Shown here piece by piece: positions 1 through 64,000 of a stretch of 64,000 bases of DNA; the first letter of the stretch is position 1, and every line of letters starts with the position of its first letter. The DNA is from Streptomyces sp. NA02950 (GTDB lineage: Bacteria > Actinomycetota > Actinomycetes > Streptomycetales > Streptomycetaceae), in contig NZ_CP054916.1 in the NCBI RefSeq assembly GCF_013364155.1, positions 8,338,001 through 8,402,000 of the forward strand, in the 5' to 3' direction. The notes under the pieces are model-generated. The model was given only the letters and a program-made list of their open reading frames with translations. It was not told where the DNA came from and made no database searches. Both the position numbers and the translations under genes were made by a program.

Positions 1-36
1 TTCGCCGAGTTCAAACTCGCCGTCCACGGCGCCTGA
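1..36 (+). CDS. 3' end of a gene cut by the window edge
   Basis: The first 36 bases read in one frame as eleven residues (FAEFKLAVHGA) followed by TGA. The codons have strong third-position GC bias like the neighbours. Too little is present to name a family. The next 100 bases are non-coding and hold the upstream region of the CAP gene. Confidence 0.4.
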   Translation, partial: FAEFKLAVHGA

Positions 37-139
37 CCGAGTACCGCCGGCCGCCGAATCCCCCGGACGGGTCGGTCGTTGGGTTTCGTTCGCGTGTCGC
101 GGCCCGAGCCGCCGCCCTCCCGAGAACGATCCCGCCAGC

Positions 140-721
140 ATGAACCCAATGAAGTGTTCAGCCACAGCACAGGTCATCGTCACGGCAGCCGTGACCGGCG
201 GGATCATCATGGGCGCGGTGGACGCCGGTACGGCGTCGGCCGGCGCCGCGTCCCCGCCGGACTCGGTCCGGTCGGCCCCCGGAGGGGCGTCGGCCACGGG
301 ATCCGCCGCCGAGCGCACCGCCGGCCGCGCCAGACGCGCGCGGTATGTCCGCCAGATCATCCGCACGGTCAACACGGCCCGGGTCCACCACGGATGCGCC
401 CCGCTGCGGTTCAACAAGGCCCTCCGGAAGGCCGCTCAGCGGCACTCCGCCGATATGGCCCAGCGCGGTTTCTTCGACCACATCAACCCCGACGGTGCCG
501 AGCCGGGGGACCGGTTGACGGCGGTCGGCTACCCGTGGACCGCTTCCGGGGAGAACATCGCCGCCGGTCAGACCACTCCCTCGGCCGTCATGCGGACGTG
601 GATGAGAAGCCCCGAACACCGGGACAACATCCTCGACTGCGGTTTCGAAGAGCTCGGTGTGGGCGTCGAGTTCGGTGCCGGGGGCCCGTGGTGGACCCAG
701 ACCTTCGGCAGTCGCGGCTGA
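140..721 (+). CDS. Secreted CAP-domain (SCP/PR-1-like) protein
   Basis: Predicted exported protein of 193 residues. A signal-peptide-like stretch (about residues 5-36, KCSATAQVIVTAAVTGG, then an Ala/Gly/Ser-rich cleavage region) leads to a CAP domain at about 65-192. Visible CAP features are an N-terminal helix with a VNTARxHHGC pattern, the HSADMAQRGFFDHINPDG stretch carrying the conserved His, the GENIAAG motif, a WMRSPEHRDNIL motif with its His, and a final GVGVEFG...WWTQTFG strand. Bacterial CAP proteins are extracellular and of uncertain biochemical role, so no enzyme activity is assigned. Ribosome binding is weak at both candidate ATGs (140 and 149). It stands alone and converges on the phosphatase gene ending at 747. 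Confidence 0.85.
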   Translation: MNPMKCSATAQVIVTAAVTGGIIMGAVDAGTASAGAASPPDSVRSAPGGASATGSAAERTAGRARRARYVRQIIRTVNTARVHHGCAPLRFNKALRKAAQRHSADMAQRGFFDHINPDGAEPGDRLTAVGYPWTASGENIAAGQTTPSAVMRTWMRSPEHRDNILDCGFEELGVGVEFGAGGPWWTQTFGSRG

Positions 722-746
722 CCGGTAACCACCTCACCGGTGCTCG

Positions 747-2978
747 CTACGCGCCGATCCGCGAGTGCGCATCCTCGGGGAGGCGCAGCTCGAACCACAC
801 CGACTTGCCGCGGCCGCTGGGGCTGTTGCCCCACGCGGCGGCCAGGGCCTCCACGATGACGAGGCCGCGCCCGTGCTCGGAGTTGTCCTGCACGGAGTCC
901 GAGACGGTGATCGGCGCGGGCATCGGCGGACGGGGGTCGGAGTCCAGGACCTCCACCCGCAGCCGGTCGGGGTACTCGCGCAGCCGTACGTCCACTTCGC
1001 TGTCCGCGTGCATCAGGGCGTTGGTCACCACCTCGGTGGCGATCAGTTCGAGATCGTGTGCGATCTCGTCCCAGCCCCGGGTGCTGGTGTAGTGGCGCAG
1101 GAACTCCCGGACGTCCTTGACCGAGCGCAGATCGTGCCGCTGGACGAAGACCCGGCTGACGTGCTGGCGCGAACCCGGCAGCACTCCGGCGTAGCGGGCG
1201 AGCAGCAGCGCCGCGTCGTCGCCGCGGGCCCGCTGGGTCTCGGTGCTCTCGATGATGCGGGTGGCCAGGTCCTCCAGCCGTTCGTCCTCGGTGGCCGCCA
1301 GGGCCTCGCCGAGCACCTCGCTGCCGCTGCCGAGACCCACGGCCTGGGAGTGCACCAGCCCGTCGGTGTACAGCGCCACCACCGTGCCGTCCGGCAGGGG
1401 TTGCTCCAGGGACTGGTAGTGGGTGTCGGGCGTGACCCCGAGCGGCAGCCCCACCGACATCTCGGGAACGACCACCCGGTGGTCCGGGTGGCACAGCAGC
1501 GGGGCGGGATGGCCCGCACTGGAGATCTCGGCCGTACCGACGTCCAGATCGAGCCAGACACAGCAGCAGGTGGCGAACAACTCGGTGTCCAGTTCGGTGA
1601 GGATCCGGTTGGTGCGCTCCAGCAGGTCCGCGGGGCGGTGTCCTTCGGCCGCGTAGGCGCGCACCGCGCTGCGCAGCTGGCCCATGCACGCCGCCGCGCT
1701 GGGGTTGTGGCCCTCGACATCGCCCATGACCAGGCCCACGTTGCCGTCGGGGAGGGTCAGTACGTCGTACCAGTCGCCGCCCACCGCGGTGCCCGCGGTG
1801 GCCGTCACGTACCGGGTGGCGATGTCCAGGTCCTCGCGGTGCGGGAGCCGGGCGGGCAGCAGCCCCTGTTGCAGTTCACGGGCGAGCCGGTGCTCGGTCT
1901 CGAAGTGCACGGCGCGCTCCACGGCCTGAGCCACCAGATCGGCCATGGTGACCAGCGTCGACCGCTCCTCGGCCGAGAAGCGGCGGGGGCCGTCGAAGCC
2001 CAGCGCCAGGGTGCCCGTGCGGAGACCACCGCTGATCAGGGGCAGCAGGGCACATGCGCGGACCTCCTGGGCGGCACCGTCGAACCGCGCCTCGGCCAGG
2101 GACTGTTCGGACTCCAGGAACGTGGGGGCGTCCACGAACAGCGGTGGCATGCCGGGGGTCTGGTCGTCGGGGGAGGACGGCGGGGCCCCGGCGATGGCGT
2201 GGGCGACGGTCCGGGGATAGCCGCTGTAGCCGAGCAGGGTGGCCTGGTCGTCCTGGTGCGCGGAGACCGCCATGCCACGGGCGCCGAAGGGCTGCATGAT
2301 CCGCGACGCCACCACATCCAGTACCTCCTGACCGCGCACCGCGCGGTTGAGCCAGGAGGCCAGCTTGTAGATCTGGTAGAGGAAGGTGATGTTGGCGGAC
2401 TCGGGCGCCCACTCCTGGCCCACCCGGTCCGGTGCGGCCTGGAGGAACTGTGGCATCGGCAGGGTGGTGCGCGGCGGAGGGGTGATCCCGGACTGCACCA
2501 GTTCCTGGGCCAGATCCTCGGCGATCTTCGCGCAGTGGTCCAGTTCATCGGGTTGCAGCGCCCGCGGCCCCAGCGGCGGAGCCCAGATGATGGTCAGCAC
2601 TCCGTACGCGTGCCCCGAGGCCCGGATCGGGGTGGAGGCGATCGTGTACGGGAATGGCATCGTGACGTCGAAGCGGGACGGGGCCGCGCTGTCGAACTCG
2701 GTGAAGGTGGACACGTACTGGCGGCCGGTGCGGTGTGCGGTGGCGGACGCCAGGCGCGCGGTCACCGGCATGCGTTCGATCGTGGTGAAGATCGACAAGG
2801 GAAGGCCCACCACGACCGCCGAGGCCAGACTGTCCCCGTCGTCGACGGGGACCACCACGATGGCCGCGGTGGCCCTCAGCTCATGGGCCGCCTGCTGGAG
2901 AGCCTGGGCGAACACCGAGGTGACGCGACCGGTGTCGGACTGCGTCGCCTCTGGTCGGCTGTGGTTGCGCTCCTGCAT
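747..2978 (-). CDS. GAF-GAF-SpoIIE phosphatase with C-terminal anti-sigma-type ATPase
   Basis: Multidomain cytoplasmic regulator of 743 residues. Two GAF-like sensory domains lie at about 10-165 and 200-365. A PPM/SpoIIE serine phosphatase domain follows at about 370-595; its metal-site motifs include GGDWYDVL, VMGDVEGHN and the late LYTDGLVHS. A HATPase_c domain of the RsbW/SpoIIAB kind sits at about 615-740 (ELIATEVVTNALMHA and HGRGLVIVEAL). Such fusions belong to partner-switching circuits: the phosphatase dephosphorylates an anti-sigma antagonist and the ATPase domain resembles anti-sigma kinases. No antagonist (STAS) gene or sigma-B-type factor is adjacent, so the partner must lie elsewhere. 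Transcribed alone; a short direct repeat lies just upstream. Confidence 0.93.
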   Translation of the reverse strand: MQERNHSRPEATQSDTGRVTSVFAQALQQAAHELRATAAIVVVPVDDGDSLASAVVVGLPLSIFTTIERMPVTARLASATAHRTGRQYVSTFTEFDSAAPSRFDVTMPFPYTIASTPIRASGHAYGVLTIIWAPPLGPRALQPDELDHCAKIAEDLAQELVQSGITPPPRTTLPMPQFLQAAPDRVGQEWAPESANITFLYQIYKLASWLNRAVRGQEVLDVVASRIMQPFGARGMAVSAHQDDQATLLGYSGYPRTVAHAIAGAPPSSPDDQTPGMPPLFVDAPTFLESEQSLAEARFDGAAQEVRACALLPLISGGLRTGTLALGFDGPRRFSAEERSTLVTMADLVAQAVERAVHFETEHRLARELQQGLLPARLPHREDLDIATRYVTATAGTAVGGDWYDVLTLPDGNVGLVMGDVEGHNPSAAACMGQLRSAVRAYAAEGHRPADLLERTNRILTELDTELFATCCCVWLDLDVGTAEISSAGHPAPLLCHPDHRVVVPEMSVGLPLGVTPDTHYQSLEQPLPDGTVVALYTDGLVHSQAVGLGSGSEVLGEALAATEDERLEDLATRIIESTETQRARGDDAALLLARYAGVLPGSRQHVSRVFVQRHDLRSVKDVREFLRHYTSTRGWDEIAHDLELIATEVVTNALMHADSEVDVRLREYPDRLRVEVLDSDPRPPMPAPITVSDSVQDNSEHGRGLVIVEALAAAWGNSPSGRGKSVWFELRLPEDAHSRIGA

Positions 2979-3026
2979 CGTGGCACTCGACGTTTCCTAG
3001 CGGATTTCCCGGCGAAAACTGCCCTC

Positions 3027-3041
3027 TATACAGGTATACAG
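3027..3041 (-). promoter_or_regulatory. TATACAG direct repeat upstream of the phosphatase gene
   Basis: TATACAG occurs twice with period 8 (3027-3033 and 3035-3041), about 50 bases upstream of the ATG at 2978. It is an unusually AT-rich spot and could be a -10 region or an operator. Function is inferred from position only. Confidence 0.25.
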
Positions 3042-3045
3042 CGGG

Positions 3046-3657
3046 TCACGCGCCGTCGCGGGCGTGAGCGGCCCCGGTCCTGGGGCCGGGTCCGCCGGAA
3101 GCCGTCGCACCGGATGCATGGGACGTGCCGGATGCGCCGGTCGCGGCTCCGGCCTCTCCGGCCTCTCCGGCCTCTGGGGCCTCCGCGGCCGCCTCGGCCT
3201 CCGCGGCGGCGGAGGCGACGGCTCGCACGATGGCCTGGTAGCCGGTGCAGCGGCACAGGTTGCCGGAGAGGGCGGCGCGGATGTCCTCCGCGGACCCGGC
3301 CGCGTGGCGGCGCACCAGGTCGTACGCGGTGATCAGCATGCCCGGTGTGCAGAAACCGCACTGGAGGGCCCCTTCGCGGGAGAACGCGGCCCGCAGCCGG
3401 TCGGCGTCCGCTCCGGTCAGGCCCTCGACCGTGGTCACCTCCGCACCGTCGCAGGTCGCCGCCAGGGCCAGACAGCCACGGACGGGCAGTTCGTCGACCA
3501 GTACGGTGCACGCCCCGCACACCCCCTCCTCGCAGCCGAGGTGGGTACCGGTCAGCCCGAGGCGATCGCGCAGCAGGTCGGCGAGGCTGGTCCGGGCGGG
3601 AACGGTCACGGTGTGCTCCGTCCCGTTGACCCTCAGACGCAGTGAAACCTTCCTCAT
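3046..3657 (-). CDS. Molybdenum hydroxylase, [2Fe-2S] subunit
   Basis: Iron-sulfur subunit of a xanthine dehydrogenase/CO dehydrogenase-family enzyme, 203 residues. The plant-ferredoxin-type cluster motif is present (CEEGVCGACTVLV then a distal Cys at RGCL). The second, helical cluster domain has CGFCTPGM and LCRCTGY. It passes electrons from the molybdenum site to FAD. The start at 3657 is chosen because its ATG overlaps the stop of the FAD-subunit gene by four bases (ATGA) and family homology begins there. The last 45 or so residues are a low-complexity Ala/Gly/Glu tail that the family normally lacks. Third and last gene of the L-M-S operon. Confidence 0.92.
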   Translation of the reverse strand: MRKVSLRLRVNGTEHTVTVPARTSLADLLRDRLGLTGTHLGCEEGVCGACTVLVDELPVRGCLALAATCDGAEVTTVEGLTGADADRLRAAFSREGALQCGFCTPGMLITAYDLVRRHAAGSAEDIRAALSGNLCRCTGYQAIVRAVASAAAEAEAAAEAPEAGEAGEAGAATGASGTSHASGATASGGPGPRTGAAHARDGA

Positions 3658-4571
3658 GACGCTCCCGTCCCCTCCGTACCGGAGGACCGGCCCGTACCGG
3701 AGGACCGGCCCGCCCGCTCGGCGCGGGCCAGCGCCCGGCACACCGTGGCCGCGTGGACGCGCAGCGTATGGCGGGCGGTGTCGTCCGACACCCCCTCGAC
3801 GGTGCCGAGATCCTGGGCGACGCCGGGCAGGACGGCCGCCACGTCCAGCCCCGCCGCGCGTCGGCCGGTGAGCAGCAGTTCCGTGGCGGGCAGCTGTACC
3901 GGTGTGTCACGTGCCGCGCCGAGCCACAGCGTCACCGCGCACAGCGTGCCCCGCTCGTCGATGTCGAACAGGACCACCGCGAGCGACGCGGCCCAGGCCC
4001 CTTTGGCTCCGGCCGTCTTGTGCAGCCCCCACCAGCGCCCCGGCGGCAGTCGGTGCACATCGACGGCGACGATGATCTCATCGGCGGCCAGAGCGCTGCG
4101 GAACGCACTGAGCGGCAGCTCACGGGCGGGAAACGAGCGGACACCCCGTGCCCCGCACACCTCCACGGTCGCGTCCAGGGCGGCGAACACCGTGGGCCAC
4201 TCCGCCGCCGGATCCGCGTACGCCAGGCTTCCACCCAGTGTGCCGCGGGTACGGACGGCGCGGTGGCCGATGCCCGCGGCGGCCCGCGCGAGCAGACCCC
4301 CTGCCGCGTCGGGGACCAGTCCGTCCTCGACCATCTGATGGGTGGTGGTCGCTCCGTAGCGCACGCCCCCGGCCATCTTCCGGGCCCCCCGCAGGCTGCC
4401 GATGCCGGTGATGCCCACCAGATGGCGCGGTGTGATCCGGCGGGTGTTCAGGTCCGGCACCAGGCTCTGCCCGCCCCCCAGCACCCGGGCGTCGTCGCCC
4501 AGACCGGCCAGCAGCGCCACCGCCGCGGACACTCCACCGGGCCGGTGATAGGCGAACTCCGCCGGTTTCAT
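3654..4571 (-). CDS. Molybdenum hydroxylase, FAD-binding subunit
   Basis: Medium subunit of a CoxM/XdhB-like enzyme, 305 residues. It begins MKPAEFAYHRPG, typical of the family. It carries the FAD-binding motifs GGGQSLVPDLNTR (residues about 35-47) and GTLGGSLAYADPAAEWP (about 105-121), then the C-terminal CO_deh_flav_C domain. It shuttles electrons from the [2Fe-2S] subunit to an acceptor. The start is fixed by the ATGA overlap with the large-subunit gene at 4568-4571; its own stop overlaps the small-subunit start in the same way, which implies translational coupling and fixed stoichiometry. Confidence 0.92.
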   Translation of the reverse strand: MKPAEFAYHRPGGVSAAVALLAGLGDDARVLGGGQSLVPDLNTRRITPRHLVGITGIGSLRGARKMAGGVRYGATTTHQMVEDGLVPDAAGGLLARAAAGIGHRAVRTRGTLGGSLAYADPAAEWPTVFAALDATVEVCGARGVRSFPARELPLSAFRSALAADEIIVAVDVHRLPPGRWWGLHKTAGAKGAWAASLAVVLFDIDERGTLCAVTLWLGAARDTPVQLPATELLLTGRRAAGLDVAAVLPGVAQDLGTVEGVSDDTARHTLRVHAATVCRALARAERAGRSSGTGRSSGTEGTGAS

Positions 4572-6979
4572 CGCGCCCCCGCCCGGCCACCGGCCCCGGC
4601 GTCCACGGGCGCGGGACCGGGCGCCGAGGCGCGGTCGAGCGCGGCCCACACCCGGGCGGCCGTCATCGGGGTCCGGTCGATCCGCGCGCCGAACTCCCGG
4701 AGTGCGTCGGTGATCGCGTTGCCGATCGCGGCGGGGGGCGGGATGGCTCCGCTCTCTCCCACGCCCTTCATCCCGAGGACGGTGTGCGGCGACGGTGTGC
4801 GGAGATGCTCGACCCTGATGTCGGGGACGTCGATCGCTCTGGGCAACGGATACCCGCCGAGCGTGGTGGCGGTCGGTCTGCCGCTGGTGTCATGGGGGAT
4901 CTCCTCCATCAGCGCGGTGCCGATCCCCTGCACGGTGCCGCCGATGATCTGGCCGTCGACGATCAGCGGATTGACCACCGTGCCGCAGTCCTCGACGACC
5001 GCGTAGTCGAGCAGTTCCACCTCGCCGGTGTCCAGGTCCACCCGGACCACGGCCGCGTGCGTACCGTAGGCGAACGCGCCGGTCTCCACCTCGGGGCGGT
5101 AGTAGTAGGTGACGTCCAGGCCGCCTTCGACGCCCGGGACGTGGTCCGGTGTCCGGCAGAACTCCCGGGCCAGCGCCGTGAGGGTGCGCTCGCCGTGGTG
5201 TCCGACGACCGAACCGCGCACGAAGCGCAGTTGACCGGGCGGCTCGTCCAGCAGCACCGCCGCGATGCTGCGGACCCGCCCGGCCAGCAGACCGGCGGCC
5301 CCGTACGCCGCCCCGCCCGCCATCACCATCGAGCGCGAGGCGAAGGTGCCGTCCCCGCGCGGCATGTGCGCGGTGTCGCCGTGGCGCACCGCGATCCGGT
5401 CCGGGGCGATGTCGAACACCTCGCCCACCACCTGCGCGAGGGTTGTCTCATGTCCCTGGCCCTGGCTCTGCACACCGACGCTCAGCGTCAGACTGCCCGT
5501 CGCGTCCATGACCAGCCGGGCGCCCTCGACACCGAAGGTGACCGCGAGGCCGCGGGAGGCCCATTCCAGACAGCCGTGCGCCGTCTGCTCGGTGAACGAG
5601 CCGTACCCGACGCCGAGACGGGTGCGTGAGCCGGGATCGGTGGCCCGCTGCCGGGCGCGCACTCCCTGGTGGCCGATGAGTTCGCTGACCCGGCGCACCG
5701 CCTCGGGGTAGTCGCCGCTGTCGTACACCTTGCTGGCGACCGAGGTGTACGGCATGTCCTCCGGGCCGACCATCGCGCGCATCCGCATCGCGTACGGCTC
5801 GATCCCCAGCTCATGGGCCAGCTCGTCGATCAGGCGCTCGATACCGAAGCAGGCGGCCGGGCGGGCCACCCCGCGGCACGGCCCAAGCGGTGTGGTGTGA
5901 GTGGCCACACTGCGCGCGGTGTAGCGGTAGTTGCGCACCCGGTAGGGCCCGGGGAGCATGGCCGAGGTCATCGACGCGTCCATCGTGGCCGTCCAGGGAT
6001 GCACCGAATACGCGCCCGCGTCGACCACGATGTCGGCCTCGAGCGCGAGCAGTTCGCCGTCGGCCGCCGCGTGTCCGGTGAGCCGGTAGTGGTGGTCCCG
6101 GCCCTGGGTGGTGGCGACCATCGCCTCCGCCCGGTCCTCGACCCAGCGGACCGGATGGTCCAGCCGGGTCGCGACGGCCGCGAGCGCGATCTCCTCGGGG
6201 TACACCGTGCACTTCGCGCCGAACCCGCCGCCGATGTCCGGTGCGATGACCCGCACCCGGTTGCCCGGCAGACCGAGCAGGTCGGCGATGGTGTCGCGGA
6301 TCATGTGCGGGGTCTGGGTGGACGTCCACACCACCAGCTGTTCGTCCACGCGGTCGTAGTGTGCGATCACCCCGCGGGTCTCCAGCGGCAGCGGCGACTG
6401 GCGGCTCACGGTGTACTCCCGGGTGAGCGAGACCGCCGCCCGCCGCGCCGCGGCGTCCACATCACCGATGCTGCCGGAGGTGGTGGCGTAGATGTTGTCG
6501 GGCCACTCCCGGTGCACCCGGGTCGCACCGTCGGCCAGCGCGGCGCGGTGGCCGACGACCGCGGGAAACTCCTCGATGTCCACGGTGATCCGCCGGGCGA
6601 GATCCTCCGCCTCGGCCCGGCTGTCGCCGATGGCCAGCGCGATCGGCTCACCGACGTAGCGCACGGTGTCCACGGCGAGGTTCGGCAGCGGAGCGGCCCG
6701 GAATCCGGGCAGCTCGGCGGTGGCGATGAGCTGCCGTGCCAGCGGAGCCAGCTCGGTGGCGGTCCACACATCCGTGCCGGGCACCCCGTCCGGCGCGCGC
6801 ACCGACCGCAGCCTGCAGTGCGGAACGGGGCTGCGCACCACCGCCACCTCCCGCGTCCCGGGAAGCCGCACATCGGCGAGAAACCGCCCGTGACCAGCGA
6901 GATGGCGGGCGTCCTCGAGCCGCGGGCAACCGGCACCCACGCCGTACCCGGTGTCCCGGAAGGGAGGCTTCGCATTCAT
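4568..6979 (-). CDS. Molybdenum hydroxylase, molybdopterin-binding large subunit
   Basis: Catalytic subunit of a xanthine dehydrogenase/aerobic CO dehydrogenase-like enzyme, 803 residues, normal length. An N-terminal Ald_Xan_dh a/b hammerhead domain (about 15-145) precedes the molybdopterin domains. GGGFGAK lies at 250-256, and the C-terminal GVGESGAIPPPAAIGNA motif supplies the glutamate expected to act as catalytic base. The active-site loop reads PCRGVARPAA where many relatives have YRGAGRPEA; it lacks the AYRCSFR signature of form I CO dehydrogenase, so CO is probably not the substrate, which remains unknown. First gene of the operon. Start at 6979 (MNAKPPF) rather than the longer frame, because homology begins there. 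No maturation gene (XdhC/CoxF type) is seen nearby. Confidence 0.92.
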   Translation of the reverse strand: MNAKPPFRDTGYGVGAGCPRLEDARHLAGHGRFLADVRLPGTREVAVVRSPVPHCRLRSVRAPDGVPGTDVWTATELAPLARQLIATAELPGFRAAPLPNLAVDTVRYVGEPIALAIGDSRAEAEDLARRITVDIEEFPAVVGHRAALADGATRVHREWPDNIYATTSGSIGDVDAAARRAAVSLTREYTVSRQSPLPLETRGVIAHYDRVDEQLVVWTSTQTPHMIRDTIADLLGLPGNRVRVIAPDIGGGFGAKCTVYPEEIALAAVATRLDHPVRWVEDRAEAMVATTQGRDHHYRLTGHAAADGELLALEADIVVDAGAYSVHPWTATMDASMTSAMLPGPYRVRNYRYTARSVATHTTPLGPCRGVARPAACFGIERLIDELAHELGIEPYAMRMRAMVGPEDMPYTSVASKVYDSGDYPEAVRRVSELIGHQGVRARQRATDPGSRTRLGVGYGSFTEQTAHGCLEWASRGLAVTFGVEGARLVMDATGSLTLSVGVQSQGQGHETTLAQVVGEVFDIAPDRIAVRHGDTAHMPRGDGTFASRSMVMAGGAAYGAAGLLAGRVRSIAAVLLDEPPGQLRFVRGSVVGHHGERTLTALAREFCRTPDHVPGVEGGLDVTYYYRPEVETGAFAYGTHAAVVRVDLDTGEVELLDYAVVEDCGTVVNPLIVDGQIIGGTVQGIGTALMEEIPHDTSGRPTATTLGGYPLPRAIDVPDIRVEHLRTPSPHTVLGMKGVGESGAIPPPAAIGNAITDALREFGARIDRTPMTAARVWAALDRASAPGPAPVDAGAGGRAGAR

Positions 6980-7170
6980 CTCGTACCGCCTGCACCTCTG
7001 GAATCCCAGGCTATGACACTCCCGGTGCCGGGGCATGCAGTGAGAAATAGTATGCCAAGCGGCTCGGCGGCACGCGTCGCGCTTCGTCCTCTGCGCGTCG
7101 TGCTCCGCCCTGGCGGAGACCGGCCCTCGGGCGGTCAGCACGCCCGAGGGCCGATTCCCGAGGGGCCCGC

Positions 7171-7398
7171 TCAGGTGGCGACGGCGGAGTCGTCCTCCAC
7201 GCGGGCCCCCGGCAGCTGGTGCCGGGCCGCGATCAGTGCGGCGTCCACATCGCGGGTGCCGGTGGAGACACAGAAGGTGTACGCGAGGTCGTCCATCCGC
7301 TGACGTACTTCGGTGCCGCCTTGTTCGGCGTGCAGCACCTGGAGGGCGGTGTACTGCTCGATGAGCCGGCGAAGCACGACGGGGTGGGCCATCAGCAC
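7171..7398 (-). CDS. DUF5133 small protein
   Basis: Small protein of 75 residues, matching the DUF5133 family common in Streptomyces: it starts (V/M)LMAHPVVLRRLIEQY, then has a TEVRQRMDDLAYTFCVSTGTRD centre and ends with an AALIAARHQLPG helix. Members of this family have no proven role; some lie near regulators. Start GTG at 7398 is preferred over the ATG two codons on, because AGGAAGGA lies seven bases upstream of it. It is divergent from the crotonase gene, with a shared 259-base upstream region. Confidence 0.7.
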   Translation of the reverse strand: MLMAHPVVLRRLIEQYTALQVLHAEQGGTEVRQRMDDLAYTFCVSTGTRDVDAALIAARHQLPGARVEDDSAVAT

Positions 7399-7578
7399 GG
7401 TGCGGTCCTTCCTGTCGGCCCTGTCGGGCGCGTTCGTTCGGGGCGGGGGCGGTGCGTGACTCCCGTGCGCCGGAAGCCCGTTCACCCTCGCCATGGCCCG
7501 GGTACCCCGATGGGATGGTGCCATGCCCGGCCGGTGCGCTGCCCGTCCCGGTCGGCCCCGTTCACGATCTGCCCACTC

Positions 7579-7608
7579 TTGACTCAGGATTATGTTATAG
7601 ACCATAGT
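7579..7608 (+). promoter_or_regulatory. Putative promoter and GntR-type operator
   Basis: TTGACT (7579-7584), an 18-base spacer and CATAGT (7603-7608) resemble a housekeeping promoter reading toward the crotonase gene at 7658. Inside it, TGTTATAGACCA (7593-7604) is the reverse complement of TGGTCTATAACA, which matches 10 of 12 positions of the DasR-type core TGGTCTAGACCA. A GntR/HutC-family repressor could bind here. This rests on sequence similarity only. Confidence 0.35.
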
Positions 7609-7657
7609 TACCCGCCGGTAGAGACGTGATGTCCACGATGGGGACAGGAGCGAGCCG

Positions 7658-8461
7658 ATGAGTGAGCACGACGCGGGCAACGCACCCGTGGTGACGGAGG
7701 AGCTGCGCGGTCATGTCCTGCTGATGGGGCTGAACCGCCCCGCCAAGCGCAACGCGTTCAACCTGGAGATGCTCCACGGCCTGGTCCATGCCTACCAGCG
7801 GCTCGAGGACGACCCGGACGCATGGGTCGGTGTGCTGTTCGCCCATGGCGACCACTTCACCGCCGGGCTGGATCTGGCGGAGGTGGCGTCCCGGATCGCC
7901 GAGGGCGAGGACTTCCGCGCCGCCGAAGGGGTGGACCCGTGGGGGCTGGTCGGCCGGGACCGCACCAAGCCGGTGGTGGCCGTCGCGCAGGGGCGCTGCC
8001 TCACCCTCGGCATCGAACTGCTGCTGGCGTCCGACATCCGGATCGCCGCCGCCGACAGCCGTTTCTCCCAGCTCGAAGTGCAGCGTGGCATCTACCCGTT
8101 CGGCGGCGCCACCATCCGGTTCCCCCAGGAGGCCGGATGGGGCAACGCGATGCGCTGGCTGCTGACCGGGGATGACTTCGACGTCGCGGAGGCGCTGCGG
8201 ATCGGGCTGGTCCAGGAAGTGGTGGACACCGGTGCGCAGCTGGCGCGCGCGGTGGAGCTGGCCGAGCACATCGCGCGCCGTGCCGCCCCGCTGGGGGTGC
8301 GTGCCACGCTGGCCTCGGCCCGCCGGGCCCGGGTGGACGGCCATCAGGCCGCCGCCGACCGGCTCGCCAAGGATGTGGCCGCCCTGTTCCACACCGCGGA
8401 CGCCGCAGAGGGGGTCGCGTCCTTCATCGAGCGCAGGCCCGCCGACTTCCAGGGCCGCTGA
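7658..8461 (+). CDS. Enoyl-CoA hydratase/isomerase (crotonase) family protein
   Basis: Crotonase-fold protein of 267 residues, normal length. It shows the family's opening NRPAKRNAFNLEM, the first oxyanion strand FTAGLDLAEVAS (about 66-77) and the second, KPVVAVAQGRCLTLGIELLLASDIRIA (about 107-133, split here for description: KPVVAVAQGRC then LTLGIELLLA). The loop after it, EVQRGIYPFGGATIR, differs from the usual LGxxPGxGGTQR and lacks the second catalytic glutamate of classical hydratases. The substrate and even the reaction (hydration, isomerisation, dehalogenation, hydrolysis) are therefore open. AGGAG nine bases before the ATG supports the start. Apparently monocistronic. Confidence 0.85.
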   Translation: MSEHDAGNAPVVTEELRGHVLLMGLNRPAKRNAFNLEMLHGLVHAYQRLEDDPDAWVGVLFAHGDHFTAGLDLAEVASRIAEGEDFRAAEGVDPWGLVGRDRTKPVVAVAQGRCLTLGIELLLASDIRIAAADSRFSQLEVQRGIYPFGGATIRFPQEAGWGNAMRWLLTGDDFDVAEALRIGLVQEVVDTGAQLARAVELAEHIARRAAPLGVRATLASARRARVDGHQAAADRLAKDVAALFHTADAAEGVASFIERRPADFQGR

Positions 8462-8465
8462 CACC

Positions 8466-8526
8466 GAGCAGGTGTGCCGCTGAGCAGGTTTGCCGCCGGG
8501 AACCGCCTCCGCCGGGAACCGCCTCC
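8466..8526. repeat. Two adjacent 16-bp tandem duplications
   Basis: GAGCAGGTGTGCCGCT (8466-8481) is followed by GAGCAGGTTTGCCGCC (8482-8497). Then GCCGGGAACCGCCTCC occurs twice in a row (8495-8510 and 8511-8526). They lie directly after the crotonase stop and before the FAD-oxidase remnant. They look like local duplication in unselected DNA. Confidence 0.7.
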
Positions 8527-8571
8527 GCCGGCACATGTGCTGTCGCCGGAGCCGTGTTGTCCCCAAAACGA

Positions 8572-8726
8572 TCAGCACACCAGCACGCCCGGGACGAGCA
8601 CACCGCCGGGGTCGAGGGCACGTTTGGCCGCGTCGAGGGCGAGCGCGAACGCTCGGGCCGCTGGCGGTGGTAACCGGGGCGGTGCCGCGGCCGACGGCGT
8701 GGTGATGGGTGATGGTCGCGCCAGGG
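8572..8726 (-). pseudogene. Frameshifted C-terminal remnant of an FAD-linked oxidase
   Basis: On the minus strand one frame reads ATITHHHAVGR, the hallmark metal/flavin-site His motif of FAD-linked oxidases and alkyl-DHAP synthase-like proteins. A second frame then reads FALALDAAKRALDPGGVLVP and ends in a proper TGA at 8572, which is the typical C-terminus (ALDPxGVLNPG) of the same family. The two parts are in different frames and only about 50 residues of a roughly 450-550 residue protein can be recognised. Upstream minus-strand sequence to about 8900 is GC-biased, but no further domain could be read. Apart from this and the tandem repeats, 8462-8919 holds nothing recognised. Confidence 0.7.
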
Positions 8727-8919
8727 GCCTCCGGCACTCACCGGTCGCCTGCTCGATCTGCGAACCCGGCCGGTGCCACCGCCGCCACCAGTGCGTAACT
8801 GGCCGCGCACCCTCCGTGCTCCCTTTCGGGTCGCGTCCGAGAAGCGCAGACTGGACCGGGAGGACCCCTCTTCGAGGGCGACCAGGTCACTGCGTTTGAC
8901 GAGCGCGGAGGGATGACTG

Positions 8920-11049
8920 GTGCCAGCAGACCGGCGAAGCGACGAAGCGGGACGAGGGCCGCTCTGGTCAGAGCCGGGCACCCTGCTGGAGCGCGTGGCG
9001 GTGGCCGTGTTCGCCGTCGACGAAACCGACCGGATCTGCTACTGGGGACCCGGTGCGCAGGACCTCTTCGGCTACCGCTCCCGGGAGGCGCTGTCACAGC
9101 CTGGCGAGATGCTCTTCGCCGGACCGACCGACGGAGCCGCGGGATCGTGGACCCGGCTGGTCGAGCGGGGCCGCACCGAGGGGTACTGGCGCGGCCGGGC
9201 GCGGGCCCGCCACCGGGACGGCACCTCCCTCGACGCGGCGTTCCGGGTCTTCCCGGTGACCGGGGTCGGTGGCCGGGTGGTGGTGCTGGCCCTGGGCAGC
9301 CGGGGCGATGAACTGGACCGGGTGAAGACCAACCTCGCCTTCCTCGACGTGCTCTTCCAGAGCTGCCCGATCGGCCTGGTCATGTTCGACGAGGACCTGC
9401 GCTACGCCCATGTCAACCAGACCCTCGCCGACATGGATGGACTGTCCGTCGAAGCGCACCTCGGACGCCATGTGGACGAGGTCGTCATCGCGTCGGACAA
9501 CGGTGAGTACGCGGCCATGCTGAGCGCGGTGGCCGAGGTGGGGCGGCCCATCGTGGGCGCGCTGGTCGGGGTGTGCACCAAGGGGCGCCCCGACACCGAC
9601 CAGGTGTGGTCGGTGAGCATGTTCCCCCTCTCCCGCCCCGGCGGCATCCGCTTCTTCGGGGTGGGCGGGGTGATGGTCGATGTGACCGACCGGGAGCAGG
9701 CCCTCGTCGAGGCGTCCGCCGCCCGTCAGCGGCTGGCCCTGCTCGACCGGGCGGCCGCCCGGATCGGCACCACCCTGGACACCACGGTCACCGCGCGGGA
9801 GGTGATCGATGTGACCGTCCCGGACTTCTGCGACGGCGGCGTGGTGGAGGTCATGCGGTCCCCGGAGGAGGGGCTGGACTTCGACCCGGACCGGCCCCTG
9901 GTCACCCGCCGGATCGCCGCCGAGACCATTCTGCCGCCGCCCGCCACCGAACTCGTCGGCGGGCTGGACGTGGTGACGTATCCGCCCGGCTCCATCATCC
10001 ACAAGGTGCTGCGGACCGGACGTCCGACCCTGGCCCGGGTGGACGAGGACTTCCTGACCCGCACCGTGCTCACCGAGGAGCGCGCCCGGCTGCTGAACGA
10101 CAGCGGGCTGTCCAGTCTGCTCTTCGCACCCCTCATCGCCCGCAAGACCGTCCAGGGCATCGTCGTGTTCGGCCGGTCCGCGGCCCGGCCGGCCTTCACC
10201 GAGCAGGACCGCGGCCTCGCCGGGGAACTGGCCTCCCGGGCCGCGCTGTGCCTGGACAACGCCCGACTGTACAACCAGGAGCGGGACATCGCCCTCAGAC
10301 TCCAGCGCGCGCTGCTGCCCAACTCCCTGGCGAGCAGCCCGTATGTGCACATCGCGCACCGCTATCTGCCCGGCGGGCGGATCACCGAGGTGGGCGGCGA
10401 CTGGTACGACGTGATCGGTCTGCCCGCCCACCGGGTCGCCCTGGTCGTGGGCGACGTCATGGGCCACGGCATCCCCGCCGCCACCGCGATGGGACGGTTG
10501 CGCATCACCGCCAGCGCCCTGGCCCGGCACGACCCGGAACCGGCCGAACTGCTCGCCGAACTCGACCAGTTCGCCCGAGAGTCCGACATCGACCTGGCCA
10601 CCTGTCTGTACGCCGTCTACGACCCCACCACCGGACACCTCCGCATCGCCAGCGCCGGACACCCCCCGCCCCTGGTCCTCCTCCCCGACGGCCGGGTCGA
10701 GTTGCTGGACGAGGTGCTGGGCGTCCCCCTGGGCATCGGCGGCTGCCGCTTCCGCACGGCCGACGCCGACCTGCCGGAGGACTCCGTCCTCGCCCTGTAC
10801 ACCGACGGGCTGATCGAGGGCCGCACCCACGACGTCGAGAAGGGGCTCGACGCGCTCCGCTCCGAACTGCGCCTGGCGCCGGACGCGCTGGAGACCGCCG
10901 CCGACCGCATCCTGGGCCACATGGTGCCCGGGGATCCGGCCGACGACACCGTCCTCGTCCTGGCCCGGGTACACCGGACGCCCCGCCACGCATACACCGC
11001 GGCACGGCGGTGGACCCGCTTCCGGACCGCACACCGCACCTCCCTCTGA
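8920..11049 (+). CDS. PAS-PAS-GAF-SpoIIE serine phosphatase
   Basis: Sensory phosphatase of 709 residues. Two PAS domains lie at about 20-105 (FAVDETDRICYWGPGAQDLF) and 130-250, a GAF domain at about 255-450, and a SpoIIE/PP2C domain at about 465-685 with GGDWYDVIG, VVGDVMGHG and LYTDGLIEG metal-site motifs. It should dephosphorylate an anti-sigma antagonist in response to a small molecule, light or redox cue sensed by PAS/GAF. Unlike the relatives at 747 and 40240 it has no C-terminal ATPase domain. Start GTG at 8920, with GGAGGG about eight bases upstream. The truncated ABC-F gene follows after 23 bases. Confidence 0.92.
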   Translation: MPADRRSDEAGRGPLWSEPGTLLERVAVAVFAVDETDRICYWGPGAQDLFGYRSREALSQPGEMLFAGPTDGAAGSWTRLVERGRTEGYWRGRARARHRDGTSLDAAFRVFPVTGVGGRVVVLALGSRGDELDRVKTNLAFLDVLFQSCPIGLVMFDEDLRYAHVNQTLADMDGLSVEAHLGRHVDEVVIASDNGEYAAMLSAVAEVGRPIVGALVGVCTKGRPDTDQVWSVSMFPLSRPGGIRFFGVGGVMVDVTDREQALVEASAARQRLALLDRAAARIGTTLDTTVTAREVIDVTVPDFCDGGVVEVMRSPEEGLDFDPDRPLVTRRIAAETILPPPATELVGGLDVVTYPPGSIIHKVLRTGRPTLARVDEDFLTRTVLTEERARLLNDSGLSSLLFAPLIARKTVQGIVVFGRSAARPAFTEQDRGLAGELASRAALCLDNARLYNQERDIALRLQRALLPNSLASSPYVHIAHRYLPGGRITEVGGDWYDVIGLPAHRVALVVGDVMGHGIPAATAMGRLRITASALARHDPEPAELLAELDQFARESDIDLATCLYAVYDPTTGHLRIASAGHPPPLVLLPDGRVELLDEVLGVPLGIGGCRFRTADADLPEDSVLALYTDGLIEGRTHDVEKGLDALRSELRLAPDALETAADRILGHMVPGDPADDTVLVLARVHRTPRHAYTAARRWTRFRTAHRTSL

Positions 11050-11072
11050 GTACGGCTGTGCGAGAACCATCC

Positions 11073-11663
11073 ATGGCCCATACCACCGTGCCCGGCGCCT
11101 CCGTGACCTGCTCCGGACTGACCTTCCGGTGGCCGGACGGCACACCCGTCTTCGACGGGCTCTCCCTGACCATCGGCCGCGGCCGCACCGGCCTCGTCGG
11201 CAACAACGGCACCGGCAAATCCACCCTGCTGCGGCCGCTCGCCGGACGGCTGCGGCCCGCCCAGGGGTCGGTGACCATCGGCGGCGCCCTCGCCCACCTC
11301 CCCCAGAACCTCACCCTCGACACCGCGCTCCGCGTCGACCAGGCCCTCGGCATCGACCGGCGCCGCGCCGCGCTGCGCGCCATCGAGGCCGGGGAGGTGG
11401 ACGAGGAACACTTCGACACGGTCGGCGACGACTGGGACGTCGAGGAACGCGCCCTCGCGACACTGGGCTGCCTCGGGCTCGACGGCATCGGACTCGGCCG
11501 TGCCGTCGGCGAGATGTCCGGCGGGGAGAACGTACTGCTGCGGCTGGCCGCCCTGCTGCTGGAGCGCCCCGATGTGCTGCTGCTCGACGAACCGACCAAC
11601 AACCTCGACCTGTTCGCACGCCGCCGCCTCTACGAGGCCGTCGACTCCTGGCGCTCCGGCGTG
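11073..11663 (+). pseudogene. Truncated ABC-F ATPase (first nucleotide-binding domain only)
   Basis: The N-terminal half of an ABC-F protein, the family that rescues or protects ribosomes. It has Walker A GNNGTGKST (about residues 43-51), ABC signature MSGGE and Walker B LLLDEPTNNLDL, with normal spacing. After about 196 residues, right where the ...SHDR motif should follow, homology stops at the 3' end of the opposing phosphatase gene. The frame then stays open, antisense to that gene, until a stop at 12830; that stretch is not protein-like. The linker and second ATPase domain (about 330 residues) are missing, so a functional ABC-F is unlikely. ATG at 11073, or GTG at 11059, is the start. 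Confidence 0.8.
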
Positions 11664-12770
11664 CTAAATCCGGCGTACCGCCACCGCCGCGGCGTCGTCG
11701 CCGAGGTGGCCGTCGACATGTGCGATGAGGTTCTCGCGCAGCTGGCGCACCACCTCCTCGGGCCGGTGACGGCGCCAGGCGGCGGCCCGCTCGGTGAGCG
11801 GGTAGAAGGCGCCGTCCGCGTCTCGGGCCTCGACCACACCGTCGGTGTAGAGCAGCAGCAGCTCTCCGCGCTCGAACGGGAACGTCTCGGTCTCGTACTC
11901 CGGCGGCCCGGCGAGCCTGGCCAGCCCCAGGGGCAGCTGGCCGACCCGGGCGGGGAGGACGCTGACACCGCTTCCCCCGAGCCGCAGGGCGGGGGGATGG
12001 CCGCAGGTGATGAAGCGGACGACCGGCTCCTCGTCGGGGATGTCCAGCAGCATGGCGGTGGCGAAGGACTCCTCGGTGTCCGGCTCTTCCCGGTTGCGCC
12101 ACTGCGCACTGTCCCACCGCATGGCGCCGTCCAGATGGACGGCGAGATTGCGCAGCGTGGCCTGACGGTGGGCGGCCGCGCGGAAGGCGCCCAGCAGCAG
12201 AGCCGCGTGGCTGATCGCGGCCAGCCCCTTGCCCCGGACATCCGCGATGAGCAGCCGGGTGCTGTGGGAGGTGCGGGCCGCCGCGTAGAGATCGCCGCCC
12301 ATCTCGGCCTCCTCCTCGGCGGGCAGATAGAGATGTGCGATCTCCAGCGGGCCGCTGCGGGACGGCAGCGGCCGCAGCAGCACCTGCTGAGCCGCCTCGG
12401 CCACCGAGGTCACCTGGTGCAGTTTCTGCTCCCGCCGGTCCCGGACCAGGCAGAACCCGACGAGCAGCGCGGACACCACGAGGAGAGCGCCGATCTGCGC
12501 CTGGATGTTGGCGGTGGCCAGCACCCCGCGCGCCACACCGATCGCCACCTGGGTGGCCACCGCGAGCGCTCCGACCAGGGCCGTCAGCCGGGCACCGGCG
12601 AACGCCACCGTGAGCGCGGGCGCCGCGACCAGCAGCGGTCCGAGGTGGATATGGGACGGCGACAGGGTGTCCACCACGAACACCACGGCGATCAGCCCGA
12701 GCGGCAGCACCACCGTCGTATGGCCCGGCTCCCAGGAACGACGGAGGGACGCAAGCGGCCGAAGGGCCAT
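11664..12770 (-). CDS. Membrane-anchored PP2C/SpoIIE-type phosphatase
   Basis: Integral membrane serine phosphatase of 368 residues. Four hydrophobic helices (about 17-110, including TTVVLPLGLIAVVFVVDTL and the IGALLVVSALLVGFCLV segment) form a small N-terminal membrane domain. A PP2C domain follows at about 140-368 with MGGDLYAAAR, LIADVRGKG, CGHPPAL, LYTDGVVEARD and the closing GDDAAAVAV. It lacks PAS/GAF domains. Start ATG at 12770 has GGAG just upstream; the longer frame to 13082 has no membrane-protein character. Its stop codon coincides with the breakpoint of the truncated ABC-F gene, yet the C-terminus looks complete. Confidence 0.88.
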   Translation of the reverse strand: MALRPLASLRRSWEPGHTTVVLPLGLIAVVFVVDTLSPSHIHLGPLLVAAPALTVAFAGARLTALVGALAVATQVAIGVARGVLATANIQAQIGALLVVSALLVGFCLVRDRREQKLHQVTSVAEAAQQVLLRPLPSRSGPLEIAHLYLPAEEEAEMGGDLYAAARTSHSTRLLIADVRGKGLAAISHAALLLGAFRAAAHRQATLRNLAVHLDGAMRWDSAQWRNREEPDTEESFATAMLLDIPDEEPVVRFITCGHPPALRLGGSGVSVLPARVGQLPLGLARLAGPPEYETETFPFERGELLLLYTDGVVEARDADGAFYPLTERAAAWRRHRPEEVVRQLRENLIAHVDGHLGDDAAAVAVRRI

Positions 12771-12826
12771 GACTCCAGCATGCCCCCCTGCGCCGGGCCG
12801 TGCCGTACGGCGTGGCGGCCGGGCCG

Positions 12827-14611
12827 CTAGCGCACCGGGAAGGTGAACCAGTGCAGTCCGACGAAGGGCGGACGGCCGGGAGCGGCCGAGGAGAACCGGA
12901 GGTAGACGGTGTGCACCCCCGTGGTACGGGCGATGTTCGCCGGGACCGTACGCCAGGTGGTCCGGCCGCCGGTGTTGTCGACGGCGAAGGTGCCGATGGG
13001 CGCGCTGGAGGGGGTGTCGAGGTGGATGTCCACCAGCCCGCTCACTCCGCCCGCCGCGTCGGAGGCGACCCGGGCCTCGCACTGATTCGAGCCGTCGCCG
13101 AAGTCCACGTGGTCGTAGCGCAGATAGGCGCCGTCGGCCAGCGATGCCACTTGACGGCCGTTCGCGCCCCGGGGGCCGGTGTCACCTGTGGCGGGGCGGA
13201 CGGCCGCGTCGCCCAGGGACGCCGCGCCGAAGGCGTCCGCCGGGATGAGCGAGGTGGCGGGGACCGTGCCCGGCGAGGGCCGTGCGGGGGAGGTGGTGTG
13301 CCGTGCGTGGGATGCCGCCCCGGTCGGCCGGGGCGGGGCGGTGGTGTGGGTCGGCCGGGACGGCGGGGTGGTGTCCGGCGCGGGCCGCGAGGGCGTGCCC
13401 TGACCGGAGGCGGGCGGGGTGAGCGACACGGACGCGCCCTGCCGCGCCCCGGAGTCCGTGGTGCCGGTCGGGGACGCCAGCAGCACGGCGACCGTGGCTG
13501 CCACGGCTGAGGCGGTCAGGGTCGCGGCCAGTGCCATCACCACGGGGAACCGCCGGGCGGACACCCCGCCACCGCGCCCGTCCGGGCCGGTCGGGCCGTC
13601 CGGACCGGTCAGGAGGCTGTGGGTGGCCGCACCGCCACCGGTCCCGGAGCCCTCACCGATCCGCACGGTGGCCGCCCGGGGGAGCGGACCGCCCGTTGCG
13701 GCACGGGCTTCCGCACGGCCGGGCCCGCCGGTGGCGGGGCGGGACGCGAGATAGGCGAGTCCGCCCCACGGCAGCAGCCCCTCGGCGAGCACCTGCGCCG
13801 GCCGTTCGCCCAGCCCCACCAGCACGTTCAGCACCCGGGAACATTGGGCGCAGGCGGCCAGATGGCCTTCGAGATCGCCGCTGTGCTGGACCCCCGCACG
13901 GCGCGCGGCGGCGTCCAACAGTCCGCAGAACCGCCCGCAGTCGTCCTCCGCGGCCTGCGCGGCATAGGCCCAGAAGTACGCGTCGCGGTAGGACCGCAGC
14001 GCCCGTTTCCCCAGGGCGGGCACCCGCTGCGGCTCCACCCCCAGCAGTCGCGCCGTCTCCGCGCCGGTGTCCTCCTCGACGGCCGTGTGCCACAGGACGG
14101 CCTGGGTGCGCCCCGGGAGGTTGCGGAAGCCACGCAGCATCAGCGACCGGTTCTCCAGCAGTCGCGCGGTGGGGGCGGGGTCGGACAACCCCGCGAGGGC
14201 GGTGTCCAGCCAGGCCGCGAAGTCCGGTGCCACATCGGTGCGCCGACGGGTGGCGGCCCAGGCGGCGGCCGTGCGGTAGCCGAGGACCAGCAGGTGGTGG
14301 CGCCATGCCTCGCGCGGCTCCCGCGACGTCCGGACGGTGTGGCGGGCCTGTTCGAAGACCTCGTCGGCCAGCTCCTCGGCGACGGAGCCGTCGCGGCAGC
14401 AGACGCGGGCATAGGACCGGACGGCGCCGAGGTGGCGGCGCCGGAACTCCTCGGCCGCTTCCTCCATGAGTACGGGGGAGGGGGCGTCGTCGAGTTTGTC
14501 GGAGGTGTCCCCCGGCGGGCGGCCACCGGCGACCAGCCGTATCAGCTCGGCGTCGGACCGGGGGTTGCCGGTGAGGTGCGCCGATGGTTCACAAGCGTCG
14601 AGCTGGGACAC
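12827..14611 (-). CDS. Sigma-70-like / zinc-finger / transmembrane / CBM fusion protein
   Basis: Single protein of 594 residues joining parts that are normally separate. Residues about 50-130 resemble ECF sigma region 2 (RRRHLGAVRSYARV...VAEELADEVFEQA). About 165-235 resemble region 4 (LRGFRNLPGRTQAVLW, then TGAETARLLGVEPQRV). A putative anti-sigma zinc finger follows at about 250-285 (HLAACAQCSRVL, pattern HxxxCxxC). Then come a Ser/Gly-rich linker, one membrane helix at about 355-380, a Pro/Thr-rich stalk, and a C-terminal CBM6/35-like sugar-binding domain (YLRYDHVDFGDGSNQCEA...TVYLRFSS). The order predicts cytoplasmic DNA-binding parts and an extracellular glycan sensor. Start GTG at 14611 has GAGGGAG eight bases upstream. 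Similar fusions occur in streptomycetes; their mechanism is not known to me. Confidence 0.82.
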   Translation of the reverse strand: MSQLDACEPSAHLTGNPRSDAELIRLVAGGRPPGDTSDKLDDAPSPVLMEEAAEEFRRRHLGAVRSYARVCCRDGSVAEELADEVFEQARHTVRTSREPREAWRHHLLVLGYRTAAAWAATRRRTDVAPDFAAWLDTALAGLSDPAPTARLLENRSLMLRGFRNLPGRTQAVLWHTAVEEDTGAETARLLGVEPQRVPALGKRALRSYRDAYFWAYAAQAAEDDCGRFCGLLDAAARRAGVQHSGDLEGHLAACAQCSRVLNVLVGLGERPAQVLAEGLLPWGGLAYLASRPATGGPGRAEARAATGGPLPRAATVRIGEGSGTGGGAATHSLLTGPDGPTGPDGRGGGVSARRFPVVMALAATLTASAVAATVAVLLASPTGTTDSGARQGASVSLTPPASGQGTPSRPAPDTTPPSRPTHTTAPPRPTGAASHARHTTSPARPSPGTVPATSLIPADAFGAASLGDAAVRPATGDTGPRGANGRQVASLADGAYLRYDHVDFGDGSNQCEARVASDAAGGVSGLVDIHLDTPSSAPIGTFAVDNTGGRTTWRTVPANIARTTGVHTVYLRFSSAAPGRPPFVGLHWFTFPVR

Positions 14612-14766
14612 GTCTGCGACTCCCTCGTCCGGGCCGGCCCGATTCCCCGGTGTGCCGCACCCCGGACGCGCTGGCCTGGTGGGGAAGTTAGCAGAGCGGA
14701 TGGTGGTCACAAAGACTTCTGAAGAGGCTTACGGCGCACGGGAGTTGAAGTGCGCCCCCCTTGTGC

Positions 14767-14802
14767 GCCGCTGGTTTGGACCATGCCGCTGGTCTGGACC
14801 AT
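14767..14802. promoter_or_regulatory. Two tandem palindromic 18-bp operator-like repeats
   Basis: GCCGCTGGTTTGGACCAT (14767-14784) is immediately repeated as GCCGCTGGTCTGGACCAT (14785-14802). Each contains a 12-base imperfect palindrome, TGGTYTGGACCA. The second copy differs at one position from the GntR/DasR core TGGTCTAGACCA. They lie about 155-190 bases upstream of the sigma-CBM gene and just past the end of the GPP34 gene. Confidence 0.5.
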
Positions 14803-14836
14803 GAGCGGTGCTCGGGGCGGGTGGTGTCCGGTGGTG

Positions 14837-15460
14837 TCAGTAGCCGCGCCGTACGTTGTCGGCGGTGGCGTCGTCGCGCCTCTGGGCCCGGCGCTGCCGT
14901 TCCACCGCCAGTTCGCCCAGCGCGTCGTCCACGGCGGTGAGCACGGTGGCCGTCGCCACATCGTCCACCCGGGTCACGGTGGGGGACTCCGGCGTGCTCG
15001 GATCGCTGATCCCGACCGCCGCGGCGAGCGTCGCGAGGACGGGCTCGTCCGAGCGCAGGCGGTCCGCCGCGCGGCGGCGCGCGGAGGAGTCGACGAGCAC
15101 CAGCTCACTGGTGTGGAAGACCATCCACCGGCGGTGCCGCTCCCGGACGGCGTCCCCGTCCGCCTCCAGGGTGTCCAGATAGGCCTCCGGCAGTCCGCGG
15201 CCCCGGCGCCACAGCCATTCGCCGACCGGTTCGTACGGCGGCTCCCGGGTGAGGGACGCCGCGGCCCGCTTCAGCATCCGGTCGGCCAGGGGCAGCGGCG
15301 GGCCCGGCACGATGCGCTCGCCCTCCAGCCCGATGGCCCGGGCGTCCAGGAGGTCGACGGCCTCCGCGCCCGCCAGCGCGAGCGAGAGGTCGCCGCGGTC
15401 GACGGAGTGGCTGGACGCCATGTCCATCGCGATGATCAGCAGGTCTCGTGGTGTGGTCAT
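14837..15460 (-). CDS. GPP34 family phosphoprotein
   Basis: Protein of 207 residues with the GPP34 (Golgi phosphoprotein 3-like) fold. It opens TTPRDLLIIAMD, has the LALAGAEAVDLLDARAIGLEG helix-strand region and ends with the ALGELAVERQ helix. Eukaryotic GOLPH3 binds phosphatidylinositol 4-phosphate; bacterial members are cytoplasmic or peripheral membrane proteins of unknown role, common in actinomycetes. Start ATG at 15460 is supported by GGGGAG six bases upstream. Confidence 0.8.
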   Translation of the reverse strand: MTTPRDLLIIAMDMASSHSVDRGDLSLALAGAEAVDLLDARAIGLEGERIVPGPPLPLADRMLKRAAASLTREPPYEPVGEWLWRRGRGLPEAYLDTLEADGDAVRERHRRWMVFHTSELVLVDSSARRRAADRLRSDEPVLATLAAAVGISDPSTPESPTVTRVDDVATATVLTAVDDALGELAVERQRRAQRRDDATADNVRRGY

Positions 15461-15602
15461 GGACGGCTCCCCGGCACCGGCCGCCCACCGCGCGGGGAGG
15501 CCGCAAGGACGGCGACGGGTGGACGCTCGGCCATGTCCCCAGCGTGCGACCGCGGCCGTGGCCACGCAAACGACGGTCCCGTGATGCCCCGGGAGCGGCC
15601 GG

Positions 15603-16079
15603 TCAGGGCAGGGCTTCGACCTCGAGGAACCGGCGGCCGCGTGGCCCCCGGTACTCCAGGGCCTCCCAGCCCAGCCGCCCCAGGGCCGCGGCGCACTCCC
15701 GCAGTGCCTCGTGGGCCGCGTACCCGGCACCGCTTCCCGGCGGGCCCAGCCACTCGACCCGCACCACCCCGGGCCGCTCGGCCGCGCTCACCCGGTATCC
15801 GGTCGTGACGCGGTGTCCCTCCGTGTCCACCGCCGACGGCCGGACACCGGCTGCCTCGAGGGCGAGTGACACGGCGCGCACCGGCTGATGTCCCTCCCAT
15901 GCGGCGGGTACCGCTTCGGGGTCGGTGGCGCCGGTGTTCATCAGCCGGCGGATCTGCAACAGCCCTTCGAACGCGACCCGTACCGCCGCCTCCCGGCCGC
16001 CCTCGGCCGGGATCCCTCCGTCGCCGGTGGCCACCTCGAAACCGTCGGACGGACGGCCGCTGTTGTCCACGCCTCCCAC
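15603..16079 (-). CDS. Conserved hypothetical protein
   Basis: Protein of 158 residues with no recognised domain, no signal peptide and no membrane helix. The centre (GYRVSAAERPGVVRVEW) and the end (ALRECAAALGRLGWEALEYRGPRGRRFLEV) suggest an alpha/beta fold. Codon bias supports coding. GTG at 16079 is used because AGGA lies seven bases upstream; a second GTG is three codons further in. Transcribed in the same direction as the GPP34 gene, 142 bases away. Confidence 0.6.
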   Translation of the reverse strand: MGGVDNSGRPSDGFEVATGDGGIPAEGGREAAVRVAFEGLLQIRRLMNTGATDPEAVPAAWEGHQPVRAVSLALEAAGVRPSAVDTEGHRVTTGYRVSAAERPGVVRVEWLGPPGSGAGYAAHEALRECAAALGRLGWEALEYRGPRGRRFLEVEALP

Positions 16080-16276
16080 GCCGCCATCCTGTCAGACCGG
16101 GCCGCGGGACGGGGGAGTTCCACCGTGCGGAAGGGCAGGGGGCAGGCTCATGCCCGCCGCTCAGAGCAGCGGCAGAAGATCACACATCGGGGGCGCCATC
16201 GGCTGATTCCCGGTGGAACAGGCGGATGTGGCCGTTATGCCCTCGGCGCCGCCCGAATGTCGTTACTGTGAGCCCC

Positions 16277-16633
16277 ATGGATGCCGGGAATGAGCACCCC
16301 GACGACGAATGGCCCCTCCCTCCTTCCTGGATGTGGGGCTGCGGGGAGTGCATCGAGCTGTACAAGGCGATGAAGCTGGCTCCCGAGGTCGTGGAGGCGG
16401 CACTGGAGGAATTCGGGCCGGGGGTGGACTGCGATCCCAGTGACAGTGTGGTGACAACACAGATCCGGCTGGCCCGGCATATCGCCGTCGAGCACGAGGA
16501 ATTCCTTCCCGCCGCCGACGAGGCGTGCGAGAAGTGCGTGTCCGACCTGCGGCGGCACCTTCCGGAGCTGCTGGTCTTCGAGCACCGGGCACGCCATCTC
16601 TTCGCGCCACCACGCATCGTCGGCCTGCTCTGA
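16277..16633 (+). CDS. Small hypothetical protein with two CxxC pairs
   Basis: Soluble protein of 118 residues. CGEC at residues 22-25 and CEKC at 84-87, with His at 68 and 73 in between, suggest a zinc-binding fold. I do not recognise the family. No clear ribosome-binding site; a GTG three codons upstream (16268) is possible. Confidence 0.6.
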   Translation: MDAGNEHPDDEWPLPPSWMWGCGECIELYKAMKLAPEVVEAALEEFGPGVDCDPSDSVVTTQIRLARHIAVEHEEFLPAADEACEKCVSDLRRHLPELLVFEHRARHLFAPPRIVGLL

Positions 16634-16863
16634 CGCCTTGGCCCGCTCTGAGGCCCGCTCTGACGCCCCGTGAGGCGGTGGCGGTGCGGTGGCCCGCTGA
16701 GGGGACGGCGCGGGAGGCCGACCGGGCGACATGTCCACCGCCGTACCTCCGTACCGGTCGCGCATAGGGAACAGTGGACTCGCGGTGTTGCGGGGCGGAC
16801 GCCCCGGACCGCCGCGGTCCTGGCCCCTGCGTGCGGGCCCCGGGTGCGGAAGGAGGCGCCGCC

Positions 16864-18066
16864 GTGCGGGACGAGGACGTCGTCATCGTGGGCGCGGGCG
16901 CGGCCGGGCTCTCACTCGCGTACCGGCTGTGCACGGGGCCGCCGAACACGCGGCCGCCCCGCGTCACCCTGGTCGACGCCCCGCCCGGTCCACTGCGCCC
17001 GCCGGAGCGCACCTGGTGCTACTGGGAGCCGCCGGGCGGTGACTTCGACGACGTGCTCACCGCGTCCTGGGAGCGGCTGCGGGTGCGCGGCCCCGGCGGG
17101 GAGCCGGTGGTGGGACGGCCGGCCGGTCTGCGGTACAAGATGCTCCGATCCGGTGACTTCGAGGCGTTCGTGGCCCGGCGCACCGAGCGGTGTTCCGGGC
17201 TCCGGCGGGTGGTGGCCGCCGTGCACACCGTGGACGACGCGCCGGGCGGCGCCGAGGTACGGGGAGCGGACGCCGCGGGCGAGCCCGTCGTGCTGCGGGC
17301 CCGCTGGGCGTTCGACTCCCGGCCGCCACGGCCGTTGCCACCGGCCCGCACCACGCTCCTCCAGCACTTCCGCGGCTGGTTCGTCCGCACCCCGCGGCCA
17401 TGCTTCGACCCGGCCGTGGCGGACCTCATGGACTTCCGCACCCCACAGCCGCCGCGCGGACTGTCCTTCGGCTACGTGCTGCCGTTCAGTTCCCGCGAAG
17501 CCCTCGTGGAGTACACCGAGTTCTCCCCGTCGGTGCTCGGCGACACCGGGTACGACCGGGCGCTCACCCACTACGTACGGCAGGTGCTCGGTCTGGAGCG
17601 CTGGGAGGTGACGGCCGTCGAGCAGGGGGTGATCCCGATGACCGACGCCCGCTTCCCCCGGCGGACCGGCGCCGCGGTGTTCCGCATCGGTACGGCCGGT
17701 GGCGCCACCCGTCCGTCCACCGGCTACACCTTCGCCGCCGTGCAACGGCAGAGCCGGGCGGTGGCGGAGGCATGGCGGCGCGGGCGGCCCCCGGTGCCGC
17801 CCCGGCCGCATCCGGTGCGCGCCCGGGCGATGGACGCGGTGCTGCTGCGGGCGCTGGCGGCCGGACGGGTGGACGGCGCGGCGTTCTTCACCGGTCTGTT
17901 CCGCCAGGTGCCGATGGAGCGGCTGCTGCGCTTTCTCGACGGGCGCACCCGGGCGGCCGAGGACATCGCCATCGGACTGTGCACCCCTGTGCCCGCCATG
18001 CTGCGCACCGTCGCCGAGCTGCCCTGGCTCCGACGGCGTGCCCCGGCCCCCGCGGAGGCGGTATGA
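16864..18066 (+). CDS. crtY: Lycopene cyclase
   Basis: CrtY-family flavoprotein of 400 residues converting lycopene to beta-carotene. The N-terminal dinucleotide motif VVIVGAGAAGLSLAYRL is at about residues 5-21. Other family features are RTWCYWE, YKMLRSGDFEAF, the PFSSREALVEYTEF stretch and GTAGGATRPSTGYTF. GTG at 16864 has AGGAGG seven bases upstream, which decides the start. First gene of the rightward operon crtY-crtT-crtU. Confidence 0.93.
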   Translation: MRDEDVVIVGAGAAGLSLAYRLCTGPPNTRPPRVTLVDAPPGPLRPPERTWCYWEPPGGDFDDVLTASWERLRVRGPGGEPVVGRPAGLRYKMLRSGDFEAFVARRTERCSGLRRVVAAVHTVDDAPGGAEVRGADAAGEPVVLRARWAFDSRPPRPLPPARTTLLQHFRGWFVRTPRPCFDPAVADLMDFRTPQPPRGLSFGYVLPFSSREALVEYTEFSPSVLGDTGYDRALTHYVRQVLGLERWEVTAVEQGVIPMTDARFPRRTGAAVFRIGTAGGATRPSTGYTFAAVQRQSRAVAEAWRRGRPPVPPRPHPVRARAMDAVLLRALAAGRVDGAAFFTGLFRQVPMERLLRFLDGRTRAAEDIAIGLCTPVPAMLRTVAELPWLRRRAPAPAEAV

Positions 18067-18152
18067 CACCGCGTCAGGCATCGTGGAACACTCGGACATC
18101 GCATCGGAACATGCGGACATCACCTCGAAGCATCCGGCGAAGGGATCCGCGG

Positions 18153-18890
18153 ATGACCCTGCTGCGCGACGCGGAGCTGGCCGCCGCGTTCGACCACGCC
18201 GCGGCCGGCTACGACCGTCTGGTGGCCCTCAACCCCGGCTACCACGCCCATCTGCGCCGCTCCGCCCGCCGCCTGGGACTGCCCGCGCACGGCTCCGGGC
18301 TGCGGCTGCTCGACCTCGGCTGCGGCACCGGGGCGTCCACCGCCGCGCTGCTCCGGGCGGCGCCCGAGGCGGAGATCGTGGCCGTGGACGCGTCGGTGGG
18401 CATGCTGGAGCGGGCCACCGCAAAGCGCTGGCCGCCCCGGGTGCGCTTTGTGCACACTCCGGCGGAACGTCTCTCCGCCACCTGGGGCGCGGGCTCCTTC
18501 GACGCGGTCTTCGCCGCCTACCTCTTCCGCAATGTCACCGATCCGGACGCGCTGCTGGCCACCGTCCGCGGAGTGCTCGTGCCCCACGGGCGGCTGGCGG
18601 TGCACGACTACCTCCTCAGCGGCAACCCCCTGCACCGGGCGGTGTGGACGGCGGTGTGCCGGACCGTCGTCCAGCCCGCCGGGACACTCGCCGGGGACCG
18701 GGCCCTCTACCGCCATCTCCGCCGCAGTGTCGCGGTGTTCGACACCGCGGACGCCTTCAGCGACCGGATGCGGCGGGCGGGCTTCGGCCAGGTCCGGGTG
18801 CTGCCGGTGCCCGGCTGGCAGACCGGTGTGGTGCACACCGTCGTGGGCAGCGCCGCCACCCTCGCACCGGACCTCCGGGCCGTCCGGTGA
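18153..18890 (+). CDS. crtT: Carotenoid-locus SAM-dependent methyltransferase
   Basis: Class I methyltransferase of 245 residues, as found between crtY and crtU in Streptomyces isorenieratene clusters. SAM motif I is LLDLGCGTGAS (about 50-60), with VDASVGMLERA for the acidic post-I residue and an FDAVFAAYLFRNV stretch. Its exact substrate in the pathway is not established. ATG 18153 is preferred: AAGGGA lies seven bases upstream and homology begins MTLLRDAELAAAFDHA. An alternative ATG at 18063 overlaps the crtY stop (ATGA) and would add 30 Arg/Ser/Thr-rich residues. Confidence 0.88.
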   Translation: MTLLRDAELAAAFDHAAAGYDRLVALNPGYHAHLRRSARRLGLPAHGSGLRLLDLGCGTGASTAALLRAAPEAEIVAVDASVGMLERATAKRWPPRVRFVHTPAERLSATWGAGSFDAVFAAYLFRNVTDPDALLATVRGVLVPHGRLAVHDYLLSGNPLHRAVWTAVCRTVVQPAGTLAGDRALYRHLRRSVAVFDTADAFSDRMRRAGFGQVRVLPVPGWQTGVVHTVVGSAATLAPDLRAVR

Positions 18891-20458
18891 CGGCCCCCGG
18901 ACGGCGCGGTGCGGTGGACGGAGCCGTACCGCGCCGGGGCCGCGACCGCCGCGCCCGGATGCTGCCGCCACCGGCCGGACGGCCCCGTATCACCGGGCCC
19001 GCGCCCGGTGTGGGGGTGGCCGGAGGCGGGATCGCCGGACTCGCGGCGGCCACCTGCCTGGCCGAACGCGGCGTGCAGGTCACGCTGTACGAGCGGGAGG
19101 CACATCTCGGCGGACGGCTCGCGGGCTGGCCGGTGCGGCTGGAGGACGGCTCACAGGCCACCATGAGCCGCGGCTTCCACGCCTTCTTCCGGCAGTACTA
19201 CAACCTCCGCGGCCTGCTGCGGCGCACCGACCCCGGGCTCCGCATGCTCACCGGGCTGCCGGACTACCCGCTGCGGCACAGCCGCGGGCTGTACGACAGC
19301 TTCGCCCGGGTGCCCCGCACCCCGCCGCTCAGCGCCCTGGGCTTCGTGGCGCTCAGCCCCAGCTTCGGCCTCCGGGACCTGCTGCGGATGCGTCCGGCCG
19401 CCGCGCTGCCGCTGCTGGACGTACGGGTGCCGCAGGTGTACGAGCGGCTCGACGGCATCAGCGCACAGGAGTTCCTCACCCGGATCCGCTTCCCCGAGGC
19501 CGCGCGGCACCTGGCGTTCGAGGTGTTCTCGCGCAGCTTCTTCGCCGACCCGCGGGAACTCTCCGCCGCCGAACTGGCGTTGATGTTCCACATCTACTTC
19601 CTCGGCTCCGCCGAGGGCCTGCTCTTCGATGTCCCCCGGGAGCCGTTCCCGCAGGCCCTGTGGGAACCGCTGGGCCGCTATCTGACCGGCCACGGGGTGC
19701 GACTGCGGACGGCGAGCCCGGTGGAGTGCCTGGAGCCGGGCCCCGACGGCGGGGTGCGGCTCACCGCGGGCGGTGTCACCCGCCACCACGACGCGGCCGT
19801 ACTGGCGCTGGACACCGACGGGCTGCGCCGGGTGGTGGCGGACTCACCGCGCCTGGGCACCGGCCGGTGGCGGGCCGGGATCGACCGGTTGCGCACCGCG
19901 CCGCCGTTCCTGGTGACCCGGCTGTGGCTGGACCGGCCGGTGCGCACCGACCGCCCCGGCTTCCTGGGCACCAGCGGCTACGGTGCCCTGGACAACGTCA
20001 GCGTGCTGGAGCGGTGGGAGGGCGAGGCCGCCCGCTGGGCCGCTCGCACCGGCGGTTCGGTGGTCGAACTGCACGCGTACGCCGTGGCCCCGGGCGCCGA
20101 CCGCGAGGCCGAACAGGACCGGCTGGTCGCGCAGTTGCACCGGGTCTACCCGGAGACACGGGACGCGCGGATCGTCGGCCACCGCCATGAGTGGCGGGCG
20201 GACTGCCCGCTGTTCCCGGTCGGTGGGTACGGTGGCCGTCCCGCGGTGCGCACCCCCGATCCGGCCGTGGTGCTGGCGGGCGACCTGGTCCGTACCGCCC
20301 TGCCGGTGGCGCTCATGGAACGTGCGGCGACCACCGGTTTCCTCGCCGCGAACGCCCTGCTGGAGCGCTGGGGGGTGCGGGGCCAGACCCTGTGGACGGT
20401 GCCGGAGAAGGGCCGTTCGACGGCCCTGCGCGCGCTGGCCGGGCTGGGCGGCGGCTGA
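18887..20458 (+). CDS. crtU: Beta-carotene desaturase/methyltransferase (isorenieratene synthase)
   Basis: CrtU-type FAD enzyme of 523 residues that aromatises the beta-rings of beta-carotene to give isorenieratene. The FAD motif GVAGGGIAGLAAATCLAERG lies at about 44-63. MSRGFHAFFRQYYNLR, the FEVFSRSFFADPRELSAAEL stretch and the C-terminal AGDLVRTALPVALMERAATT segment are characteristic. Start GTG overlaps the crtT stop by four bases (GTGA at 18887-18890), so translation is coupled. Its 3' end faces the Rieske gene only 22 bases away. Confidence 0.93.
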   Translation: MTAPGRRGAVDGAVPRRGRDRRARMLPPPAGRPRITGPAPGVGVAGGGIAGLAAATCLAERGVQVTLYEREAHLGGRLAGWPVRLEDGSQATMSRGFHAFFRQYYNLRGLLRRTDPGLRMLTGLPDYPLRHSRGLYDSFARVPRTPPLSALGFVALSPSFGLRDLLRMRPAAALPLLDVRVPQVYERLDGISAQEFLTRIRFPEAARHLAFEVFSRSFFADPRELSAAELALMFHIYFLGSAEGLLFDVPREPFPQALWEPLGRYLTGHGVRLRTASPVECLEPGPDGGVRLTAGGVTRHHDAAVLALDTDGLRRVVADSPRLGTGRWRAGIDRLRTAPPFLVTRLWLDRPVRTDRPGFLGTSGYGALDNVSVLERWEGEAARWAARTGGSVVELHAYAVAPGADREAEQDRLVAQLHRVYPETRDARIVGHRHEWRADCPLFPVGGYGGRPAVRTPDPAVVLAGDLVRTALPVALMERAATTGFLAANALLERWGVRGQTLWTVPEKGRSTALRALAGLGGG

Positions 20459-20480
20459 CGGGCGGCGGCACGGCGGAGCG

Positions 20481-21500
20481 TCAGCCCGGGAACCTGCCCG
20501 TGCTGCGCAGCGCCCAGCGCCGTTCCGCGTACGCGAGATCGTCACGCCACAGCCGGGCGGCCGCCGCACGGATCAGCGGGCGGAGCGCGGGAGCCGCGGC
20601 GCGCGCCACGGCGAAGCCCGGCCGGTCCGAGACCGCGACCACCGCCTCGATCACCGCCGTACGGGGCCGCCCCGCCGTGTCGGGCCCCAGGGGCGTGGCG
20701 TGCGTTTCCACGACGGAGCCCTGCCCTTCGCCCGCCACGATGCGCATCACGACCGTACGGGGACCGGGCGCGGTGAACACGGCCCGGACCGGGACGCTGG
20801 CCCGCCCGGCCACCTTGAACGCGACGTCGACCGTGAATCCGTCGCCGTCCGGGACCGCGCCGCTGTCCTGCGCGGGGGTCTTCACCACCGTCAGATCGAC
20901 GAATGAGTACGGGTGCAGCCAGGCGCCGTGCCACGGGTCGAGCCGGTTGGCCACCACGTCCTGCGGTTCGCAGCGGCCGACACCGGTGTAGACGGCGCTG
21001 ACCGCGCGGGCGGGATGCGGTCTGACCGGGACGACCGGCCGCTCCAGCGGGTGTTCCCCACCGGCCCTGTCCAGCCGCACCCAGGCCAGCACCCCGTCGT
21101 CGTACGCGGGGAAGGGCTCCCAGCCCGCGAACGGCCCGCCGTCGAGGGCGAGTCCGTGCCAGCGGCAGATCAGGGTGCCGCAGCGCACCGGGCTGTCCTT
21201 GAGCGGGGCGCCCAGATGCGGACACGCCCCGGGCCCGGCCCGCAGACTGCCGTCGGCGCCCCGCCACGCCACCACCTCGGCACCGGCCACGCTCCGGCCG
21301 AACGGCCGCCCCGGCCGGATGTCACGCGCGGCGGCCAGGACGAACCAGTTGCCGCCGGGCCGGGCCCGGGCGCGGGCCAGCGCGTCGCCGATGAGCGCGG
21401 GTCGGGCCTCGCGCCAGGTGGGCGGCTGCCGTTCCCACGGCACGGGGCCGTGGCGCAGTTGCAGGGCGTAGCGTCCGCGCCGGATGTGAAGGAAGGTCAT
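20481..21500 (-). CDS. Rieske [2Fe-2S] protein of the carotenoid locus (DUF5914-like)
   Basis: Protein of 339 residues. A Rieske domain at about 55-150 carries CPHLG and CRWHG, the CxH...CxxH ligand set with normal spacing. A long C-terminal domain follows ([35 protein letters not shown]), as in DUF5914 proteins of Streptomyces carotenoid clusters. It sits where crtV is expected in the crtE-I-B-V order, and its ATG overlaps the crtB stop (ATGA at 21497-21500). It may be an oxygenase-like tailoring enzyme or an electron carrier for CrtU; neither is shown by the sequence. Confidence 0.82.
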
Positions 21501-22501
21501 ACGACGTCCTCCCGTACACACGTCAAAGAGGGCGTTGCGCACGGCACCTGCTCCCCGGTCCGGCCGGTGCGGGCCCGCAGCCGGGCGGCCGCGACCCGCC
21601 CCAGGCCGTCCAGCGCGACCGCGACACGGCGGCGGCGCGGGACGACCGAGCGGCGGTGCACCACGCGGTAGCCGTCCTCCGCGATGGCGTCCAGGATGCC
21701 GCCGTAGAGCACATAGGCGGTGCGGATGCACGGCCGGGAGACCGGGTCGAGTATCGCCAGACCGGGGGCAGCCTCGCGGTACACCCCGCGGGTGAGGTCG
21801 GCGGCGGCCCGCAGCGCGGCCACGATCCGCGGATCGTGGACACCGGTGGCGTGGCTCCACTCCAGCAGCGCCCGGTCCACGCCGTGCGCGGCCAGCAGAT
21901 CGCCGGGCAGATAGACCCGGCCGCGCTCCAGGTCCTCGCCCACGTCCCGCAGGAAGTTGGTGAGCTGGAAGGCGACACCGAGGGCGGCGGCGTGCGGGGC
22001 GGCCTCCGCGCGCGGTACGACGGTGCCGAGCACGGGCAGCATCTGCAACCCGATGACGGCCGCGGAGCCGTGCATATAGGCGCGCAGATCGCCGTAGGTG
22101 GGGTAGTCGGTCACGTCCAGATCGCTGCGCATGGAGGCCATGAAGTCGGTGAAGTGCCGGTGGTCGATGCCGTACACGGCGGCGGTGTGCGCCAGGGCCC
22201 GTACCACCGGATCGTCGCTGCCGCCGGTGCGCAGCCCGGTGGTCAGCCGCACCTGGAGCGCGTCCAGCGCCGCGCCGCGCTCGGCCGGACCGGCGTCGCT
22301 CCCCAGGTCGTCCACGATGTCGTCGGCCCAGCGGGCGAAGCCGTACAGGGCGTGCACCGCGGGTCTGCGGGCCACCGGCAGCAGCCGGGTGGCGAGGAAA
22401 TACGTCTTGCCGTGGTGTGCGTTCAGCGCCCGGCAGCGGGTGTACGCGGCGCGCAGCGCCGGGTCGAGGATGCCCGCGGCGTCCAGCTCCCGTGCGGTCA
22501 T
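21497..22501 (-). CDS. crtB: Phytoene synthase
   Basis: Squalene/phytoene synthase of 334 residues, normal length, joining two GGPP molecules into phytoene. Both Asp-rich Mg2+ sites are present: ADDIVDD (about 60-66) and [18 protein letters not shown] (about 180-197). [13 protein letters not shown] and the [18 protein letters not shown] stretch are also typical. ATG 22501 overlaps the crtI stop (ATGA). Second intact gene of the leftward operon. Confidence 0.94.
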
Positions 22502-24051
22502 GCGCCACCGACCTTGCCGGTCAGGGCGGGTGGCCGGGCGGTGGCGCGGGACGGTGGCCTTCTGGTGGCCGACGGCCGCCCGGTGATCCGGAGGGCGGCC
22601 AGCTTGCCGGAGAGCAGGACCGTCGGCACCCCCACACCGGGTGTGGTGCCGCATCCGGCCAGTACCGCGTTGGCCACTCCGCGCACCAGATTGCGGGGCC
22701 GGAACGGGCCGGTCTGAGCGAAGGTGTGCGCGGCGGAGAAGGGGGTGCCCGCCGCATGCCCATCGGCCGCCCAGTCGGCCGGGGTGACCAGGCACTCCTC
22801 CTCGATGGCGGCGCCGAGCCCGGCCAGGCCGCGGCGCTCCAGCTCGGTCAGCAGACCGTCGCGGTACCGGGGTGCCAGCTCCCGCCACGCGCGCGGACCG
22901 GGCCCGATAGCGGTGTTGGGGCACGGCGCGAGGACGTAGTGCAGATGGCGGCCGGGCGGGGCGAGGCCCGGATCGTGGGTGGTCGGGCGGGTGATCAGCA
23001 GGGACGGATCGGTCATCGGCCGCCCGGCGCGGGTGAGTTCGTCGAAGGTGCTCCGCCAGGCCGCGCCGAAGGAGAGGGTGTGGTGCGACAGCTGGGGCCA
23101 GGTGCGGTCGGTGCCCGCGTGCAATACGACCGCCGATGGTGCGTGGCGCAGCCGCAGCGGGCGGCGCGGCCGTCGCCCCAACAGCCGGTAGCAGACCGGC
23201 AGATCGGGGGTGAGGACCACCGCGTCGCAGGGGATGCGGCCGTGGTCGGTGAGGACGGCGGTGACACGGTCCCCGGTGCGTTCCAGCCGGGTGACCCGGT
23301 GCCGGTAGCGCAGTTCGGCACCCGCGTCGGCGGCCGCGGCGGCCAGCGCGCGCGGCAGGGCGTGCATACCACCGCGCGGGAAATACACCCCGGCCACGGT
23401 GTCCATGTACGCGATGACGGCGTACGCGGCCAGCGCCCGCTCGGGCGGCACCCCGACGTACAGCGCCTGGAAGCTGAACACGCGGCGCACCCGCTCGTCG
23501 TCGAGGAAGCGGCCGAGAGTTGCGTCGAGCCGTCCGAAGCCGCCGAGGGCGGCGAGCCGTGCCAGATCGGGATGGAGGAGCTGGAGCGGGGAGTCGTAGT
23601 TGGTGTCGATGAAACGCCGCATCTGGACCACGTAGAGCCGCTCCAGCCAGGCCCGCAGCCGCCGGTAGCCGAGCGCTTCGCGGGGGCCCGCGAACCGGCG
23701 GACCTCCTCCTCCATGGCGGCGGCGCTCGTGTGGACGTCGAGGTGCTCACCATCGGCGAAACGAGCACGGTAGGCCGGGTGCAGGCCGATCAGCTCCAGC
23801 CGGTCGGTGAGCCGGTCGCCGACGGCGGCGAGCGCCTCCTCGATCAGATGCGGCATGGTCAGCACGGTCGGGCCGGTGTCCATCCGGTAGCCACCGCGCT
23901 CGGTCCGTCCGGCCCGCCCGCCGGGCAGGGTGGCTCGCTCCACGACGGTCACCCGGCGTCCGGCACCCAGCAGATGGAGTGCGGCCGCCAGCCCGGACAG
24001 TCCCGCGCCGACCACCACCACATGGTCGGTGCGTCCCTTGACCGTCCTCAT
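22498..24051 (-). CDS. crtI: Phytoene desaturase
   Basis: CrtI-type FAD desaturase of 517 residues, normal length, taking phytoene to lycopene. The N-terminal FAD motif [17 protein letters not shown] (about 11-27) and the [20 protein letters not shown] stretch are followed by the C-terminal signature [23 protein letters not shown] 24051 is chosen because family homology begins there and because a short upstream frame ends in an ATGA overlap with it. The gene normally found upstream, crtE, is absent. Confidence 0.94.
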
Positions 24052-24128
24052 CGGCCGCCGCTCCCGGGCGCGGGCACCTCCGGGTCCACGGCAGGGGCCG
24101 GGCTCCGTTCTCCCGCGGTGCGGCGCAT
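24048..24128 (-). CDS. 26-codon leader ORF in the place of crtE
   Basis: An ATG at 24128 has the strong upstream sequence AGGAGAGGAA. It opens a 26-codon frame (MRRTAGERSPAPAVDPEVPA, then PGSGGR) whose TGA overlaps the crtI ATG (ATGA at 24048-24051). The composition (Pro/Ala-rich, no domain) resembles the flexible N-terminus of a larger protein. In related clusters the crtI-proximal gene is crtE, GGPP synthase. I infer that crtE was lost by an internal deletion that kept its start signal and its coupling to crtI. It could instead be a regulatory leader peptide. Confidence 0.5.
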   Translation of the reverse strand: MRRTAGERSPAPAVDPEVPAPGSGGR

Positions 24129-24182
24129 GGCACTTCCTCTCCTGACACGGCCCGGTGGCGGCAGCCGTATCAGGCGGTCCGC

Positions 24183-24210
24183 CACCTCCGACATCTTCGA
24201 CACCTCCGAC
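24183..24210. repeat. Direct repeat upstream of the crtI operon
   Basis: CACCTCCGAC occurs at 24183-24192 and again at 24201-24210 (period 18), 55-82 bases upstream of the leader ORF start. Spacing near two helical turns fits a regulator or sigma-factor site, but no known consensus is recognised. Confidence 0.35.
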
Positions 24211-24254
24211 GGACATACGGTCCGACGACCCGTCGCATCAGGAGATGTGCCCGC

Positions 24255-24983
24255 TCAGAGGGTGGCCGTGTCGCCCCCGCACCCCTTTGGCCCAACCGGC
24301 GTGGTGTTCCGCCACGCGTGGGCGTAGGCCGCGGCGGCCGAACGGGGGTCCTCGGCCGCGCACACCCCGGAGACCACGGCCGCGCCCGCCGCACCGGCGG
24401 CCCGCAGCCGGGGCAGATCGGCCGGGGTGACACCGCCGATGGCGACGGCGGGCAGCGGGCTGAGCCGCACGAGCCGGGCGAAGCCGTCGTGGCCGAGGGC
24501 GGGCGGCGCGTCCGCCTTGGTGCGGGTGGAGTGCAGGGCCCCGATGCCCACATGGTCGACACGGGCGGTGTCCTCGGCCGCCGCCCGCACCTCGCCGGGC
24601 GTGCCCGCGCTGAGCCCGAGCACCGCCTCTCCGCCGATCAGCTCCCGTACGGCGGAGGCGGGCAGGTCCGACTGACCCACATGGACACCCGTCACCCGGG
24701 CACCGGCGGCCCGCGCGGCCAGGAACACATCGACCCGGTCGTTGACGATCAGCGCCACCGGCTCCGGAAGGACCGCGGCCACCTCCAGCACCGTGTGCAG
24801 GAAGTCCCGGCCGTCCGCGTCCTTCTCGCGCACCTGCACCGCGGTGACCCCACCGGCCACGGCGCGGGCCACGGTCTCGGCCACGCTCCGGCCGTGGGCG
24901 GCGCACTGGGCGGTGTCGGTGACCAGATACACCGACAGATCCACCGGCCGTGCCGCGGACGACGGGCTCGGGGCGCCGCTCAT
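24255..24983 (-). CDS. thiE: Thiamine-phosphate synthase
   Basis: ThiE of 242 residues, joining HMP-pyrophosphate and HET-phosphate into thiamine phosphate. TIM-barrel motifs seen: YLVTD near residue 19, AVQVREKD (pyrophosphate-binding Arg/Lys), IVNDRVDVFLA, GVHVGQSDLP, GIGALHSTRTKADAP and AIGGVTPADLP near the C-terminus. The length is slightly above the usual 210-220 because of extra termini. Last gene of the TPP-riboswitch operon, ten bases after thiM. Confidence 0.95.
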   Translation of the reverse strand: MSGAPSPSSAARPVDLSVYLVTDTAQCAAHGRSVAETVARAVAGGVTAVQVREKDADGRDFLHTVLEVAAVLPEPVALIVNDRVDVFLAARAAGARVTGVHVGQSDLPASAVRELIGGEAVLGLSAGTPGEVRAAAEDTARVDHVGIGALHSTRTKADAPPALGHDGFARLVRLSPLPAVAIGGVTPADLPRLRAAGAAGAAVVSGVCAAEDPRSAAAAYAHAWRNTTPVGPKGCGGDTATL

Positions 24984-24993
24984 GAGACCGCGC

Positions 24994-25806
24994 TCATGAG
25001 ATCGCCGCCCGCTCGGTGAGCTCCGACGGCTCCAGCGCGGCGAGGGCGTCCAGGAACGCCACCGCGAAACTCCCGGGGCCCGACGCCTCCCGCGCGGCGA
25101 GCTCGGCGGCCACGGTGTACACGGCCACGGCGGCCACCGTGGTGGCGAACCGGTCCTCGTCCAACGCCGCGAACGCCGCCATCACCGCCCCCAGCGCGCA
25201 GCCGCCGCCGGTGACCCGGGTCAGCAGCGCGTCCCCGTTGGCGATCCGGGCGTGCCGGGTGCCGTCGGTGACCACGTCCACCGGACCGGACACGGCGACC
25301 ACCCCGCCGGTGGTGCGCGCCAGCGCCTCGGCGGCCTGCCGTGCCGCCTCCACCTCGTGCGCGGAGTCCACTCCGCGGCCCCCGTCACCGCCGTCCGCCA
25401 GGGCGATGATCTCGGAGGCGTTGCCGCGGATCACGGTGGGCCGCAGCTCCAGCAGCCGCCGCGCCAGCCCGGTGCGCACCGGCAGGGCGCCGACGGCCAC
25501 CGGGTCCAGCACCCACGGGGTCCCGGCCGCTCCGGCCGCTCGCGCCGCCTCGGCCATGGCGGTGCGCTGCTCCGCGTGCGGCGTGCCCACGTTGACCAGC
25601 ACGCCTGACGCGATCCCGGCGAACGGCCCGGCCTCCTCGGGGATGTCCACCATCGCGGGGGAGGCACCCAGGGCCAGCAGCGCGTTCGCGGTGAATCCGG
25701 TCACGACCGCGTTGGTCAGACACTGCACCAGCGGGGTGGTGTCGCGCACCCGGGCGAGGGCGTGCGCGGCGAAGGCGGTGTGCTCGGGGGCGGTGGAAGG
25801 GTCCAT
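24994..25806 (-). CDS. thiM: Hydroxyethylthiazole kinase
   Basis: ThiM of 270 residues, normal length, phosphorylating 4-methyl-5-(2-hydroxyethyl)thiazole for thiamine salvage. Ribokinase-fold features: [20 protein letters not shown] at about 26-45, [17 protein letters not shown], the [13 protein letters not shown] strand, VIRGNASEI, and [11 protein letters not shown], where most family members have TGTGC. Start ATG 25806. It lies 59 bases after the permease remnant and is read with thiE. Confidence 0.94.
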
Positions 25807-25865
25807 GGCGGAACGCTCCGGAAGGGGTCGGGACGGCGGCGGGGGGACAGGGGCGGCGCCGGACC

Positions 25866-26357
25866 TCACTCCGGCACCGGGCCGAGGCGGCGCGGCTCCC
25901 CGGCGGGCGCGTGGCGGCGCATCCTGAGCGGTGCGTAGACCAGGAGTGCCGCGAGGAAGGCGGTGTAGTAGGCCAGATCGGCGCCGTGCAGCGCCTCGGC
26001 CACCGGGCCCGTGTACAGGCTGGTGTCCATGAACGGTACCGCCGCGGCGAAGGCGGCCGCGAACGCCGGCAGCGCGGGCCACCAGGGCTGCGGGCGGGCG
26101 TTCTCGGTGGCCAGGTCGACCGGCGCGCCACCGCGGGGCCGGGCCCGGGCGAACCAGTCCACGGCCACGACGGCGACGAAACCGGGGATCCAGTAGCCGA
26201 ACAGCCGTCCCGGCCCGCCGTAGCGGTGGGTCTCCGGCACGGGTGCGATACCGCGGGCCTCGACCCGCAGATCCCCCGGGGAGGCGGGCATCCGTCCGTC
26301 GTGGACGGAGGCCGGGGCGGTGGCCGCCGGGCCGCCGGGGGCATGCGGCAATGACAT
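25866..26357 (-). pseudogene. NCS1-type permease with most of its membrane core deleted
   Basis: Open frame of 163 residues. Residues about 30-50 ([20 protein letters not shown]) match the cytoplasmic N-terminus of NCS1 cytosine/HMP-type permeases. From about 52 on it matches only the last quarter of such proteins ([14 protein letters not shown], then [20 protein letters not shown] and a final helix). Roughly 300 residues, including most helices, are missing, and the join is in frame. Two or three helices remain, so transport is unlikely. Position behind a TPP riboswitch and before thiM implies the intact ancestor imported a thiamine precursor. ATG 26357 is nine bases from GGAGGG; the ATG at 26366 lies on top of it. 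Confidence 0.78.
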
Positions 26358-26362
26358 GGGTG

Positions 26363-26440
26363 ACATCCCTCCGCCAGTGCTAACTGGTTCAGGTTCGACG
26401 GGTGTGATCTCAGCCCCCGCAGGGGCACCCCGTGTCCGGG
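26363..26440 (-). promoter_or_regulatory. TPP riboswitch (THI element)
   Basis: On the minus strand the conserved TPP aptamer elements appear in order: ACGGGGTGCC, GGGGCTGAGATCACACCC, then CGAACCTGAACCAGTTAGCA and CTGGCGGAGGGA. These cover both the HMP-binding GCTGAGA loop and the pyrophosphate-binding arm. The 3' end of the aptamer runs into GGAGGG, the ribosome-binding site of the permease remnant, so ligand binding most simply sequesters it and blocks translation. The downstream genes thiM and thiE fit this control. Confidence 0.93.
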
Positions 26441-26522
26441 TAAGGCGGCCCCAGCGTAACCCTTCGATCCATGGCGCCCTTTCCGAGGGCGGTCGGCGGG
26501 GCCACCACGGCCCAGCGGAGCG

Positions 26523-27412
26523 TCAGCCGCACTGCCAGGTGAACACGGCCGCCTCGAAACGGCCCGCGGCGAGGTCCTCGGGGCGGATCAGCCAGTACAG
26601 GACATCCCCGTCACCCCACATCATGCCGGTGTCCTCGTCGGAGTCGAACTGGGCCAGCAGCACCCACCGCGCCGCCTCCTCCTCCACCCGCGGGTCCTCC
26701 CAGCCGACCTCGTCGCCCAGCGCCGCCTTGGCGACCGTGATCTCCACGGCGTCCTGCACACGGCGTGCCCGCCGATCTGGTGCGCGGCCCCGGCCCGGTG
26801 GTCCCACAGCGCCTCCTGGAACGTGCCGGAGCGCACCGGATGGGCGTAGCGCTCCATGACGGACAGCGCGCCGAGCCCGAACGCGGCCCTCAGCGCGGTC
26901 GATTCGGAGTCCGGGCGCTCGGTGCCACCCGGGCCGTCAGCGGCACGGCCGGAAAACGGGGTGAGCCCCTCGGGAGCGGGCCGCTCGGGGAAGCCGGCGG
27001 ACCCGGGCGGCAGATGCAGCAGCCGCGCACCGGCCCAGGTGTCCGGATCGCAGGTGTCCACCACCGCCTCGCACTCCTCGTCCTCGAGGTAGAAGAAGGC
27101 CAGCCGGCCCTCGGGGCGCAGCGGGATGTCCAGCTCGTCCACGGGCAGCGCGGCACAGTCGACCACGGCCACGAACGACAGCGGGCCGTGAGCCCCCCAG
27201 ACGGGCCACTCCATGTCCTCGGGCAGCCGGGGCAGACCGCCGAGCTGACCGCCCACCGGATCGCCCGCACCGGCCGCCCGGAGGTGGGCGGCCGGGCGCA
27301 GCAGCGCCGTCCAGCGGTCGGCCAGGTCGGTGGGCAAGTGGGTGCGGGCCGGCGTGTGCAGGGCATCGGGCCCGGTGTTCTCACGGGTGTCCGTACCCAC
27401 CATGGTGGTCAC
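26523..27412 (-). pseudogene. DUF1963/YwqG-like gene with one frameshift
   Basis: Residues 1 to about 218 run in one frame (GGQLGGLPRLPEDMEWPVW, SFVAVVDCAALP, FFYLEDEE, ALWDHRAGAAHQIGGHAV), matching DUF1963. The remainder (VQDAVEITVAKAALGDEVGW, LLAQFDSDEDTGMMWGDG, YWLIRPEDLAAGRFE) continues only in another frame and ends at 26523. The switch is near 26762: GCCGTGTGCAGGAC appears where the frame needs about four more bases. Either a true loss or a sequencing error. Family function is unknown. Start is GTG 27412 or ATG 27403. Confidence 0.78.
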
Positions 27413-27686
27413 CGGCGCCGACAGCCCCGCCCCGGGTTCCCGCTCCCGGAGGGGAGGCGCCGCGTGACGCCCGCCACCCGACGGGAAAAGCGCTGCGAAC
27501 GCACCGCCGGTCTTGGTACGTTCTGCGCAGCGGGCGGCTCTCAGGTGTGCTTCCTTCTCACTCGATTACTACGACAACCAGCGCACCGCACTTCCGCCCG
27601 CTCCAAGGCTTCACGCCGCGCCCGCCCGTACCGGCGGGCGCGGCTGTTTTCCGTCGGCGGGGGCCGTCGGACAAGGGGGATTCAGC

Positions 27687-30305
27687 ATGACCGCCACCAC
27701 CCGTGCCGCGTATGCCCGGACCGAACTCCGCGGTGTCGCCGAGGTGCTGCTCGCCCGTCGGGGCGCGGTGTTCCTGCCCGCCCACGACCGGGCGTCCGGG
27801 CCGGTGTCCCCGGAGGTGCTCGCCGGTGTGGTCCTGCTCGAGGCCGACCTCCTCGACCGCGGCTATGTGCTGTCCGCGCCGCTGCGCGAAGCACTCACCG
27901 GGAGCGGCCCCACGGCGATGGCCGTCGCCGGACGTACCCTGCTCGCCGACATCGACCGGGCGCTCGGGGCCGATCGCGACCACACCCCGATCTTCCGGCG
28001 GTTCCCCGACAGCACGCCGCACGACACCACGGCCTGCTACGTGGACCGGGTGCTGACCCTGCTGGCACAGCATCCGCGGCAGCCGTGTGTGCTGTGCGGA
28101 AGCGAGGGCACCGTCCACGCCGTCTCGCCGTGTGCGCATCTGGTGTGCCGCCGGTGCTTCGACGGATCGGACTTCGCCGCCTGCCCGATCTGCTACCGCG
28201 CCATCTCCGACGACGACCCGTTCCTGCGTCCGGCCCCGCCGCGGCCCGAGGCCGGACGCCACCGCGCACTGCCCGAGCGGCTGCGTGTCCTCGCCCTCGG
28301 CGGCGACATGGCGGCCCGTCGGCACGCCGTCCACGAGGAAACGGGCCGCCTGCTGAGCCGTACCGCCGCGCTGTCCCCGCAAGACGCCGATGACCTCGCC
28401 GCACTGCTCGAGGCGTGCGGCCGCGCCGACCTGGAGTGGCTTCCCACGACCCTGCCCGGGCGCGAGACGAAGGCGCGTGTCCTGGCGTGGCTGCTGCGCG
28501 CACCGGAGACCCGCGCCCAGGTGCTTCCCGAGGTGGCGGCGCGACTGGACACCGCCACCGACATCCTGCGGCTGCTGGCCGTGTGGTCCGGTGGCGACCC
28601 GGGCCTGGTGGAGGTCCCGCGGCTGGCCCCGGTGCCCCGGCCGGTGCGCCGGGCCCTGCTGGGCGCGCTCGACGCGCTCGACCCGGCCCTCGCCGTCGCC
28701 GACATGCGGCGCCACCGCGCGCTGTGGATCCCCGCGGCCCACGCCCTGCACCCCTTCGAGTACGCGGACCGCTATCCGCACGCCGCGCTCGCGGTGGCGG
28801 CCCTGCGGAACATCCGACTGCCGTACGACCGGTTCGGCGACGCCCTGCGCACCGCCGCCGAGCCGCTGACCTCGGTCGACACCACCGGTGACCGGCCGCG
28901 GGTGCGCACCTGGGGCGGGCGGGTGGAGACGGCGCTCGCCGACGGCGACCACCGCCGCGCCACCGCCCTGCTCGCCCAGCGCCCCGGTGAACTCCTGCGC
29001 CGCCTGGACCATCTGCTGCGGCTGGCCGGTGACGACACCGAACCCGTCCTGTCCGCCCTGCCCCGAGCGGCCACCCGGGTGTCGCCCGCGGTGCTGCTGT
29101 CCGCGCTCGGCGCCCTGCGCGCCCGCCGGCGGCCCACCGGCGAGCGAGTGTTCTTCCCCAAGGGCGCCCAGGCCAAGGCGTATCTGGCCGACGACGACCG
29201 GGACGCCCCGACGGGCCATGCGGTCGAGACGGCCATCACCGCCCTGACCGAGGAGGTGCTGCGCCGCGCCGCCGCCCTCGGCCCGCTCGACGTGGCCGTG
29301 GTCGACGCAGAACTCGACGGCATCGTCGCGCCGTTCGCCGAGCGGACCGCCTCGCGCGCCCTGGTGACCCTGCCGCGCGGCAGCGAACGTGCCCTCACCC
29401 CGGGCCGTACGCTGCGGCTGTTCCTCCACTGGACGGAGAGCGAGGAGTCCGGCCAGACCGATCTGGATCTGTCGCTGGCCCTGTTCAACGAGGACTGGGA
29501 ACACATCGGCACCTGCGACTACACCGAGCTGCGCCGCACCGGCGCCGTCCACTCCGGGGACCGCACCAGCGCCCCGGCCCCGGACGGCGCGTCGGAGTTC
29601 ATCGACCTGGACCTGGACAAGCTGGAGAACGCCGGGGTGCGTTACGCCGTCGCCGTGGTGTTCTCGTACAACGACGTGCCGTTCGTCGAGCTCGCCGAGG
29701 CGTTCGCCGGATTCATGGTCCGCGACGAACCCGGCGACCGGGGGCCGGTCTTCGACCCCCGCGCCGTCGAGCAGCGTTTCGATCTGACCTCCGCATCCCG
29801 GAGTTCGGTACCGCTGGTCCTGGACATCCCGGGGCGCACCATGCGCTGGCTCGATGTGGTCCAGGGTGTGTCCGGCACCCGTCATGCCGTCCACCGGCAC
29901 GTCAAACTGCTGGCCGTCCTCGGGAAGAGCCTCACCGGGCTGTTCGCCTCCGGCGCCCGGGTCGGTCTCGGTGAACTCGCCATCTGGCAGGCCGCGGCCC
30001 GTGCCGGCACCGTCCTGCTGCGCCACTCCGACGGCTCGATCAGCCCCTACCGCCGCCGCGAGGGCGAGGACGCCATGGCCTTCGCGGGACGCATCGGCGC
30101 GCCGGACCACGACCCGTCGGCCGGTACCGAGCAGGAACCCGCCCGGATCGGCGCGGCGTTCCTCGTCCGCGGTGACCTCCCGCTGCCCGAGGGCTGCCCG
30201 GTGTACGCCCTCCACCCGGCCGGTCTGGACGCGGCGGCGGTGCGTCTGCTGACCGCGTCCGATGTGGTCAACTCCCTGGCGCAGCACGCCACAACGGTGA
30301 ACTGA
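27687..30305 (+). CDS. RING-finger / TerD-like protein (MXAN_6230/SCO0854 family)
   Basis: Large cytoplasmic protein of 872 residues. A textbook C3HC4 RING-type zinc site lies at 134-169: C134, C137, C149, H151, C154, C157, C166 and C169. The middle (about 195-560) is helical and repeat-like. The C-terminal part (about 565-700) resembles TerD-type Ca2+-binding stress domains (RTLRLFLHWTE, DLDLSLALFNEDWEHIGTCD, SGDRTSAPAPDGASEFIDLD). Proteins with this layout are known in myxobacteria and streptomycetes, but their function is unproven. RING fingers in eukaryotes are mostly ubiquitin ligases; no E2-like gene is nearby. AAGGGGGA six bases before the ATG fixes the start. Confidence 0.88.
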   Translation: MTATTRAAYARTELRGVAEVLLARRGAVFLPAHDRASGPVSPEVLAGVVLLEADLLDRGYVLSAPLREALTGSGPTAMAVAGRTLLADIDRALGADRDHTPIFRRFPDSTPHDTTACYVDRVLTLLAQHPRQPCVLCGSEGTVHAVSPCAHLVCRRCFDGSDFAACPICYRAISDDDPFLRPAPPRPEAGRHRALPERLRVLALGGDMAARRHAVHEETGRLLSRTAALSPQDADDLAALLEACGRADLEWLPTTLPGRETKARVLAWLLRAPETRAQVLPEVAARLDTATDILRLLAVWSGGDPGLVEVPRLAPVPRPVRRALLGALDALDPALAVADMRRHRALWIPAAHALHPFEYADRYPHAALAVAALRNIRLPYDRFGDALRTAAEPLTSVDTTGDRPRVRTWGGRVETALADGDHRRATALLAQRPGELLRRLDHLLRLAGDDTEPVLSALPRAATRVSPAVLLSALGALRARRRPTGERVFFPKGAQAKAYLADDDRDAPTGHAVETAITALTEEVLRRAAALGPLDVAVVDAELDGIVAPFAERTASRALVTLPRGSERALTPGRTLRLFLHWTESEESGQTDLDLSLALFNEDWEHIGTCDYTELRRTGAVHSGDRTSAPAPDGASEFIDLDLDKLENAGVRYAVAVVFSYNDVPFVELAEAFAGFMVRDEPGDRGPVFDPRAVEQRFDLTSASRSSVPLVLDIPGRTMRWLDVVQGVSGTRHAVHRHVKLLAVLGKSLTGLFASGARVGLGELAIWQAAARAGTVLLRHSDGSISPYRRREGEDAMAFAGRIGAPDHDPSAGTEQEPARIGAAFLVRGDLPLPEGCPVYALHPAGLDAAAVRLLTASDVVNSLAQHATTVN

Positions 30306-30980
30306 GCACGAGCGGAACCACCGGTCCGGCCGCCCGCCACGGGCGGTCGGGCGCACCACAGTGCCCCGCCCGAAGTCAGGTCCTCTGCGGTACTCATGCG
30401 CTCTATGTCCATTCCGCGGGAATTCCCGGCCTTTCGGCGGAGCATCCGCCCGATGGTGCAGTTGTCATAACGCACACCGATCGGCGGGATGGGCTGAATT
30501 GGGCCGCGTTATCGGCAACCCGTCGCACATGTCGTATTCCCGGTGTGTACGGGATCGGGAATGGGAGTGCCGGTCGGCCAGTCTTCAAGCGATCGGCACA
30601 CCTATTACACAGACGACGTGTGTGGAGCCCGGATTGGGCGCCGGATCCGGTCCGCGCATGGGGGCTTCGCCCGTGATCCCGGGGTTGTCCGACGAGGTCA
30701 ACAGGGGTGCGCAGGAGAAGAGTGACGATGCTGTGAAGAAGAGCCGCACATCACGTGGCCGTCTGTGCCCACCCGGTGATCGAGACGTGACGGAATGCGC
30801 TGTTCCGTGCGACGTCTGATTCGCAGCCCACCGAGTTGGCGTGATTACATCCTTTCGCGCTGAAGCGTTCTCAGGAGCCGGTCCCCGGAATCCTGTGATT
30901 GTTCTGCGGGGGCCGAGACATTCGGCAACCGCGGGCCGCTGAAGGCTCATTCGAGATATTTATCCAAGGGAGACGCAATA
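30306..30980. other. 675-base intergenic region upstream of the peptide gene
   Basis: No convincing gene. The DNA is less GC-biased than its surroundings. It holds the perfect palindrome CGGGAATTCCCG (30417-30428) and an inverted pair, ATTCCCG (30536-30542) and CGGGAAT (30556-30562): four copies of the half-site CGGGAAT within 146 bases. ACACA (7 bases) TGTGT near 30608 is another small inverted repeat. Probably the regulatory region of the peptide operon. Confidence 0.5.
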
Positions 30981-31196
30981 ATGAACAACGCACCCAAGGT
31001 CGCGACCCAGGAGATCTCCGACGCTGAGCTGGACAACGTGGCCGGCGGGCTGGGTGCGACGGTCACCGACGCCCTCGGCACCGTCGACGCCGCCACCGCC
31101 CCGGTCACCGGCGCCGTCGGCACCGCCACCGGCACGGTGGACGGCCTCACCGGCCTGAACACCACCGGTGTTGTCGGCACCGTCGGTGCCCTCTGA
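30981..31196 (+). CDS. Double-glycine-leader peptide precursor (putative secreted peptide)
   Basis: Peptide of 71 residues. Residues 1-23 form a leader ending EISDAELDNVAGG, the ELxxVxGG pattern recognised by C39 peptidases. The predicted core (24-71, 48 residues) holds 12 Thr, 10 Gly, 8 Val, 8 Ala, 5 Leu, 3 Asp, 1 Pro and 1 Asn. It has no Cys, Ser, Lys, Arg or aromatic residue, and net charge about -3. Without Cys, lanthionine or disulfide formation is impossible. A Thr-Gly-Val pattern recurs through the core. AAGGGAGA eight bases before the ATG supports translation. The exporter set with a C39 peptidase lies just downstream. Confidence 0.8.
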   Translation: MNNAPKVATQEISDAELDNVAGGLGATVTDALGTVDAATAPVTGAVGTATGTVDGLTGLNTTGVVGTVGAL

Positions 31197-31433
31197 GGCG
31201 ACCCTCACCCCCTGAGGCGATCTCACCTCTGAGGCGACCTTCACCTCGCCTCCCGGTGCCGCCGAGCGTGGCACCACCGGTCGGACGGCCCCGCCGAACG
31301 ACCGGCCCCGTGCCCCGGGCCCGCCTGGTCCGGGGCATTCGGCGGTCCACTGGTGCCCACCCGGTGGACGGCCGCGGCGCCACCGAGCGAAGCCGCGCAC
31401 TCCATCCGTTCCCGCGGTTGAGGAAAGACTCTC
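31197..31433 (+). promoter_or_regulatory. Peptide-exporter spacer with repeats and hairpins
   Basis: TGAGGCGA occurs three times (near 31194, 31213 and 31230); the first copy contains the peptide stop codon. Two hairpins follow: GGTGCC (31255-31260) with GGCACC (31270-31275), and CCGGTCG (31277-31283) with CGACCGG (31299-31305). There is no T-run. They could partly terminate or stabilise the peptide mRNA, so that the precursor is made in excess over its exporter. Confidence 0.4.
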
Positions 31434-32240
31434 GTGCAGTTCCGCCAGCAGGCCCTTTCCAAAGCGCAGTCGGCAGAGGACATCGATCTGCCGGTGCGCT
31501 ACGCCCGCCCGCAAGGGTGGCTCGCCCTGGCGGTCACACTCGTCGTCATGGCCGCGGCCGCCGTCTGGTCGGTGACCGGCACCGTGTCCAGCACCCTGGC
31601 CGCCCCCGGCATCCTCACCCACGGACAGGGCAGTTACGTCCTCCAGAGCCCCGTCGCCGGACAGGTCACCGCCGTACTCGCCAAGGAAGGCAGCACCCTG
31701 CGCGCGGGCGCACCGCTGCTGAAGATCCGCACCCCGCGCGGCAGCAGTGTCGTACGCACCCTCGCCGCGGGCCGGCTCACCACCCTGGTCGCCTCGATCG
31801 GCTCCGTCCTCACCACCGGCGCCGACGTCGCCTCAATCGAACGGGTCCGCCACTCCCGTGACCCGCTGACCGCCACCCTCTACGTACCGGCCGGACGCGC
31901 CGCGTCGGTGCCGGTCGGCGCACCCGTCGACCTCGGCGTGCAGTCGGCGCCCACCCAGACCTACGGAGTGCTGCGCGGCCACGTCCGAGCGGTCGGCCGC
32001 ACCGCCCAGTCGCGCCAGCAGATCGGCTCCCACCTCGGCAGCGACCAGCTCGGCGAGGAGTTCTCCAAAGACGGCCCGCCGGTCGCGGTGCTGGTCCGGC
32101 TGGACCGCTCCACCGCCACCCGCTCCGGGTACCGCTGGTCCTCCCCGAAGGGCCCGCCGTTCACCCTCGACTCCATGACCCTGGCCACCGGCACGGTCCA
32201 TCTGGCCGACCGGCACCCGATCGAATGGCTGCTCCCGTGA
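31434..32240 (+). CDS. HlyD-like membrane fusion protein of an NHLM-type peptide exporter
   Basis: Protein of 268 residues: a short cytoplasmic N-terminus, one membrane helix at about 29-48 (LALAVTLVVMAAAAVWSV), then a periplasmic-adaptor-like region with a lipoyl-type half (GSYVLQSPVAGQVTAVLAKE, then GSTLRAGAPLLKI). It is shorter than Gram-negative HlyD proteins, as is normal for NHLM-type systems. It probably links the two ABC proteins into an export complex. GTG 31434 has GAGGAAAG six bases upstream. Its stop overlaps the start of the peptidase-ABC gene (GTGA). Confidence 0.83.
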   Translation: MQFRQQALSKAQSAEDIDLPVRYARPQGWLALAVTLVVMAAAAVWSVTGTVSSTLAAPGILTHGQGSYVLQSPVAGQVTAVLAKEGSTLRAGAPLLKIRTPRGSSVVRTLAAGRLTTLVASIGSVLTTGADVASIERVRHSRDPLTATLYVPAGRAASVPVGAPVDLGVQSAPTQTYGVLRGHVRAVGRTAQSRQQIGSHLGSDQLGEEFSKDGPPVAVLVRLDRSTATRSGYRWSSPKGPPFTLDSMTLATGTVHLADRHPIEWLLP

Positions 32241-34516
32241 CCACCACCCCCGACGGCGGACCGCCCCGCCCGGCACCGGCCGGCAGCAGCGGACGCCGCC
32301 GCACCGAGCCCGCCCGGGGACGACGGCGCGCCCCGCGGCGCACGGCCGGGCCCCAGCGGCCCCGGCGCCGTACCGTGCGCACCCCCACCGTGCTCCAGAT
32401 GGAGGCGCTGGAGTGCGGTGCCGCCTCGCTCGCGATGGTGCTCGGACACTACGGCCGCCATGTGCCGCTGGAGGAGCTGCGGATCGCCTGCGGAGTCTCC
32501 CGGGACGGCTCCCGCGCGAGCAATCTGCTGCGGGCCGCGCGCAGTTACGGGCTGAGCGCCAAGGGCATGCAGATGGAGCCGGAGAGCCTGGCGGAGGTGC
32601 GGGCACCGGCGATCCTGTTCTGGGAGTTCAACCACTACGTCGTCTACGACGGCATGGGGCGCCGGTTCGGCAGGCGCGGGGTGTACATCAACGACCCCGA
32701 CAAGGGACGCCGGTTCGTGCCCTCCGAGGAGTTCGACACCAGCTTCACCGGTGTGGTCCTGGTCTTCGAACCCGAGGCGAACTTCCGCCGCGGCGGCCGC
32801 CGCCCCGGGGTACTGGGCGCCCTGCCCGCCCGGATGCGGGGCACCACCGGCACCCTGCTGGCCTCGCTGCTGGCCAGTCTGCTGCTGGTGGTGGTGGGCG
32901 CCGCGGTCCCGGCGCTCAGCCGCACCTTCATCGACACCTTTCTGATCGGCGGGGAGACCTCCGCACTGGGGCCGCTGTTCGCCTCGATGGCCGTGGCGGT
33001 GCTGCTGACGGCCGTGCTCACCGGGGTGCAGCAGGCCAATCTGCTGCGCGGCCGGATCATCTCCTCCACCCTCAGCAGCGCCCGTTTCCTGCGCCATCTG
33101 CTGCGGCTGCCCGTCACCTTCTTCGCCCAGCGCAGTCCGGCCGACCTGGTCCAGCGGCTGCGGTCCAACGACACCGTGGCGGAAACACTCGCCCGCGACC
33201 TCGCCGCCGCCGCGGTCGACGGAATCGTGGTGGTGCTCTACGCCCTCCTGCTGTGGACCTACGACCCCCAGCTCACCCTGGTCGGCGTGGGACTGGCGCT
33301 GCTCAACGTGGTCGCCATGCGCGTCGTCATAAGGCTGCGCGCCACCCGGACCCAGAAACTGCGGGCCGACACCGCCCGGCTGACCACCACCTCGTACACC
33401 GGGCTCCAGCTCATCGAGACGATGAAGGCCACCGGCGGCGAGAACGGCTACTTCCGCCGCTGGGCGGGCCAGCACGCCATCACCCTCGAGGAACAGCAGC
33501 GGCTGGGTGTGCCGAGCGCGGCCCTGGCCGTGGTGGCGCCCACCCTCGCCACCCTCAACAGCGCGCTCATCCTGTGGATCGGCGGACTGCGGGCCGTCGA
33601 GGGCCATGTCTCGGTCGGACTGCTGGTGGCCTTCCAGGCGCTGGTGGCCCGGTTCACCGCGCCCATCACCCGGCTCAACGGCGTGGCCGGGCGCATCCAG
33701 GACTTCTCCGCGGACGTGGCCCGGCTGAAGGACGTGGAGAACTTCCCGCTGGACACCCTCTACACCCGCGACCAGCCGGAGCCCGACACCCGCAGGCTCA
33801 CCGGCCATGTGACGCTGGAGGACGTCACCTTCGGCTACAACCCACTGGACGAACCGCTGCTGCGCGGCATCTCCCTGTCGGTCGGCCCCGGCCGCCAGGT
33901 GGCACTGGTCGGCGGCTCCGGCAGTGGCAAGTCCACCGTGTCCCGGCTGGTCTCCGGCCTCTACCGCCCGTGGGAGGGGGCCATCCGCATCGACGGGCAG
34001 CGTCTGGAGGACATCCCCCGCGGCGCGCTCGCCGCCTCGGTGTCCTTCGTCGACCAGGATGTCTTCCTCTTCGAGGGGACGGTCCGGGACAACGTGGCGC
34101 TGTGGGACCCCTCCATCCCGGACGAGGCGGTGGTGGCGGCCCTGAAGGACGCCGCGCTCCACGACGTCATCGCCCGCCGCCCCGAAGGCATCCACGGCCG
34201 CGTCGAGCAGGACGGCCGCAACTTCTCCGGCGGGCAGCGGCAGCGTCTTGAGATCGCCCGCGCCCTGGTCCGCCGCCCCAGCGTGCTGGTGCTGGACGAG
34301 GTGACCAGCGCCCTGGACGCGCTGACCGAACGGACCGTCATGGACAACCTGCGCCGCCGCGGCTGTGCGTGTGTGGTGATCGCCCACCGGCTCAGCACCG
34401 TGCGGGACAGCGACGAGATCCTCGTCCTGGACCACGGCACGGTCGTGGAACGCGGACGCCACGAGGACCTCGCCGCGGCCGGGGGACCGTACGCCCAGCT
34501 GATGAAGGAGCACTGA
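32237..34516 (+). CDS. C39 peptidase-permease-ATPase (NHLM-type peptide exporter 1)
   Basis: Protein of 759 residues that should cut the leader after Gly-Gly and export the core. An Arg/Pro-rich N-terminal tail of about 45 residues is followed by a C39 domain with Cys60 (MEALECGAASLAMVLGHYG), His133 (EFNHYVVYDG) and Asp153 (INDPDKGRR), so the catalytic triad is complete. Six membrane helices lie at about 200-480. The ATPase has Walker A GGSGSGKST, signature FSGGQRQR and Walker B VLVLDEVTSALD. Start GTG 32237 overlaps the previous stop (GTGA); an ATG at 32225 is the alternative. Confidence 0.9.
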   Translation: MTTTPDGGPPRPAPAGSSGRRRTEPARGRRRAPRRTAGPQRPRRRTVRTPTVLQMEALECGAASLAMVLGHYGRHVPLEELRIACGVSRDGSRASNLLRAARSYGLSAKGMQMEPESLAEVRAPAILFWEFNHYVVYDGMGRRFGRRGVYINDPDKGRRFVPSEEFDTSFTGVVLVFEPEANFRRGGRRPGVLGALPARMRGTTGTLLASLLASLLLVVVGAAVPALSRTFIDTFLIGGETSALGPLFASMAVAVLLTAVLTGVQQANLLRGRIISSTLSSARFLRHLLRLPVTFFAQRSPADLVQRLRSNDTVAETLARDLAAAAVDGIVVVLYALLLWTYDPQLTLVGVGLALLNVVAMRVVIRLRATRTQKLRADTARLTTTSYTGLQLIETMKATGGENGYFRRWAGQHAITLEEQQRLGVPSAALAVVAPTLATLNSALILWIGGLRAVEGHVSVGLLVAFQALVARFTAPITRLNGVAGRIQDFSADVARLKDVENFPLDTLYTRDQPEPDTRRLTGHVTLEDVTFGYNPLDEPLLRGISLSVGPGRQVALVGGSGSGKSTVSRLVSGLYRPWEGAIRIDGQRLEDIPRGALAASVSFVDQDVFLFEGTVRDNVALWDPSIPDEAVVAALKDAALHDVIARRPEGIHGRVEQDGRNFSGGQRQRLEIARALVRRPSVLVLDEVTSALDALTERTVMDNLRRRGCACVVIAHRLSTVRDSDEILVLDHGTVVERGRHEDLAAAGGPYAQLMKEH

Positions 34517-34517
34517 G

Positions 34518-37373
34518 ATGGCCTCCGTTCACCCGGTCGCCACCGTGGCCGCGGACGGCGGCGACGCGGTGGTCCAGGCGCTGGGCGCACTCGGCACCCC
34601 CGTCGACCGCACCGGACTGCGCAGCCTTCCGCTGGAGGGCCCACAGGTGCTCTGGCTCGTCACCGGTGGCGCCCTGGACCTCTTCGCGGTCGACGCCGCC
34701 GAGGAGGGACACTGGCACTTCCTCGGACGCCTGGAGCCCGGCGCGGCGCTCCCGGGACCGGTCGAGGGCCCGCGCCACACCCTGGTCGGCAGGCCCTCGC
34801 AGGACTGCGCGGTGCGCCGGATCCCGCTGCGGGAGCTGTACCGGCCCGAGCGGTACGAGGCGTACGCCACCGGCTGGGCCGGCGAACCGTACGGCGACGT
34901 CCCGGCGACCCCGCTGGAACACGCCGTGGCGCTCGGGGTCAGCCGCAGCCTGGGCGTACTGTTCCAGGCCCCGCTGGACGGCGGCGGACCGGCGGCCGAG
35001 GGCGAGGCGGCCGACGAGGACCTGCTCTGGCTCCCGGTGCCGCCCGGAAGTGTCCGCTATGGCGCCGAGTACAGCGCCCAGGCCGCCGGTGACCTGCTGA
35101 TCGACGGTGCGCTGTGGCAGCGGATGGTCAATCAGCAGTACCGGCTCGGCACCGCCGTGGACCGCTGGATCGAGGCGCTGGAACGCACCCACGCCGACCG
35201 CACGGCGGCCGGGATCCGGGCCGGTGAGGCGGTCCGCTCCCGCGCCGACCAAGCACTGATCGCCTCCATCGGCCGCCCGCGGCAGGCGTCGCGGGCGGCG
35301 GAGGACACCACCGACGACACCGTCCACGCGGTCTGCCGCACGGTGGCCGAGGCCGCCGGAATCACGCTGGCCGACGCACCGCGGGGCGCCACCGCCGACG
35401 ACGACCGCACGAGCCCGGTGGAGCGCATCGCGGTCGCCTCCCGGATCCGTACCCGTGCCGTCCGACTGGAGGGCGAGTGGTGGCGCGAGGACGCCGGACC
35501 GCTGGTGGGCTACCGCGCCCTGTCCGGCGCCCCGGTGGCGCTGCTGTGGCGGCGCGGCCGCTACGAGGCGGTCAACCCCGCCTCCGGTCTGCGGATGCGG
35601 ATCGGCGAGGGCAACGCCGACGAGTTCGAACCGCGTGCCGTGATGTTCTACCGCCCGCTGCCCGACCGTCCGATGACGATGTGGCGGCTGCTGCGGTTCA
35701 GCGCCCGCGGGGTGGCACCCGATCTGCGCAACCTCGTGGTCGGCGGACTGGTGACGGTGGCGCTGGGCGCCCTGGTGCCGGTGGCGACCGGTCAGGTGCT
35801 CGGCGGCTTCGTCCCCCGGGCCGAGAGGAGCCCCATCGTCCAGATCGCGCTGGCCCTGATGGTCGCGAGCGTGGTCTCGGCCGCCTTCATGCTGCTCCAG
35901 AACCTGACCCTGCTGCGGCTGGAGGGACGGCTGGAGAGCACCCTCCAGCCCGCGGTCTGGGACCGGCTGCTGCGGCTGCCGACCCGCTTCTTCGCCGAAC
36001 GTTCCACCGGTGAACTGGCCAGCGCGGCGATGGGCATCAGCAGCATGCGCCGGGTGCTCTCCGGTGTCGCGCCCGTGGTCCTCCAGGCGGGCACCGTCGG
36101 CGCGATGAACCTCACGCTGCTGCTGTACTTCAGCGTGGACCTGGCGCTCGCCGTGATGGCCATGCTGCTGGTCATCTCCGGGGTGTTCCTCGGGATGGGG
36201 CTGTGGCAGGTGCGCTGGCAGCGGCGGCTGGTGGAGAGCGAGAACAAGCTCAACAACCAGGCGTTCCAGACCCTTCGCGGACTGCCCAAACTGCGGGTCG
36301 CCGCGGCCGAGAACTTCGCCTACGCGGCATGGGCCCGTGGCTTCGCCCACTCCCGCGAACTCCACCAGCGCACCGGGCGGATCAAGAACCTCACCCAGGT
36401 GCTCGACGCTGTCTACCTCCCGCTGTGCTCGCTCATCGTGTTCATGCTGCTGGCCGGACCGGCGCGGGGGAGCATGTCGGCGGGGGCGTTCCTGACGTTC
36501 AACACCTCTGTCACCATGCTGCTCACCTCGGTCACCCAGCTCACCAACGCCCTGGTCTCGGTGGTCGCGGTGCTGCCGATGTTCGAGCAGGTCAAGCCGA
36601 TCCTGGACGAGCCGCCGGAGGTCCGCGGCGGCAGTGCCCAGCCCGGGGCGCTCACCGGCGATCTGCGCGCCCGCAACCTCACCTTCCGCTACGCCGACGA
36701 CGGCCCGCTGGTCCTCGACGACGTCTCGCTGGAAATCCGGCCGGGAGAGTTCGTGGCGGTCGTCGGCCCCAGCGGCTGCGGCAAGTCCACCCTGCTGCGG
36801 CTGCTCATCGGTTTCGAACGGCCGGTGTCCGGCAGTGTGCTCTACGACGGCCAGGACCTCGCCGCCCTCGACCAGGCCGCCGTACGCCGCCAGTGCGGGG
36901 TGGTCCTCCAGAACGCCCAGCCCCTCAACGGCACCGTGCTCGACTGCATCCGCGGCGCCGAGCCGTACACCCCCGAGGAGGCCATGGCCGCCGCCGAACT
37001 GGCGGGTCTGGCCGAGGACATCCGCCGGATGCCCATGGGCCTGCACACGATGATCTCCGGCAGCGGTGCCGTCTCCGGCGGCCAGCGCCAGCGGCTGATG
37101 ATCGCCCAGGCCCTGATCCGCCGTCCGCGCATCCTTTTCTTCGACGAGGCCACCAGCGCCCTGGACAACGAGACCCAGCGGGTGGTCATCGACAGCACCC
37201 GCCGCCTCCACGCCAGCCGCCTGGTCATCGCACACCGGCTGTCAACGGTCATGGACGCCGACCGGGTGCTGGTGATGGAGGACGGGCGGATCGTCGAACA
37301 GGGCGCCCCGGCCGCGCTGATGGCCAAGCCGGGCGGAAAGCTCTACGAGCTCGTGCGGCGGCAGATGCGCTAG
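34518..37373 (+). CDS. NHLM-type ABC transporter with N-terminal regulatory domain (exporter 2)
   Basis: Protein of 951 residues, second ABC component of the same exporter. The N-terminal 380 or so residues lack a C39 domain and resemble the cNMP-like/regulatory part of NHLM_micro_ABC2 proteins (VLWLVTGGALDLFAV). Membrane helices lie at about 400-680 and the ATPase at about 715-945, with Walker A GPSGCGKST, signature VSGGQRQR and Walker B ILFFDEATSALD. Only one base separates it from the preceding stop, so both ABC subunits are co-translated and probably pair as a heterodimer. Confidence 0.88.
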   Translation: MASVHPVATVAADGGDAVVQALGALGTPVDRTGLRSLPLEGPQVLWLVTGGALDLFAVDAAEEGHWHFLGRLEPGAALPGPVEGPRHTLVGRPSQDCAVRRIPLRELYRPERYEAYATGWAGEPYGDVPATPLEHAVALGVSRSLGVLFQAPLDGGGPAAEGEAADEDLLWLPVPPGSVRYGAEYSAQAAGDLLIDGALWQRMVNQQYRLGTAVDRWIEALERTHADRTAAGIRAGEAVRSRADQALIASIGRPRQASRAAEDTTDDTVHAVCRTVAEAAGITLADAPRGATADDDRTSPVERIAVASRIRTRAVRLEGEWWREDAGPLVGYRALSGAPVALLWRRGRYEAVNPASGLRMRIGEGNADEFEPRAVMFYRPLPDRPMTMWRLLRFSARGVAPDLRNLVVGGLVTVALGALVPVATGQVLGGFVPRAERSPIVQIALALMVASVVSAAFMLLQNLTLLRLEGRLESTLQPAVWDRLLRLPTRFFAERSTGELASAAMGISSMRRVLSGVAPVVLQAGTVGAMNLTLLLYFSVDLALAVMAMLLVISGVFLGMGLWQVRWQRRLVESENKLNNQAFQTLRGLPKLRVAAAENFAYAAWARGFAHSRELHQRTGRIKNLTQVLDAVYLPLCSLIVFMLLAGPARGSMSAGAFLTFNTSVTMLLTSVTQLTNALVSVVAVLPMFEQVKPILDEPPEVRGGSAQPGALTGDLRARNLTFRYADDGPLVLDDVSLEIRPGEFVAVVGPSGCGKSTLLRLLIGFERPVSGSVLYDGQDLAALDQAAVRRQCGVVLQNAQPLNGTVLDCIRGAEPYTPEEAMAAAELAGLAEDIRRMPMGLHTMISGSGAVSGGQRQRLMIAQALIRRPRILFFDEATSALDNETQRVVIDSTRRLHASRLVIAHRLSTVMDADRVLVMEDGRIVEQGAPAALMAKPGGKLYELVRRQMR

Positions 37374-37424
37374 GGGGTTCCGTAACGTCGCGTCGCGGGC
37401 CCGGCGGCACTTTACGGACACCCC
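37373..37424 (+). terminator. Hairpin after the exporter operon
   Basis: GGGGG-TT-CCGTAA (37373-37385) can pair with TTACGG-ACA-CCCC (37412-37424), with a long loop. It begins at the exporter stop codon and overlaps the end of the converging MmyB remnant, so it could end transcription from both sides. There is no T-run, as is usual in high-GC genomes. Confidence 0.5.
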
Positions 37425-38002
37425 TGGGCCCCGTCCGGGCGTCCCGTCAGCCGGACACCGGGGGACCCAAGCGCCCGCAGCGCCTCCCGTGACACCCGGT
37501 CGTCGGGCACCTGGGCCAGGACATGGTGGCCGGGTTCCCCGACCGCGGTCAGTGTCACCGGCCGCAGCCGCAGCTCACCGGCGACCGGGTGGTGGAAGCA
37601 GCACACCGGGGGTGGGGCACCGACCGGCTCCGGCCGTCTGTACCACTCGGCCGCGACCGGGTCGGCCATCAACTCGGCCACCAGCGCGCCGATCCTGCGA
37701 TCCCCCGGCCTGCGCGCGGCACGGTCGTGGAACGCGGCCAGCAGTGCGCGGGCTTCCCGCTCCCAGTCGGCCAGCAGGAGGCGGGACGGAGGCCAGCGGA
37801 AGAGCAGCCAGAGCAGATTGCGCTGCTCGGGCAGGAGCCATGCGGGGTCGGTGAACAGCGCGGCGTATCCGTCGTTCCACGCCAGCAGGTCCCCGCGCCA
37901 GTCCACCACGGCGGCCGGATGCGGTCCCATCGCCCTGACCAGGGTCAACAGTTCGCGCGATGCCCAGCCGGGCGCGGGGCCGGGCGTCACGCACTCGTCC
38001 AC
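37412..38002 (-). pseudogene. MmyB-like regulator lacking its helix-turn-helix domain
   Basis: About 195 residues match the ligand-binding domain of MmyB/MltR-type XRE regulators: LTLVRAMGPHPAAVVDWRGD, LAWNDGYAALFTDPAWLLP, NLLWLLF, DWEREARALLAAFHDRA and the C-terminal FHHPVAGELRLRPVTLTAVG. Such proteins have an N-terminal HTH of about 70-80 residues, which is missing. Upstream the frame runs directly into a remnant of an unrelated enzyme (agmatine deiminase), so the gene was cut by a deletion. GTG codons at 38002 and 37990 could start a short protein, but without DNA binding. Confidence 0.75.
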
Positions 38003-38144
38003 GCCACGACATACGGCCGTGATCCACGAGTCGTTCAGTGCGGTCCGCGGGTTGTCCGGAGCGGCGCCCGGCTGCGTACGCCCGGCTCCACACGGTCGGT
38101 CCCCGGTCCGTCCGCGGACGGAGCGGCACCGCTCCGTCTCTCCG

Positions 38145-38437
38145 TCTTCGGCGAACCGGGCGAGGGCGTCGACATGACGGTCCGTGATGTCCTTCCCCTT
38201 CACCCCCGCGAACCAGATGACCTTGGTGACGCCCAGCAGCTCCTCGAGCCGGGCCTCGATCCGGTCAGCCGGGCGTCGATGCGGGTGCCCCCGGCGTGGG
38301 CCGGGACGGAGCGGGCGACCCGTGCGTCCCGCGGGTGCCGCTGTCTGCCGCCCCAGCCGTTGAAGCGGAGGTCGATCCCCTCCAGCCCGTCCCGTCCGCG
38401 GACGAACGTGGGGCCGCTGTCCGCGCGGCCATCCCGA
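38145..38437 (-). pseudogene. Remnant of an agmatine deiminase
   Basis: Two blocks from one family in different frames. The block at about 38280-38437 reads DSGPTFV then GLEGIDLRFNGWGGRQ, the substrate-guanidine pocket region of agmatine/peptidyl-arginine deiminases. The block at about 38145-38275 reads IEARLEELLGVTKVIWF then GVKGKDITDRHVDALARFA, from the middle of the same family. The segment between them (about 90-100 residues) and both ends are gone, including the catalytic Cys. The second block is in frame with the MmyB fragment. Confidence 0.75.
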
Positions 38438-38441
38438 GCAG

Positions 38442-38770
38442 ATGCTGCCGCGCGAGCCCCAGGAGGAACCGGTGGTCATCGAGAACAGCGCCGCCTGGGG
38501 CGAACTGCGCGCCGCCGCCGTCCTCCAGCCCGAGCTGCGCCAGCGGTTGCCCACCACCACCGACCGCTGGACCGACTACTGCGAGCGACCTCATCCACCG
38601 CTGCCTGCAGCAGGGGCACGGTACGGCCCGAGGTGTCCGCGGAGGACGTGGCCGACCGACTCACCGCGCTCGTCGAGCAGCTCAGCAAGCGGTGGCTCAG
38701 CGGTTCCCTCACCCTGGACCGGGCCCGTGATCTGCTGTGTGGCGCCATCACCGCGGAACTCGGCCCCTGA
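38442..38770 (+). pseudogene. C-terminal TetR-family remnant with two frameshifts
   Basis: Reading three frames in turn gives a continuous TetR/BetI-like ligand domain: EEPVVIENSAAWGELRAAAV, QRLPTTTDRWTDYC, then SDLIHRCLQQG, then TVRPEVSAEDVADRLTALVE and QLSKRWLSGSLTLDRARDLL ending at TGA 38770. One shift lies near 38583; the other is an extra G in CAGCAGGGGCACGG near 38617. The DNA-binding half is missing because the sequence upstream belongs to the deiminase remnant on the other strand. Not functional. Confidence 0.75.
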
Positions 38771-38844
38771 ACGCCGCCCCGCTGCCGTGCCATGGGCGTG
38801 CGGGGCCTCCTCCTGCGCCGCGAACTGCCGCTATGTTGTGCGCC

Positions 38845-39309
38845 ATGCAGCCTCACGAGCCCGACTCCGCTCCCGTTCCGCCGCCCGCGTACGCGCCGTC
38901 CGTGCCGTACGCGCCACCGTCCCGTCGCCCCGTCGGCCCCCTGGTCACCGCGCTCGCGATCGGGCTGCTGCTCGGTGGCGGGGGAGTGGGCGCCGCCTGG
39001 GCGTTCGGGGGCGACGACAAGGACGCCCCCGGCTCCGGCCCGGCGGGCGACGCGCACACAGCCTGCGTGGCACTCGACGGATTCGACGAGACGAAGTACG
39101 GCACCAAGGGCAAGGACGGCGACATCGCCCTCAACCGCTTCGCCGCCGCGGGCGCCCTCGCGGTCTCGGCCGCCGCGGGCGATCGGCGTTACAAGCCGCT
39201 CGCCGAAGCCCTGCGCCGTTCACAGTTCGGCTACGCCCAGGAACTCGCGTTCAAAGGGGAGGTGAAGAAGGAGCTGACCAAGGCCCGTCGCCTCTGCGAG
39301 GACCTGTAG
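38845..39309 (+). CDS. Small membrane-anchored hypothetical protein
   Basis: Protein of 154 residues. A Pro/Tyr/Ala-rich cytoplasmic tail (1-29) is followed by one membrane helix at about 31-54 (GPLVTALAIGLLLGGGGVG). The outside domain of about 95 residues has Cys near both ends (TACVAL and RLCEDL), which could form a disulfide. Helical stretches such as LNRFAAAGALAVSAAAG are visible. Family not recognised; such Pro-rich anchored proteins are frequent in streptomycetes. Confidence 0.7.
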   Translation: MQPHEPDSAPVPPPAYAPSVPYAPPSRRPVGPLVTALAIGLLLGGGGVGAAWAFGGDDKDAPGSGPAGDAHTACVALDGFDETKYGTKGKDGDIALNRFAAAGALAVSAAAGDRRYKPLAEALRRSQFGYAQELAFKGEVKKELTKARRLCEDL

Positions 39310-39331
39310 CCCGCCCGCCGGTCCGGGGGGC

Positions 39332-40159
39332 TCACGGCTTCCGGCCGACCCCGCCGAACATCGCCACCTCCTCGGGCTCGTCCCCGGAGGTGTCCTCCAG
39401 CCGCCACCGCGAACAGGAGACCACGCCCGGTTCCAGCAGCTCCGTACCGTCGAAGAACCGGGCGACCCGGTCCGGGGTGCGCTGGGTCAGCTTCGGGATG
39501 CCGTTCTCGTTCCAGAACGCGACCGCCTCGTCCACATCCGGCATCGACGGGCTGGAGATGGTGTGGGACAGCACCAGATGGCTTCCGGAGGGCAGGGCGT
39601 CCACCAGGCTGCGGACGATGCCGTACGGGTCCTCGTCGTCACCGATGAAGATCACCACACCCAGCAGCATCAGCGCGACGGGCCGGGTGAAGTCCAGGAC
39701 CTTCCGGGCGCGTTCGAGGATGGTGTCGATGTCCCGCAGATCCGCGTCGAGGTAGTCGGTGACCCCCTCGGGAGTGCTGGTCAGCAGGGTGCGCGCATGG
39801 GCCAGCACCAGAGGGTCGTTGTCGACGTAGACCACCCGGGACTCCGGTGCGATCCGCTGCGCGACCTCATGGGTGTTGTCCGCGGTGGGCAAGCCCGTGC
39901 CGATGTCCAGGAACTGACGGATCCCCCGCTCGGCGGTCAGATACCGCACCGCACGGCCGAGGAACGCCCGGTCGGCCAGGGCGTAGTCACCGATCCCGGG
40001 GTGCAGCCTGCGGATCTGGTCGCCCGCCTGCTGGTCGACGACGTAGTAGTCCTTGCCACCGAGCCAGTAGTTCCAGATCCTGGCGGTGTGCGGCCGGGTG
40101 GTGTCGATCCGGCCGGCGACTCGTGCGGCGGAGTCGTAGGTTGCCTCATAGTCCGTCAC
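39332..40159 (-). CDS. SAM-dependent methyltransferase, Methyltransf_19 (DUF574) family
   Basis: Protein of 275 residues. It opens with the family hallmark RPHTARIWNYWLGGKDYYV, has the SAM motif FLDIGTGLPTADNTHEVAQ (about 75-93), VVYVDNDPLVLAHARTLL for ribose binding and ALMLLGVVIFIGDD. This family is expanded in Streptomyces; substrates are unknown and it is often next to regulators. GTG 40159 follows GAGAGG. It is read in the same direction as the following SpoIIE-type gene but separated by 80 bases. Confidence 0.9.
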   Translation of the reverse strand: MTDYEATYDSAARVAGRIDTTRPHTARIWNYWLGGKDYYVVDQQAGDQIRRLHPGIGDYALADRAFLGRAVRYLTAERGIRQFLDIGTGLPTADNTHEVAQRIAPESRVVYVDNDPLVLAHARTLLTSTPEGVTDYLDADLRDIDTILERARKVLDFTRPVALMLLGVVIFIGDDEDPYGIVRSLVDALPSGSHLVLSHTISSPSMPDVDEAVAFWNENGIPKLTQRTPDRVARFFDGTELLEPGVVSCSRWRLEDTSGDEPEEVAMFGGVGRKP

Positions 40160-40239
40160 GCCCGCGCCTCTCTCAAAAAGCGTAGCTGATACAGCTGTTG
40201 CACCCCCGCACTCTGCATAATCTAGACGATCCACCGCGA

Positions 40240-42684
40240 TCAGGGCGCGGGGAGCGGCTGTTCGCACCAGATGACCTTGCCGGTCGGGGTGTGGCGGGTG
40301 CCCCAGCGCTGGGTGAGCTGCGCGACGAGCAGCAGGCCCCGGCCGCCCTCGTCGAGGACGCGGGCCCGGCGGGCGTGCGGGACGGTACTGCTGGCGTCGG
40401 ACACCTCGCAGATCAGCGCGCGGTCGAGGATGAGCCGCAGCCGGATGGGGGCGGTGCCGTACCGGATGGCGTTGGTGACCAGCTCGCTGACGACCAGTTC
40501 GCTGACCACGGCCGTCTCCGCCAGGTCCCGTTCCGTCAGCCAGCGCACCGCGTCCGCCCGCACCTCGGCCACCGCGGCGGGGTCCGCCGGTACCTCCCAG
40601 GCCACGACCCGGTCCGCGTCCAGCCGCCGCAGCCGGGCCAGCAGCAGGGCCGCGTCGTCGCCGATACGGTCGGGGAGCATCGTGTCGACGACCTGGTCGC
40701 ACAGCGTGTCCAGCCCCTCGGCGGGGAGCGTCAGGGCGTGGCGGAGGGTGTCCAGCCCGGCGTCCATACCGCGGCTGCGGGACTCCACCAGCCCGTCGGT
40801 GTAGATGGCGAGCAGACTGCCCTCCGGCAGCTCCGCCTCCAGCGCCTCGAACGGCAGCCCGCCCAGACCCAGCGGAGGCCCCGCGGGCAGGTCGAGGAAG
40901 GTGGCGGGGCCGTCCGGTGGGACCACCGCGGGGGCCGGATGACCGGCGCGGGCGAGGCTGCACCGGCCCGACACCGGGTCGTAGACGGCGTAGAGGCAGG
41001 TGGCGCCGAAGTCACCCGCCGTGGCCTCGTCCGCCTCCAGCTCTGGGGCGTCGTCCCGCCGCGCCACCAGGTCGTCCAGCTGGGTGAGCAACTCCTCGGG
41101 CGTCAGGTCGACTTCGGCCAGGGTGCGCAGGGCGGTGCGCAACCGGCCCATCGTGGCGGACGCCTGGAGACCGTGGCCGACCACATCCCCGACGACCAGC
41201 GCCACCCGCGCCCCGGACAGCGGAATCACATCGAACCAGTCGCCGCCGATCCCCGACCGGGCCGCCGCCGGAAGATAGCGGCTGGCCACCTCGGCCGCGG
41301 ACTGCTCCGGCAGCCGCCGCGGCAGCAGACTGCGCTGCAACGCCAGGGCCGAGGCGCGCTCGTGGGTGTAGCGGCGGGCGTTGTCCAGACAGACCGCCGC
41401 ACGCGCCACCAGCTCCTCGGCCAGGGAGAGATCCTCGGTGTCGAACGCCTCGGCCGTGGCGGACCGGACGAAGTCCACCACGCCCAGCGTGGTGCCCCGC
41501 GCGATCACCGGCACCACCAGCCATGAATGGAACCCGTACTGCATGGCCTTGGCGAACCGCTCGGGGTCCTCCTGCGTCGCCCAGGAGCGCAGTTCGTGGT
41601 CCATCACCCGGTGCAGCTCCGAACGGCTCGTCGCCAGGGCCCGGGCGTGCGGCGAGCGCGCCGAGTAGAACGCCACCTCGCCCACCTCGCTCACCGCCTC
41701 CGGCGCGCCCTCGCGCACGGACTGATTCGCCACCCGCCGCAGCACCGCCCCGGTGACCGGCCCCGGCGGCGGCTCCTCACCCCGCAACAGCGACTCCAGC
41801 AGATTCACGCTCACGAAGTCGGCGAGCCGGGGGACCACCAGCTCGGCCAGCTCCTGACCGGTGCGCATCACATCGAGGGTGCTGCCGATCCGGGTACTGG
41901 CCTCGTTCAGCAGGGCCAGCCGCTCCCGGCCGCGATGCTGCTCGGTGACATCGCGCGACGTGGCGCACAGCCCCACGATCCGGCCCTCCCGGTCGCGGAG
42001 CGGGGAGGCGGACATGGCGAAGAAGTGGTCGTGGTCCGGGTCCGCCCGGGTGCGCCCCTGGAGCACATAGCCCTCGTCCGCCCGCCCCGTCTCCAGCGCC
42101 CGCCGCATCCGCGCCTCCCACTCAGCGCTGCCGGGCCCGGTCACCGCGGCCGACAGCCCGCGCCCGACCCGGTGCTCACCCCGGATGCCGACGATGTGCT
42201 CCATCGCCGGGTTCTGCCGGACGAACCGCAGATCGGTGTCGTAGACGGCCAGGGCGACCGGGGAGCTGGTCAGCAGCCAGTCCGACAGGGACTCGCCACC
42301 CGGGAACGGCGCCTCCCCGGCCGAGGGCTCCGCCGTCAGCAGCCACAACGGTGCGTGATCGCCTCCCGCCAGCCGGTGTACTCGGACCCGGCAGGTCAGC
42401 CGATGGCCCTCGCGGTGGCGGAGCGCGAGCCGGCCGTGCCACTCCTGGCGGTCGGCCGACCACGGTGGCGCCCCCTCCAGCAGCTCGGTCACCGGACCCC
42501 CGACGGCTTGCGCGGGGCTGTGGCCGAGCAGCCGGGTGGCGGCCTCGCTCCAGACCACCACCTCGCCCGCCGCGTCGATCATCATCAATGGGCTGCCCGG
42601 AGCCGCGCCAGGCCGTATGGCCTCACCGCTGGGAGGGGCGCCCCGCGTGTCCATACCCTCCAGCGTGGTCCGAGAGCCGGACAT
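40240..42684 (-). CDS. PAS-PAS-GAF-SpoIIE phosphatase with C-terminal ATPase
   Basis: Regulator of 814 residues. PAS domains lie at about 30-125 and 130-250 (SPVALAVYDTDLRFVRQNPA), a GAF domain at about 265-430, SpoIIE/PP2C at about 440-670 (GGDWFDVIP, VVGDVVGHG, IYTDGLVESR), and a HATPase_c domain at about 690-810 (SELVVSELVTNAIRYG, then EGGRGLLLVAQL). Same logic as the protein at 747: a sensor-controlled phosphatase plus an anti-sigma-like kinase domain. Start uncertain: ATG 42684 has no clear ribosome site, while ATG 42654 has GGAGG only two bases away. Confidence 0.92.
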   Translation of the reverse strand: MSGSRTTLEGMDTRGAPPSGEAIRPGAAPGSPLMMIDAAGEVVVWSEAATRLLGHSPAQAVGGPVTELLEGAPPWSADRQEWHGRLALRHREGHRLTCRVRVHRLAGGDHAPLWLLTAEPSAGEAPFPGGESLSDWLLTSSPVALAVYDTDLRFVRQNPAMEHIVGIRGEHRVGRGLSAAVTGPGSAEWEARMRRALETGRADEGYVLQGRTRADPDHDHFFAMSASPLRDREGRIVGLCATSRDVTEQHRGRERLALLNEASTRIGSTLDVMRTGQELAELVVPRLADFVSVNLLESLLRGEEPPPGPVTGAVLRRVANQSVREGAPEAVSEVGEVAFYSARSPHARALATSRSELHRVMDHELRSWATQEDPERFAKAMQYGFHSWLVVPVIARGTTLGVVDFVRSATAEAFDTEDLSLAEELVARAAVCLDNARRYTHERASALALQRSLLPRRLPEQSAAEVASRYLPAAARSGIGGDWFDVIPLSGARVALVVGDVVGHGLQASATMGRLRTALRTLAEVDLTPEELLTQLDDLVARRDDAPELEADEATAGDFGATCLYAVYDPVSGRCSLARAGHPAPAVVPPDGPATFLDLPAGPPLGLGGLPFEALEAELPEGSLLAIYTDGLVESRSRGMDAGLDTLRHALTLPAEGLDTLCDQVVDTMLPDRIGDDAALLLARLRRLDADRVVAWEVPADPAAVAEVRADAVRWLTERDLAETAVVSELVVSELVTNAIRYGTAPIRLRLILDRALICEVSDASSTVPHARRARVLDEGGRGLLLVAQLTQRWGTRHTPTGKVIWCEQPLPAP

Positions 42685-42755
42685 ACTCAAGCCGCTGGGC
42701 CGCCGTCCAGCCCCACGGGGCCCCGCCGTGACGCCGGGCCGTCGGATCGCCGGGG

Positions 42756-45329
42756 TCAGCGCAGCGTCGCGGTGAAGCTGCGCCCGTAGGCGTGGCGGGT
42801 GGTGACGTCGATCCGGGTGCCGCCGCGCACCCGGGAGACCCGGACCCCCTCGTCCGCCTCGAGCGCCCTCATCCTCCGGCCCCGGACCAGCACCGAGACC
42901 GTGTCCCGTTGAGTGGTCGGGTCCGCCACGGCGAGTGACACCGTGCCGTCGTGCGCCGCACCGCGGTGGGCCGCGCGCAGGATCACCGAGCCCGGTCCGT
43001 CGATCGACAGCAGTCCGGCGCGGTGGGTGCCCCGGGTGAACGCGTTGAGGGCGACCAGACCCAGCCCCCGGTGGCGGACGGCCTGCGCACGGGTGGTGTT
43101 CACCAGGACCGACAGCGGCCCGTCCGCGTACGCCCGCAGACCCTCCGCCGAGGCGTGCGGGACCAGGGCGTAGGCCATCGAGCGGTGCGGCACACCGGCC
43201 CGCTGCTCCACCGCGACCGAGAAGACCTGGGTGGTCACCGGGGTGTCGGGGTTGGACAGACGCACCGCACGGCGGCTGCGGGTGACGGTGTCGAGGGTCA
43301 CGGTGGGCCGTGGTGTGTCGAGGAAGACATAGCCGACGGAGGTGGACCGGGTGGTGTTGCCGTAACGCAGCCACGCCAGCGGGGCCGTGCCGGTGCCGGA
43401 CCACGGGGTGCCGTCGCGGAGCTGTCCGGTGACGGTGAGGGTGTCCGACGGCGGGGCGATCCGGCTGTCGACGGTCGTGGTCACCGCGCGCCCGGAGGAG
43501 TCGCCCACCCCGGCGGCGAGGACGACGATCTCGTCGTCGAACATGAACCACGACTTGGTGGCGTCCGCGTTGCGGTGGACGACGAAGTCGTCCGGCAGCT
43601 CGCCGTCCCGCTTCGCCGCGTACGCCACGTCGTCCGACTGCACCAGCCCGGCCGCACCGTACGCGCCGAGGGCGGCGCCACCGGAGAACGCGTGGGTGCC
43701 GCGCGGGAAGTACACATAGGTGTTCTGCGCTTCGGAGGAGGCGGTGAAGCCGCGCTCGGGGTTGTCGTACCAGAGCGTGCCGTACAGCTCGGGGACGGTG
43801 CGCCGGGTCTCCACGGGGGCGGTGACACCCGCCAGGCGGTAGGGCGGGACCGTGGTGAAGTAGTCGACGCCGAACGCCCGGGTCTGGTCCTGACCGGAGA
43901 GATAGAGGTAGTGGGCGCCGTCGCCCTGGAACCACGGCATCAGGTTCTCGCCGCTCATGTACTCGTACTTGCTGATCCTGGCCGAGCTGCGGGCCAGCGC
44001 GAAGGCGTACCCGGGGCGCCGGTGGACCGTCTTGTCCATGGCGTTGAACGCGATGTGGTGCGCGGCCGGGGTGAGGTCCTTCGCCGGGGCCGACGGATCG
44101 GCGAGGATGTCGGCGTAGCGGGCGATGCTCACCGGGGAGACGAACGCCGACGGATCGAGCGCGGCCTTGGAGGTGTTGCGGACGAACGCCACATAGCCCT
44201 TGAGCGCCGTGGCGTCCGTGCCGGTGGTGTGGCCGGAGAGGTCGACGACGGCCTCGACGACCTGGGTGACATCGGTGTACCCGGTGGTGGTCCGGGACAC
44301 CCCGCGCCCCTTGACGATCTCCATCATCCAGCCCTCGAAGATCAGCGGGGCGAAGCCGTCCACGACCCAGCGCTGCGCGGTGCGCACGAGGTCCGCACCG
44401 CGCACATAGCCGGTGCCGTCGAGCATCTTGACGGTCTGCACCACACGGGTGAGCAGCCCCTTGCCGTAGGAGCCGGTGTAGGCAACCGAGGCGTGCTGGA
44501 TGAAGGAACCGTCCGCGTAGAAGCCGTCGGTGACACCGTGCCGCGGGTGGTAGGGGTCGATCGTGGCCAGAACCGTCAGCTGGTCGGCCACCGCCTTGCT
44601 CACTCGGGTGTCGTCCTCCAGCACCGCCCCCTGGAGCATCCGGTTGGTGGTGATGTCCGCGAGGTTGGCGCCGGTGTGGAAACGGGAGTCCGGATCGACA
44701 TCGCCGTCCTTGCCGTTGCGCAGATAGGCGTCCATCGAGGCCACGTAACCGGCGGTGAGGTCCGGCCGGTGGGCGGCGAGTGCGTCCCGCAGCAGCACCA
44801 GAATTCTGCTGACATGGGAGGAGATGCCGATCTCCCAGGTGAACCAGTTGCCGTAGTAGCCCTTCGACTGGTCGCCGTAGTAGTGCTCGTGAAGCCACAC
44901 CAGACCGTCGATGACCCGCTGCTGGACGGCCGGGTCACCGCGCAGCGCGGACGGCGGTCCGCCGGGGACGCGGGTGGCGAGGGCGATCTCGTAGAGGTAC
45001 TGGTACGAGGTCATCAGGTTGGGGTCGCTGGTGCCCAGCGGCAGCCCCTTGAAGAGTTCGCCCTCCCCGGCACCGTCCATCGCGGCGAGCCGGGAGCGGG
45101 CGGTGGTGGCGATGGCCGTGAGCTTGGCGGCCACTTCCGGCCGGGCGTTGGAGTCGGCGGTTCCGGCGAAGACGGCGACCGTGTTGTCGATCAGCGTGGC
45201 GTGGTCGGCGGCCGCGTCGGTGGCCGAGGCGGCCGGACGGGCCGCCGTCCGTGCGCGCGGCGGCTGGGCGAGAGCCGCCAGGGACACGGCGGGGGCCAGG
45301 GACAGCAGGTCACGACGTGAGAGAGGCAC
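42756..45329 (-). CDS. Secreted polysaccharide lyase family 8
   Basis: Tat-exported lyase of 857 residues. The signal has SRRDLLSLAPAVSLAALA near the start. An alpha/alpha-toroid domain (about 40-390) carries the expected catalytic His279 and Tyr288 (FIQHASVAYTGSYG, nine residues apart as in the family) and Asn near 229. NWFTWEIGIS contributes to the aromatic patch. Beta-sandwich domains follow. PL8 enzymes cleave hyaluronan, chondroitin or xanthan by beta-elimination; which one cannot be told. GTG 45329 has GGAG eight bases upstream. A LacI-type operator lies upstream. Confidence 0.92.
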   Translation of the reverse strand: MPLSRRDLLSLAPAVSLAALAQPPRARTAARPAASATDAAADHATLIDNTVAVFAGTADSNARPEVAAKLTAIATTARSRLAAMDGAGEGELFKGLPLGTSDPNLMTSYQYLYEIALATRVPGGPPSALRGDPAVQQRVIDGLVWLHEHYYGDQSKGYYGNWFTWEIGISSHVSRILVLLRDALAAHRPDLTAGYVASMDAYLRNGKDGDVDPDSRFHTGANLADITTNRMLQGAVLEDDTRVSKAVADQLTVLATIDPYHPRHGVTDGFYADGSFIQHASVAYTGSYGKGLLTRVVQTVKMLDGTGYVRGADLVRTAQRWVVDGFAPLIFEGWMMEIVKGRGVSRTTTGYTDVTQVVEAVVDLSGHTTGTDATALKGYVAFVRNTSKAALDPSAFVSPVSIARYADILADPSAPAKDLTPAAHHIAFNAMDKTVHRRPGYAFALARSSARISKYEYMSGENLMPWFQGDGAHYLYLSGQDQTRAFGVDYFTTVPPYRLAGVTAPVETRRTVPELYGTLWYDNPERGFTASSEAQNTYVYFPRGTHAFSGGAALGAYGAAGLVQSDDVAYAAKRDGELPDDFVVHRNADATKSWFMFDDEIVVLAAGVGDSSGRAVTTTVDSRIAPPSDTLTVTGQLRDGTPWSGTGTAPLAWLRYGNTTRSTSVGYVFLDTPRPTVTLDTVTRSRRAVRLSNPDTPVTTQVFSVAVEQRAGVPHRSMAYALVPHASAEGLRAYADGPLSVLVNTTRAQAVRHRGLGLVALNAFTRGTHRAGLLSIDGPGSVILRAAHRGAAHDGTVSLAVADPTTQRDTVSVLVRGRRMRALEADEGVRVSRVRGGTRIDVTTRHAYGRSFTATLR

Positions 45330-45362
45330 GGGATACGCTCCAACGCTCGCGAGGATGTGGAT

Positions 45363-45376
45363 GGAAAGCGCTTGCG
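45363..45376 (-). promoter_or_regulatory. LacI/GalR-type operator upstream of the lyase gene
   Basis: GGAAAGCGCTTGC (45363-45375) contains the perfect palindrome AAGCGCTT (45366-45373) with the central CG typical of LacI-family sites. It lies about 35-48 bases upstream of the lyase start, where a repressor would block transcription until a sugar inducer is present. No LacI gene lies in the window. Confidence 0.6.
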
Positions 45377-45524
45377 GCATTGAACCAACCCCGGCGTCCA
45401 CTGTCACTAGCGGGCACCGGCCACCGGGTGATCGGCGCCACCACTGCTCCGAAGTGCGCAACTCTCGATCACTTTCTGATGGCGGGCCAGGGACGGGCGG
45501 GCCGGTGGGTTAACGTCTGTCGCT

Positions 45525-47243
45525 ATGCAATGGGCTGGTGTCATCGACGGTGCGACCCGGGCCGTCACCGGACGGCGACCTGACCGGCCTCGGACGCGGG
45601 GCGTGCTCCGGGCGCTGCGGCGGCACCGGCGGCCGCTGTTCGTGCTCGCCGTGGTGGCGCTGCTCGTCCAGATGGCGGTGGCGATGGTCACCACGGCGGT
45701 GGAGCAGACGCCCACCATCGACGAGCCGGTGTACCTGGGCGCCGGGGTGGTCCAGGTCCAAGAGCACAGCCTGCGGTACAACCCCGAACATCCGCCCCTG
45801 GGCAAGCTGGTCATCGGGTCCGGGATGCTGTTCACCGATGCCCGTCCGGACCCCGGTTTCTCCGGCAATCAAACGGAGCTGGGCCGGCATCTGCTGTACG
45901 AATCGGGCAATGACCCCTGGCGGCTGATGCTCTGGGCCCGGCTGCCGGTGATCGCGCTGACGCTGCTGTTCGGTCTTGTCGTGCTGGCGCTCACCCGCGA
46001 TCTCACGGGCCAAGTGGGCGCGTTGGCCGCGCTCGCGCTGTACACGTTCTCGCCCGATGTCATCGCCCACGGCTCCCTGGCCACGCTCGACGTCCCCATG
46101 GCGGGCTTTCTGCTGACATCGGTGTGGCTGCTGTGGCGGGCCAGACGGCGCCCGCTCAGGTGCCTTCCAGCGGCCGGGGTGGCACTCGGCGCGGCGGTGG
46201 CCACCAAGATGAGCGCGCTGGCGGCGGTGCCCGTGCTGCTGCCCCTGGCCGTGCTCTCGTTCTGGTGTGCCCGCCGGGCGGGGAACCCCGAACCGCTCGA
46301 TCTCCGCGGGGCGGTGCGGCTGCTCGCCCGCGGTGTCGCGGCGGCGGTCGGGGTGGGACTGGTGGCGCTGGCCGTGGTGTGGGCGAGCTATCTGGCCGTC
46401 GATCCCCGGCTGCGCTGGACCACACCGCCGCAGGTGCCGGACCTCCGGGGCCTGCGCGAACTCGCCGTCGAGTGGATGCCGTTCCCCGAGCCCTTCCGGG
46501 ACGGGATGCGCATCCAGTTCCGCTTCGAGTACGCGCGGCACCACGGCTATCTCTTCGGCCACCACTACATCGGCTCGTTCTGGTACTACCTGCCCGTGGC
46601 GCTGCTGGTGAAGACACCGCTGGGCATGCTGGCGCTGTGGGCGGCCGGTGCCGTGGCGCTGGTGGCGGTCCGCCGGTTCCGCCCCGCGGCGCCGTACCTC
46701 CTCGTTCCCTCGGCCGTACTGATGCTCGCGGCCATGGACGGGTCCCGCGACTTCGGAGTCCGCTACGTGGTCTTCCTGCCGATGTTCCTGGCGGTCGCCG
46801 CGGGGTGTGCCACCGCCGTGCGATGGCGCTGGAGCCACGCCGTGACCGCGGTGCTGGTGGTGTGGGTCGCGGTCAGCTCGCTGCGGACGTACCCCTTCTA
46901 TCTCCCGTACGCCAACGAGGCGTTCGGCGGACCGTCGCGGACCCACCGCTATCTGCACGACTCCAATGTGGACTGGGGGCAGGACCTGGGACGGCTCGCC
47001 GACCGCCTCCGGACGCGCTATCCGCGAGAGCGGGTCTGGCTCGTCTACAAGGGCAGCGGGGTGCCGTCCGCGTACGGCATCGAGGCGTCCGACCCGCGCG
47101 GGTCGGCCCCGGAGCGGGTGCACGGTCTGCTCGCGGTGTCGGACTCCTCGGCCGCCCTGGCCGGCGGACGGCTGGCCGACCTCCTCGACAGCAGCACACC
47201 GGTCGAGGAGGTCGGCCACTCCATCACCCTCTACCGCCGGTGA
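45525..47243 (+). CDS. Membrane glycosyltransferase, GT39/PMT-like
   Basis: Polytopic membrane protein of 572 residues with about ten hydrophobic helices. The first extracytoplasmic loop has PTIDEPVYLGAG, with the Asp-Glu pair expected for catalysis in GT-C enzymes, and NPEHPPLGKL. A VATKMSALAAVPVLLPLAVL helix and the later DGSRDFGVRYVVFLPMFLA stretch fit phospholipid-carrier-dependent glycosyltransferases. These move a sugar from a polyprenyl phosphate onto a protein or polymer outside the cell. The acceptor is unknown. No clear ribosome site before ATG 45525. Confidence 0.85.
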   Translation: MQWAGVIDGATRAVTGRRPDRPRTRGVLRALRRHRRPLFVLAVVALLVQMAVAMVTTAVEQTPTIDEPVYLGAGVVQVQEHSLRYNPEHPPLGKLVIGSGMLFTDARPDPGFSGNQTELGRHLLYESGNDPWRLMLWARLPVIALTLLFGLVVLALTRDLTGQVGALAALALYTFSPDVIAHGSLATLDVPMAGFLLTSVWLLWRARRRPLRCLPAAGVALGAAVATKMSALAAVPVLLPLAVLSFWCARRAGNPEPLDLRGAVRLLARGVAAAVGVGLVALAVVWASYLAVDPRLRWTTPPQVPDLRGLRELAVEWMPFPEPFRDGMRIQFRFEYARHHGYLFGHHYIGSFWYYLPVALLVKTPLGMLALWAAGAVALVAVRRFRPAAPYLLVPSAVLMLAAMDGSRDFGVRYVVFLPMFLAVAAGCATAVRWRWSHAVTAVLVVWVAVSSLRTYPFYLPYANEAFGGPSRTHRYLHDSNVDWGQDLGRLADRLRTRYPRERVWLVYKGSGVPSAYGIEASDPRGSAPERVHGLLAVSDSSAALAGGRLADLLDSSTPVEEVGHSITLYRR

Positions 47244-47258
47244 CCCTGTCCAGTGCCG

Positions 47259-47435
47259 CGTCAGCCAAGGTGTGCCCGGTGGCGAGGCGTCCTGGTGCGT
47301 GCGATCGCAAGGCGGCGGGGAAGCCCTCGTAGTGGGCCTGCCCGGACTTTCGGCCAGCGCAGGGAGAGGGGGCACCTCCCAGCGGTAGCTGGGGGAGCGT
47401 GCCAGGGCGGCGAGCGGGGCGAGCCTTGGCTGACG
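47259..47435. mobile_element. MITE-like element with 12-bp terminal inverted repeats
   Basis: CGTCAGCCAAGG (47259-47270) and CCTTGGCTGACG (47424-47435) are perfect inverted repeats bounding 177 bases with no coding frame. Inside, GGCACCTCCCAGC-GGTA-GCTGGGGGAGCGTGCC (split here) forms a hairpin. Structure and size fit a non-autonomous miniature element, or a Streptomyces intergenic repeat. It sits between two converging genes, four bases from one stop codon, and may now act as a terminator. Confidence 0.65.
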
Positions 47436-47439
47436 GGGC

Positions 47440-49470
47440 CTAGGACCCGCCCGTCACCGAGGCCGGGCACAGCCGCCGGGCTGCGCCGTCATCGCGGAGC
47501 TTGGCGTCCACACAGCCACCGGGCAGGCCCTTGTGGGGTGTGCTGCCGAAGTTGGCGGTGACAGTGAGGGTGCCGTCGCCGAAGACGGTGCGCTGCACGG
47601 TGCGATCGGCGGTCAGCGCGCGGAAGTCCGTCAGGGGCTCGGTACCGGCGGCCCGGTGCAGCGGGGCGAAGTACTTCTGGAGGGCGGCGAGTTCACGGCC
47701 GCCCTTCTCCAGCGAGTCACCGGTGAGCACGAAGTTGAGCGGGGTGTTGTAGAGCATGGCGAGCAGCGCGCGGTCGGTCTTCTGCCGCGGCAGCTTGTCG
47801 TACGACAGCTCCCAGCGCTCGGTGTTCACCAGGGAGTCGTGGAGCGCGGTCTCGTACAGCGGCACCCGGTAGACCGGGTCGTACATCGCCTTCGCCACGT
47901 CGGCGGGCAGCTCCGCGGGCTTGAAGAAGACACCCGGCGCGTCGGCGGGCGCGTAGCCGCCCCAGGTCTCCCTGTCCCGCTGGGCCGTCCACAGACCGCC
48001 CGCCACCGGGGTGCCCGAGCCGTGGTCGAAGGCGAGCAACCGGTTGGCCCAGGCCCCGGCGGACTCGGAGCCCAGGACGAGGCCGCGGTCGGACAGGCGC
48101 TTCATCCGGGCCAGCCGGTTGGCGCGGTCGTCCGCCTTGGTCATGGGGTGGGCGGTGCTGTGGTCGCGGAACAGCTCACCGGCCGCGTCCACATCGAGGA
48201 AGTAACTGTCGGCTCCCGCCTCGGTCATCTCGCGGGTGCGGTCGGCGAGGTAGTGGTGGCGCGGCTCGGCCTTCTCGAACGCCTCGGAGCTGAGGTAGCA
48301 GCCGCGGTCGTGGAAGCCGGGGACGGGCTTGCCGTCGGCGTCCCGGACACAGAAGTCCGGGTACACCCGGCCCGGCCAGGTGGACGTCGGCGCGTCGGAG
48401 GTGGCCGGGTCCTGGCCGTTGGCGAACGAGTCGTACGGGCCGACGAGATAGCCCGCCTTCTTCGCGGCCGCGGTGGCCGCGGCGTCCATGGGGCGGTCGT
48501 CGGCGTCGTAGCCGAGCCACATGCGGTTCACCCCGAGTCCGCGCAACCTGCCCACGAAATCGGCCTTGCGGGCGTCGCCCCACAGATAGGCGTGGAAGGC
48601 GCCGAGCAGCTTGGCCGTGGCCGGCGTCCGCCGGATCTTCTCCCGCAGGCTGCTGAGCTGCCCGTGCTCGCCGAGCCAGGCTCGGTAGTCCCGGGCGGAG
48701 GCCACCGGGGAGCCATCGGTGAGCGAGAAGGCGACGGTGTACCGCGTGGTGCCCTCGGCGCGCGAGAAGCGGTGGGTGGCGGCGGTGCGCAGTCGGCCCC
48801 CGTCGGAGGTGACGCGCAGTGCGGTGCCGATGTCGGTGGGCACGAGATAGCTCACGCCCTGTCGGCCGCCGAGCGTATAGCCCCACAGCGGCATCGACAG
48901 ATCCGACTCCATGGCCATGTCGGTGTCGACCAGATCGGCCCGGGAGGAGTTCCAGAAGCGGTCGGCCACCGGCAGCGACAGCCCTTCCCCGCGCGGCAGC
49001 TGGACGGCCGAGACACGCCGGTCGGTGCCCGTGACCGGCCACGACAGGGTGCGGGCGGCGTTGGCGGTGGCCTTGCCGGTGGCCGTGACCGACAGCACCA
49101 GACGGCCGTTGTCACCGGCGCGGGCGGTGACGTCCAGCCCGCTGTCCGGATAGCTCCAGCGGGCGGTGCCCGGTGAGGTGGTCACGGAGCCCGGCTTACC
49201 GGGTGCGGTGGCGGCGGGTGCGGACAGTTCCACGGTCCCCTGGCCGGTACGGGCCGTGACCCGCAGCGATGCGGTGTCCACGGTGGCGGTGCCGCCCCGC
49301 ACCGGGACCTCCACACGATGGGCACCGACCACGACCGGCCGTGGTGCGGCCCGCGTCCCGGAGTGGGCGGTGGAGGCGAGAGTGGTCCAGGCGAGGGCGA
49401 GACAGGACACCGCGCCTGCCAGGGCCGCCACGGCGGTCACCCGCGACCGGGTGAAGTGTGTGCGTTTCAT
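47440..49470 (-). CDS. Secreted TIM-barrel glycoside hydrolase-like protein
   Basis: Protein of 676 residues. A signal peptide (THFTRSRVTAVAALAGAV, residues 3-20) leads to a beta-rich N-terminal domain (about 45-260) and a TIM-barrel-like domain with DADSYFLDVDAAGE-type strand (AGADSYFLDVDAAGELF), LGSESAGAWANRLLAFDHG and YNTPLNFVLTGDS. The LDVD Asp is a candidate nucleophile. The layout resembles the GH101/GH129 group of alpha-N-acetylgalactosaminidases, but I cannot assign a family with certainty. Transcribed after, and in the same direction as, the histidine kinase gene pair; a direct repeat lies just upstream of its start. Confidence 0.7.
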   Translation of the reverse strand: MKRTHFTRSRVTAVAALAGAVSCLALAWTTLASTAHSGTRAAPRPVVVGAHRVEVPVRGGTATVDTASLRVTARTGQGTVELSAPAATAPGKPGSVTTSPGTARWSYPDSGLDVTARAGDNGRLVLSVTATGKATANAARTLSWPVTGTDRRVSAVQLPRGEGLSLPVADRFWNSSRADLVDTDMAMESDLSMPLWGYTLGGRQGVSYLVPTDIGTALRVTSDGGRLRTAATHRFSRAEGTTRYTVAFSLTDGSPVASARDYRAWLGEHGQLSSLREKIRRTPATAKLLGAFHAYLWGDARKADFVGRLRGLGVNRMWLGYDADDRPMDAAATAAAKKAGYLVGPYDSFANGQDPATSDAPTSTWPGRVYPDFCVRDADGKPVPGFHDRGCYLSSEAFEKAEPRHHYLADRTREMTEAGADSYFLDVDAAGELFRDHSTAHPMTKADDRANRLARMKRLSDRGLVLGSESAGAWANRLLAFDHGSGTPVAGGLWTAQRDRETWGGYAPADAPGVFFKPAELPADVAKAMYDPVYRVPLYETALHDSLVNTERWELSYDKLPRQKTDRALLAMLYNTPLNFVLTGDSLEKGGRELAALQKYFAPLHRAAGTEPLTDFRALTADRTVQRTVFGDGTLTVTANFGSTPHKGLPGGCVDAKLRDDGAARRLCPASVTGGS

Positions 49471-49493
49471 GGGACGTTGATAACGAGCCGATA

Positions 49494-49511
49494 TAAGAGG
49501 GCTTCTAAGAA
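49494..49511. promoter_or_regulatory. TAAGAG/TAAGAA direct repeat upstream of the hydrolase
   Basis: TAAGAGGGCTTCTAAGAA carries two TAAGAR half-sites with period 12, 24-41 bases upstream of the hydrolase ATG at 49470. OmpR-family response regulators bind direct repeats of this kind, and a matching half-site, CTAAGAGGGTTCTC, lies upstream of the adjacent response regulator gene. Confidence 0.45.
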
Positions 49512-49553
49512 CGGCGCCGGAGGGCGCCTTGGAACGGCCCCGGGAAGGGGCTG
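49512..49553 (-). terminator. Double hairpin after the histidine kinase gene
   Basis: GGCGCC (49513-49518), loop GGAG, GGCGCC (49523-49528), and next to it a second stem between GGCCCC and GGGGC around 49535-49552. It lies between the kinase stop and the hydrolase promoter, as a terminator would. Confidence 0.5.
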
Positions 49554-49556
49554 TCC

Positions 49557-50948
49557 CTACGCCTCCGGGTCCACACGGCCGGACCGGTGTCGCGGGATGC
49601 GCAGCCGGAACAGCGCACCGCCGCCGTCGGCCGCCTCGGCGGTGAGCGCGGCGCCGTGGGCCCGGGCGATCTGCCGGGCCATGGCCAGTCCCAGCCCCGA
49701 ACCGGGCAGGGCGCGTGCCTGCCGGGAGCGGTAGAAGCGGTCGAAGACATACGGCAGGTCCTCGGCGGAGATACCGGGCCCGTGGTCGCGGACGGTGAGG
49801 TCGACGGCGTGTTCGCCGGTGGTGAGCCGGACCTCCACCCCGGCGCCGGGCGGGCTGAACTTGGCGGCGTTGTCCAGCAGGTTGGTCAGCAGCCGGGCCA
49901 GCCGTGCGGGCACCCCGTCCACGGTGTGTTCGGCCAGGTCCGCGGTGAAGGCGGTGTGCGCCCAGTGCGAGCGCGCCTCCTCGACACAGCGCGCGGCCAG
50001 CAGATCCAGCCGCACCGGCTCCACCAGCGGCTGCGGTTCCTCGTCCCGCGCCAGTTCGATCAGATCGTTGACCAGGCCGGTCACCTCGCGCAGCTGGCCG
50101 CCGAGCGCCGAAGCGGCCCGGTCCCGCTGCGCGGGGGACAGCCGGTCGGCGCGGGCCAGCAGCTCGGCGTTGGTGCGCAGCGCGGTCAGCGGGGTGCGCA
50201 GCTCGTGGGAGGCGTCGGCCACCAGACGCCGCTGGGCGGCCACCGACTCCTCGAGTTCGCCGAGCATGGTGTTGAAGCTCCCGGCCAGCCGGGTGATCTC
50301 GTCCCCGCGGCGCCCCCGCTCCGGCGGGAGTTCGATGCGATGGGCCGGGTCGCGGGTCACGGCGATCCGTTCGGCGGTGGCGGTGAGCCGGGTGACGGGC
50401 GCCAGCGCCCGGCGGGAGGCGAGATAGCCGAGCCCGGCGGCGAGCAGCGCCCCCGCCCCGCCGATGGCGGCGAGCAGCCAGGCGGCCTGGCGTTCGCCCT
50501 GCTGCACGGTGTCGGACCGCAGGGCGAGCTGGAGCGCGCGATGCCCGCGCAGCGGGGTGGTCAGCGTTCGCATCCGGTGTCCGCGCACGGTGACCTCGCT
50601 GTAGTACGCACCGCGGGAGCCCGCGGCCACCTGGCGGGTGGCGTCGGTGACCGGCACCACCAGCTCCTTGCCGCCCGGGTGCCCCGGAGTGCCGGTCCTC
50701 GGGGTGACGACCTGGGCACAGGCCGGGGCGGCCAGCCAGCGGCATTCGCCGTACAGCGTCCCGGTGCCCTCGTCGCGCCGGTCCTGCGCCAGCAGGGTGG
50801 CCTGCTGGGTGAGCTGGAGGTCGAGCTGACGCACCAGCTCGTAGCGGATGACCACGTACGCGGCGGCGCACACCCCGACCGTGACCAGCGCCACCGCCGC
50901 CGAGGTGATCAGCGCCATCCGGGTGCGCAGCGGCAGACGGCCCGTCAG
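49557..50948 (-). CDS. Two-component sensor histidine kinase
   Basis: Membrane kinase of about 463 residues. Two membrane helices (about 12-34 and 153-175) flank an extracytoplasmic domain with a Cys pair (GECRWLAAPACAQ). A HAMP region follows (RRALAPVTRLTATAERIA), then the H-box ASHELRTPLTALR, the N-box LTNLLDNAAKF and the GSGLGLAMARQIA G-box. It should sense an external signal and phosphorylate the regulator encoded just upstream. The start is unusual: GGAGGAGG (50953-50960) sits four bases before CTG at 50948, while the first ATG (50918) is 34 bases away from it. ATG 50918 is the alternative. Confidence 0.9.
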   Translation of the reverse strand: MTGRLPLRTRMALITSAAVALVTVGVCAAAYVVIRYELVRQLDLQLTQQATLLAQDRRDEGTGTLYGECRWLAAPACAQVVTPRTGTPGHPGGKELVVPVTDATRQVAAGSRGAYYSEVTVRGHRMRTLTTPLRGHRALQLALRSDTVQQGERQAAWLLAAIGGAGALLAAGLGYLASRRALAPVTRLTATAERIAVTRDPAHRIELPPERGRRGDEITRLAGSFNTMLGELEESVAAQRRLVADASHELRTPLTALRTNAELLARADRLSPAQRDRAASALGGQLREVTGLVNDLIELARDEEPQPLVEPVRLDLLAARCVEEARSHWAHTAFTADLAEHTVDGVPARLARLLTNLLDNAAKFSPPGAGVEVRLTTGEHAVDLTVRDHGPGISAEDLPYVFDRFYRSRQARALPGSGLGLAMARQIARAHGAALTAEAADGGGALFRLRIPRHRSGRVDPEA

Positions 50949-50977
50949 ACGTCCTCCTCCGGCCCGGCGGGCGGCGC

Positions 50978-51748
50978 TCAACGCTCGGCCAGTTCGTAGC
51001 CGGTGCCGTGCACCGTGTGGACCAGCCGCGGGGCGCCGTCCGCCTCGAGTTTGCGGCGCAGATAGCCGATGTACACGGCCAGCGAGTTGGAGTCCGTGGC
51101 GAACTCGGTGCCCCACACCAGCTCCTGGATCAGCTCTCGCGGCAGCACCTGGCCCGGATGGCGGAGGAACACCTCCAGCAGCGCGAACTCGGTACGGGTG
51201 AACTCCATCCGCCGTCCGCCGCGCACTCCGGTGCGGCTCTCCGGATCGACGGTCAGATCGGCGAAGGTCAGCACACCGGACACGTTCTCGTCGAGGGCGT
51301 CGGCGGGCGCGGCGCGGCGCAGCAGCGCCCGCAGCCGGGCCAGCAGCTCATCCAGCGCGAACGGCTTGACCAGGTAGTCGTCGGCTCCCGCATCGAGGCC
51401 CGCCACCCGCTCGCTGATCTCGTCCCGGGCGGTGAGCACCAGGACGGGTGTACGGTCGCCGAGCCCGCGCAGCCGACGGCACACCGCCAGGCCGTCCATC
51501 ACCGGCATGGCCAGGTCCAGCACGATGGCGTCCGGCGGCTCGGCGGCCACCGCGCTGAGCGCCGCCAGACCGTCCCCGGCCTCCCGCACCACGTACCCCT
51601 CCACGGTCAGCCCGTCCACGAGGGCGGCGCGCACCTCCGGGTCGTCGTCCACGACCAGCACGGCCGCCGTCCGGGGATCGTCGGGCTTGCCCCGCCCGGG
51701 CGAAGGCTTCCCCCGGCCGGACGGGGAGGAGGCGGCAGCGGACATCAC
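50978..51748 (-). CDS. OmpR/PhoB-family response regulator
   Basis: Regulator of 256 residues. The receiver domain (about 28-145) has [11 protein letters not shown], phospho-acceptor Asp in [13 protein letters not shown], conserved Thr in VLTARD and Lys in YLVKPF. The winged-helix DNA-binding domain (about 160-254) has [20 protein letters not shown] and the [15 protein letters not shown] recognition region. Thirty bases separate it from the kinase gene, with which it forms an operon. A TAAGAG half-site 53-66 bases upstream suggests autoregulation. Start GTG 51748 or ATG 51745. Confidence 0.94.
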
Positions 51749-51800
51749 AGGGCCTTTCCGGTGGGCGCAGGTCAGTCCCTACCCTGGCAGAACGCGCTCC

Positions 51801-51814
51801 GAGAACCCTCTTAG
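51801..51814 (-). promoter_or_regulatory. TAAGAG half-site upstream of the response regulator
   Basis: CTAAGAGGGTTCTC on the minus strand, 53-66 bases upstream of the regulator gene. It shares TAAGAGGG-TTCT with the direct repeat at 49494-49511, which suggests that one regulator controls its own operon and the hydrolase. Confidence 0.4.
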
Positions 51815-51837
51815 CCGCCATGGGTCACAATCGGCGG

Positions 51838-52400
51838 GTGCAGATCCTGTCCTTCCCCGAGACCGACACACCGCCCCCGCTCCGCGTCCAGGTGTGGGAG
51901 CTCCAGCAGGAGGCGTGGCCCCCGGCGGACCCCGGGGCCGAGGGCGAACCACGGCCCGTCCACGACCCCGCGCTGCGTCCGCTGTCGATACTGCTCGTGG
52001 ACGACGACGGCACATACGACGAGGAGAAGGGCGGCACGGTGCTGGCCGCCCTGGACATCCTCACCAAGACGATCACCCACGCGGGCCGGTCCTACCGGGC
52101 CGGGGGACTGAGCACCGTGGTGACCCGGCGGGCGGTACGCGGCCGGGGACACGGTGCGCGTCTCGTCGCCGCCGCCCACCGCACCATGGCCGCCTCCGGG
52201 CTCGACCTGGGCGTGTTCACCTGCGACCGGCCGCTGCTGGACTTCTACACGGGAGCGGGATGGCAGCCGCTGCCCGGCACGGTGCTCGTGGGAGGCACAC
52301 AGGAGGCCCCCGTGCCGAGCGACGAGCCCTCCGCCACCGCGCCGACTTCCTCTCCGCCCGGATCGAGCTGTACCCCGGTGAGATCGACCGCCTGTGGTGA
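51838..52400 (+). pseudogene. GNAT acetyltransferase with frameshift near its 3' end
   Basis: From GTG 51838 one frame gives a GNAT protein (VQILSFPETDTPPPLRVQVW, GGLSTVVTRRAVRGRGHGAR with the acetyl-CoA-binding RGRGHGAR loop, FTCDRPLLDFYTGAGWQPLP). Near 52325, after PVPSDE, the expected C-terminus (HRADFLSARIELYPGEIDRL) continues in another frame to TGA 52400. About ten residues of the linker also seem lost. The catalytic core is intact, so a protein with an altered tail might still be made. It is divergent from the response regulator operon. Confidence 0.75.
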
Positions 52401-52521
52401 CCGGCGCCGGGGACACGGCCCGTTAGTCCAACACCCGCGCGCACTTGTCCATGGGCGGCCGCCCCGCCGCGGTCCCAGGGTGGAGCACTGTTCCCACCAG
52501 CGAGGCGGAGGAGCCGGCGCG

Positions 52522-55500
52522 TTGACTCACACAGAGGAGAGGCGGCCCGAGGAGGGGCGTCCCGGCCGCAGAGCGGTCGTGGTGACCACCACACTGGCCG
52601 GAATCGGAACGGCCATCGGCGCGGGCGGTGGCACCGCGCACGCCCGCGAGGCCGCACACGCCCGCGCCACCGAGCGCACGCTGCGGTCGAAACGGCTGGA
52701 GGTCCGGGTGGATGCGGACTTCCCGCGCATCGTCGCGTACACCGACCGCGGCACCGGCGCGGTGCTGTACGGACAGCGGGAGCCGGTCCGTTCGGTGCTC
52801 ATCGACGGCACCGAACGCACTCCCCGCACGACCGCCGTCACCAGCGGCCCGGACCACATCACCTACACCCTCGCCTTCGGCGCGGACACCTCCGCCCCGG
52901 ACGCCGAGCTCGACATCCGGATACGGGTCAGCGGATGGCAGACCGACTGGCGGGTCACCCGGATCGCCGACACCGACGCCCTGCGCGTGGGCACCCTGCG
53001 CATCCCCAAACTCGCGTTCCTCAGCGTCCGCGCCGACCAGCCGGGCGCCACCCTGCTGGCCGCCCGGGTCGAACTCGACAAGGCCAAGAGCGGTGACACC
53101 TTCGTCCGCCCCGCGGCCGACACCCCCACCGACAGCGAGCCGATCGGCTGCGCCTACGCCGTGGTCTGTACCGACCGGCTCGCCGCCGCCGTCGAGACCA
53201 ACACGGTCTGGGACAAGCCCACCGCCGCCGCGGGCACCACCTGGGAGAACGGACGGCTGCGGCGGCAGACGGTGCGGGAGGACGGCCGGATCACCGCCCG
53301 GCTCATGTGCGGGGAGTGGACGCATCGGGCCGCCACCGCCGCCGTCGGTGACACCGAGCCACTGCCCTGGGCCACCGTGATCCTCACCCGGGACCGCAAC
53401 GGCGACGGTGTGGTCGACTGGCAGGACGCCGCCATCGCCTTCCGCGACATCATGGTCAACCCGCTCGGCGCCGACGAGCAGCATCTGCGGGTCGTCCCGC
53501 ACATCCCGTTCAACTTCGCCAGCCAGGCCACCAACCCCTTCCTCGACACCCTCGACAACGTCAAACGCATCGCCCTGGCCACCGACGGCCTGCGGCAGTA
53601 CACCCTGCTCAAGGGCTACCAGTCGGAAGGCCATGACTCCGCGCACCCCGACTACGCGGGCAACTACAACACCCGCGCCGGGGGCCTGGCCGACCTCAAC
53701 ACCCTGCTGCGCGCCGGACGCCGCTGGAACAGCGACTTCGCGGTGCACGTCAACGCCACCGAGTCCTATCCGGTGGCGCACGCCTTCTCCGAGACACTCG
53801 TCGACAGAAACGACAAGCAGTGGGACTGGCTCGACCAGTCCTACCGCATCGACGCCCGCCGCGACCTGGTCTCCGGCGACATCATCCGGCGCTTCCAGGA
53901 CCTGCGCAACGACACCGACCCGGCCCTCAACACCCTCTATATCGACGTCTTCCGCGAGTCCGGCTGGAACTCCGACCGGCTCCAGCGGGCCCTGCGCGAC
54001 CAGGGCTGGTACCTCACCACCGAATGGGGCCACGGTCTGGAGCGCTCCTCGCTGTGGTCGCACTGGGCCACCGAGACCGACTACGGTCCGGACACCTCGC
54101 GCGGTATCAACTCCCGGCTCATCCGCTTCGTCCGCAACCACCAGAAGGACGTCTTCGCCGACAAGTGGCCGACCCTGCTCGGCATCGCCCGGATGGGCAA
54201 CTTCGAGGGCTGGACCGGCAAAACCGACTGGACCGACTTCTACCGGCTCATCTGGACCCACAGCCTGCCCGCCAAATACCTCCAGGCGTATCCCATCCGC
54301 ACCTGGGACGAGCACGAGATCACCTTCGAGGGACCCGGCCGGACCTCGGTCACCGACACCGGAGGCGTCCGCCGCATCACCACCGACGGACGGCTGGTCT
54401 ACGACGGCGGTGGCTATCTGCTGCCCTGGGAACCGTGCGAGGCCACCGACCCCGGCAAGCTCTACCACTACAACCCGGCAGGCGGCACCACGCGTTGGCG
54501 GCTGCCGCGCGGCTGGTCGGGGCTGCGGTCCGTGGTCCTGTACCGCCTCACCGACCAGGGCCGCGCCGACGCCGTCACCCTGCCGGTGCACGGTGATGGT
54601 GTCAGCATCGCCGCAGACCCCGGCGTCCCCTATGTGGTGCTGCGCACCCGCTCCCGTGCCCAGACGGCACCCGGCTGGGGCGAGGGCACCCCGCTGTACG
54701 ACCCCGGATTCCACTCCGGCTCGCTGCGCGGCTGGCAGACCACCGGCCCGGCGGCCGTCGAACGCGGCGCACTGGGCGACTACGAACTGGTCGTCGGCGA
54801 CGGCGCGGCCGCCACCGTGGCCCAGCGGCTCGGCCGGCTCGCCCCCGGCGGCTATGTGGCCTCCGTACAGGTGGAAGTGGGTGCGAAGGCCGGTGAACGG
54901 CGGCGGGCCGCGCTGCGGGTGCACACCTCCGACGGCGTCACCGCGGAGAACTGGACCGAGACCTCGACGGCCGACAACCACATGGCCGCCGACCGCAAGC
55001 ACGGCACCCGTTTCCAGCGGATGTTCACCCACTTCACCGTCCCCGACGGCGGTGGACCGGTCACCCTCACCCTCGCCGTGGCCGAAGGGCGGGCCCGGGT
55101 CCGCTTCGACCGGCTGCGGGTGGTGCGGGCACAGCGCACCGAGAAGCCCGGCACCCTGGTGTACGAGGACTTCGAGCGGGTGCCGCAGGGGTGGGGCCCG
55201 TTCGTGAAGGGCGACGCGGGCGGTGTCACCGACCCCCGGACCCATATCGCCCAGCGGCACGCCCCGTTCACCCAGGCCGGATGGAACGGCAAGGTGATCG
55301 ACGATGTGCTCGAGGGCGGCCAGTCCCTCAAGTCGCGCGGTGAGAACGCGGGTCTGGTCTATCGCACGGTGCCGCACACCGCCCGCTTCCGGCCCGGTCG
55401 GCGCTACCGCGTGAGCCTGGTCTATGCCAACGAGGCGGCAGGTCAGTACGCGTGGATCACCGCCGTGGACGAGCCCGGGGCGCGGGAGCTGGAGCGCACC

Positions 55501-55650
55501 CCGTTGCCCGCCGCCACCGGGCGGGCCACCCACACCTACACCGTCACCGCCCCCGCGGACGGTGAGATGTGGGTGGGGCTGCGGAAGACCGGTGACAGCG
55601 GAACCGCGGAGTTCACCCTCGACTCCTTCGCCGTGGAGGAGCTGGACTGA
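52522..55650 (+). CDS. Secreted endo-alpha-N-acetylgalactosaminidase, GH101
   Basis: Exported enzyme of 1042 residues that releases the Gal-beta-1,3-GalNAc core disaccharide from Ser/Thr of mucin-type glycoproteins. Residues about 15-40 form a signal with RRAVVVTTTLAGIG. A beta-sandwich (to about 310) precedes the TIM barrel, with likely nucleophile Asp475 (LYIDVFRESGW) and acid/base Glu501 (LTTEWGHGLER). Two C-terminal jelly-roll modules (about 735-880 and 880-1042) probably bind sugar. Start TTG 52522 is unusual but has GGAGGAG eight bases upstream. Its 3' end converges on the GH35 gene, 28 bases away. Confidence 0.9.
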   Translation: MTHTEERRPEEGRPGRRAVVVTTTLAGIGTAIGAGGGTAHAREAAHARATERTLRSKRLEVRVDADFPRIVAYTDRGTGAVLYGQREPVRSVLIDGTERTPRTTAVTSGPDHITYTLAFGADTSAPDAELDIRIRVSGWQTDWRVTRIADTDALRVGTLRIPKLAFLSVRADQPGATLLAARVELDKAKSGDTFVRPAADTPTDSEPIGCAYAVVCTDRLAAAVETNTVWDKPTAAAGTTWENGRLRRQTVREDGRITARLMCGEWTHRAATAAVGDTEPLPWATVILTRDRNGDGVVDWQDAAIAFRDIMVNPLGADEQHLRVVPHIPFNFASQATNPFLDTLDNVKRIALATDGLRQYTLLKGYQSEGHDSAHPDYAGNYNTRAGGLADLNTLLRAGRRWNSDFAVHVNATESYPVAHAFSETLVDRNDKQWDWLDQSYRIDARRDLVSGDIIRRFQDLRNDTDPALNTLYIDVFRESGWNSDRLQRALRDQGWYLTTEWGHGLERSSLWSHWATETDYGPDTSRGINSRLIRFVRNHQKDVFADKWPTLLGIARMGNFEGWTGKTDWTDFYRLIWTHSLPAKYLQAYPIRTWDEHEITFEGPGRTSVTDTGGVRRITTDGRLVYDGGGYLLPWEPCEATDPGKLYHYNPAGGTTRWRLPRGWSGLRSVVLYRLTDQGRADAVTLPVHGDGVSIAADPGVPYVVLRTRSRAQTAPGWGEGTPLYDPGFHSGSLRGWQTTGPAAVERGALGDYELVVGDGAAATVAQRLGRLAPGGYVASVQVEVGAKAGERRRAALRVHTSDGVTAENWTETSTADNHMAADRKHGTRFQRMFTHFTVPDGGGPVTLTLAVAEGRARVRFDRLRVVRAQRTEKPGTLVYEDFERVPQGWGPFVKGDAGGVTDPRTHIAQRHAPFTQAGWNGKVIDDVLEGGQSLKSRGENAGLVYRTVPHTARFRPGRRYRVSLVYANEAAGQYAWITAVDEPGARELERTPLPAATGRATHTYTVTAPADGEMWVGLRKTGDSGTAEFTLDSFAVEELD

Positions 55651-55678
55651 CACGGTGGAGCAGCCGCGCTGGGCTCCG

Positions 55679-57484
55679 TCAGCGCAGGCACACCTCCCGC
55701 TCACCCGCGCCCTCCAGCTCCAGCACCAGCACCGTATTGTCCCCGGCCCGCAGCAGCGGGCCGGGGACGTACAGGGTCCGCTGCGGTCCCACCGACCAGT
55801 ACCGGCCCAGGCAGTGGCCGTTGACCCAGACGAAACCACGGGTCCAGCCGGGCAGTTCGAGGGTGGCGTCACCCACGGCGGACACCGTGAACCACCCCCG
55901 GTACAGCCCCTCACCGTGGCCTTCCGTGTCTTCTGTGCCTTCTGTGCCTTCCGCCTCCGGTTCCCGGAACGGCACCCGGTCCACCGCGTCCCCGTCCGCC
56001 ACCGCGGCGAGCCGCAGCGCCCGCGCCCGTACGCCGTGCAGATACTGGCGCTCGTGGAGGACGCCGCCGGTGATGCCCTTCGGTTCGGCCAGCCGCGGCC
56101 CGTAACCGACCCGGCCCAGCGACTCCACCCACAGCTCCACCGCGGCCGGACCGGTGACCCCCTCGACCACCGCGTCCGTCTCGTCCAGCACCCCGCGGCG
56201 CTCCCCGTCCACCGTGCACACCGCGCGGTCCCGCAGCCCGGTCACCCGCAGCGGATACGGGCCGCGCGGACCCGGTACGTCGAGGCGGTAGCGGACCACA
56301 CCCCGGTCCACGTCCAGTTCCTCGAAGGTCGGTGGCATCGGCGCGATCACCTCCTCGTCGCCCAGGGTCCCGAGGACATCGCTCAGTGGCGCCCACTGCG
56401 ACAGGTCGATCCGCACCGGCCGTCCCAGGGCGGGAGGTGGGGGCGGCACCTCCGGCAGCGGCCGGTCCGCGTACTCCGCCAGTACCTCCCGGAACCGCCA
56501 GAACTTCTCGGTGGGCCGCCCCCGTTCATCCACCGGGGCGTCGTAGTCGTACGAGGTCACCACCGGCCGCAGCGCGCCGAGATGATCCTCTCCGGCGCGG
56601 TTCGCGCCCGCCCAGCCACCGGTGTTCGTTCCGCCGTGCGCCATGTAGAGATTGACCGACGCACCGCACTCCAGGATCTCGCGCAGCGCCGCCGCCGCGT
56701 CCGCAGCGTCCCGGGCCGGGCTCTCCGCTCCCCAGTGGCCGAACCAGCCGCACCAGAACTCCATGCACATCAGCGGCCCCGAGGGCCGGTGGCGACGCAG
56801 CGCGGCGAAGGCGTCCGGTGCCCCGGACCCGAAGTTGACGGTGGCCAGGATCTCCGGCACGGAACCGCCCGTGAGCATGTGGTCCTCCGGGCCGTCGGCG
56901 GTGAACAGCGGTACGCAGACGCCCAGTTGCCGCAGCAGCTGGATCAACCGCCGCAGATGTCCGAGGTCCGAACCGTAGGAGCCGTACTCGTTCTCCACCT
57001 GCACCATGAGCACCGGACCGCCGCTTCCGGATCCCGGTCCCGGCGCCGCCGGGGCGGTGATCTGTCGTGGCACCACCTCGGCCATCATCCGCTCGAACCA
57101 CCCCTCCACCGCCGCCAGGTATTCCGGATCCGAGGTCCGCACCCGGCGGCCCACCAACCCGGTCAGCCAGTGCGGCAGTCCGCCGTTCTCCCATTCCGCG
57201 CAGATGTACGGCCCCGGGCGCACGATCGCCCACAGCCCGGCCTCCCGCACGGCGTCCAGGAACCGCCCGAGCGCCGCCACGTCCTCGAACCGGCCGGGCG
57301 ACGGCTCGTGCAGATTCCACGGCACGTAGGTCTCCACACAGTTCAGCCCCATCGCGCGCAGCATCGCCAGCCGGTGTTCCCAGTGGCCCTCGGCCACCCG
57401 GAAGTAGTGCAACGCCCCCGACAGCAGCCGGACCGGCCGCCCGTCCAGCTCGAAATCCTCAGCCCCGACCACGAACTCCGGCAC
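55679..57484 (-). CDS. Beta-galactosidase, GH35
   Basis: Enzyme of 601 residues without a signal peptide, so probably cytoplasmic. TIM-barrel motifs: SGALHYFRV near 22-30, YVPWNLHEPSPG, RPGPYICAEWENGGLP, acid/base Glu166 in QVENEYGSYG and nucleophile Glu242 in MEFWCGWFGHWG. The C-terminal beta domains end with FVWVNGHCLGRYW. A short Glu/Thr/Gly repeat (TEGTEDTEG) near 515-523 comes from a small DNA repeat. It could hydrolyse the galactose from the GH101 product. GTG 57484 start; divergent from the AraC regulator with 186 bases between. Confidence 0.93.
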   Translation of the reverse strand: MPEFVVGAEDFELDGRPVRLLSGALHYFRVAEGHWEHRLAMLRAMGLNCVETYVPWNLHEPSPGRFEDVAALGRFLDAVREAGLWAIVRPGPYICAEWENGGLPHWLTGLVGRRVRTSDPEYLAAVEGWFERMMAEVVPRQITAPAAPGPGSGSGGPVLMVQVENEYGSYGSDLGHLRRLIQLLRQLGVCVPLFTADGPEDHMLTGGSVPEILATVNFGSGAPDAFAALRRHRPSGPLMCMEFWCGWFGHWGAESPARDAADAAAALREILECGASVNLYMAHGGTNTGGWAGANRAGEDHLGALRPVVTSYDYDAPVDERGRPTEKFWRFREVLAEYADRPLPEVPPPPPALGRPVRIDLSQWAPLSDVLGTLGDEEVIAPMPPTFEELDVDRGVVRYRLDVPGPRGPYPLRVTGLRDRAVCTVDGERRGVLDETDAVVEGVTGPAAVELWVESLGRVGYGPRLAEPKGITGGVLHERQYLHGVRARALRLAAVADGDAVDRVPFREPEAEGTEGTEDTEGHGEGLYRGWFTVSAVGDATLELPGWTRGFVWVNGHCLGRYWSVGPQRTLYVPGPLLRAGDNTVLVLELEGAGEREVCLR

Positions 57485-57670
57485 AGCCCGGCCCCGCCTC
57501 TCGTGCGTCCGTCTCGTCCGATCCGCTCCGACCGGGTCACCCTTTCCCCCTGGCGGGCCGGCGGTCCATGGACAAAGATCGGCGATTGATTGGACGCAGC
57601 TGGCCGGACGTGGCGGCGCCACCAGCGCCACCGCACCCCGGACAGCACCACCGGCAGTACGGGAGCGCGG

Positions 57671-58585
57671 ATGTATCACACCTGGATGCGGTACTTCACG
57701 CCCAGTCCGGTCCATCACCGGCTCGGCCTGGTGTGCCTGGGCGTCGGCCTCCAGCACGGCGCCCTGCCCGTCGTCGGCCCGCGGGCGCTCGACCACCATG
57801 TGGCGGTGGTCATCAGCGCGGGCGGCGGATGGTTCCGCGGTGCGGACGGCCGTCGCCGTACCGTCACCGCGCCCGCGCTGCTCTGGCTCACCCCCGGTGT
57901 CACCCACCACTACGCCCCGGATCCGGACTCCGGATGGGACGAGGCGTTCGTCGACTTCACCGGACCGGCCACCGCCGCCTACACCGATCTGGGATACATC
58001 GAACGGGACGATCCCGTGGTCGCGCTCACCGACACCGCCACCGCCCGTACGGCCATCGGCCGGATCGTCCGAGCGGCACGTCAGGGCAATCCGTTCCTGG
58101 AGGTCGAAACCGCCGCCGCGGTCCATGAACTCCTCGTCGCCCTGCGCCGCGTCCGCGCCGACACCGGGCCTGACGGCCATCCGGTGCTCCAGGCGCTGGC
58201 CCGGGACGCCTTCCAGCCGCTGTCGGTGGCCGAGCACGCCGCCCGGCACGGGATGACACCGGCCGAATTGCGCACCGCGGTACGGCGGGGTGCGGGATGC
58301 AGCCCCAAGGACTATCTCCTCGGGATCCGGCTGGGCCGTGCCAAGGAACTCCTGGTCGGCACCGAACTGCCGGTGGCCGCCATCGCCCGCCGTGTCGGCT
58401 ACGACGATCCCGCCTACTTCAGCAGGCTGTTCGCCCGCCGCGTGGGCACGGCACCGGTCCGCTTCCGTGAGCGGCAGGGCCGTTCCGTCCCCGGTGGCTT
58501 CACCGACCGCATCCCCGATCCCGGCCGTCCGCCGACGATCCCGCCCTCGGCACCGGTGGACGACAGGCGGTGCGGTGGCGGATGA
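57671..58585 (+). CDS. AraC-family transcriptional regulator
   Basis: Regulator of 304 residues. An N-terminal cupin-like sugar-sensing domain (about 10-150, with HHYAPDPDSGWDEAFVDF) is followed by an AraC DNA-binding domain with two helix-turn-helix units (about 185-275): LSVAEHAARHGMTPAELRTA, then LPVAAIARRVGYDDPAYFSR and LFARRVGTAPVRFRE. GGGAG five bases before ATG 57671 supports the start. The divergent layout suggests it controls the GH35 gene in response to a sugar. Confidence 0.92.
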   Translation: MYHTWMRYFTPSPVHHRLGLVCLGVGLQHGALPVVGPRALDHHVAVVISAGGGWFRGADGRRRTVTAPALLWLTPGVTHHYAPDPDSGWDEAFVDFTGPATAAYTDLGYIERDDPVVALTDTATARTAIGRIVRAARQGNPFLEVETAAAVHELLVALRRVRADTGPDGHPVLQALARDAFQPLSVAEHAARHGMTPAELRTAVRRGAGCSPKDYLLGIRLGRAKELLVGTELPVAAIARRVGYDDPAYFSRLFARRVGTAPVRFRERQGRSVPGGFTDRIPDPGRPPTIPPSAPVDDRRCGGG

Positions 58586-58620
58586 CCGGACGTCGGTCGC
58601 CGGGGGTCGGAAGGGGGCCG

Positions 58621-60240
58621 GTGACCGGGCGATCGATAGTGTCTCCTTCGCCCCCGGCCAGCCGGGTCCGATGGGTCGGCAGCCGGTTCAGCCAGGCTCG
58701 ATGGGGCCGCCGGGTCAGCCGCCCGCCGGTTCGCGGGCGCCGGGAATGCCACCCGGCGGTACGCCCGTTCCGCCCCCGGACCCCGGCCGCGCGGAAGAAC
58801 ACCGGGCGCGGCTGTCTCACCGCCGGCCTGAGCGTCATCGGTGTGCTGGCGCTGCTCGGCGGTGGCGCGCTGACCGCCCACGCCTTCTCCAACCACAGCC
58901 AGACCAGCCCCAACCGTTCCGAGTACGGCCCGGCGATGTGGCGCAACGAGCGGGCGGACACACTCTTCCCGGAGACCCTCGCGCTCCGCGAGAAGGCCCA
59001 GGCCAAATCCACCGACCGCACCCGGTCCCAGTGGCACCGGCTCGGCATATCCGAGAAGACCGGCTGTGACGAGGGGCTGGCGGGGGCCACCGCGACCGAG
59101 GCGAGGAAACTGGGCTGCAAGGCCGTGCTGCGCGCCACCTATGCCGACCCGACCGGCACCACCGTGGCCACCGCCGCCCCCGTTCCCACCCCGGCCGGCT
59201 GGGAGTCCCAGGCGCTCGGACTGCCCGCGGCACAGCGGATCGCCCAGGGCGCGGGCATCAAGGTCGCCGTGCTGGACAGCGGGGTGATGGCGGACCATCC
59301 GGCGCTCCGCGGCAAGGTGACCACCGGCCCCGACTTCTACCGGGACGGACTCCGGGCCGGCGATCCGCGCTGGGGCAGGCACGGTACGGCGATGGCCTCG
59401 GACGTGCTCAAGGTCGCCCCGAAGGCGGACATCCTGTCGGTCCGGGTGATCGACGACAAGCATGAGCACGACTTCGACGAGGGGCCGTCGGGGCCCAGTC
59501 CGGTCGGGCAGGGCATCGACTACGCGGTCGACCACGGCGCCGAGGTGATCTCGATGTCGCTCGGCGGGGAGATGTGGGGCGACCGTTACGACGACACCGA
59601 GGTCAACGCCCTGGCCCGGGCCGCCCAGAAGGGCATTCCGGTGGTCGCCTCCGCGGGCAACGAGGGGGACGCGTTCAACGAAGCCTCCTATCCCGCCGGT
59701 TATCCGGGAGGGGTCGCCGTCGCCGCGACCCAGAAAGGGGGCACCCGCGCCGAATTCTCCACCGTGCGGACCTACAACGCGGTGGCCGCGCCCGGTGTGG
59801 GCATCATGAGCGCGAAGCACACCGGCGGCTGGGCGCCGGTCGACGGCACCTCGCCCGCCGCCGCGCTGACCTCCGGTGTGGTGGCGCGGATGCTCTCCCA
59901 CGACAACAAGCTGACACCGGAGCAGGTGCGGGCGGTGCTGACCAGGACGGCCGGCCATCCGTCCGGCGGACGCAACGCCCTGGTCGGCTACGGCCCGATC
60001 GACGCCGCCGCGGCGGTGCGGGCCTCGGCTGAACCGCCCGCCGACGGGGCGGTCCCGGTGAAGTACCACGGCAAGGAATATCTCGCGGAACCGGACGGCA
60101 CGCCCAAGACCGAGCATCCGCCGATGGAGACGGACCTGCTCACCATCGGTCTCGGTGCCGCCGGGACGGGGCTGCTGATGATTGCCGGCGCGGTGCTGAT
60201 CCACCGTGCGGGCCGTCGTCGCGCGGCCGCCCGCATATAA
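58621..60240 (+). pseudogene. Mycosin-like S8 protease fused to part of a neighbouring membrane protein
   Basis: The frame ending at 60240 joins two proteins. From about 58800 to 59180 it encodes a membrane helix (CLTAGLSVIGVLALLGGG) and a domain ending GCKAVLRATYADPTGTT, typical of Pro-rich proteins beside Streptomyces type VII secretion genes. From about 59190 it is a subtilisin/mycosin protease with Asp219 (VAVLDSGV), His254 (GRHGTAMA), Ser411 (DGTSPAAA) and oxyanion Asn (SAGNEG), plus a C-terminal membrane anchor. Upstream, the natural Pro/Gly-rich tail (PGQPGPMGRQPVQPGSMGPP) lies in another frame that breaks near 58790. The protease triad is complete, but its signal peptide and N-terminus are replaced. 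Confidence 0.72.
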
Positions 60241-60270
60241 CCGCCGGGGCCCGCACCTAACGGCGGTAAA

Positions 60271-60312
60271 AGAGAAACACCCCGGTCGCCTTGACGACCG
60301 GGGTGTTTCTCT
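60271..60312. terminator. Strong bidirectional-type hairpin terminator
   Basis: AGAGAAACACCCCGGTCG (60271-60288), loop CCTTGA, and its perfect 18-base complement CGACCGGGGTGTTTCTCT (60295-60312). With A-rich and T-rich flanks on the two sides it should stop transcription leaving the protease gene and insulate the HelD gene. Confidence 0.9.
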
Positions 60313-60395
60313 GCGTATATTGGTGATTTCCATGTTCTGAAGAATTCAGGTCATGGATAAGCCTGATGCAGTGATATTACCCGGCGGGAGTCGAA

Positions 60396-62636
60396 TTGTC
60401 AAATGAGGAATTGCGCCGTGAGCAAGAATTTCTTGACATGCTCCACGGACGCCTCGCCGAGTTGCGGGATGAAGCGGAGCAGGCCGTATCCGACGCCCTG
60501 ACCATGGGCGACACCACTTCCCAGGGGCGGCTGGAGCGGGATGTGCTGGTCGCCGAGCGGTCCGGTCTCCTGGCCGCGTTCAACGCGGGGGAGCGCGGAC
60601 TGTGCTTCGGCCGGCTGATGTTCCGTGACGGCCGCGACCACCACATCGGGCGTATCGGTATGCGGCGCGACGACGCCGAGCGCACCCCGCTGGTCGTCGA
60701 CTGGCGGGCCGAGGTGGCGCGCCCGTTCTACCTCGCCACCGGGCACACCCCCATGGGTCTGCGCCGCAGACGGCACATCAGCACCGAAGGCCGGCGGGTC
60801 ACCTCGCTCCATGACGAGATCCTGGACCTGTCCGACACCATACGGACCGGTCATGAGGGCAGTGACGCGGACGCCGTGCTGCTCGCCGCCCTGGACACCG
60901 CCCGCACCGGCCGGATGCACGACATCGTGCAGACCATCCAGGCCGAACAGGACCGGATCATCCGTGCCCCGCACACCGGTGTCCTGGTCGTCGAGGGCGG
61001 CCCCGGCACCGGGAAGACCGCCGTCGCCCTGCACCGCGCCGCCTATCTGCTGTACGCACAGCGGGAGTTGCTGGCCCGGCGCGCGGTACTGATCGTCGGC
61101 CCCAACCCGGCGTTCCTCGGCTATATCGGAGAGGTGCTGCCCTCGCTCGGTGAGACGGGGGTCATGCTCGCCACCCTCGGTGAGCTGTTCCCCGGGGTGA
61201 CGGCCACCGGGACCGACACCCCCGCGGCAGCCGAGGCCAAGGGGCGCGCCACGATGGCCGAGGCGCTGGCCCGGTTCGTCCGGGACAAGCAGTCCCTGCC
61301 CGACCCGGCGATCGTCATCCCCCACGAGGACGGTGAGCTGGTGCTGGACGCGGACATCGCGTCCGATGCCCGCTGGCTGGCGCGTGGCACGCGGCTGCCG
61401 CACAACCTCGCCCGTCCGCATTTCGCGTTCTCCGTCATCGACGCGCTGACCGAGCAGTTGGCCGACCGGATCGGCGCCGACCCCTACGGCGGCCCGAACC
61501 TGCTGGGCCCCGATGACATCGCCCAGCTCGGCAAGGCGATCGCCACCAGCTCCGAGGTGCACGCCGCCATCGAGGAGCTGTGGCCCCGGCTCACCCCGCG
61601 GCAGCTGGTCGCGGACTTCCTCGGCGAGCCGGTCCACCTCCCCGAGGCCGACGCCGAGGCGATCCGCCGCACCGGCGGTGCGTGGACACCCGCCGATGTC
61701 CCGCTGCTCGACGAGGCCGCCGAACTCCTCGGCGAGGACGACTCCGCCGCCCGCGCCGCCGCCGAGGGCAGGCGGCAGCAGCGCATCGCCTATGCGCAGG
61801 GGGTGCTCGATCTCTCCTACGGCTCCCGCACCCAGGAGTTCGAGGACCGCGAAGACGACGCGTCGGAGGTGCTGGCCGCCCATGACCTGATCGACGCCGA
61901 GCGGCTGGCGGAGCGGAATGACGAGGCCGACCACCGCAGCGCCGCCGAGCGTGCCGCCGCCGACCGCACCTGGGCCTTCGGCCACATCATCGTGGACGAG
62001 GCGCAGGAGCTGTCCGCGATGGCGTGGCGGCTGCTGATGCGGCGCAGCCCGACCCGTTCGATGACCCTGGTGGGGGACCCCGCGCAGACCGCGGAGCCCG
62101 GTGGCTGCCGCTCCTGGTCGCGGATCCTCGCCCCGTACGTCGAGGACCGCTTCGAGCACACCCGGCTCGGTGTCAACTATCGCACTCCGGCCGAGATCAT
62201 GGCCATCGCGGCGGATGTGGCCCGGTCCGCGGACCCCGCCTTCGAACCGCCCAGCTCCGTCCGCGCCACCGGGGTACGCCCCTGGGCCCGGCACACCGCC
62301 GATCTGCCGGGCGCGGTGGCCGGGGCCGTGGCGCGGGAGACCCGGGAGGAGGGCCGGATCGCGGTGATCGCGCCGCGCGACCGCCTCGACGCCCTCGCCG
62401 CCGCCCTGCCGGACGCCTCCGCCGGACGCACCCCGGATCTGACCCGCGCGGTGGTTCTGCTCGACCCACGGCAGGCCAAGGGGCTGGAGTTCGACACCGT
62501 GATCGTGGCCGAACCCGCGGAGTTCGGAACGAGCGACCTCTATGTGGCGCTCACCCGGGCCACCCAGCGGCTGGGCGTGGTGCACACCGCACCCCTGCCG
62601 GCGGGCCTGGACGGCCTCGAGACAGACGGCCGATAG
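60396..62636 (+). CDS. HelD-type RNA polymerase-associated helicase
   Basis: UvrD-like ATPase of 746 residues of the actinobacterial HelD class. An N-terminal coiled coil (NEELRREQEFLDMLHGRLAE, residues 3-22) would enter the polymerase secondary channel. Then come the Walker A motif EGGPGTGKTAVALHRAAYLL (about 199-218), a clamp-opening insertion, Walker B IIVDEAQELSAMAW, the GDPAQTA motif and C-terminal QAKGLEFDTVIV and YVALTRA motifs. HelD frees stalled RNA polymerase, and some actinobacterial versions (HelR) protect it from rifamycins. Start TTG 60396 with GGGAG five bases upstream. Its upstream 80 bases are unusually AT-rich. Confidence 0.92.
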   Translation: MSNEELRREQEFLDMLHGRLAELRDEAEQAVSDALTMGDTTSQGRLERDVLVAERSGLLAAFNAGERGLCFGRLMFRDGRDHHIGRIGMRRDDAERTPLVVDWRAEVARPFYLATGHTPMGLRRRRHISTEGRRVTSLHDEILDLSDTIRTGHEGSDADAVLLAALDTARTGRMHDIVQTIQAEQDRIIRAPHTGVLVVEGGPGTGKTAVALHRAAYLLYAQRELLARRAVLIVGPNPAFLGYIGEVLPSLGETGVMLATLGELFPGVTATGTDTPAAAEAKGRATMAEALARFVRDKQSLPDPAIVIPHEDGELVLDADIASDARWLARGTRLPHNLARPHFAFSVIDALTEQLADRIGADPYGGPNLLGPDDIAQLGKAIATSSEVHAAIEELWPRLTPRQLVADFLGEPVHLPEADAEAIRRTGGAWTPADVPLLDEAAELLGEDDSAARAAAEGRRQQRIAYAQGVLDLSYGSRTQEFEDREDDASEVLAAHDLIDAERLAERNDEADHRSAAERAAADRTWAFGHIIVDEAQELSAMAWRLLMRRSPTRSMTLVGDPAQTAEPGGCRSWSRILAPYVEDRFEHTRLGVNYRTPAEIMAIAADVARSADPAFEPPSSVRATGVRPWARHTADLPGAVAGAVARETREEGRIAVIAPRDRLDALAAALPDASAGRTPDLTRAVVLLDPRQAKGLEFDTVIVAEPAEFGTSDLYVALTRATQRLGVVHTAPLPAGLDGLETDGR

Positions 62637-62678
62637 GCGTGAGGGGCGGGCGGGTCACACCGGGGGAGGGGCGGCCGC

Positions 62679-63578
62679 TCACCGCTCCGGAGGGGTGAGG
62701 AAACCGGTGATCGGGCGCTCCTGGCGTTCTCCGTCGACCGTGATGTCGACCGCCTCGTTGTAGAACGCCACCCGGTCCCGGATGACCTCCACGGCCGGCA
62801 GCGGATCAGGGTAGCTCCAGGCGATCCCGGGTGGCACCTCGCCACCGCCCGCCCAGGACCAGTACGCGGTGGCCACCCCCTTGTACGGGCAGCGGGTGGT
62901 CAGATCGGCCGGGGTGAGCAGATCCAGCCGGACGTCCTCGCGCGGAAGGTAGTAGCGGACCGGCAGATGGGTCTCGAAGAGCAGCACCGGGGAGTGCGAG
63001 TCCGCCACCACCGTCCCCCCGATCGAGACCTGGACATGGCGGCTGCTGGGCAGTGCGTCCACGCGCTTGTGGGGGTCGCGGGGATGCACGAAGATCTCCT
63101 CGTCCTCCTCGTACCAGTGGTCGAGCACGTCCCGGCCGAACCAGGCGAAGGCGATGTACCCGGCCAGCTCCTCGCCGGGCCAGCTCCACGCCGCGTCCGG
63201 CACGGTCCCCTCGCCGGTGTCCAGGTCGTAGTGCACCGTCGCCCCCGCGGGCCGCGAGGCGGCGGGCCGTGCGGCCTCGCGCAGCAGGTCCGTCCGGACG
63301 TCCTCGCGCGGAAAGGCGTACAGCGGGACCGGGCGCCCCGGTTCCCACACCAGGATCGGCCGGCGGCTGTCCACCACCGTGACCCCGCCCTTGGTACCCC
63401 GCACCCAGCGCTCGCTGGGTTCCCACACCAGAGCCCGGTCGGGCACGGAGTCCCGCCGCCGCACGGGCACGGTCTCCGCTCCGCCGCCGGTGTCCGCCAC
63501 GAACGCCACCTCACCCCTGATTCCGGTCCGGATCCCGTCGGCACGGTGTGTGCCATGCCGACGGACGACCTCCACCAT
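62679..63578 (-). CDS. Tandem DUF427 protein
   Basis: Protein of 299 residues with two DUF427 domains (about 60-165 and 180-285). Each has the pattern of a strand with PVPLYAFPREDVRTDLL or PVRYYLPREDVRLDLL, followed later by AWSWPGEELAGYIAFAW or TAYWSWAGGGEVPPGIAWSY. The fold is a small beta barrel; function is unknown. The start is uncertain (ATG 63578 or GTG 63575). Read toward the HelD gene; the 3' ends converge with 42 bases between. Confidence 0.85.
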   Translation of the reverse strand: MVEVVRRHGTHRADGIRTGIRGEVAFVADTGGGAETVPVRRRDSVPDRALVWEPSERWVRGTKGGVTVVDSRRPILVWEPGRPVPLYAFPREDVRTDLLREAARPAASRPAGATVHYDLDTGEGTVPDAAWSWPGEELAGYIAFAWFGRDVLDHWYEEDEEIFVHPRDPHKRVDALPSSRHVQVSIGGTVVADSHSPVLLFETHLPVRYYLPREDVRLDLLTPADLTTRCPYKGVATAYWSWAGGGEVPPGIAWSYPDPLPAVEVIRDRVAFYNEAVDITVDGERQERPITGFLTPPER

Positions 63579-63713
63579 GCCCGGTCGGATGGGATTCCGC
63601 AGCTCCGCCCGCGCCGTACTCCCGGACGCTCAGCGAGCGCGCCGTCGCCGACGAGCAGTCCGCGGCCTACCAGGCGCCGCTGACCGCCTTCGACGGCCGG
63701 GCCGGGGTGACCG

Positions 63714-64000
63714 TCAGCGCACCGGGATCCGCGCGGCCACGCAGGGGTCCTCGTTGCGGTAGCCGAGACGGTCGTACAGCCGGTCCGCGGCCGCGTTGTC
63801 GGCCAGTTGCCACAGGGTGCAGAACCCGTGGTGGCGTACCGCGTACCGGGTCAGCCACGAGGTCAGCGCCGCGCCGAGACCCTGGCCGCGCATCCGGGCG
63901 TCGGTGGCCACGGACGCCATCAGCGGCGCCCCGCTGTCCCGCAGACTGCTCAGGGCACCGCACGCCACCAGCCGGCCGTCGTGGTCCCGGATCCCGGCCC
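63714..64000 (-). CDS. GNAT-family N-acetyltransferase, cut by the window edge
   Basis: C-terminal 95 residues of a GNAT protein. The frame stays open to the window end (GIRDHDGRLVACGALSSL). The acetyl-CoA loop is MRGQGLGAAL, and the final part has LADNAAADRLYDRLGYRNED. The gene therefore starts outside the window; the GTG at 63968 is internal. Substrate unknown. Confidence 0.85.
   Translation of the reverse strand, partial: AGIRDHDGRLVACGALSSLRDSGAPLMASVATDARMRGQGLGAALTSWLTRYAVRHHGFCTLWQLADNAAADRLYDRLGYRNEDPCVAARIPVR

Follow-up and report, generated by a model that had tools for sequence, protein, structure and literature searches.

The peptide gene and three exporter genes that we analyzed in Streptomyces sp. 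NA02950 are reasonably likely, on comparative sequence evidence, to belong to a system of Streptomyces and its family relatives in which a dispersed, co-regulated set of unmodified peptides leaves the cell through one NHLM-like exporter. The genes occupy positions 30981..37373 of a 64,000-nucleotide stretch of NZ_CP054916.1 (8.34-8.40 Mb), hereafter the window. The gene order, the intact peptidase and ATPase motifs, the leader family, its co-occurrence with the exporter, an upstream box and a hairpin are seen in the sequence, and the expression part of the explanation rests on the literature. The operon would be the central part, the exporter, of a regulon whose peptide genes are dispersed. 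Its C39 domain would cut the precursor behind Gly-Gly; the core, presumably unmodified, would then be carried outside the cell by the two ABC subunits together with the short HlyD protein, and same-leader peptides encoded elsewhere would use this exporter in trans.

All four ORFs were found where an earlier note on this DNA had placed them, in the order peptide, HlyD-like protein, C39-ABC and second ABC. The double-glycine precursor (30981..31196, plus strand; 71 aa, no Cys) consists of a 23-aa leader (30981..31049, plus strand), which ends in ...EISDAELDNVAGG (GG), and, as also proposed there, a predicted mature core of 48 aa (31050..31193, plus strand; 4285.7 Da if unmodified, pI 4.05) devoid of Lys and Arg. 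On the same strand follow the HlyD-like adaptor (31434..32240; PF13437), the C39 peptidase/permease/ATPase (32225..34516; start codon uncertain) and a second ABC permease/ATPase without peptidase (34518..37373). The full Cys/His/Asp triad ascribed to the C39 domain is indeed present (Cys64, His137 and Asp157) and, together with the oxyanion Gln58, is in place in an alignment to PDB 6mpz (8.9e-46); strings for Walker A, signature and Walker B were found in the second ABC.

Against NCBIfam, the C39-ABC matched the NHLM model TIGR03796 with 1009.5 bits (cut-off 853.3) and the second ABC matched TIGR03797 with 886.6 bits (cut-off 709.4). The best NCBIfam match of the HlyD protein, to TIGR03794, was below the cut-off (139.1 versus 156.2 bits); the protein has 268 aa compared with 421 in the family model and matches it in two stretches, the best spanning model positions 254-417 of 421. 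The precursor scored below the cut-offs of the NHLP leader model TIGR03793 (11.9 versus 50.9 bits), the Nif11-type model TIGR03798 (12.6 versus 32.3 bits) and a CTB-family model (17.1 versus 32). Like the described NHLM/NHLP set (PMC2887384), the operon thus encodes both ABC subunits above curated cut-offs, with the adaptor being a short relative; unlike in that set, its precursor and HlyD are below the cut-offs and no TOMM or LanM enzyme adjoins. PADLOC returned no match for the peptide or HlyD.

A search at E<=1e-3 recovered 109 peptide homologues. Their main cores (median length 48 aa) contained Cys in none of the 109 cases and were free of Lys and Arg in 107, with a median net charge of -2. 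Invariant and nearly invariant columns of the alignment (A1) were mostly in the leader. Among close ungapped pairs, dN/dS was 0.22 for the leader and 0.61 for the core, versus 0.31 and 0.13 for the exporter genes used as controls; these estimates supersede an earlier core value of 0.89, which lacked distance control. The predicted peptide structure was of low confidence (pLDDT 59.7) and a fold search gave no match, and neither was used as evidence.

In raw counts, which ignore phylogeny (the exporter-negative genomes may be concentrated in a small number of clades), HlyD was matched in 221 of 295 Streptomyces genomes and the peptide in 218, that is, in 217 of the 221 HlyD-positive and 1 of the 74 HlyD-negative genomes. 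All 99 genomes with at least two full-profile peptide matches were HlyD-positive. Of 74 HlyD-positive genomes drawn at random, 73 matched the leader profile, 34 of them at least twice. Among 74 HlyD-negative genomes, one had a match, an incomplete assembly with the match at a contig end; none of the 69 good-quality HlyD-negative genomes had a match.

Many of the homologues bear the database name 'type A2 lantipeptide', and this name, the weak match of the precursor to the type-A lantibiotic model PF04604 (19.6 bits, below the cut-off of 21.7) and the presence of LanC-like proteins in most genomes (256 of 295) would suit a lanthipeptide, or another RiPP, whose modifying enzyme is encoded elsewhere. 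The NA02950 genome itself yielded four LanC-like matches, the three listed lying at ~0.07, 7.47 and 9.55 Mb. However, the main cores are Cys-free throughout, and HlyD is as frequent in genomes without LanC-like proteins (32 of 39) as in those with them (189 of 256; Fisher p 0.33 for the association). All 32 LanC-free carriers have both HlyD and the peptide, and 13 of them also lack YcaO. These counts rule out the LanC and YcaO routes as a requirement, and because the cores are Cys-free and carrier genomes can be both LanC-free and YcaO-free, 'type A2 lantipeptide' is a wrong name. We regard modification by a remote enzyme of this kind as very improbable; the genes labelled lantibiotics probably encode a family of secreted peptides that are co-regulated and remain unmodified.

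The earlier note had reported no LanM, YcaO or similar enzyme at 27.7-42.7 kb. A Pfam scan of the ORFs around the operon (~27.5-45.5 kb) bore this out for LanC-like and YcaO proteins, but a PF04672 methyltransferase is encoded inside that interval (~39335-40117, minus strand). It was set aside as a tailoring enzyme, as a relative (47-49% identity) was found by tblastn in just 2 of the 39 other loci. The proposal of a secreted, unmodified peptide gained ground insofar as no dedicated LanC-like or YcaO enzyme was found at the loci and 13 genomes without either carry HlyD and the peptide. Since no such RiPP enzyme is needed, the core is most likely exported unmodified; the enzyme tests covered LanC-like and YcaO proteins, and an enzyme of another class, such as radical-SAM or ATP-grasp, could in principle act on it. 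Protein O-mannosylation acts on Sec-exported proteins, which speaks against decoration of the core after export, for example by O-mannosylation, even though the window core is rich in Ser and Thr (12 of 48 residues). The up-regulation of sco0756 in Ppm1-deficient Streptomyces coelicolor (PMC5882110) would fit such decoration but may be unrelated, and we consider this alternative extremely unlikely.

Many exporter-carrying genomes encode extra peptides with the same leader and unlike cores, far from the exporter. In the NA02950 genome, two leader peptides lie 3.9 Mb apart and a whole-genome PF03412 search recovered a single C39 domain, that of the operon. The same exporter thus seems to serve further peptides around the chromosome. 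The scattered cores are of several unlike types, and a single Cys is present in the cores of 12 of 41 scattered peptides, which could in principle be modified. A single LanM handles many prochlorosin precursors with a common leader and differing cores, and the system described here is similar in that one machine would serve many precursors; here, however, the shared machine is the exporter rather than a modification enzyme, and most cores are Cys-free. For the prochlorosins, a published table assigns 29 precursors to one LanM (PMC3951391).

A box, GTGNTTNSATC, is located at 30841..30851 of the window (plus strand; here GTGATTACATC), 140 bp 5' of the peptide start, and is presumed to act as a promoter or regulator site for the exporter as well as the scattered peptides. 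It was found in 67 of 83 peptide upstream regions compared with 2 of 581 control upstream regions. By class, it precedes 21 of 21 main peptides, 18 of 20 of a second core class and 28 of 42 scattered peptides, the strict box being absent from 2 second-class clusters and 14 scattered peptides. Outside the defining set, 18 of 26 loci carried it (17 of 25 after removal of one whose upstream sequence was identical to one in that set), and the 8 loci without it included 4 of the 5 that belong to two other genera in the family. The box matched once in the 64-kb window, with 0.27 matches expected from shuffles. A pattern chosen so as to fit both of the genome's own peptide sites, CGTGNTTNSATCC, had 4 whole-genome matches, two of them these sites. 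An upstream half, TTGG, accompanies the box in 38 of 67 relatives; the window has TTCG (30820..30823, plus strand), a weak match. The shared box would put the operon and most scattered peptides under one control.

Furthermore, a GC-rich hairpin with a 12-bp stem (31310..31338, plus strand) occupies the peptide-hlyD gap, and a strong hairpin was present in this gap in all 80 measured loci (median -32.5 kcal/mol). The longest stem reached 9 bp or more in 79 of 80 loci, and in 39 of 40 the hairpin exceeded a shuffle in strength. Because the stems were located separately in each sequence, changes in paired positions are not claimed as covariation. Rfam gave no match at the gathering threshold in 30300-31600. 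The hairpin is probably a partial terminator or 3' stabilizer, which would leave the peptide in excess over the exporter.

The gene-order search that the earlier note had called for revealed the order peptide-hlyD-ABC-ABC in all 40 loci, the window's own and 39 from relatives, with no further gene common to all, and a tailoring enzyme consistently adjoining the homologous peptides was not found across the 40 loci. In tblastn searches with 14 window ORFs (22-46 kb) against the 39 other loci, solely the three exporter genes were matched in all. Likewise, no tailoring gene was common to all 19 loci of another core class, and no extra gene was common to all loci beside the main peptide or across the scattered types. 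The filtered ORF set used in the neighbor comparison recovered the peptide in 29 of 40 loci and the hlyD cluster in 21 of 40; since known peptides were missed, small or odd genes, including immunity genes, may have been missed as well. The recurrent neighbors, identified by Pfam on one example each, were a divergent alpha-lytic-type protease (22 of 40 loci), a PAS/GAF-SpoIIE protein (21) and an MFS protein (17), none present in all 40 loci and none a known RiPP enzyme. We read this recurrence as clade synteny.

The PAS/GAF SpoIIE-type phosphatases bear on the possibility that the products are pheromone-like signaling peptides, with a C39-ABC as their exporter, as is the case in competence systems. 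The fetched stretches of 23 of the 39 other loci contain a relative of the window's own phosphatase, so that the phosphatase may be a partner of the unit. The C39-ABC also has ComA-type C39-ABC exporters (PDB 8hf4, 8hf5 and 3k8u) as sequence relatives, and several peptides under one control would suit a signal set. However, the phosphatases are 27-42% alike, vary between loci in distance and strand, and belong to a family that is large in Streptomyces; moreover, a receptor kinase gene common to all loci was not seen, and the main cores are long and variable. We therefore consider a signaling role quite unlikely.

Another possibility is that the peptides are class II-like unmodified bacteriocins that kill related strains, with immunity provided by the exporter or an unlinked gene. 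The combination of a double-glycine leader, a C39-ABC and HlyD is a bacteriocin export set, and a quickly evolving core beside a conserved leader would fit such a role. Class II bacteriocin cores are usually, albeit not strictly, cationic and amphiphilic, whereas the main cores are acidic; this contrast is less strict for the other classes, as 10 of the 19 second-class cores and 14 of the 39 scattered cores that were parsed contain at least one Lys or Arg. Moreover, no extra gene that could confer immunity was shared by all 40 or all 19 loci, with the caveat on small genes given above, and the distribution of HlyD is not patchy. A bacteriocin role thus appears unlikely to us, even though the similarly ordered S. 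coelicolor genes SCO0753-0756 are labelled 'bacteriocin' in the literature (PMC5733086, PMC6414726).

The suggestion that the system might be undescribed did not survive comparison with the literature. SCO0753-0756 has the same gene order and has been described as a Cys-free peptide with its exporter, conserved in many Streptomyces (PMC6629963). The likeness, matched by order and description only, extends to a small Cys-free hydrophobic peptide, HlyD and two ABC proteins; the reported peptide, however, has 77 aa rather than 71, and in a search for SCO0753, S. coelicolor was absent among the 80 named loci listed of 225 relatives. SCO0753 was the top overexpressed gene upon activation of Sco5282, and SCO0753-0756 were almost silent in the null mutant, that is, without the two-component system Sco5282/Sco5283 (PMC6629963). 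Control in S. coelicolor would thus probably run, directly or indirectly, via this system. Cyanobacteria, too, are reported to have clusters of HlyD and C39-ABC with double-glycine precursors, of which a genome encodes several; most of these clusters have no LanM (PMC3140520). In the portions of that study considered here, the counted precursors were near the clusters, whereas in Streptomyces further precursors are dispersed, with an upstream box in common. The passages of the SCO0753-0756 paper considered here contain no scattered peptides, shared box or LanC/YcaO test (PMC6629963), and no description of scattered same-leader peptides was found in the open-access literature. What is new here is the dispersed same-leader peptides and the upstream box common to them and the exporter operons.

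As to function, our guess for the acidic cores, which are rich in Gly, Ala and Val, is a role at the hyphal surface or in the matrix and not as pore-forming bacteriocins. SapB and the chaplins offer a parallel, being small hydrophobic secreted peptides linked to hyphal morphology. They differ in that SapB is a lanthipeptide that requires Cys and the chaplins use Sec; neither is known to use a C39-ABC exporter. A bolder and rather doubtful proposal is that the family-wide exporter and its mostly acidic, Gly-rich, unmodified peptides form a third hyphal-surface or matrix layer beside SapB, which is also discussed in the SCO0753-0756 paper (PMC6629963), and the chaplins. Under this proposal, the peptides would be governed by Sco5282/Sco5283 and would switch the mycelium between growth as pellets and dispersed growth. 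Evolution is faster in the core than in the exporter genes, which fits poorly with a tightly constrained structural role.

The findings concern a peptide named for a chemistry that is impossible without Cys, accompanied by an HlyD that is present in 221 of the 295 sampled Streptomyces genomes. If export in trans holds, mining tools that search beside the exporter alone would miss many substrates, and the main antibiotic-producing genus would have a strongly regulated set of secreted peptides that is testable in S. coelicolor.

The four-gene arrangement recognised in the earlier note was right: all four ORFs were found in place on the forward strand of a window lying at 8.338-8.402 Mb in the 9.77-Mb genome. 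They encode a double-glycine precursor peptide (30981-31196), an HlyD-like protein (31434-32240), a C39 peptidase-ABC (ABC1, 32225-34516) and a second ABC without the peptidase (ABC2, 34518-37373). Of the peptide's 71 residues, 48 form a core lacking Cys, Lys and Arg, preceded by a leader that ends in AGG. ABC1 scored above the curated cut-off of TIGR03796 and ABC2 above that of TIGR03797, and the HlyD-like protein is a short relative of TIGR03794, under its curated cut-off. In the C39 domain, the only one matched in a search of the genome, Gln58, Cys64, His137 and Asp157 are all in place, and the double-glycine protease 6mpz aligned with it (8.9e-46). The suggestion that the system might be undescribed did not survive: passages of PMC6629963 describe the S. 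coelicolor unit of SCO0753 and exporter genes, which is named a bacteriocin cluster in parts of PMC5733086 and PMC6414726, and PMC2887384 and PMC3140520 cover the export set and cyanobacterial precursor clusters. SCO0753, likened to our peptide by gene order and description, is given as 77 aa in the relevant part of PMC6629963, whereas the window peptide has 71; 77-aa predictions are present among the peptide homologues.

Of 295 Streptomyces genomes, 221 gave an HlyD match and 218 a peptide match, and 217 of the 221 HlyD-positive genomes have the peptide. In the four exceptions (G005, G028, G038 and G187), the HlyD match is weak (E 1.8e-7 to 2.5e-58) and may represent another HlyD protein. When genomes were drawn across the class, the leader profile matched 26 of 33 Streptomyces (a denominator read off a sorted listing) and 1 of 312 others, weakly (E 1.1e-4); within the family, 129 of 249 genomes had a match, spread over 9 of 17 genera.

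The earlier note had proposed a search for this gene order and its co-occurring genes. The order peptide-hlyD-ABC1-ABC2 held in all 40 loci (the window and 39 relatives), and no further gene was found in more than 22 of the 40 by a filtered ORF comparison, a filter which recovered the peptide itself in just 29 and an hlyD cluster in 21. When 14 window ORFs were compared by tblastn with the 39 other loci, the three exporter genes were found in 39/39, one other ORF in 1 and ten in none. Similarly, in 19 further loci carrying a second core class, the recurring part was exporter plus peptide, the next gene being present in 5. In one locus without N (L106, from G179), the best ABC1 piece matches the window protein over 409 residues only and is possibly a broken copy.

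Several neighbours were recorded. Immediately upstream of the operon lies a RING-domain protein of the MXAN_6230/SCO0854 type (27513-30305; NF041916, 1104 bits), a bacterial RING finger in which one stretch weakly resembles TerD. A PAS/GAF SpoIIE-type phosphatase (40243-44898, reverse strand) is located within several kb of the operon, and a polysaccharide lyase family 8 protein (42759-45461, reverse strand) lies downstream. Relatives of the phosphatase occur in 23 of the 39 other loci (27-42% identity); such proteins within several kb of the operon, at varying distance and strand, are commoner than we would expect, perhaps through clade synteny. A divergent alpha-lytic-type protease, so labelled from the Pfam match of one example, occurs in 22/40 loci, in part of the genus, usually with 1-2 kb between it and the peptide downstream (e.g. 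L070:742-2424, reverse strand).

The peptide homologues carry the database name 'type A2 lantipeptide'. The peptide is, however, not a LANTHIPEPTIDE: Cys is present in 0 of 109 homologous cores, and genomes free of LanC carry HlyD and peptide. In one homologue (P0084), an N-terminal extension contains a Cys, outside the core. LanC-like proteins were found in 256 of 295 genomes; among the 39 without, HlyD is present in 32, all with the peptide, compared with 189 of the 256 LanC-bearing genomes (Fisher p 0.33, on genome counts). YcaO was found in 19 of these 32 and not in the other 13. The reading that no modification enzyme accompanies the peptide is supported for LanC and YcaO and reaches those two classes only. 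A PF04672 SAM-dependent methyltransferase (39335-40117, reverse strand) lies inside the 27.7-42.7 kb interval in which the earlier note had found no LanM, YcaO or similar enzyme, with relatives in 2 of the 39 other loci (L082 and L106).

Searching the same genome with the peptide profile revealed a second peptide, at 4.4516 Mb, whose leader is of the same type (EIADSELENISGG) and whose core is different and Cys-free; this second peptide has three database homologues besides itself. A leader profile initially matched 42/42 genomes with a prior peptide match versus 0/18 without, a circular selection since the genomes were picked by that match; a fairer test by HlyD status was therefore run. It gave one match in all 74 HlyD-negative genomes (0/69 in the good-quality subset), at a contig end of an assembly of 79% completeness (G001). 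Among 74 HlyD-positive genomes drawn randomly from the 221, 73 matched, with 117 matches in total and two or more in 34; the exception, G038, matched HlyD weakly. Two or more full-profile matches were found in 99 genomes, all of them HlyD-positive; these are raw genome counts, with relatedness ignored. We collected 41 such scattered peptides without an exporter in the fetched stretch (mostly ~4 kb on each side) from 40 loci, mainly of genomes with three or more matches, the second peptide of NA02950 being counted apart. Several dissimilar core types are represented, one of them, for example, rich in Leu-Pro-Gly, and 12 of the 41 peptides have one core Cys. The filtered ORF comparison found no partner gene recurring across these types. 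The single-Cys type (L138, L150, L165, L172, L174, L176 and others) is the main Cys-bearing branch seen. Another type, AGGQAGG...GLYVETT (L139, L149, L171, L173, L175), has both TadE-like pilus-assembly genes and a small helical WXG100-like protein as neighbours in several genomes (labels by eye).

A box, GTGNTTNSATC, which may be a sigma-factor promoter or a regulator site, is common to the upstream regions of the three peptide groups: it is present in 21/21 main (the window plus 20 of the 79 named main loci, picked at even intervals), 18/20 second-class and 28/42 scattered cases. Among control regions, which precede other genes predicted in loci of this kind, 2 of 581 carry it, and shuffling each set gave means of 0.04-0.11. 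TTGG precedes the box by 16 or 17 bases in 38 of the 67 carriers, and CTGG in 11 more. Because the box was defined on the sequences counted, it was checked in later-fetched loci, where it occurred in 18 of 26 parsed (28 tried), or 17 of 25 once a duplicate of an earlier sequence was removed; 4 of 5 from other genera of the family lacked it. An extended pattern, CGTGNTTNSATCC, designed around both sites of NA02950, has four matches in that genome (reversed control, 1), two being those of the two leader peptides; the other two have no leader peptide within the 450 bases examined downstream. Searches of open-access literature did not find this scattered, co-occurring peptide set sharing the box in print; the four-gene unit itself is already known.

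A strong hairpin separates the peptide stop from hlyD in 80/80 loci (80 named loci plus the window, minus one whose peptide was missed by the pattern), at -23.7 to -44.2 kcal/mol (median -32.5), and in 79 the stem reaches 9 bp or more. In 40 loci, the mean of -32.5 compares with -18.5 in shuffles (stronger in 39/40) and -22.2 for the sequence preceding the peptide. The hairpin would fit an excess of peptide over exporter transcript; in S. coelicolor, PMC6629963 reports log2 changes of 6.3 (SCO0753) and 4.25-4.4 (exporter genes). Across 513 close, non-independent pairs with ungapped cores, dN/dS is highest in the core (0.61), followed by HlyD (0.31), the leader (0.22) and the C39-ABC (0.13). 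Lys and Arg are absent from 107/109 main, 9/19 second-class and 25/39 scattered cores (two unparsed), with median net charges (Lys/Arg minus Asp/Glu) of -2, -1 and -2, respectively.

We propose that a regulator would activate both the operon and the genes for the scattered peptides via the shared box. The C39-ABC would cut the precursors after Gly-Gly, the second ABC and short HlyD would join in export, which would serve the scattered peptides in trans, and the cores would leave without modification. The main cores are acidic and rich in Gly, Ala and Val, which makes a standard cationic bacteriocin less likely. Given this composition and the morphology link in S. coelicolor, our preferred guess, held with low confidence, is that the main cores may have a surface or matrix role.
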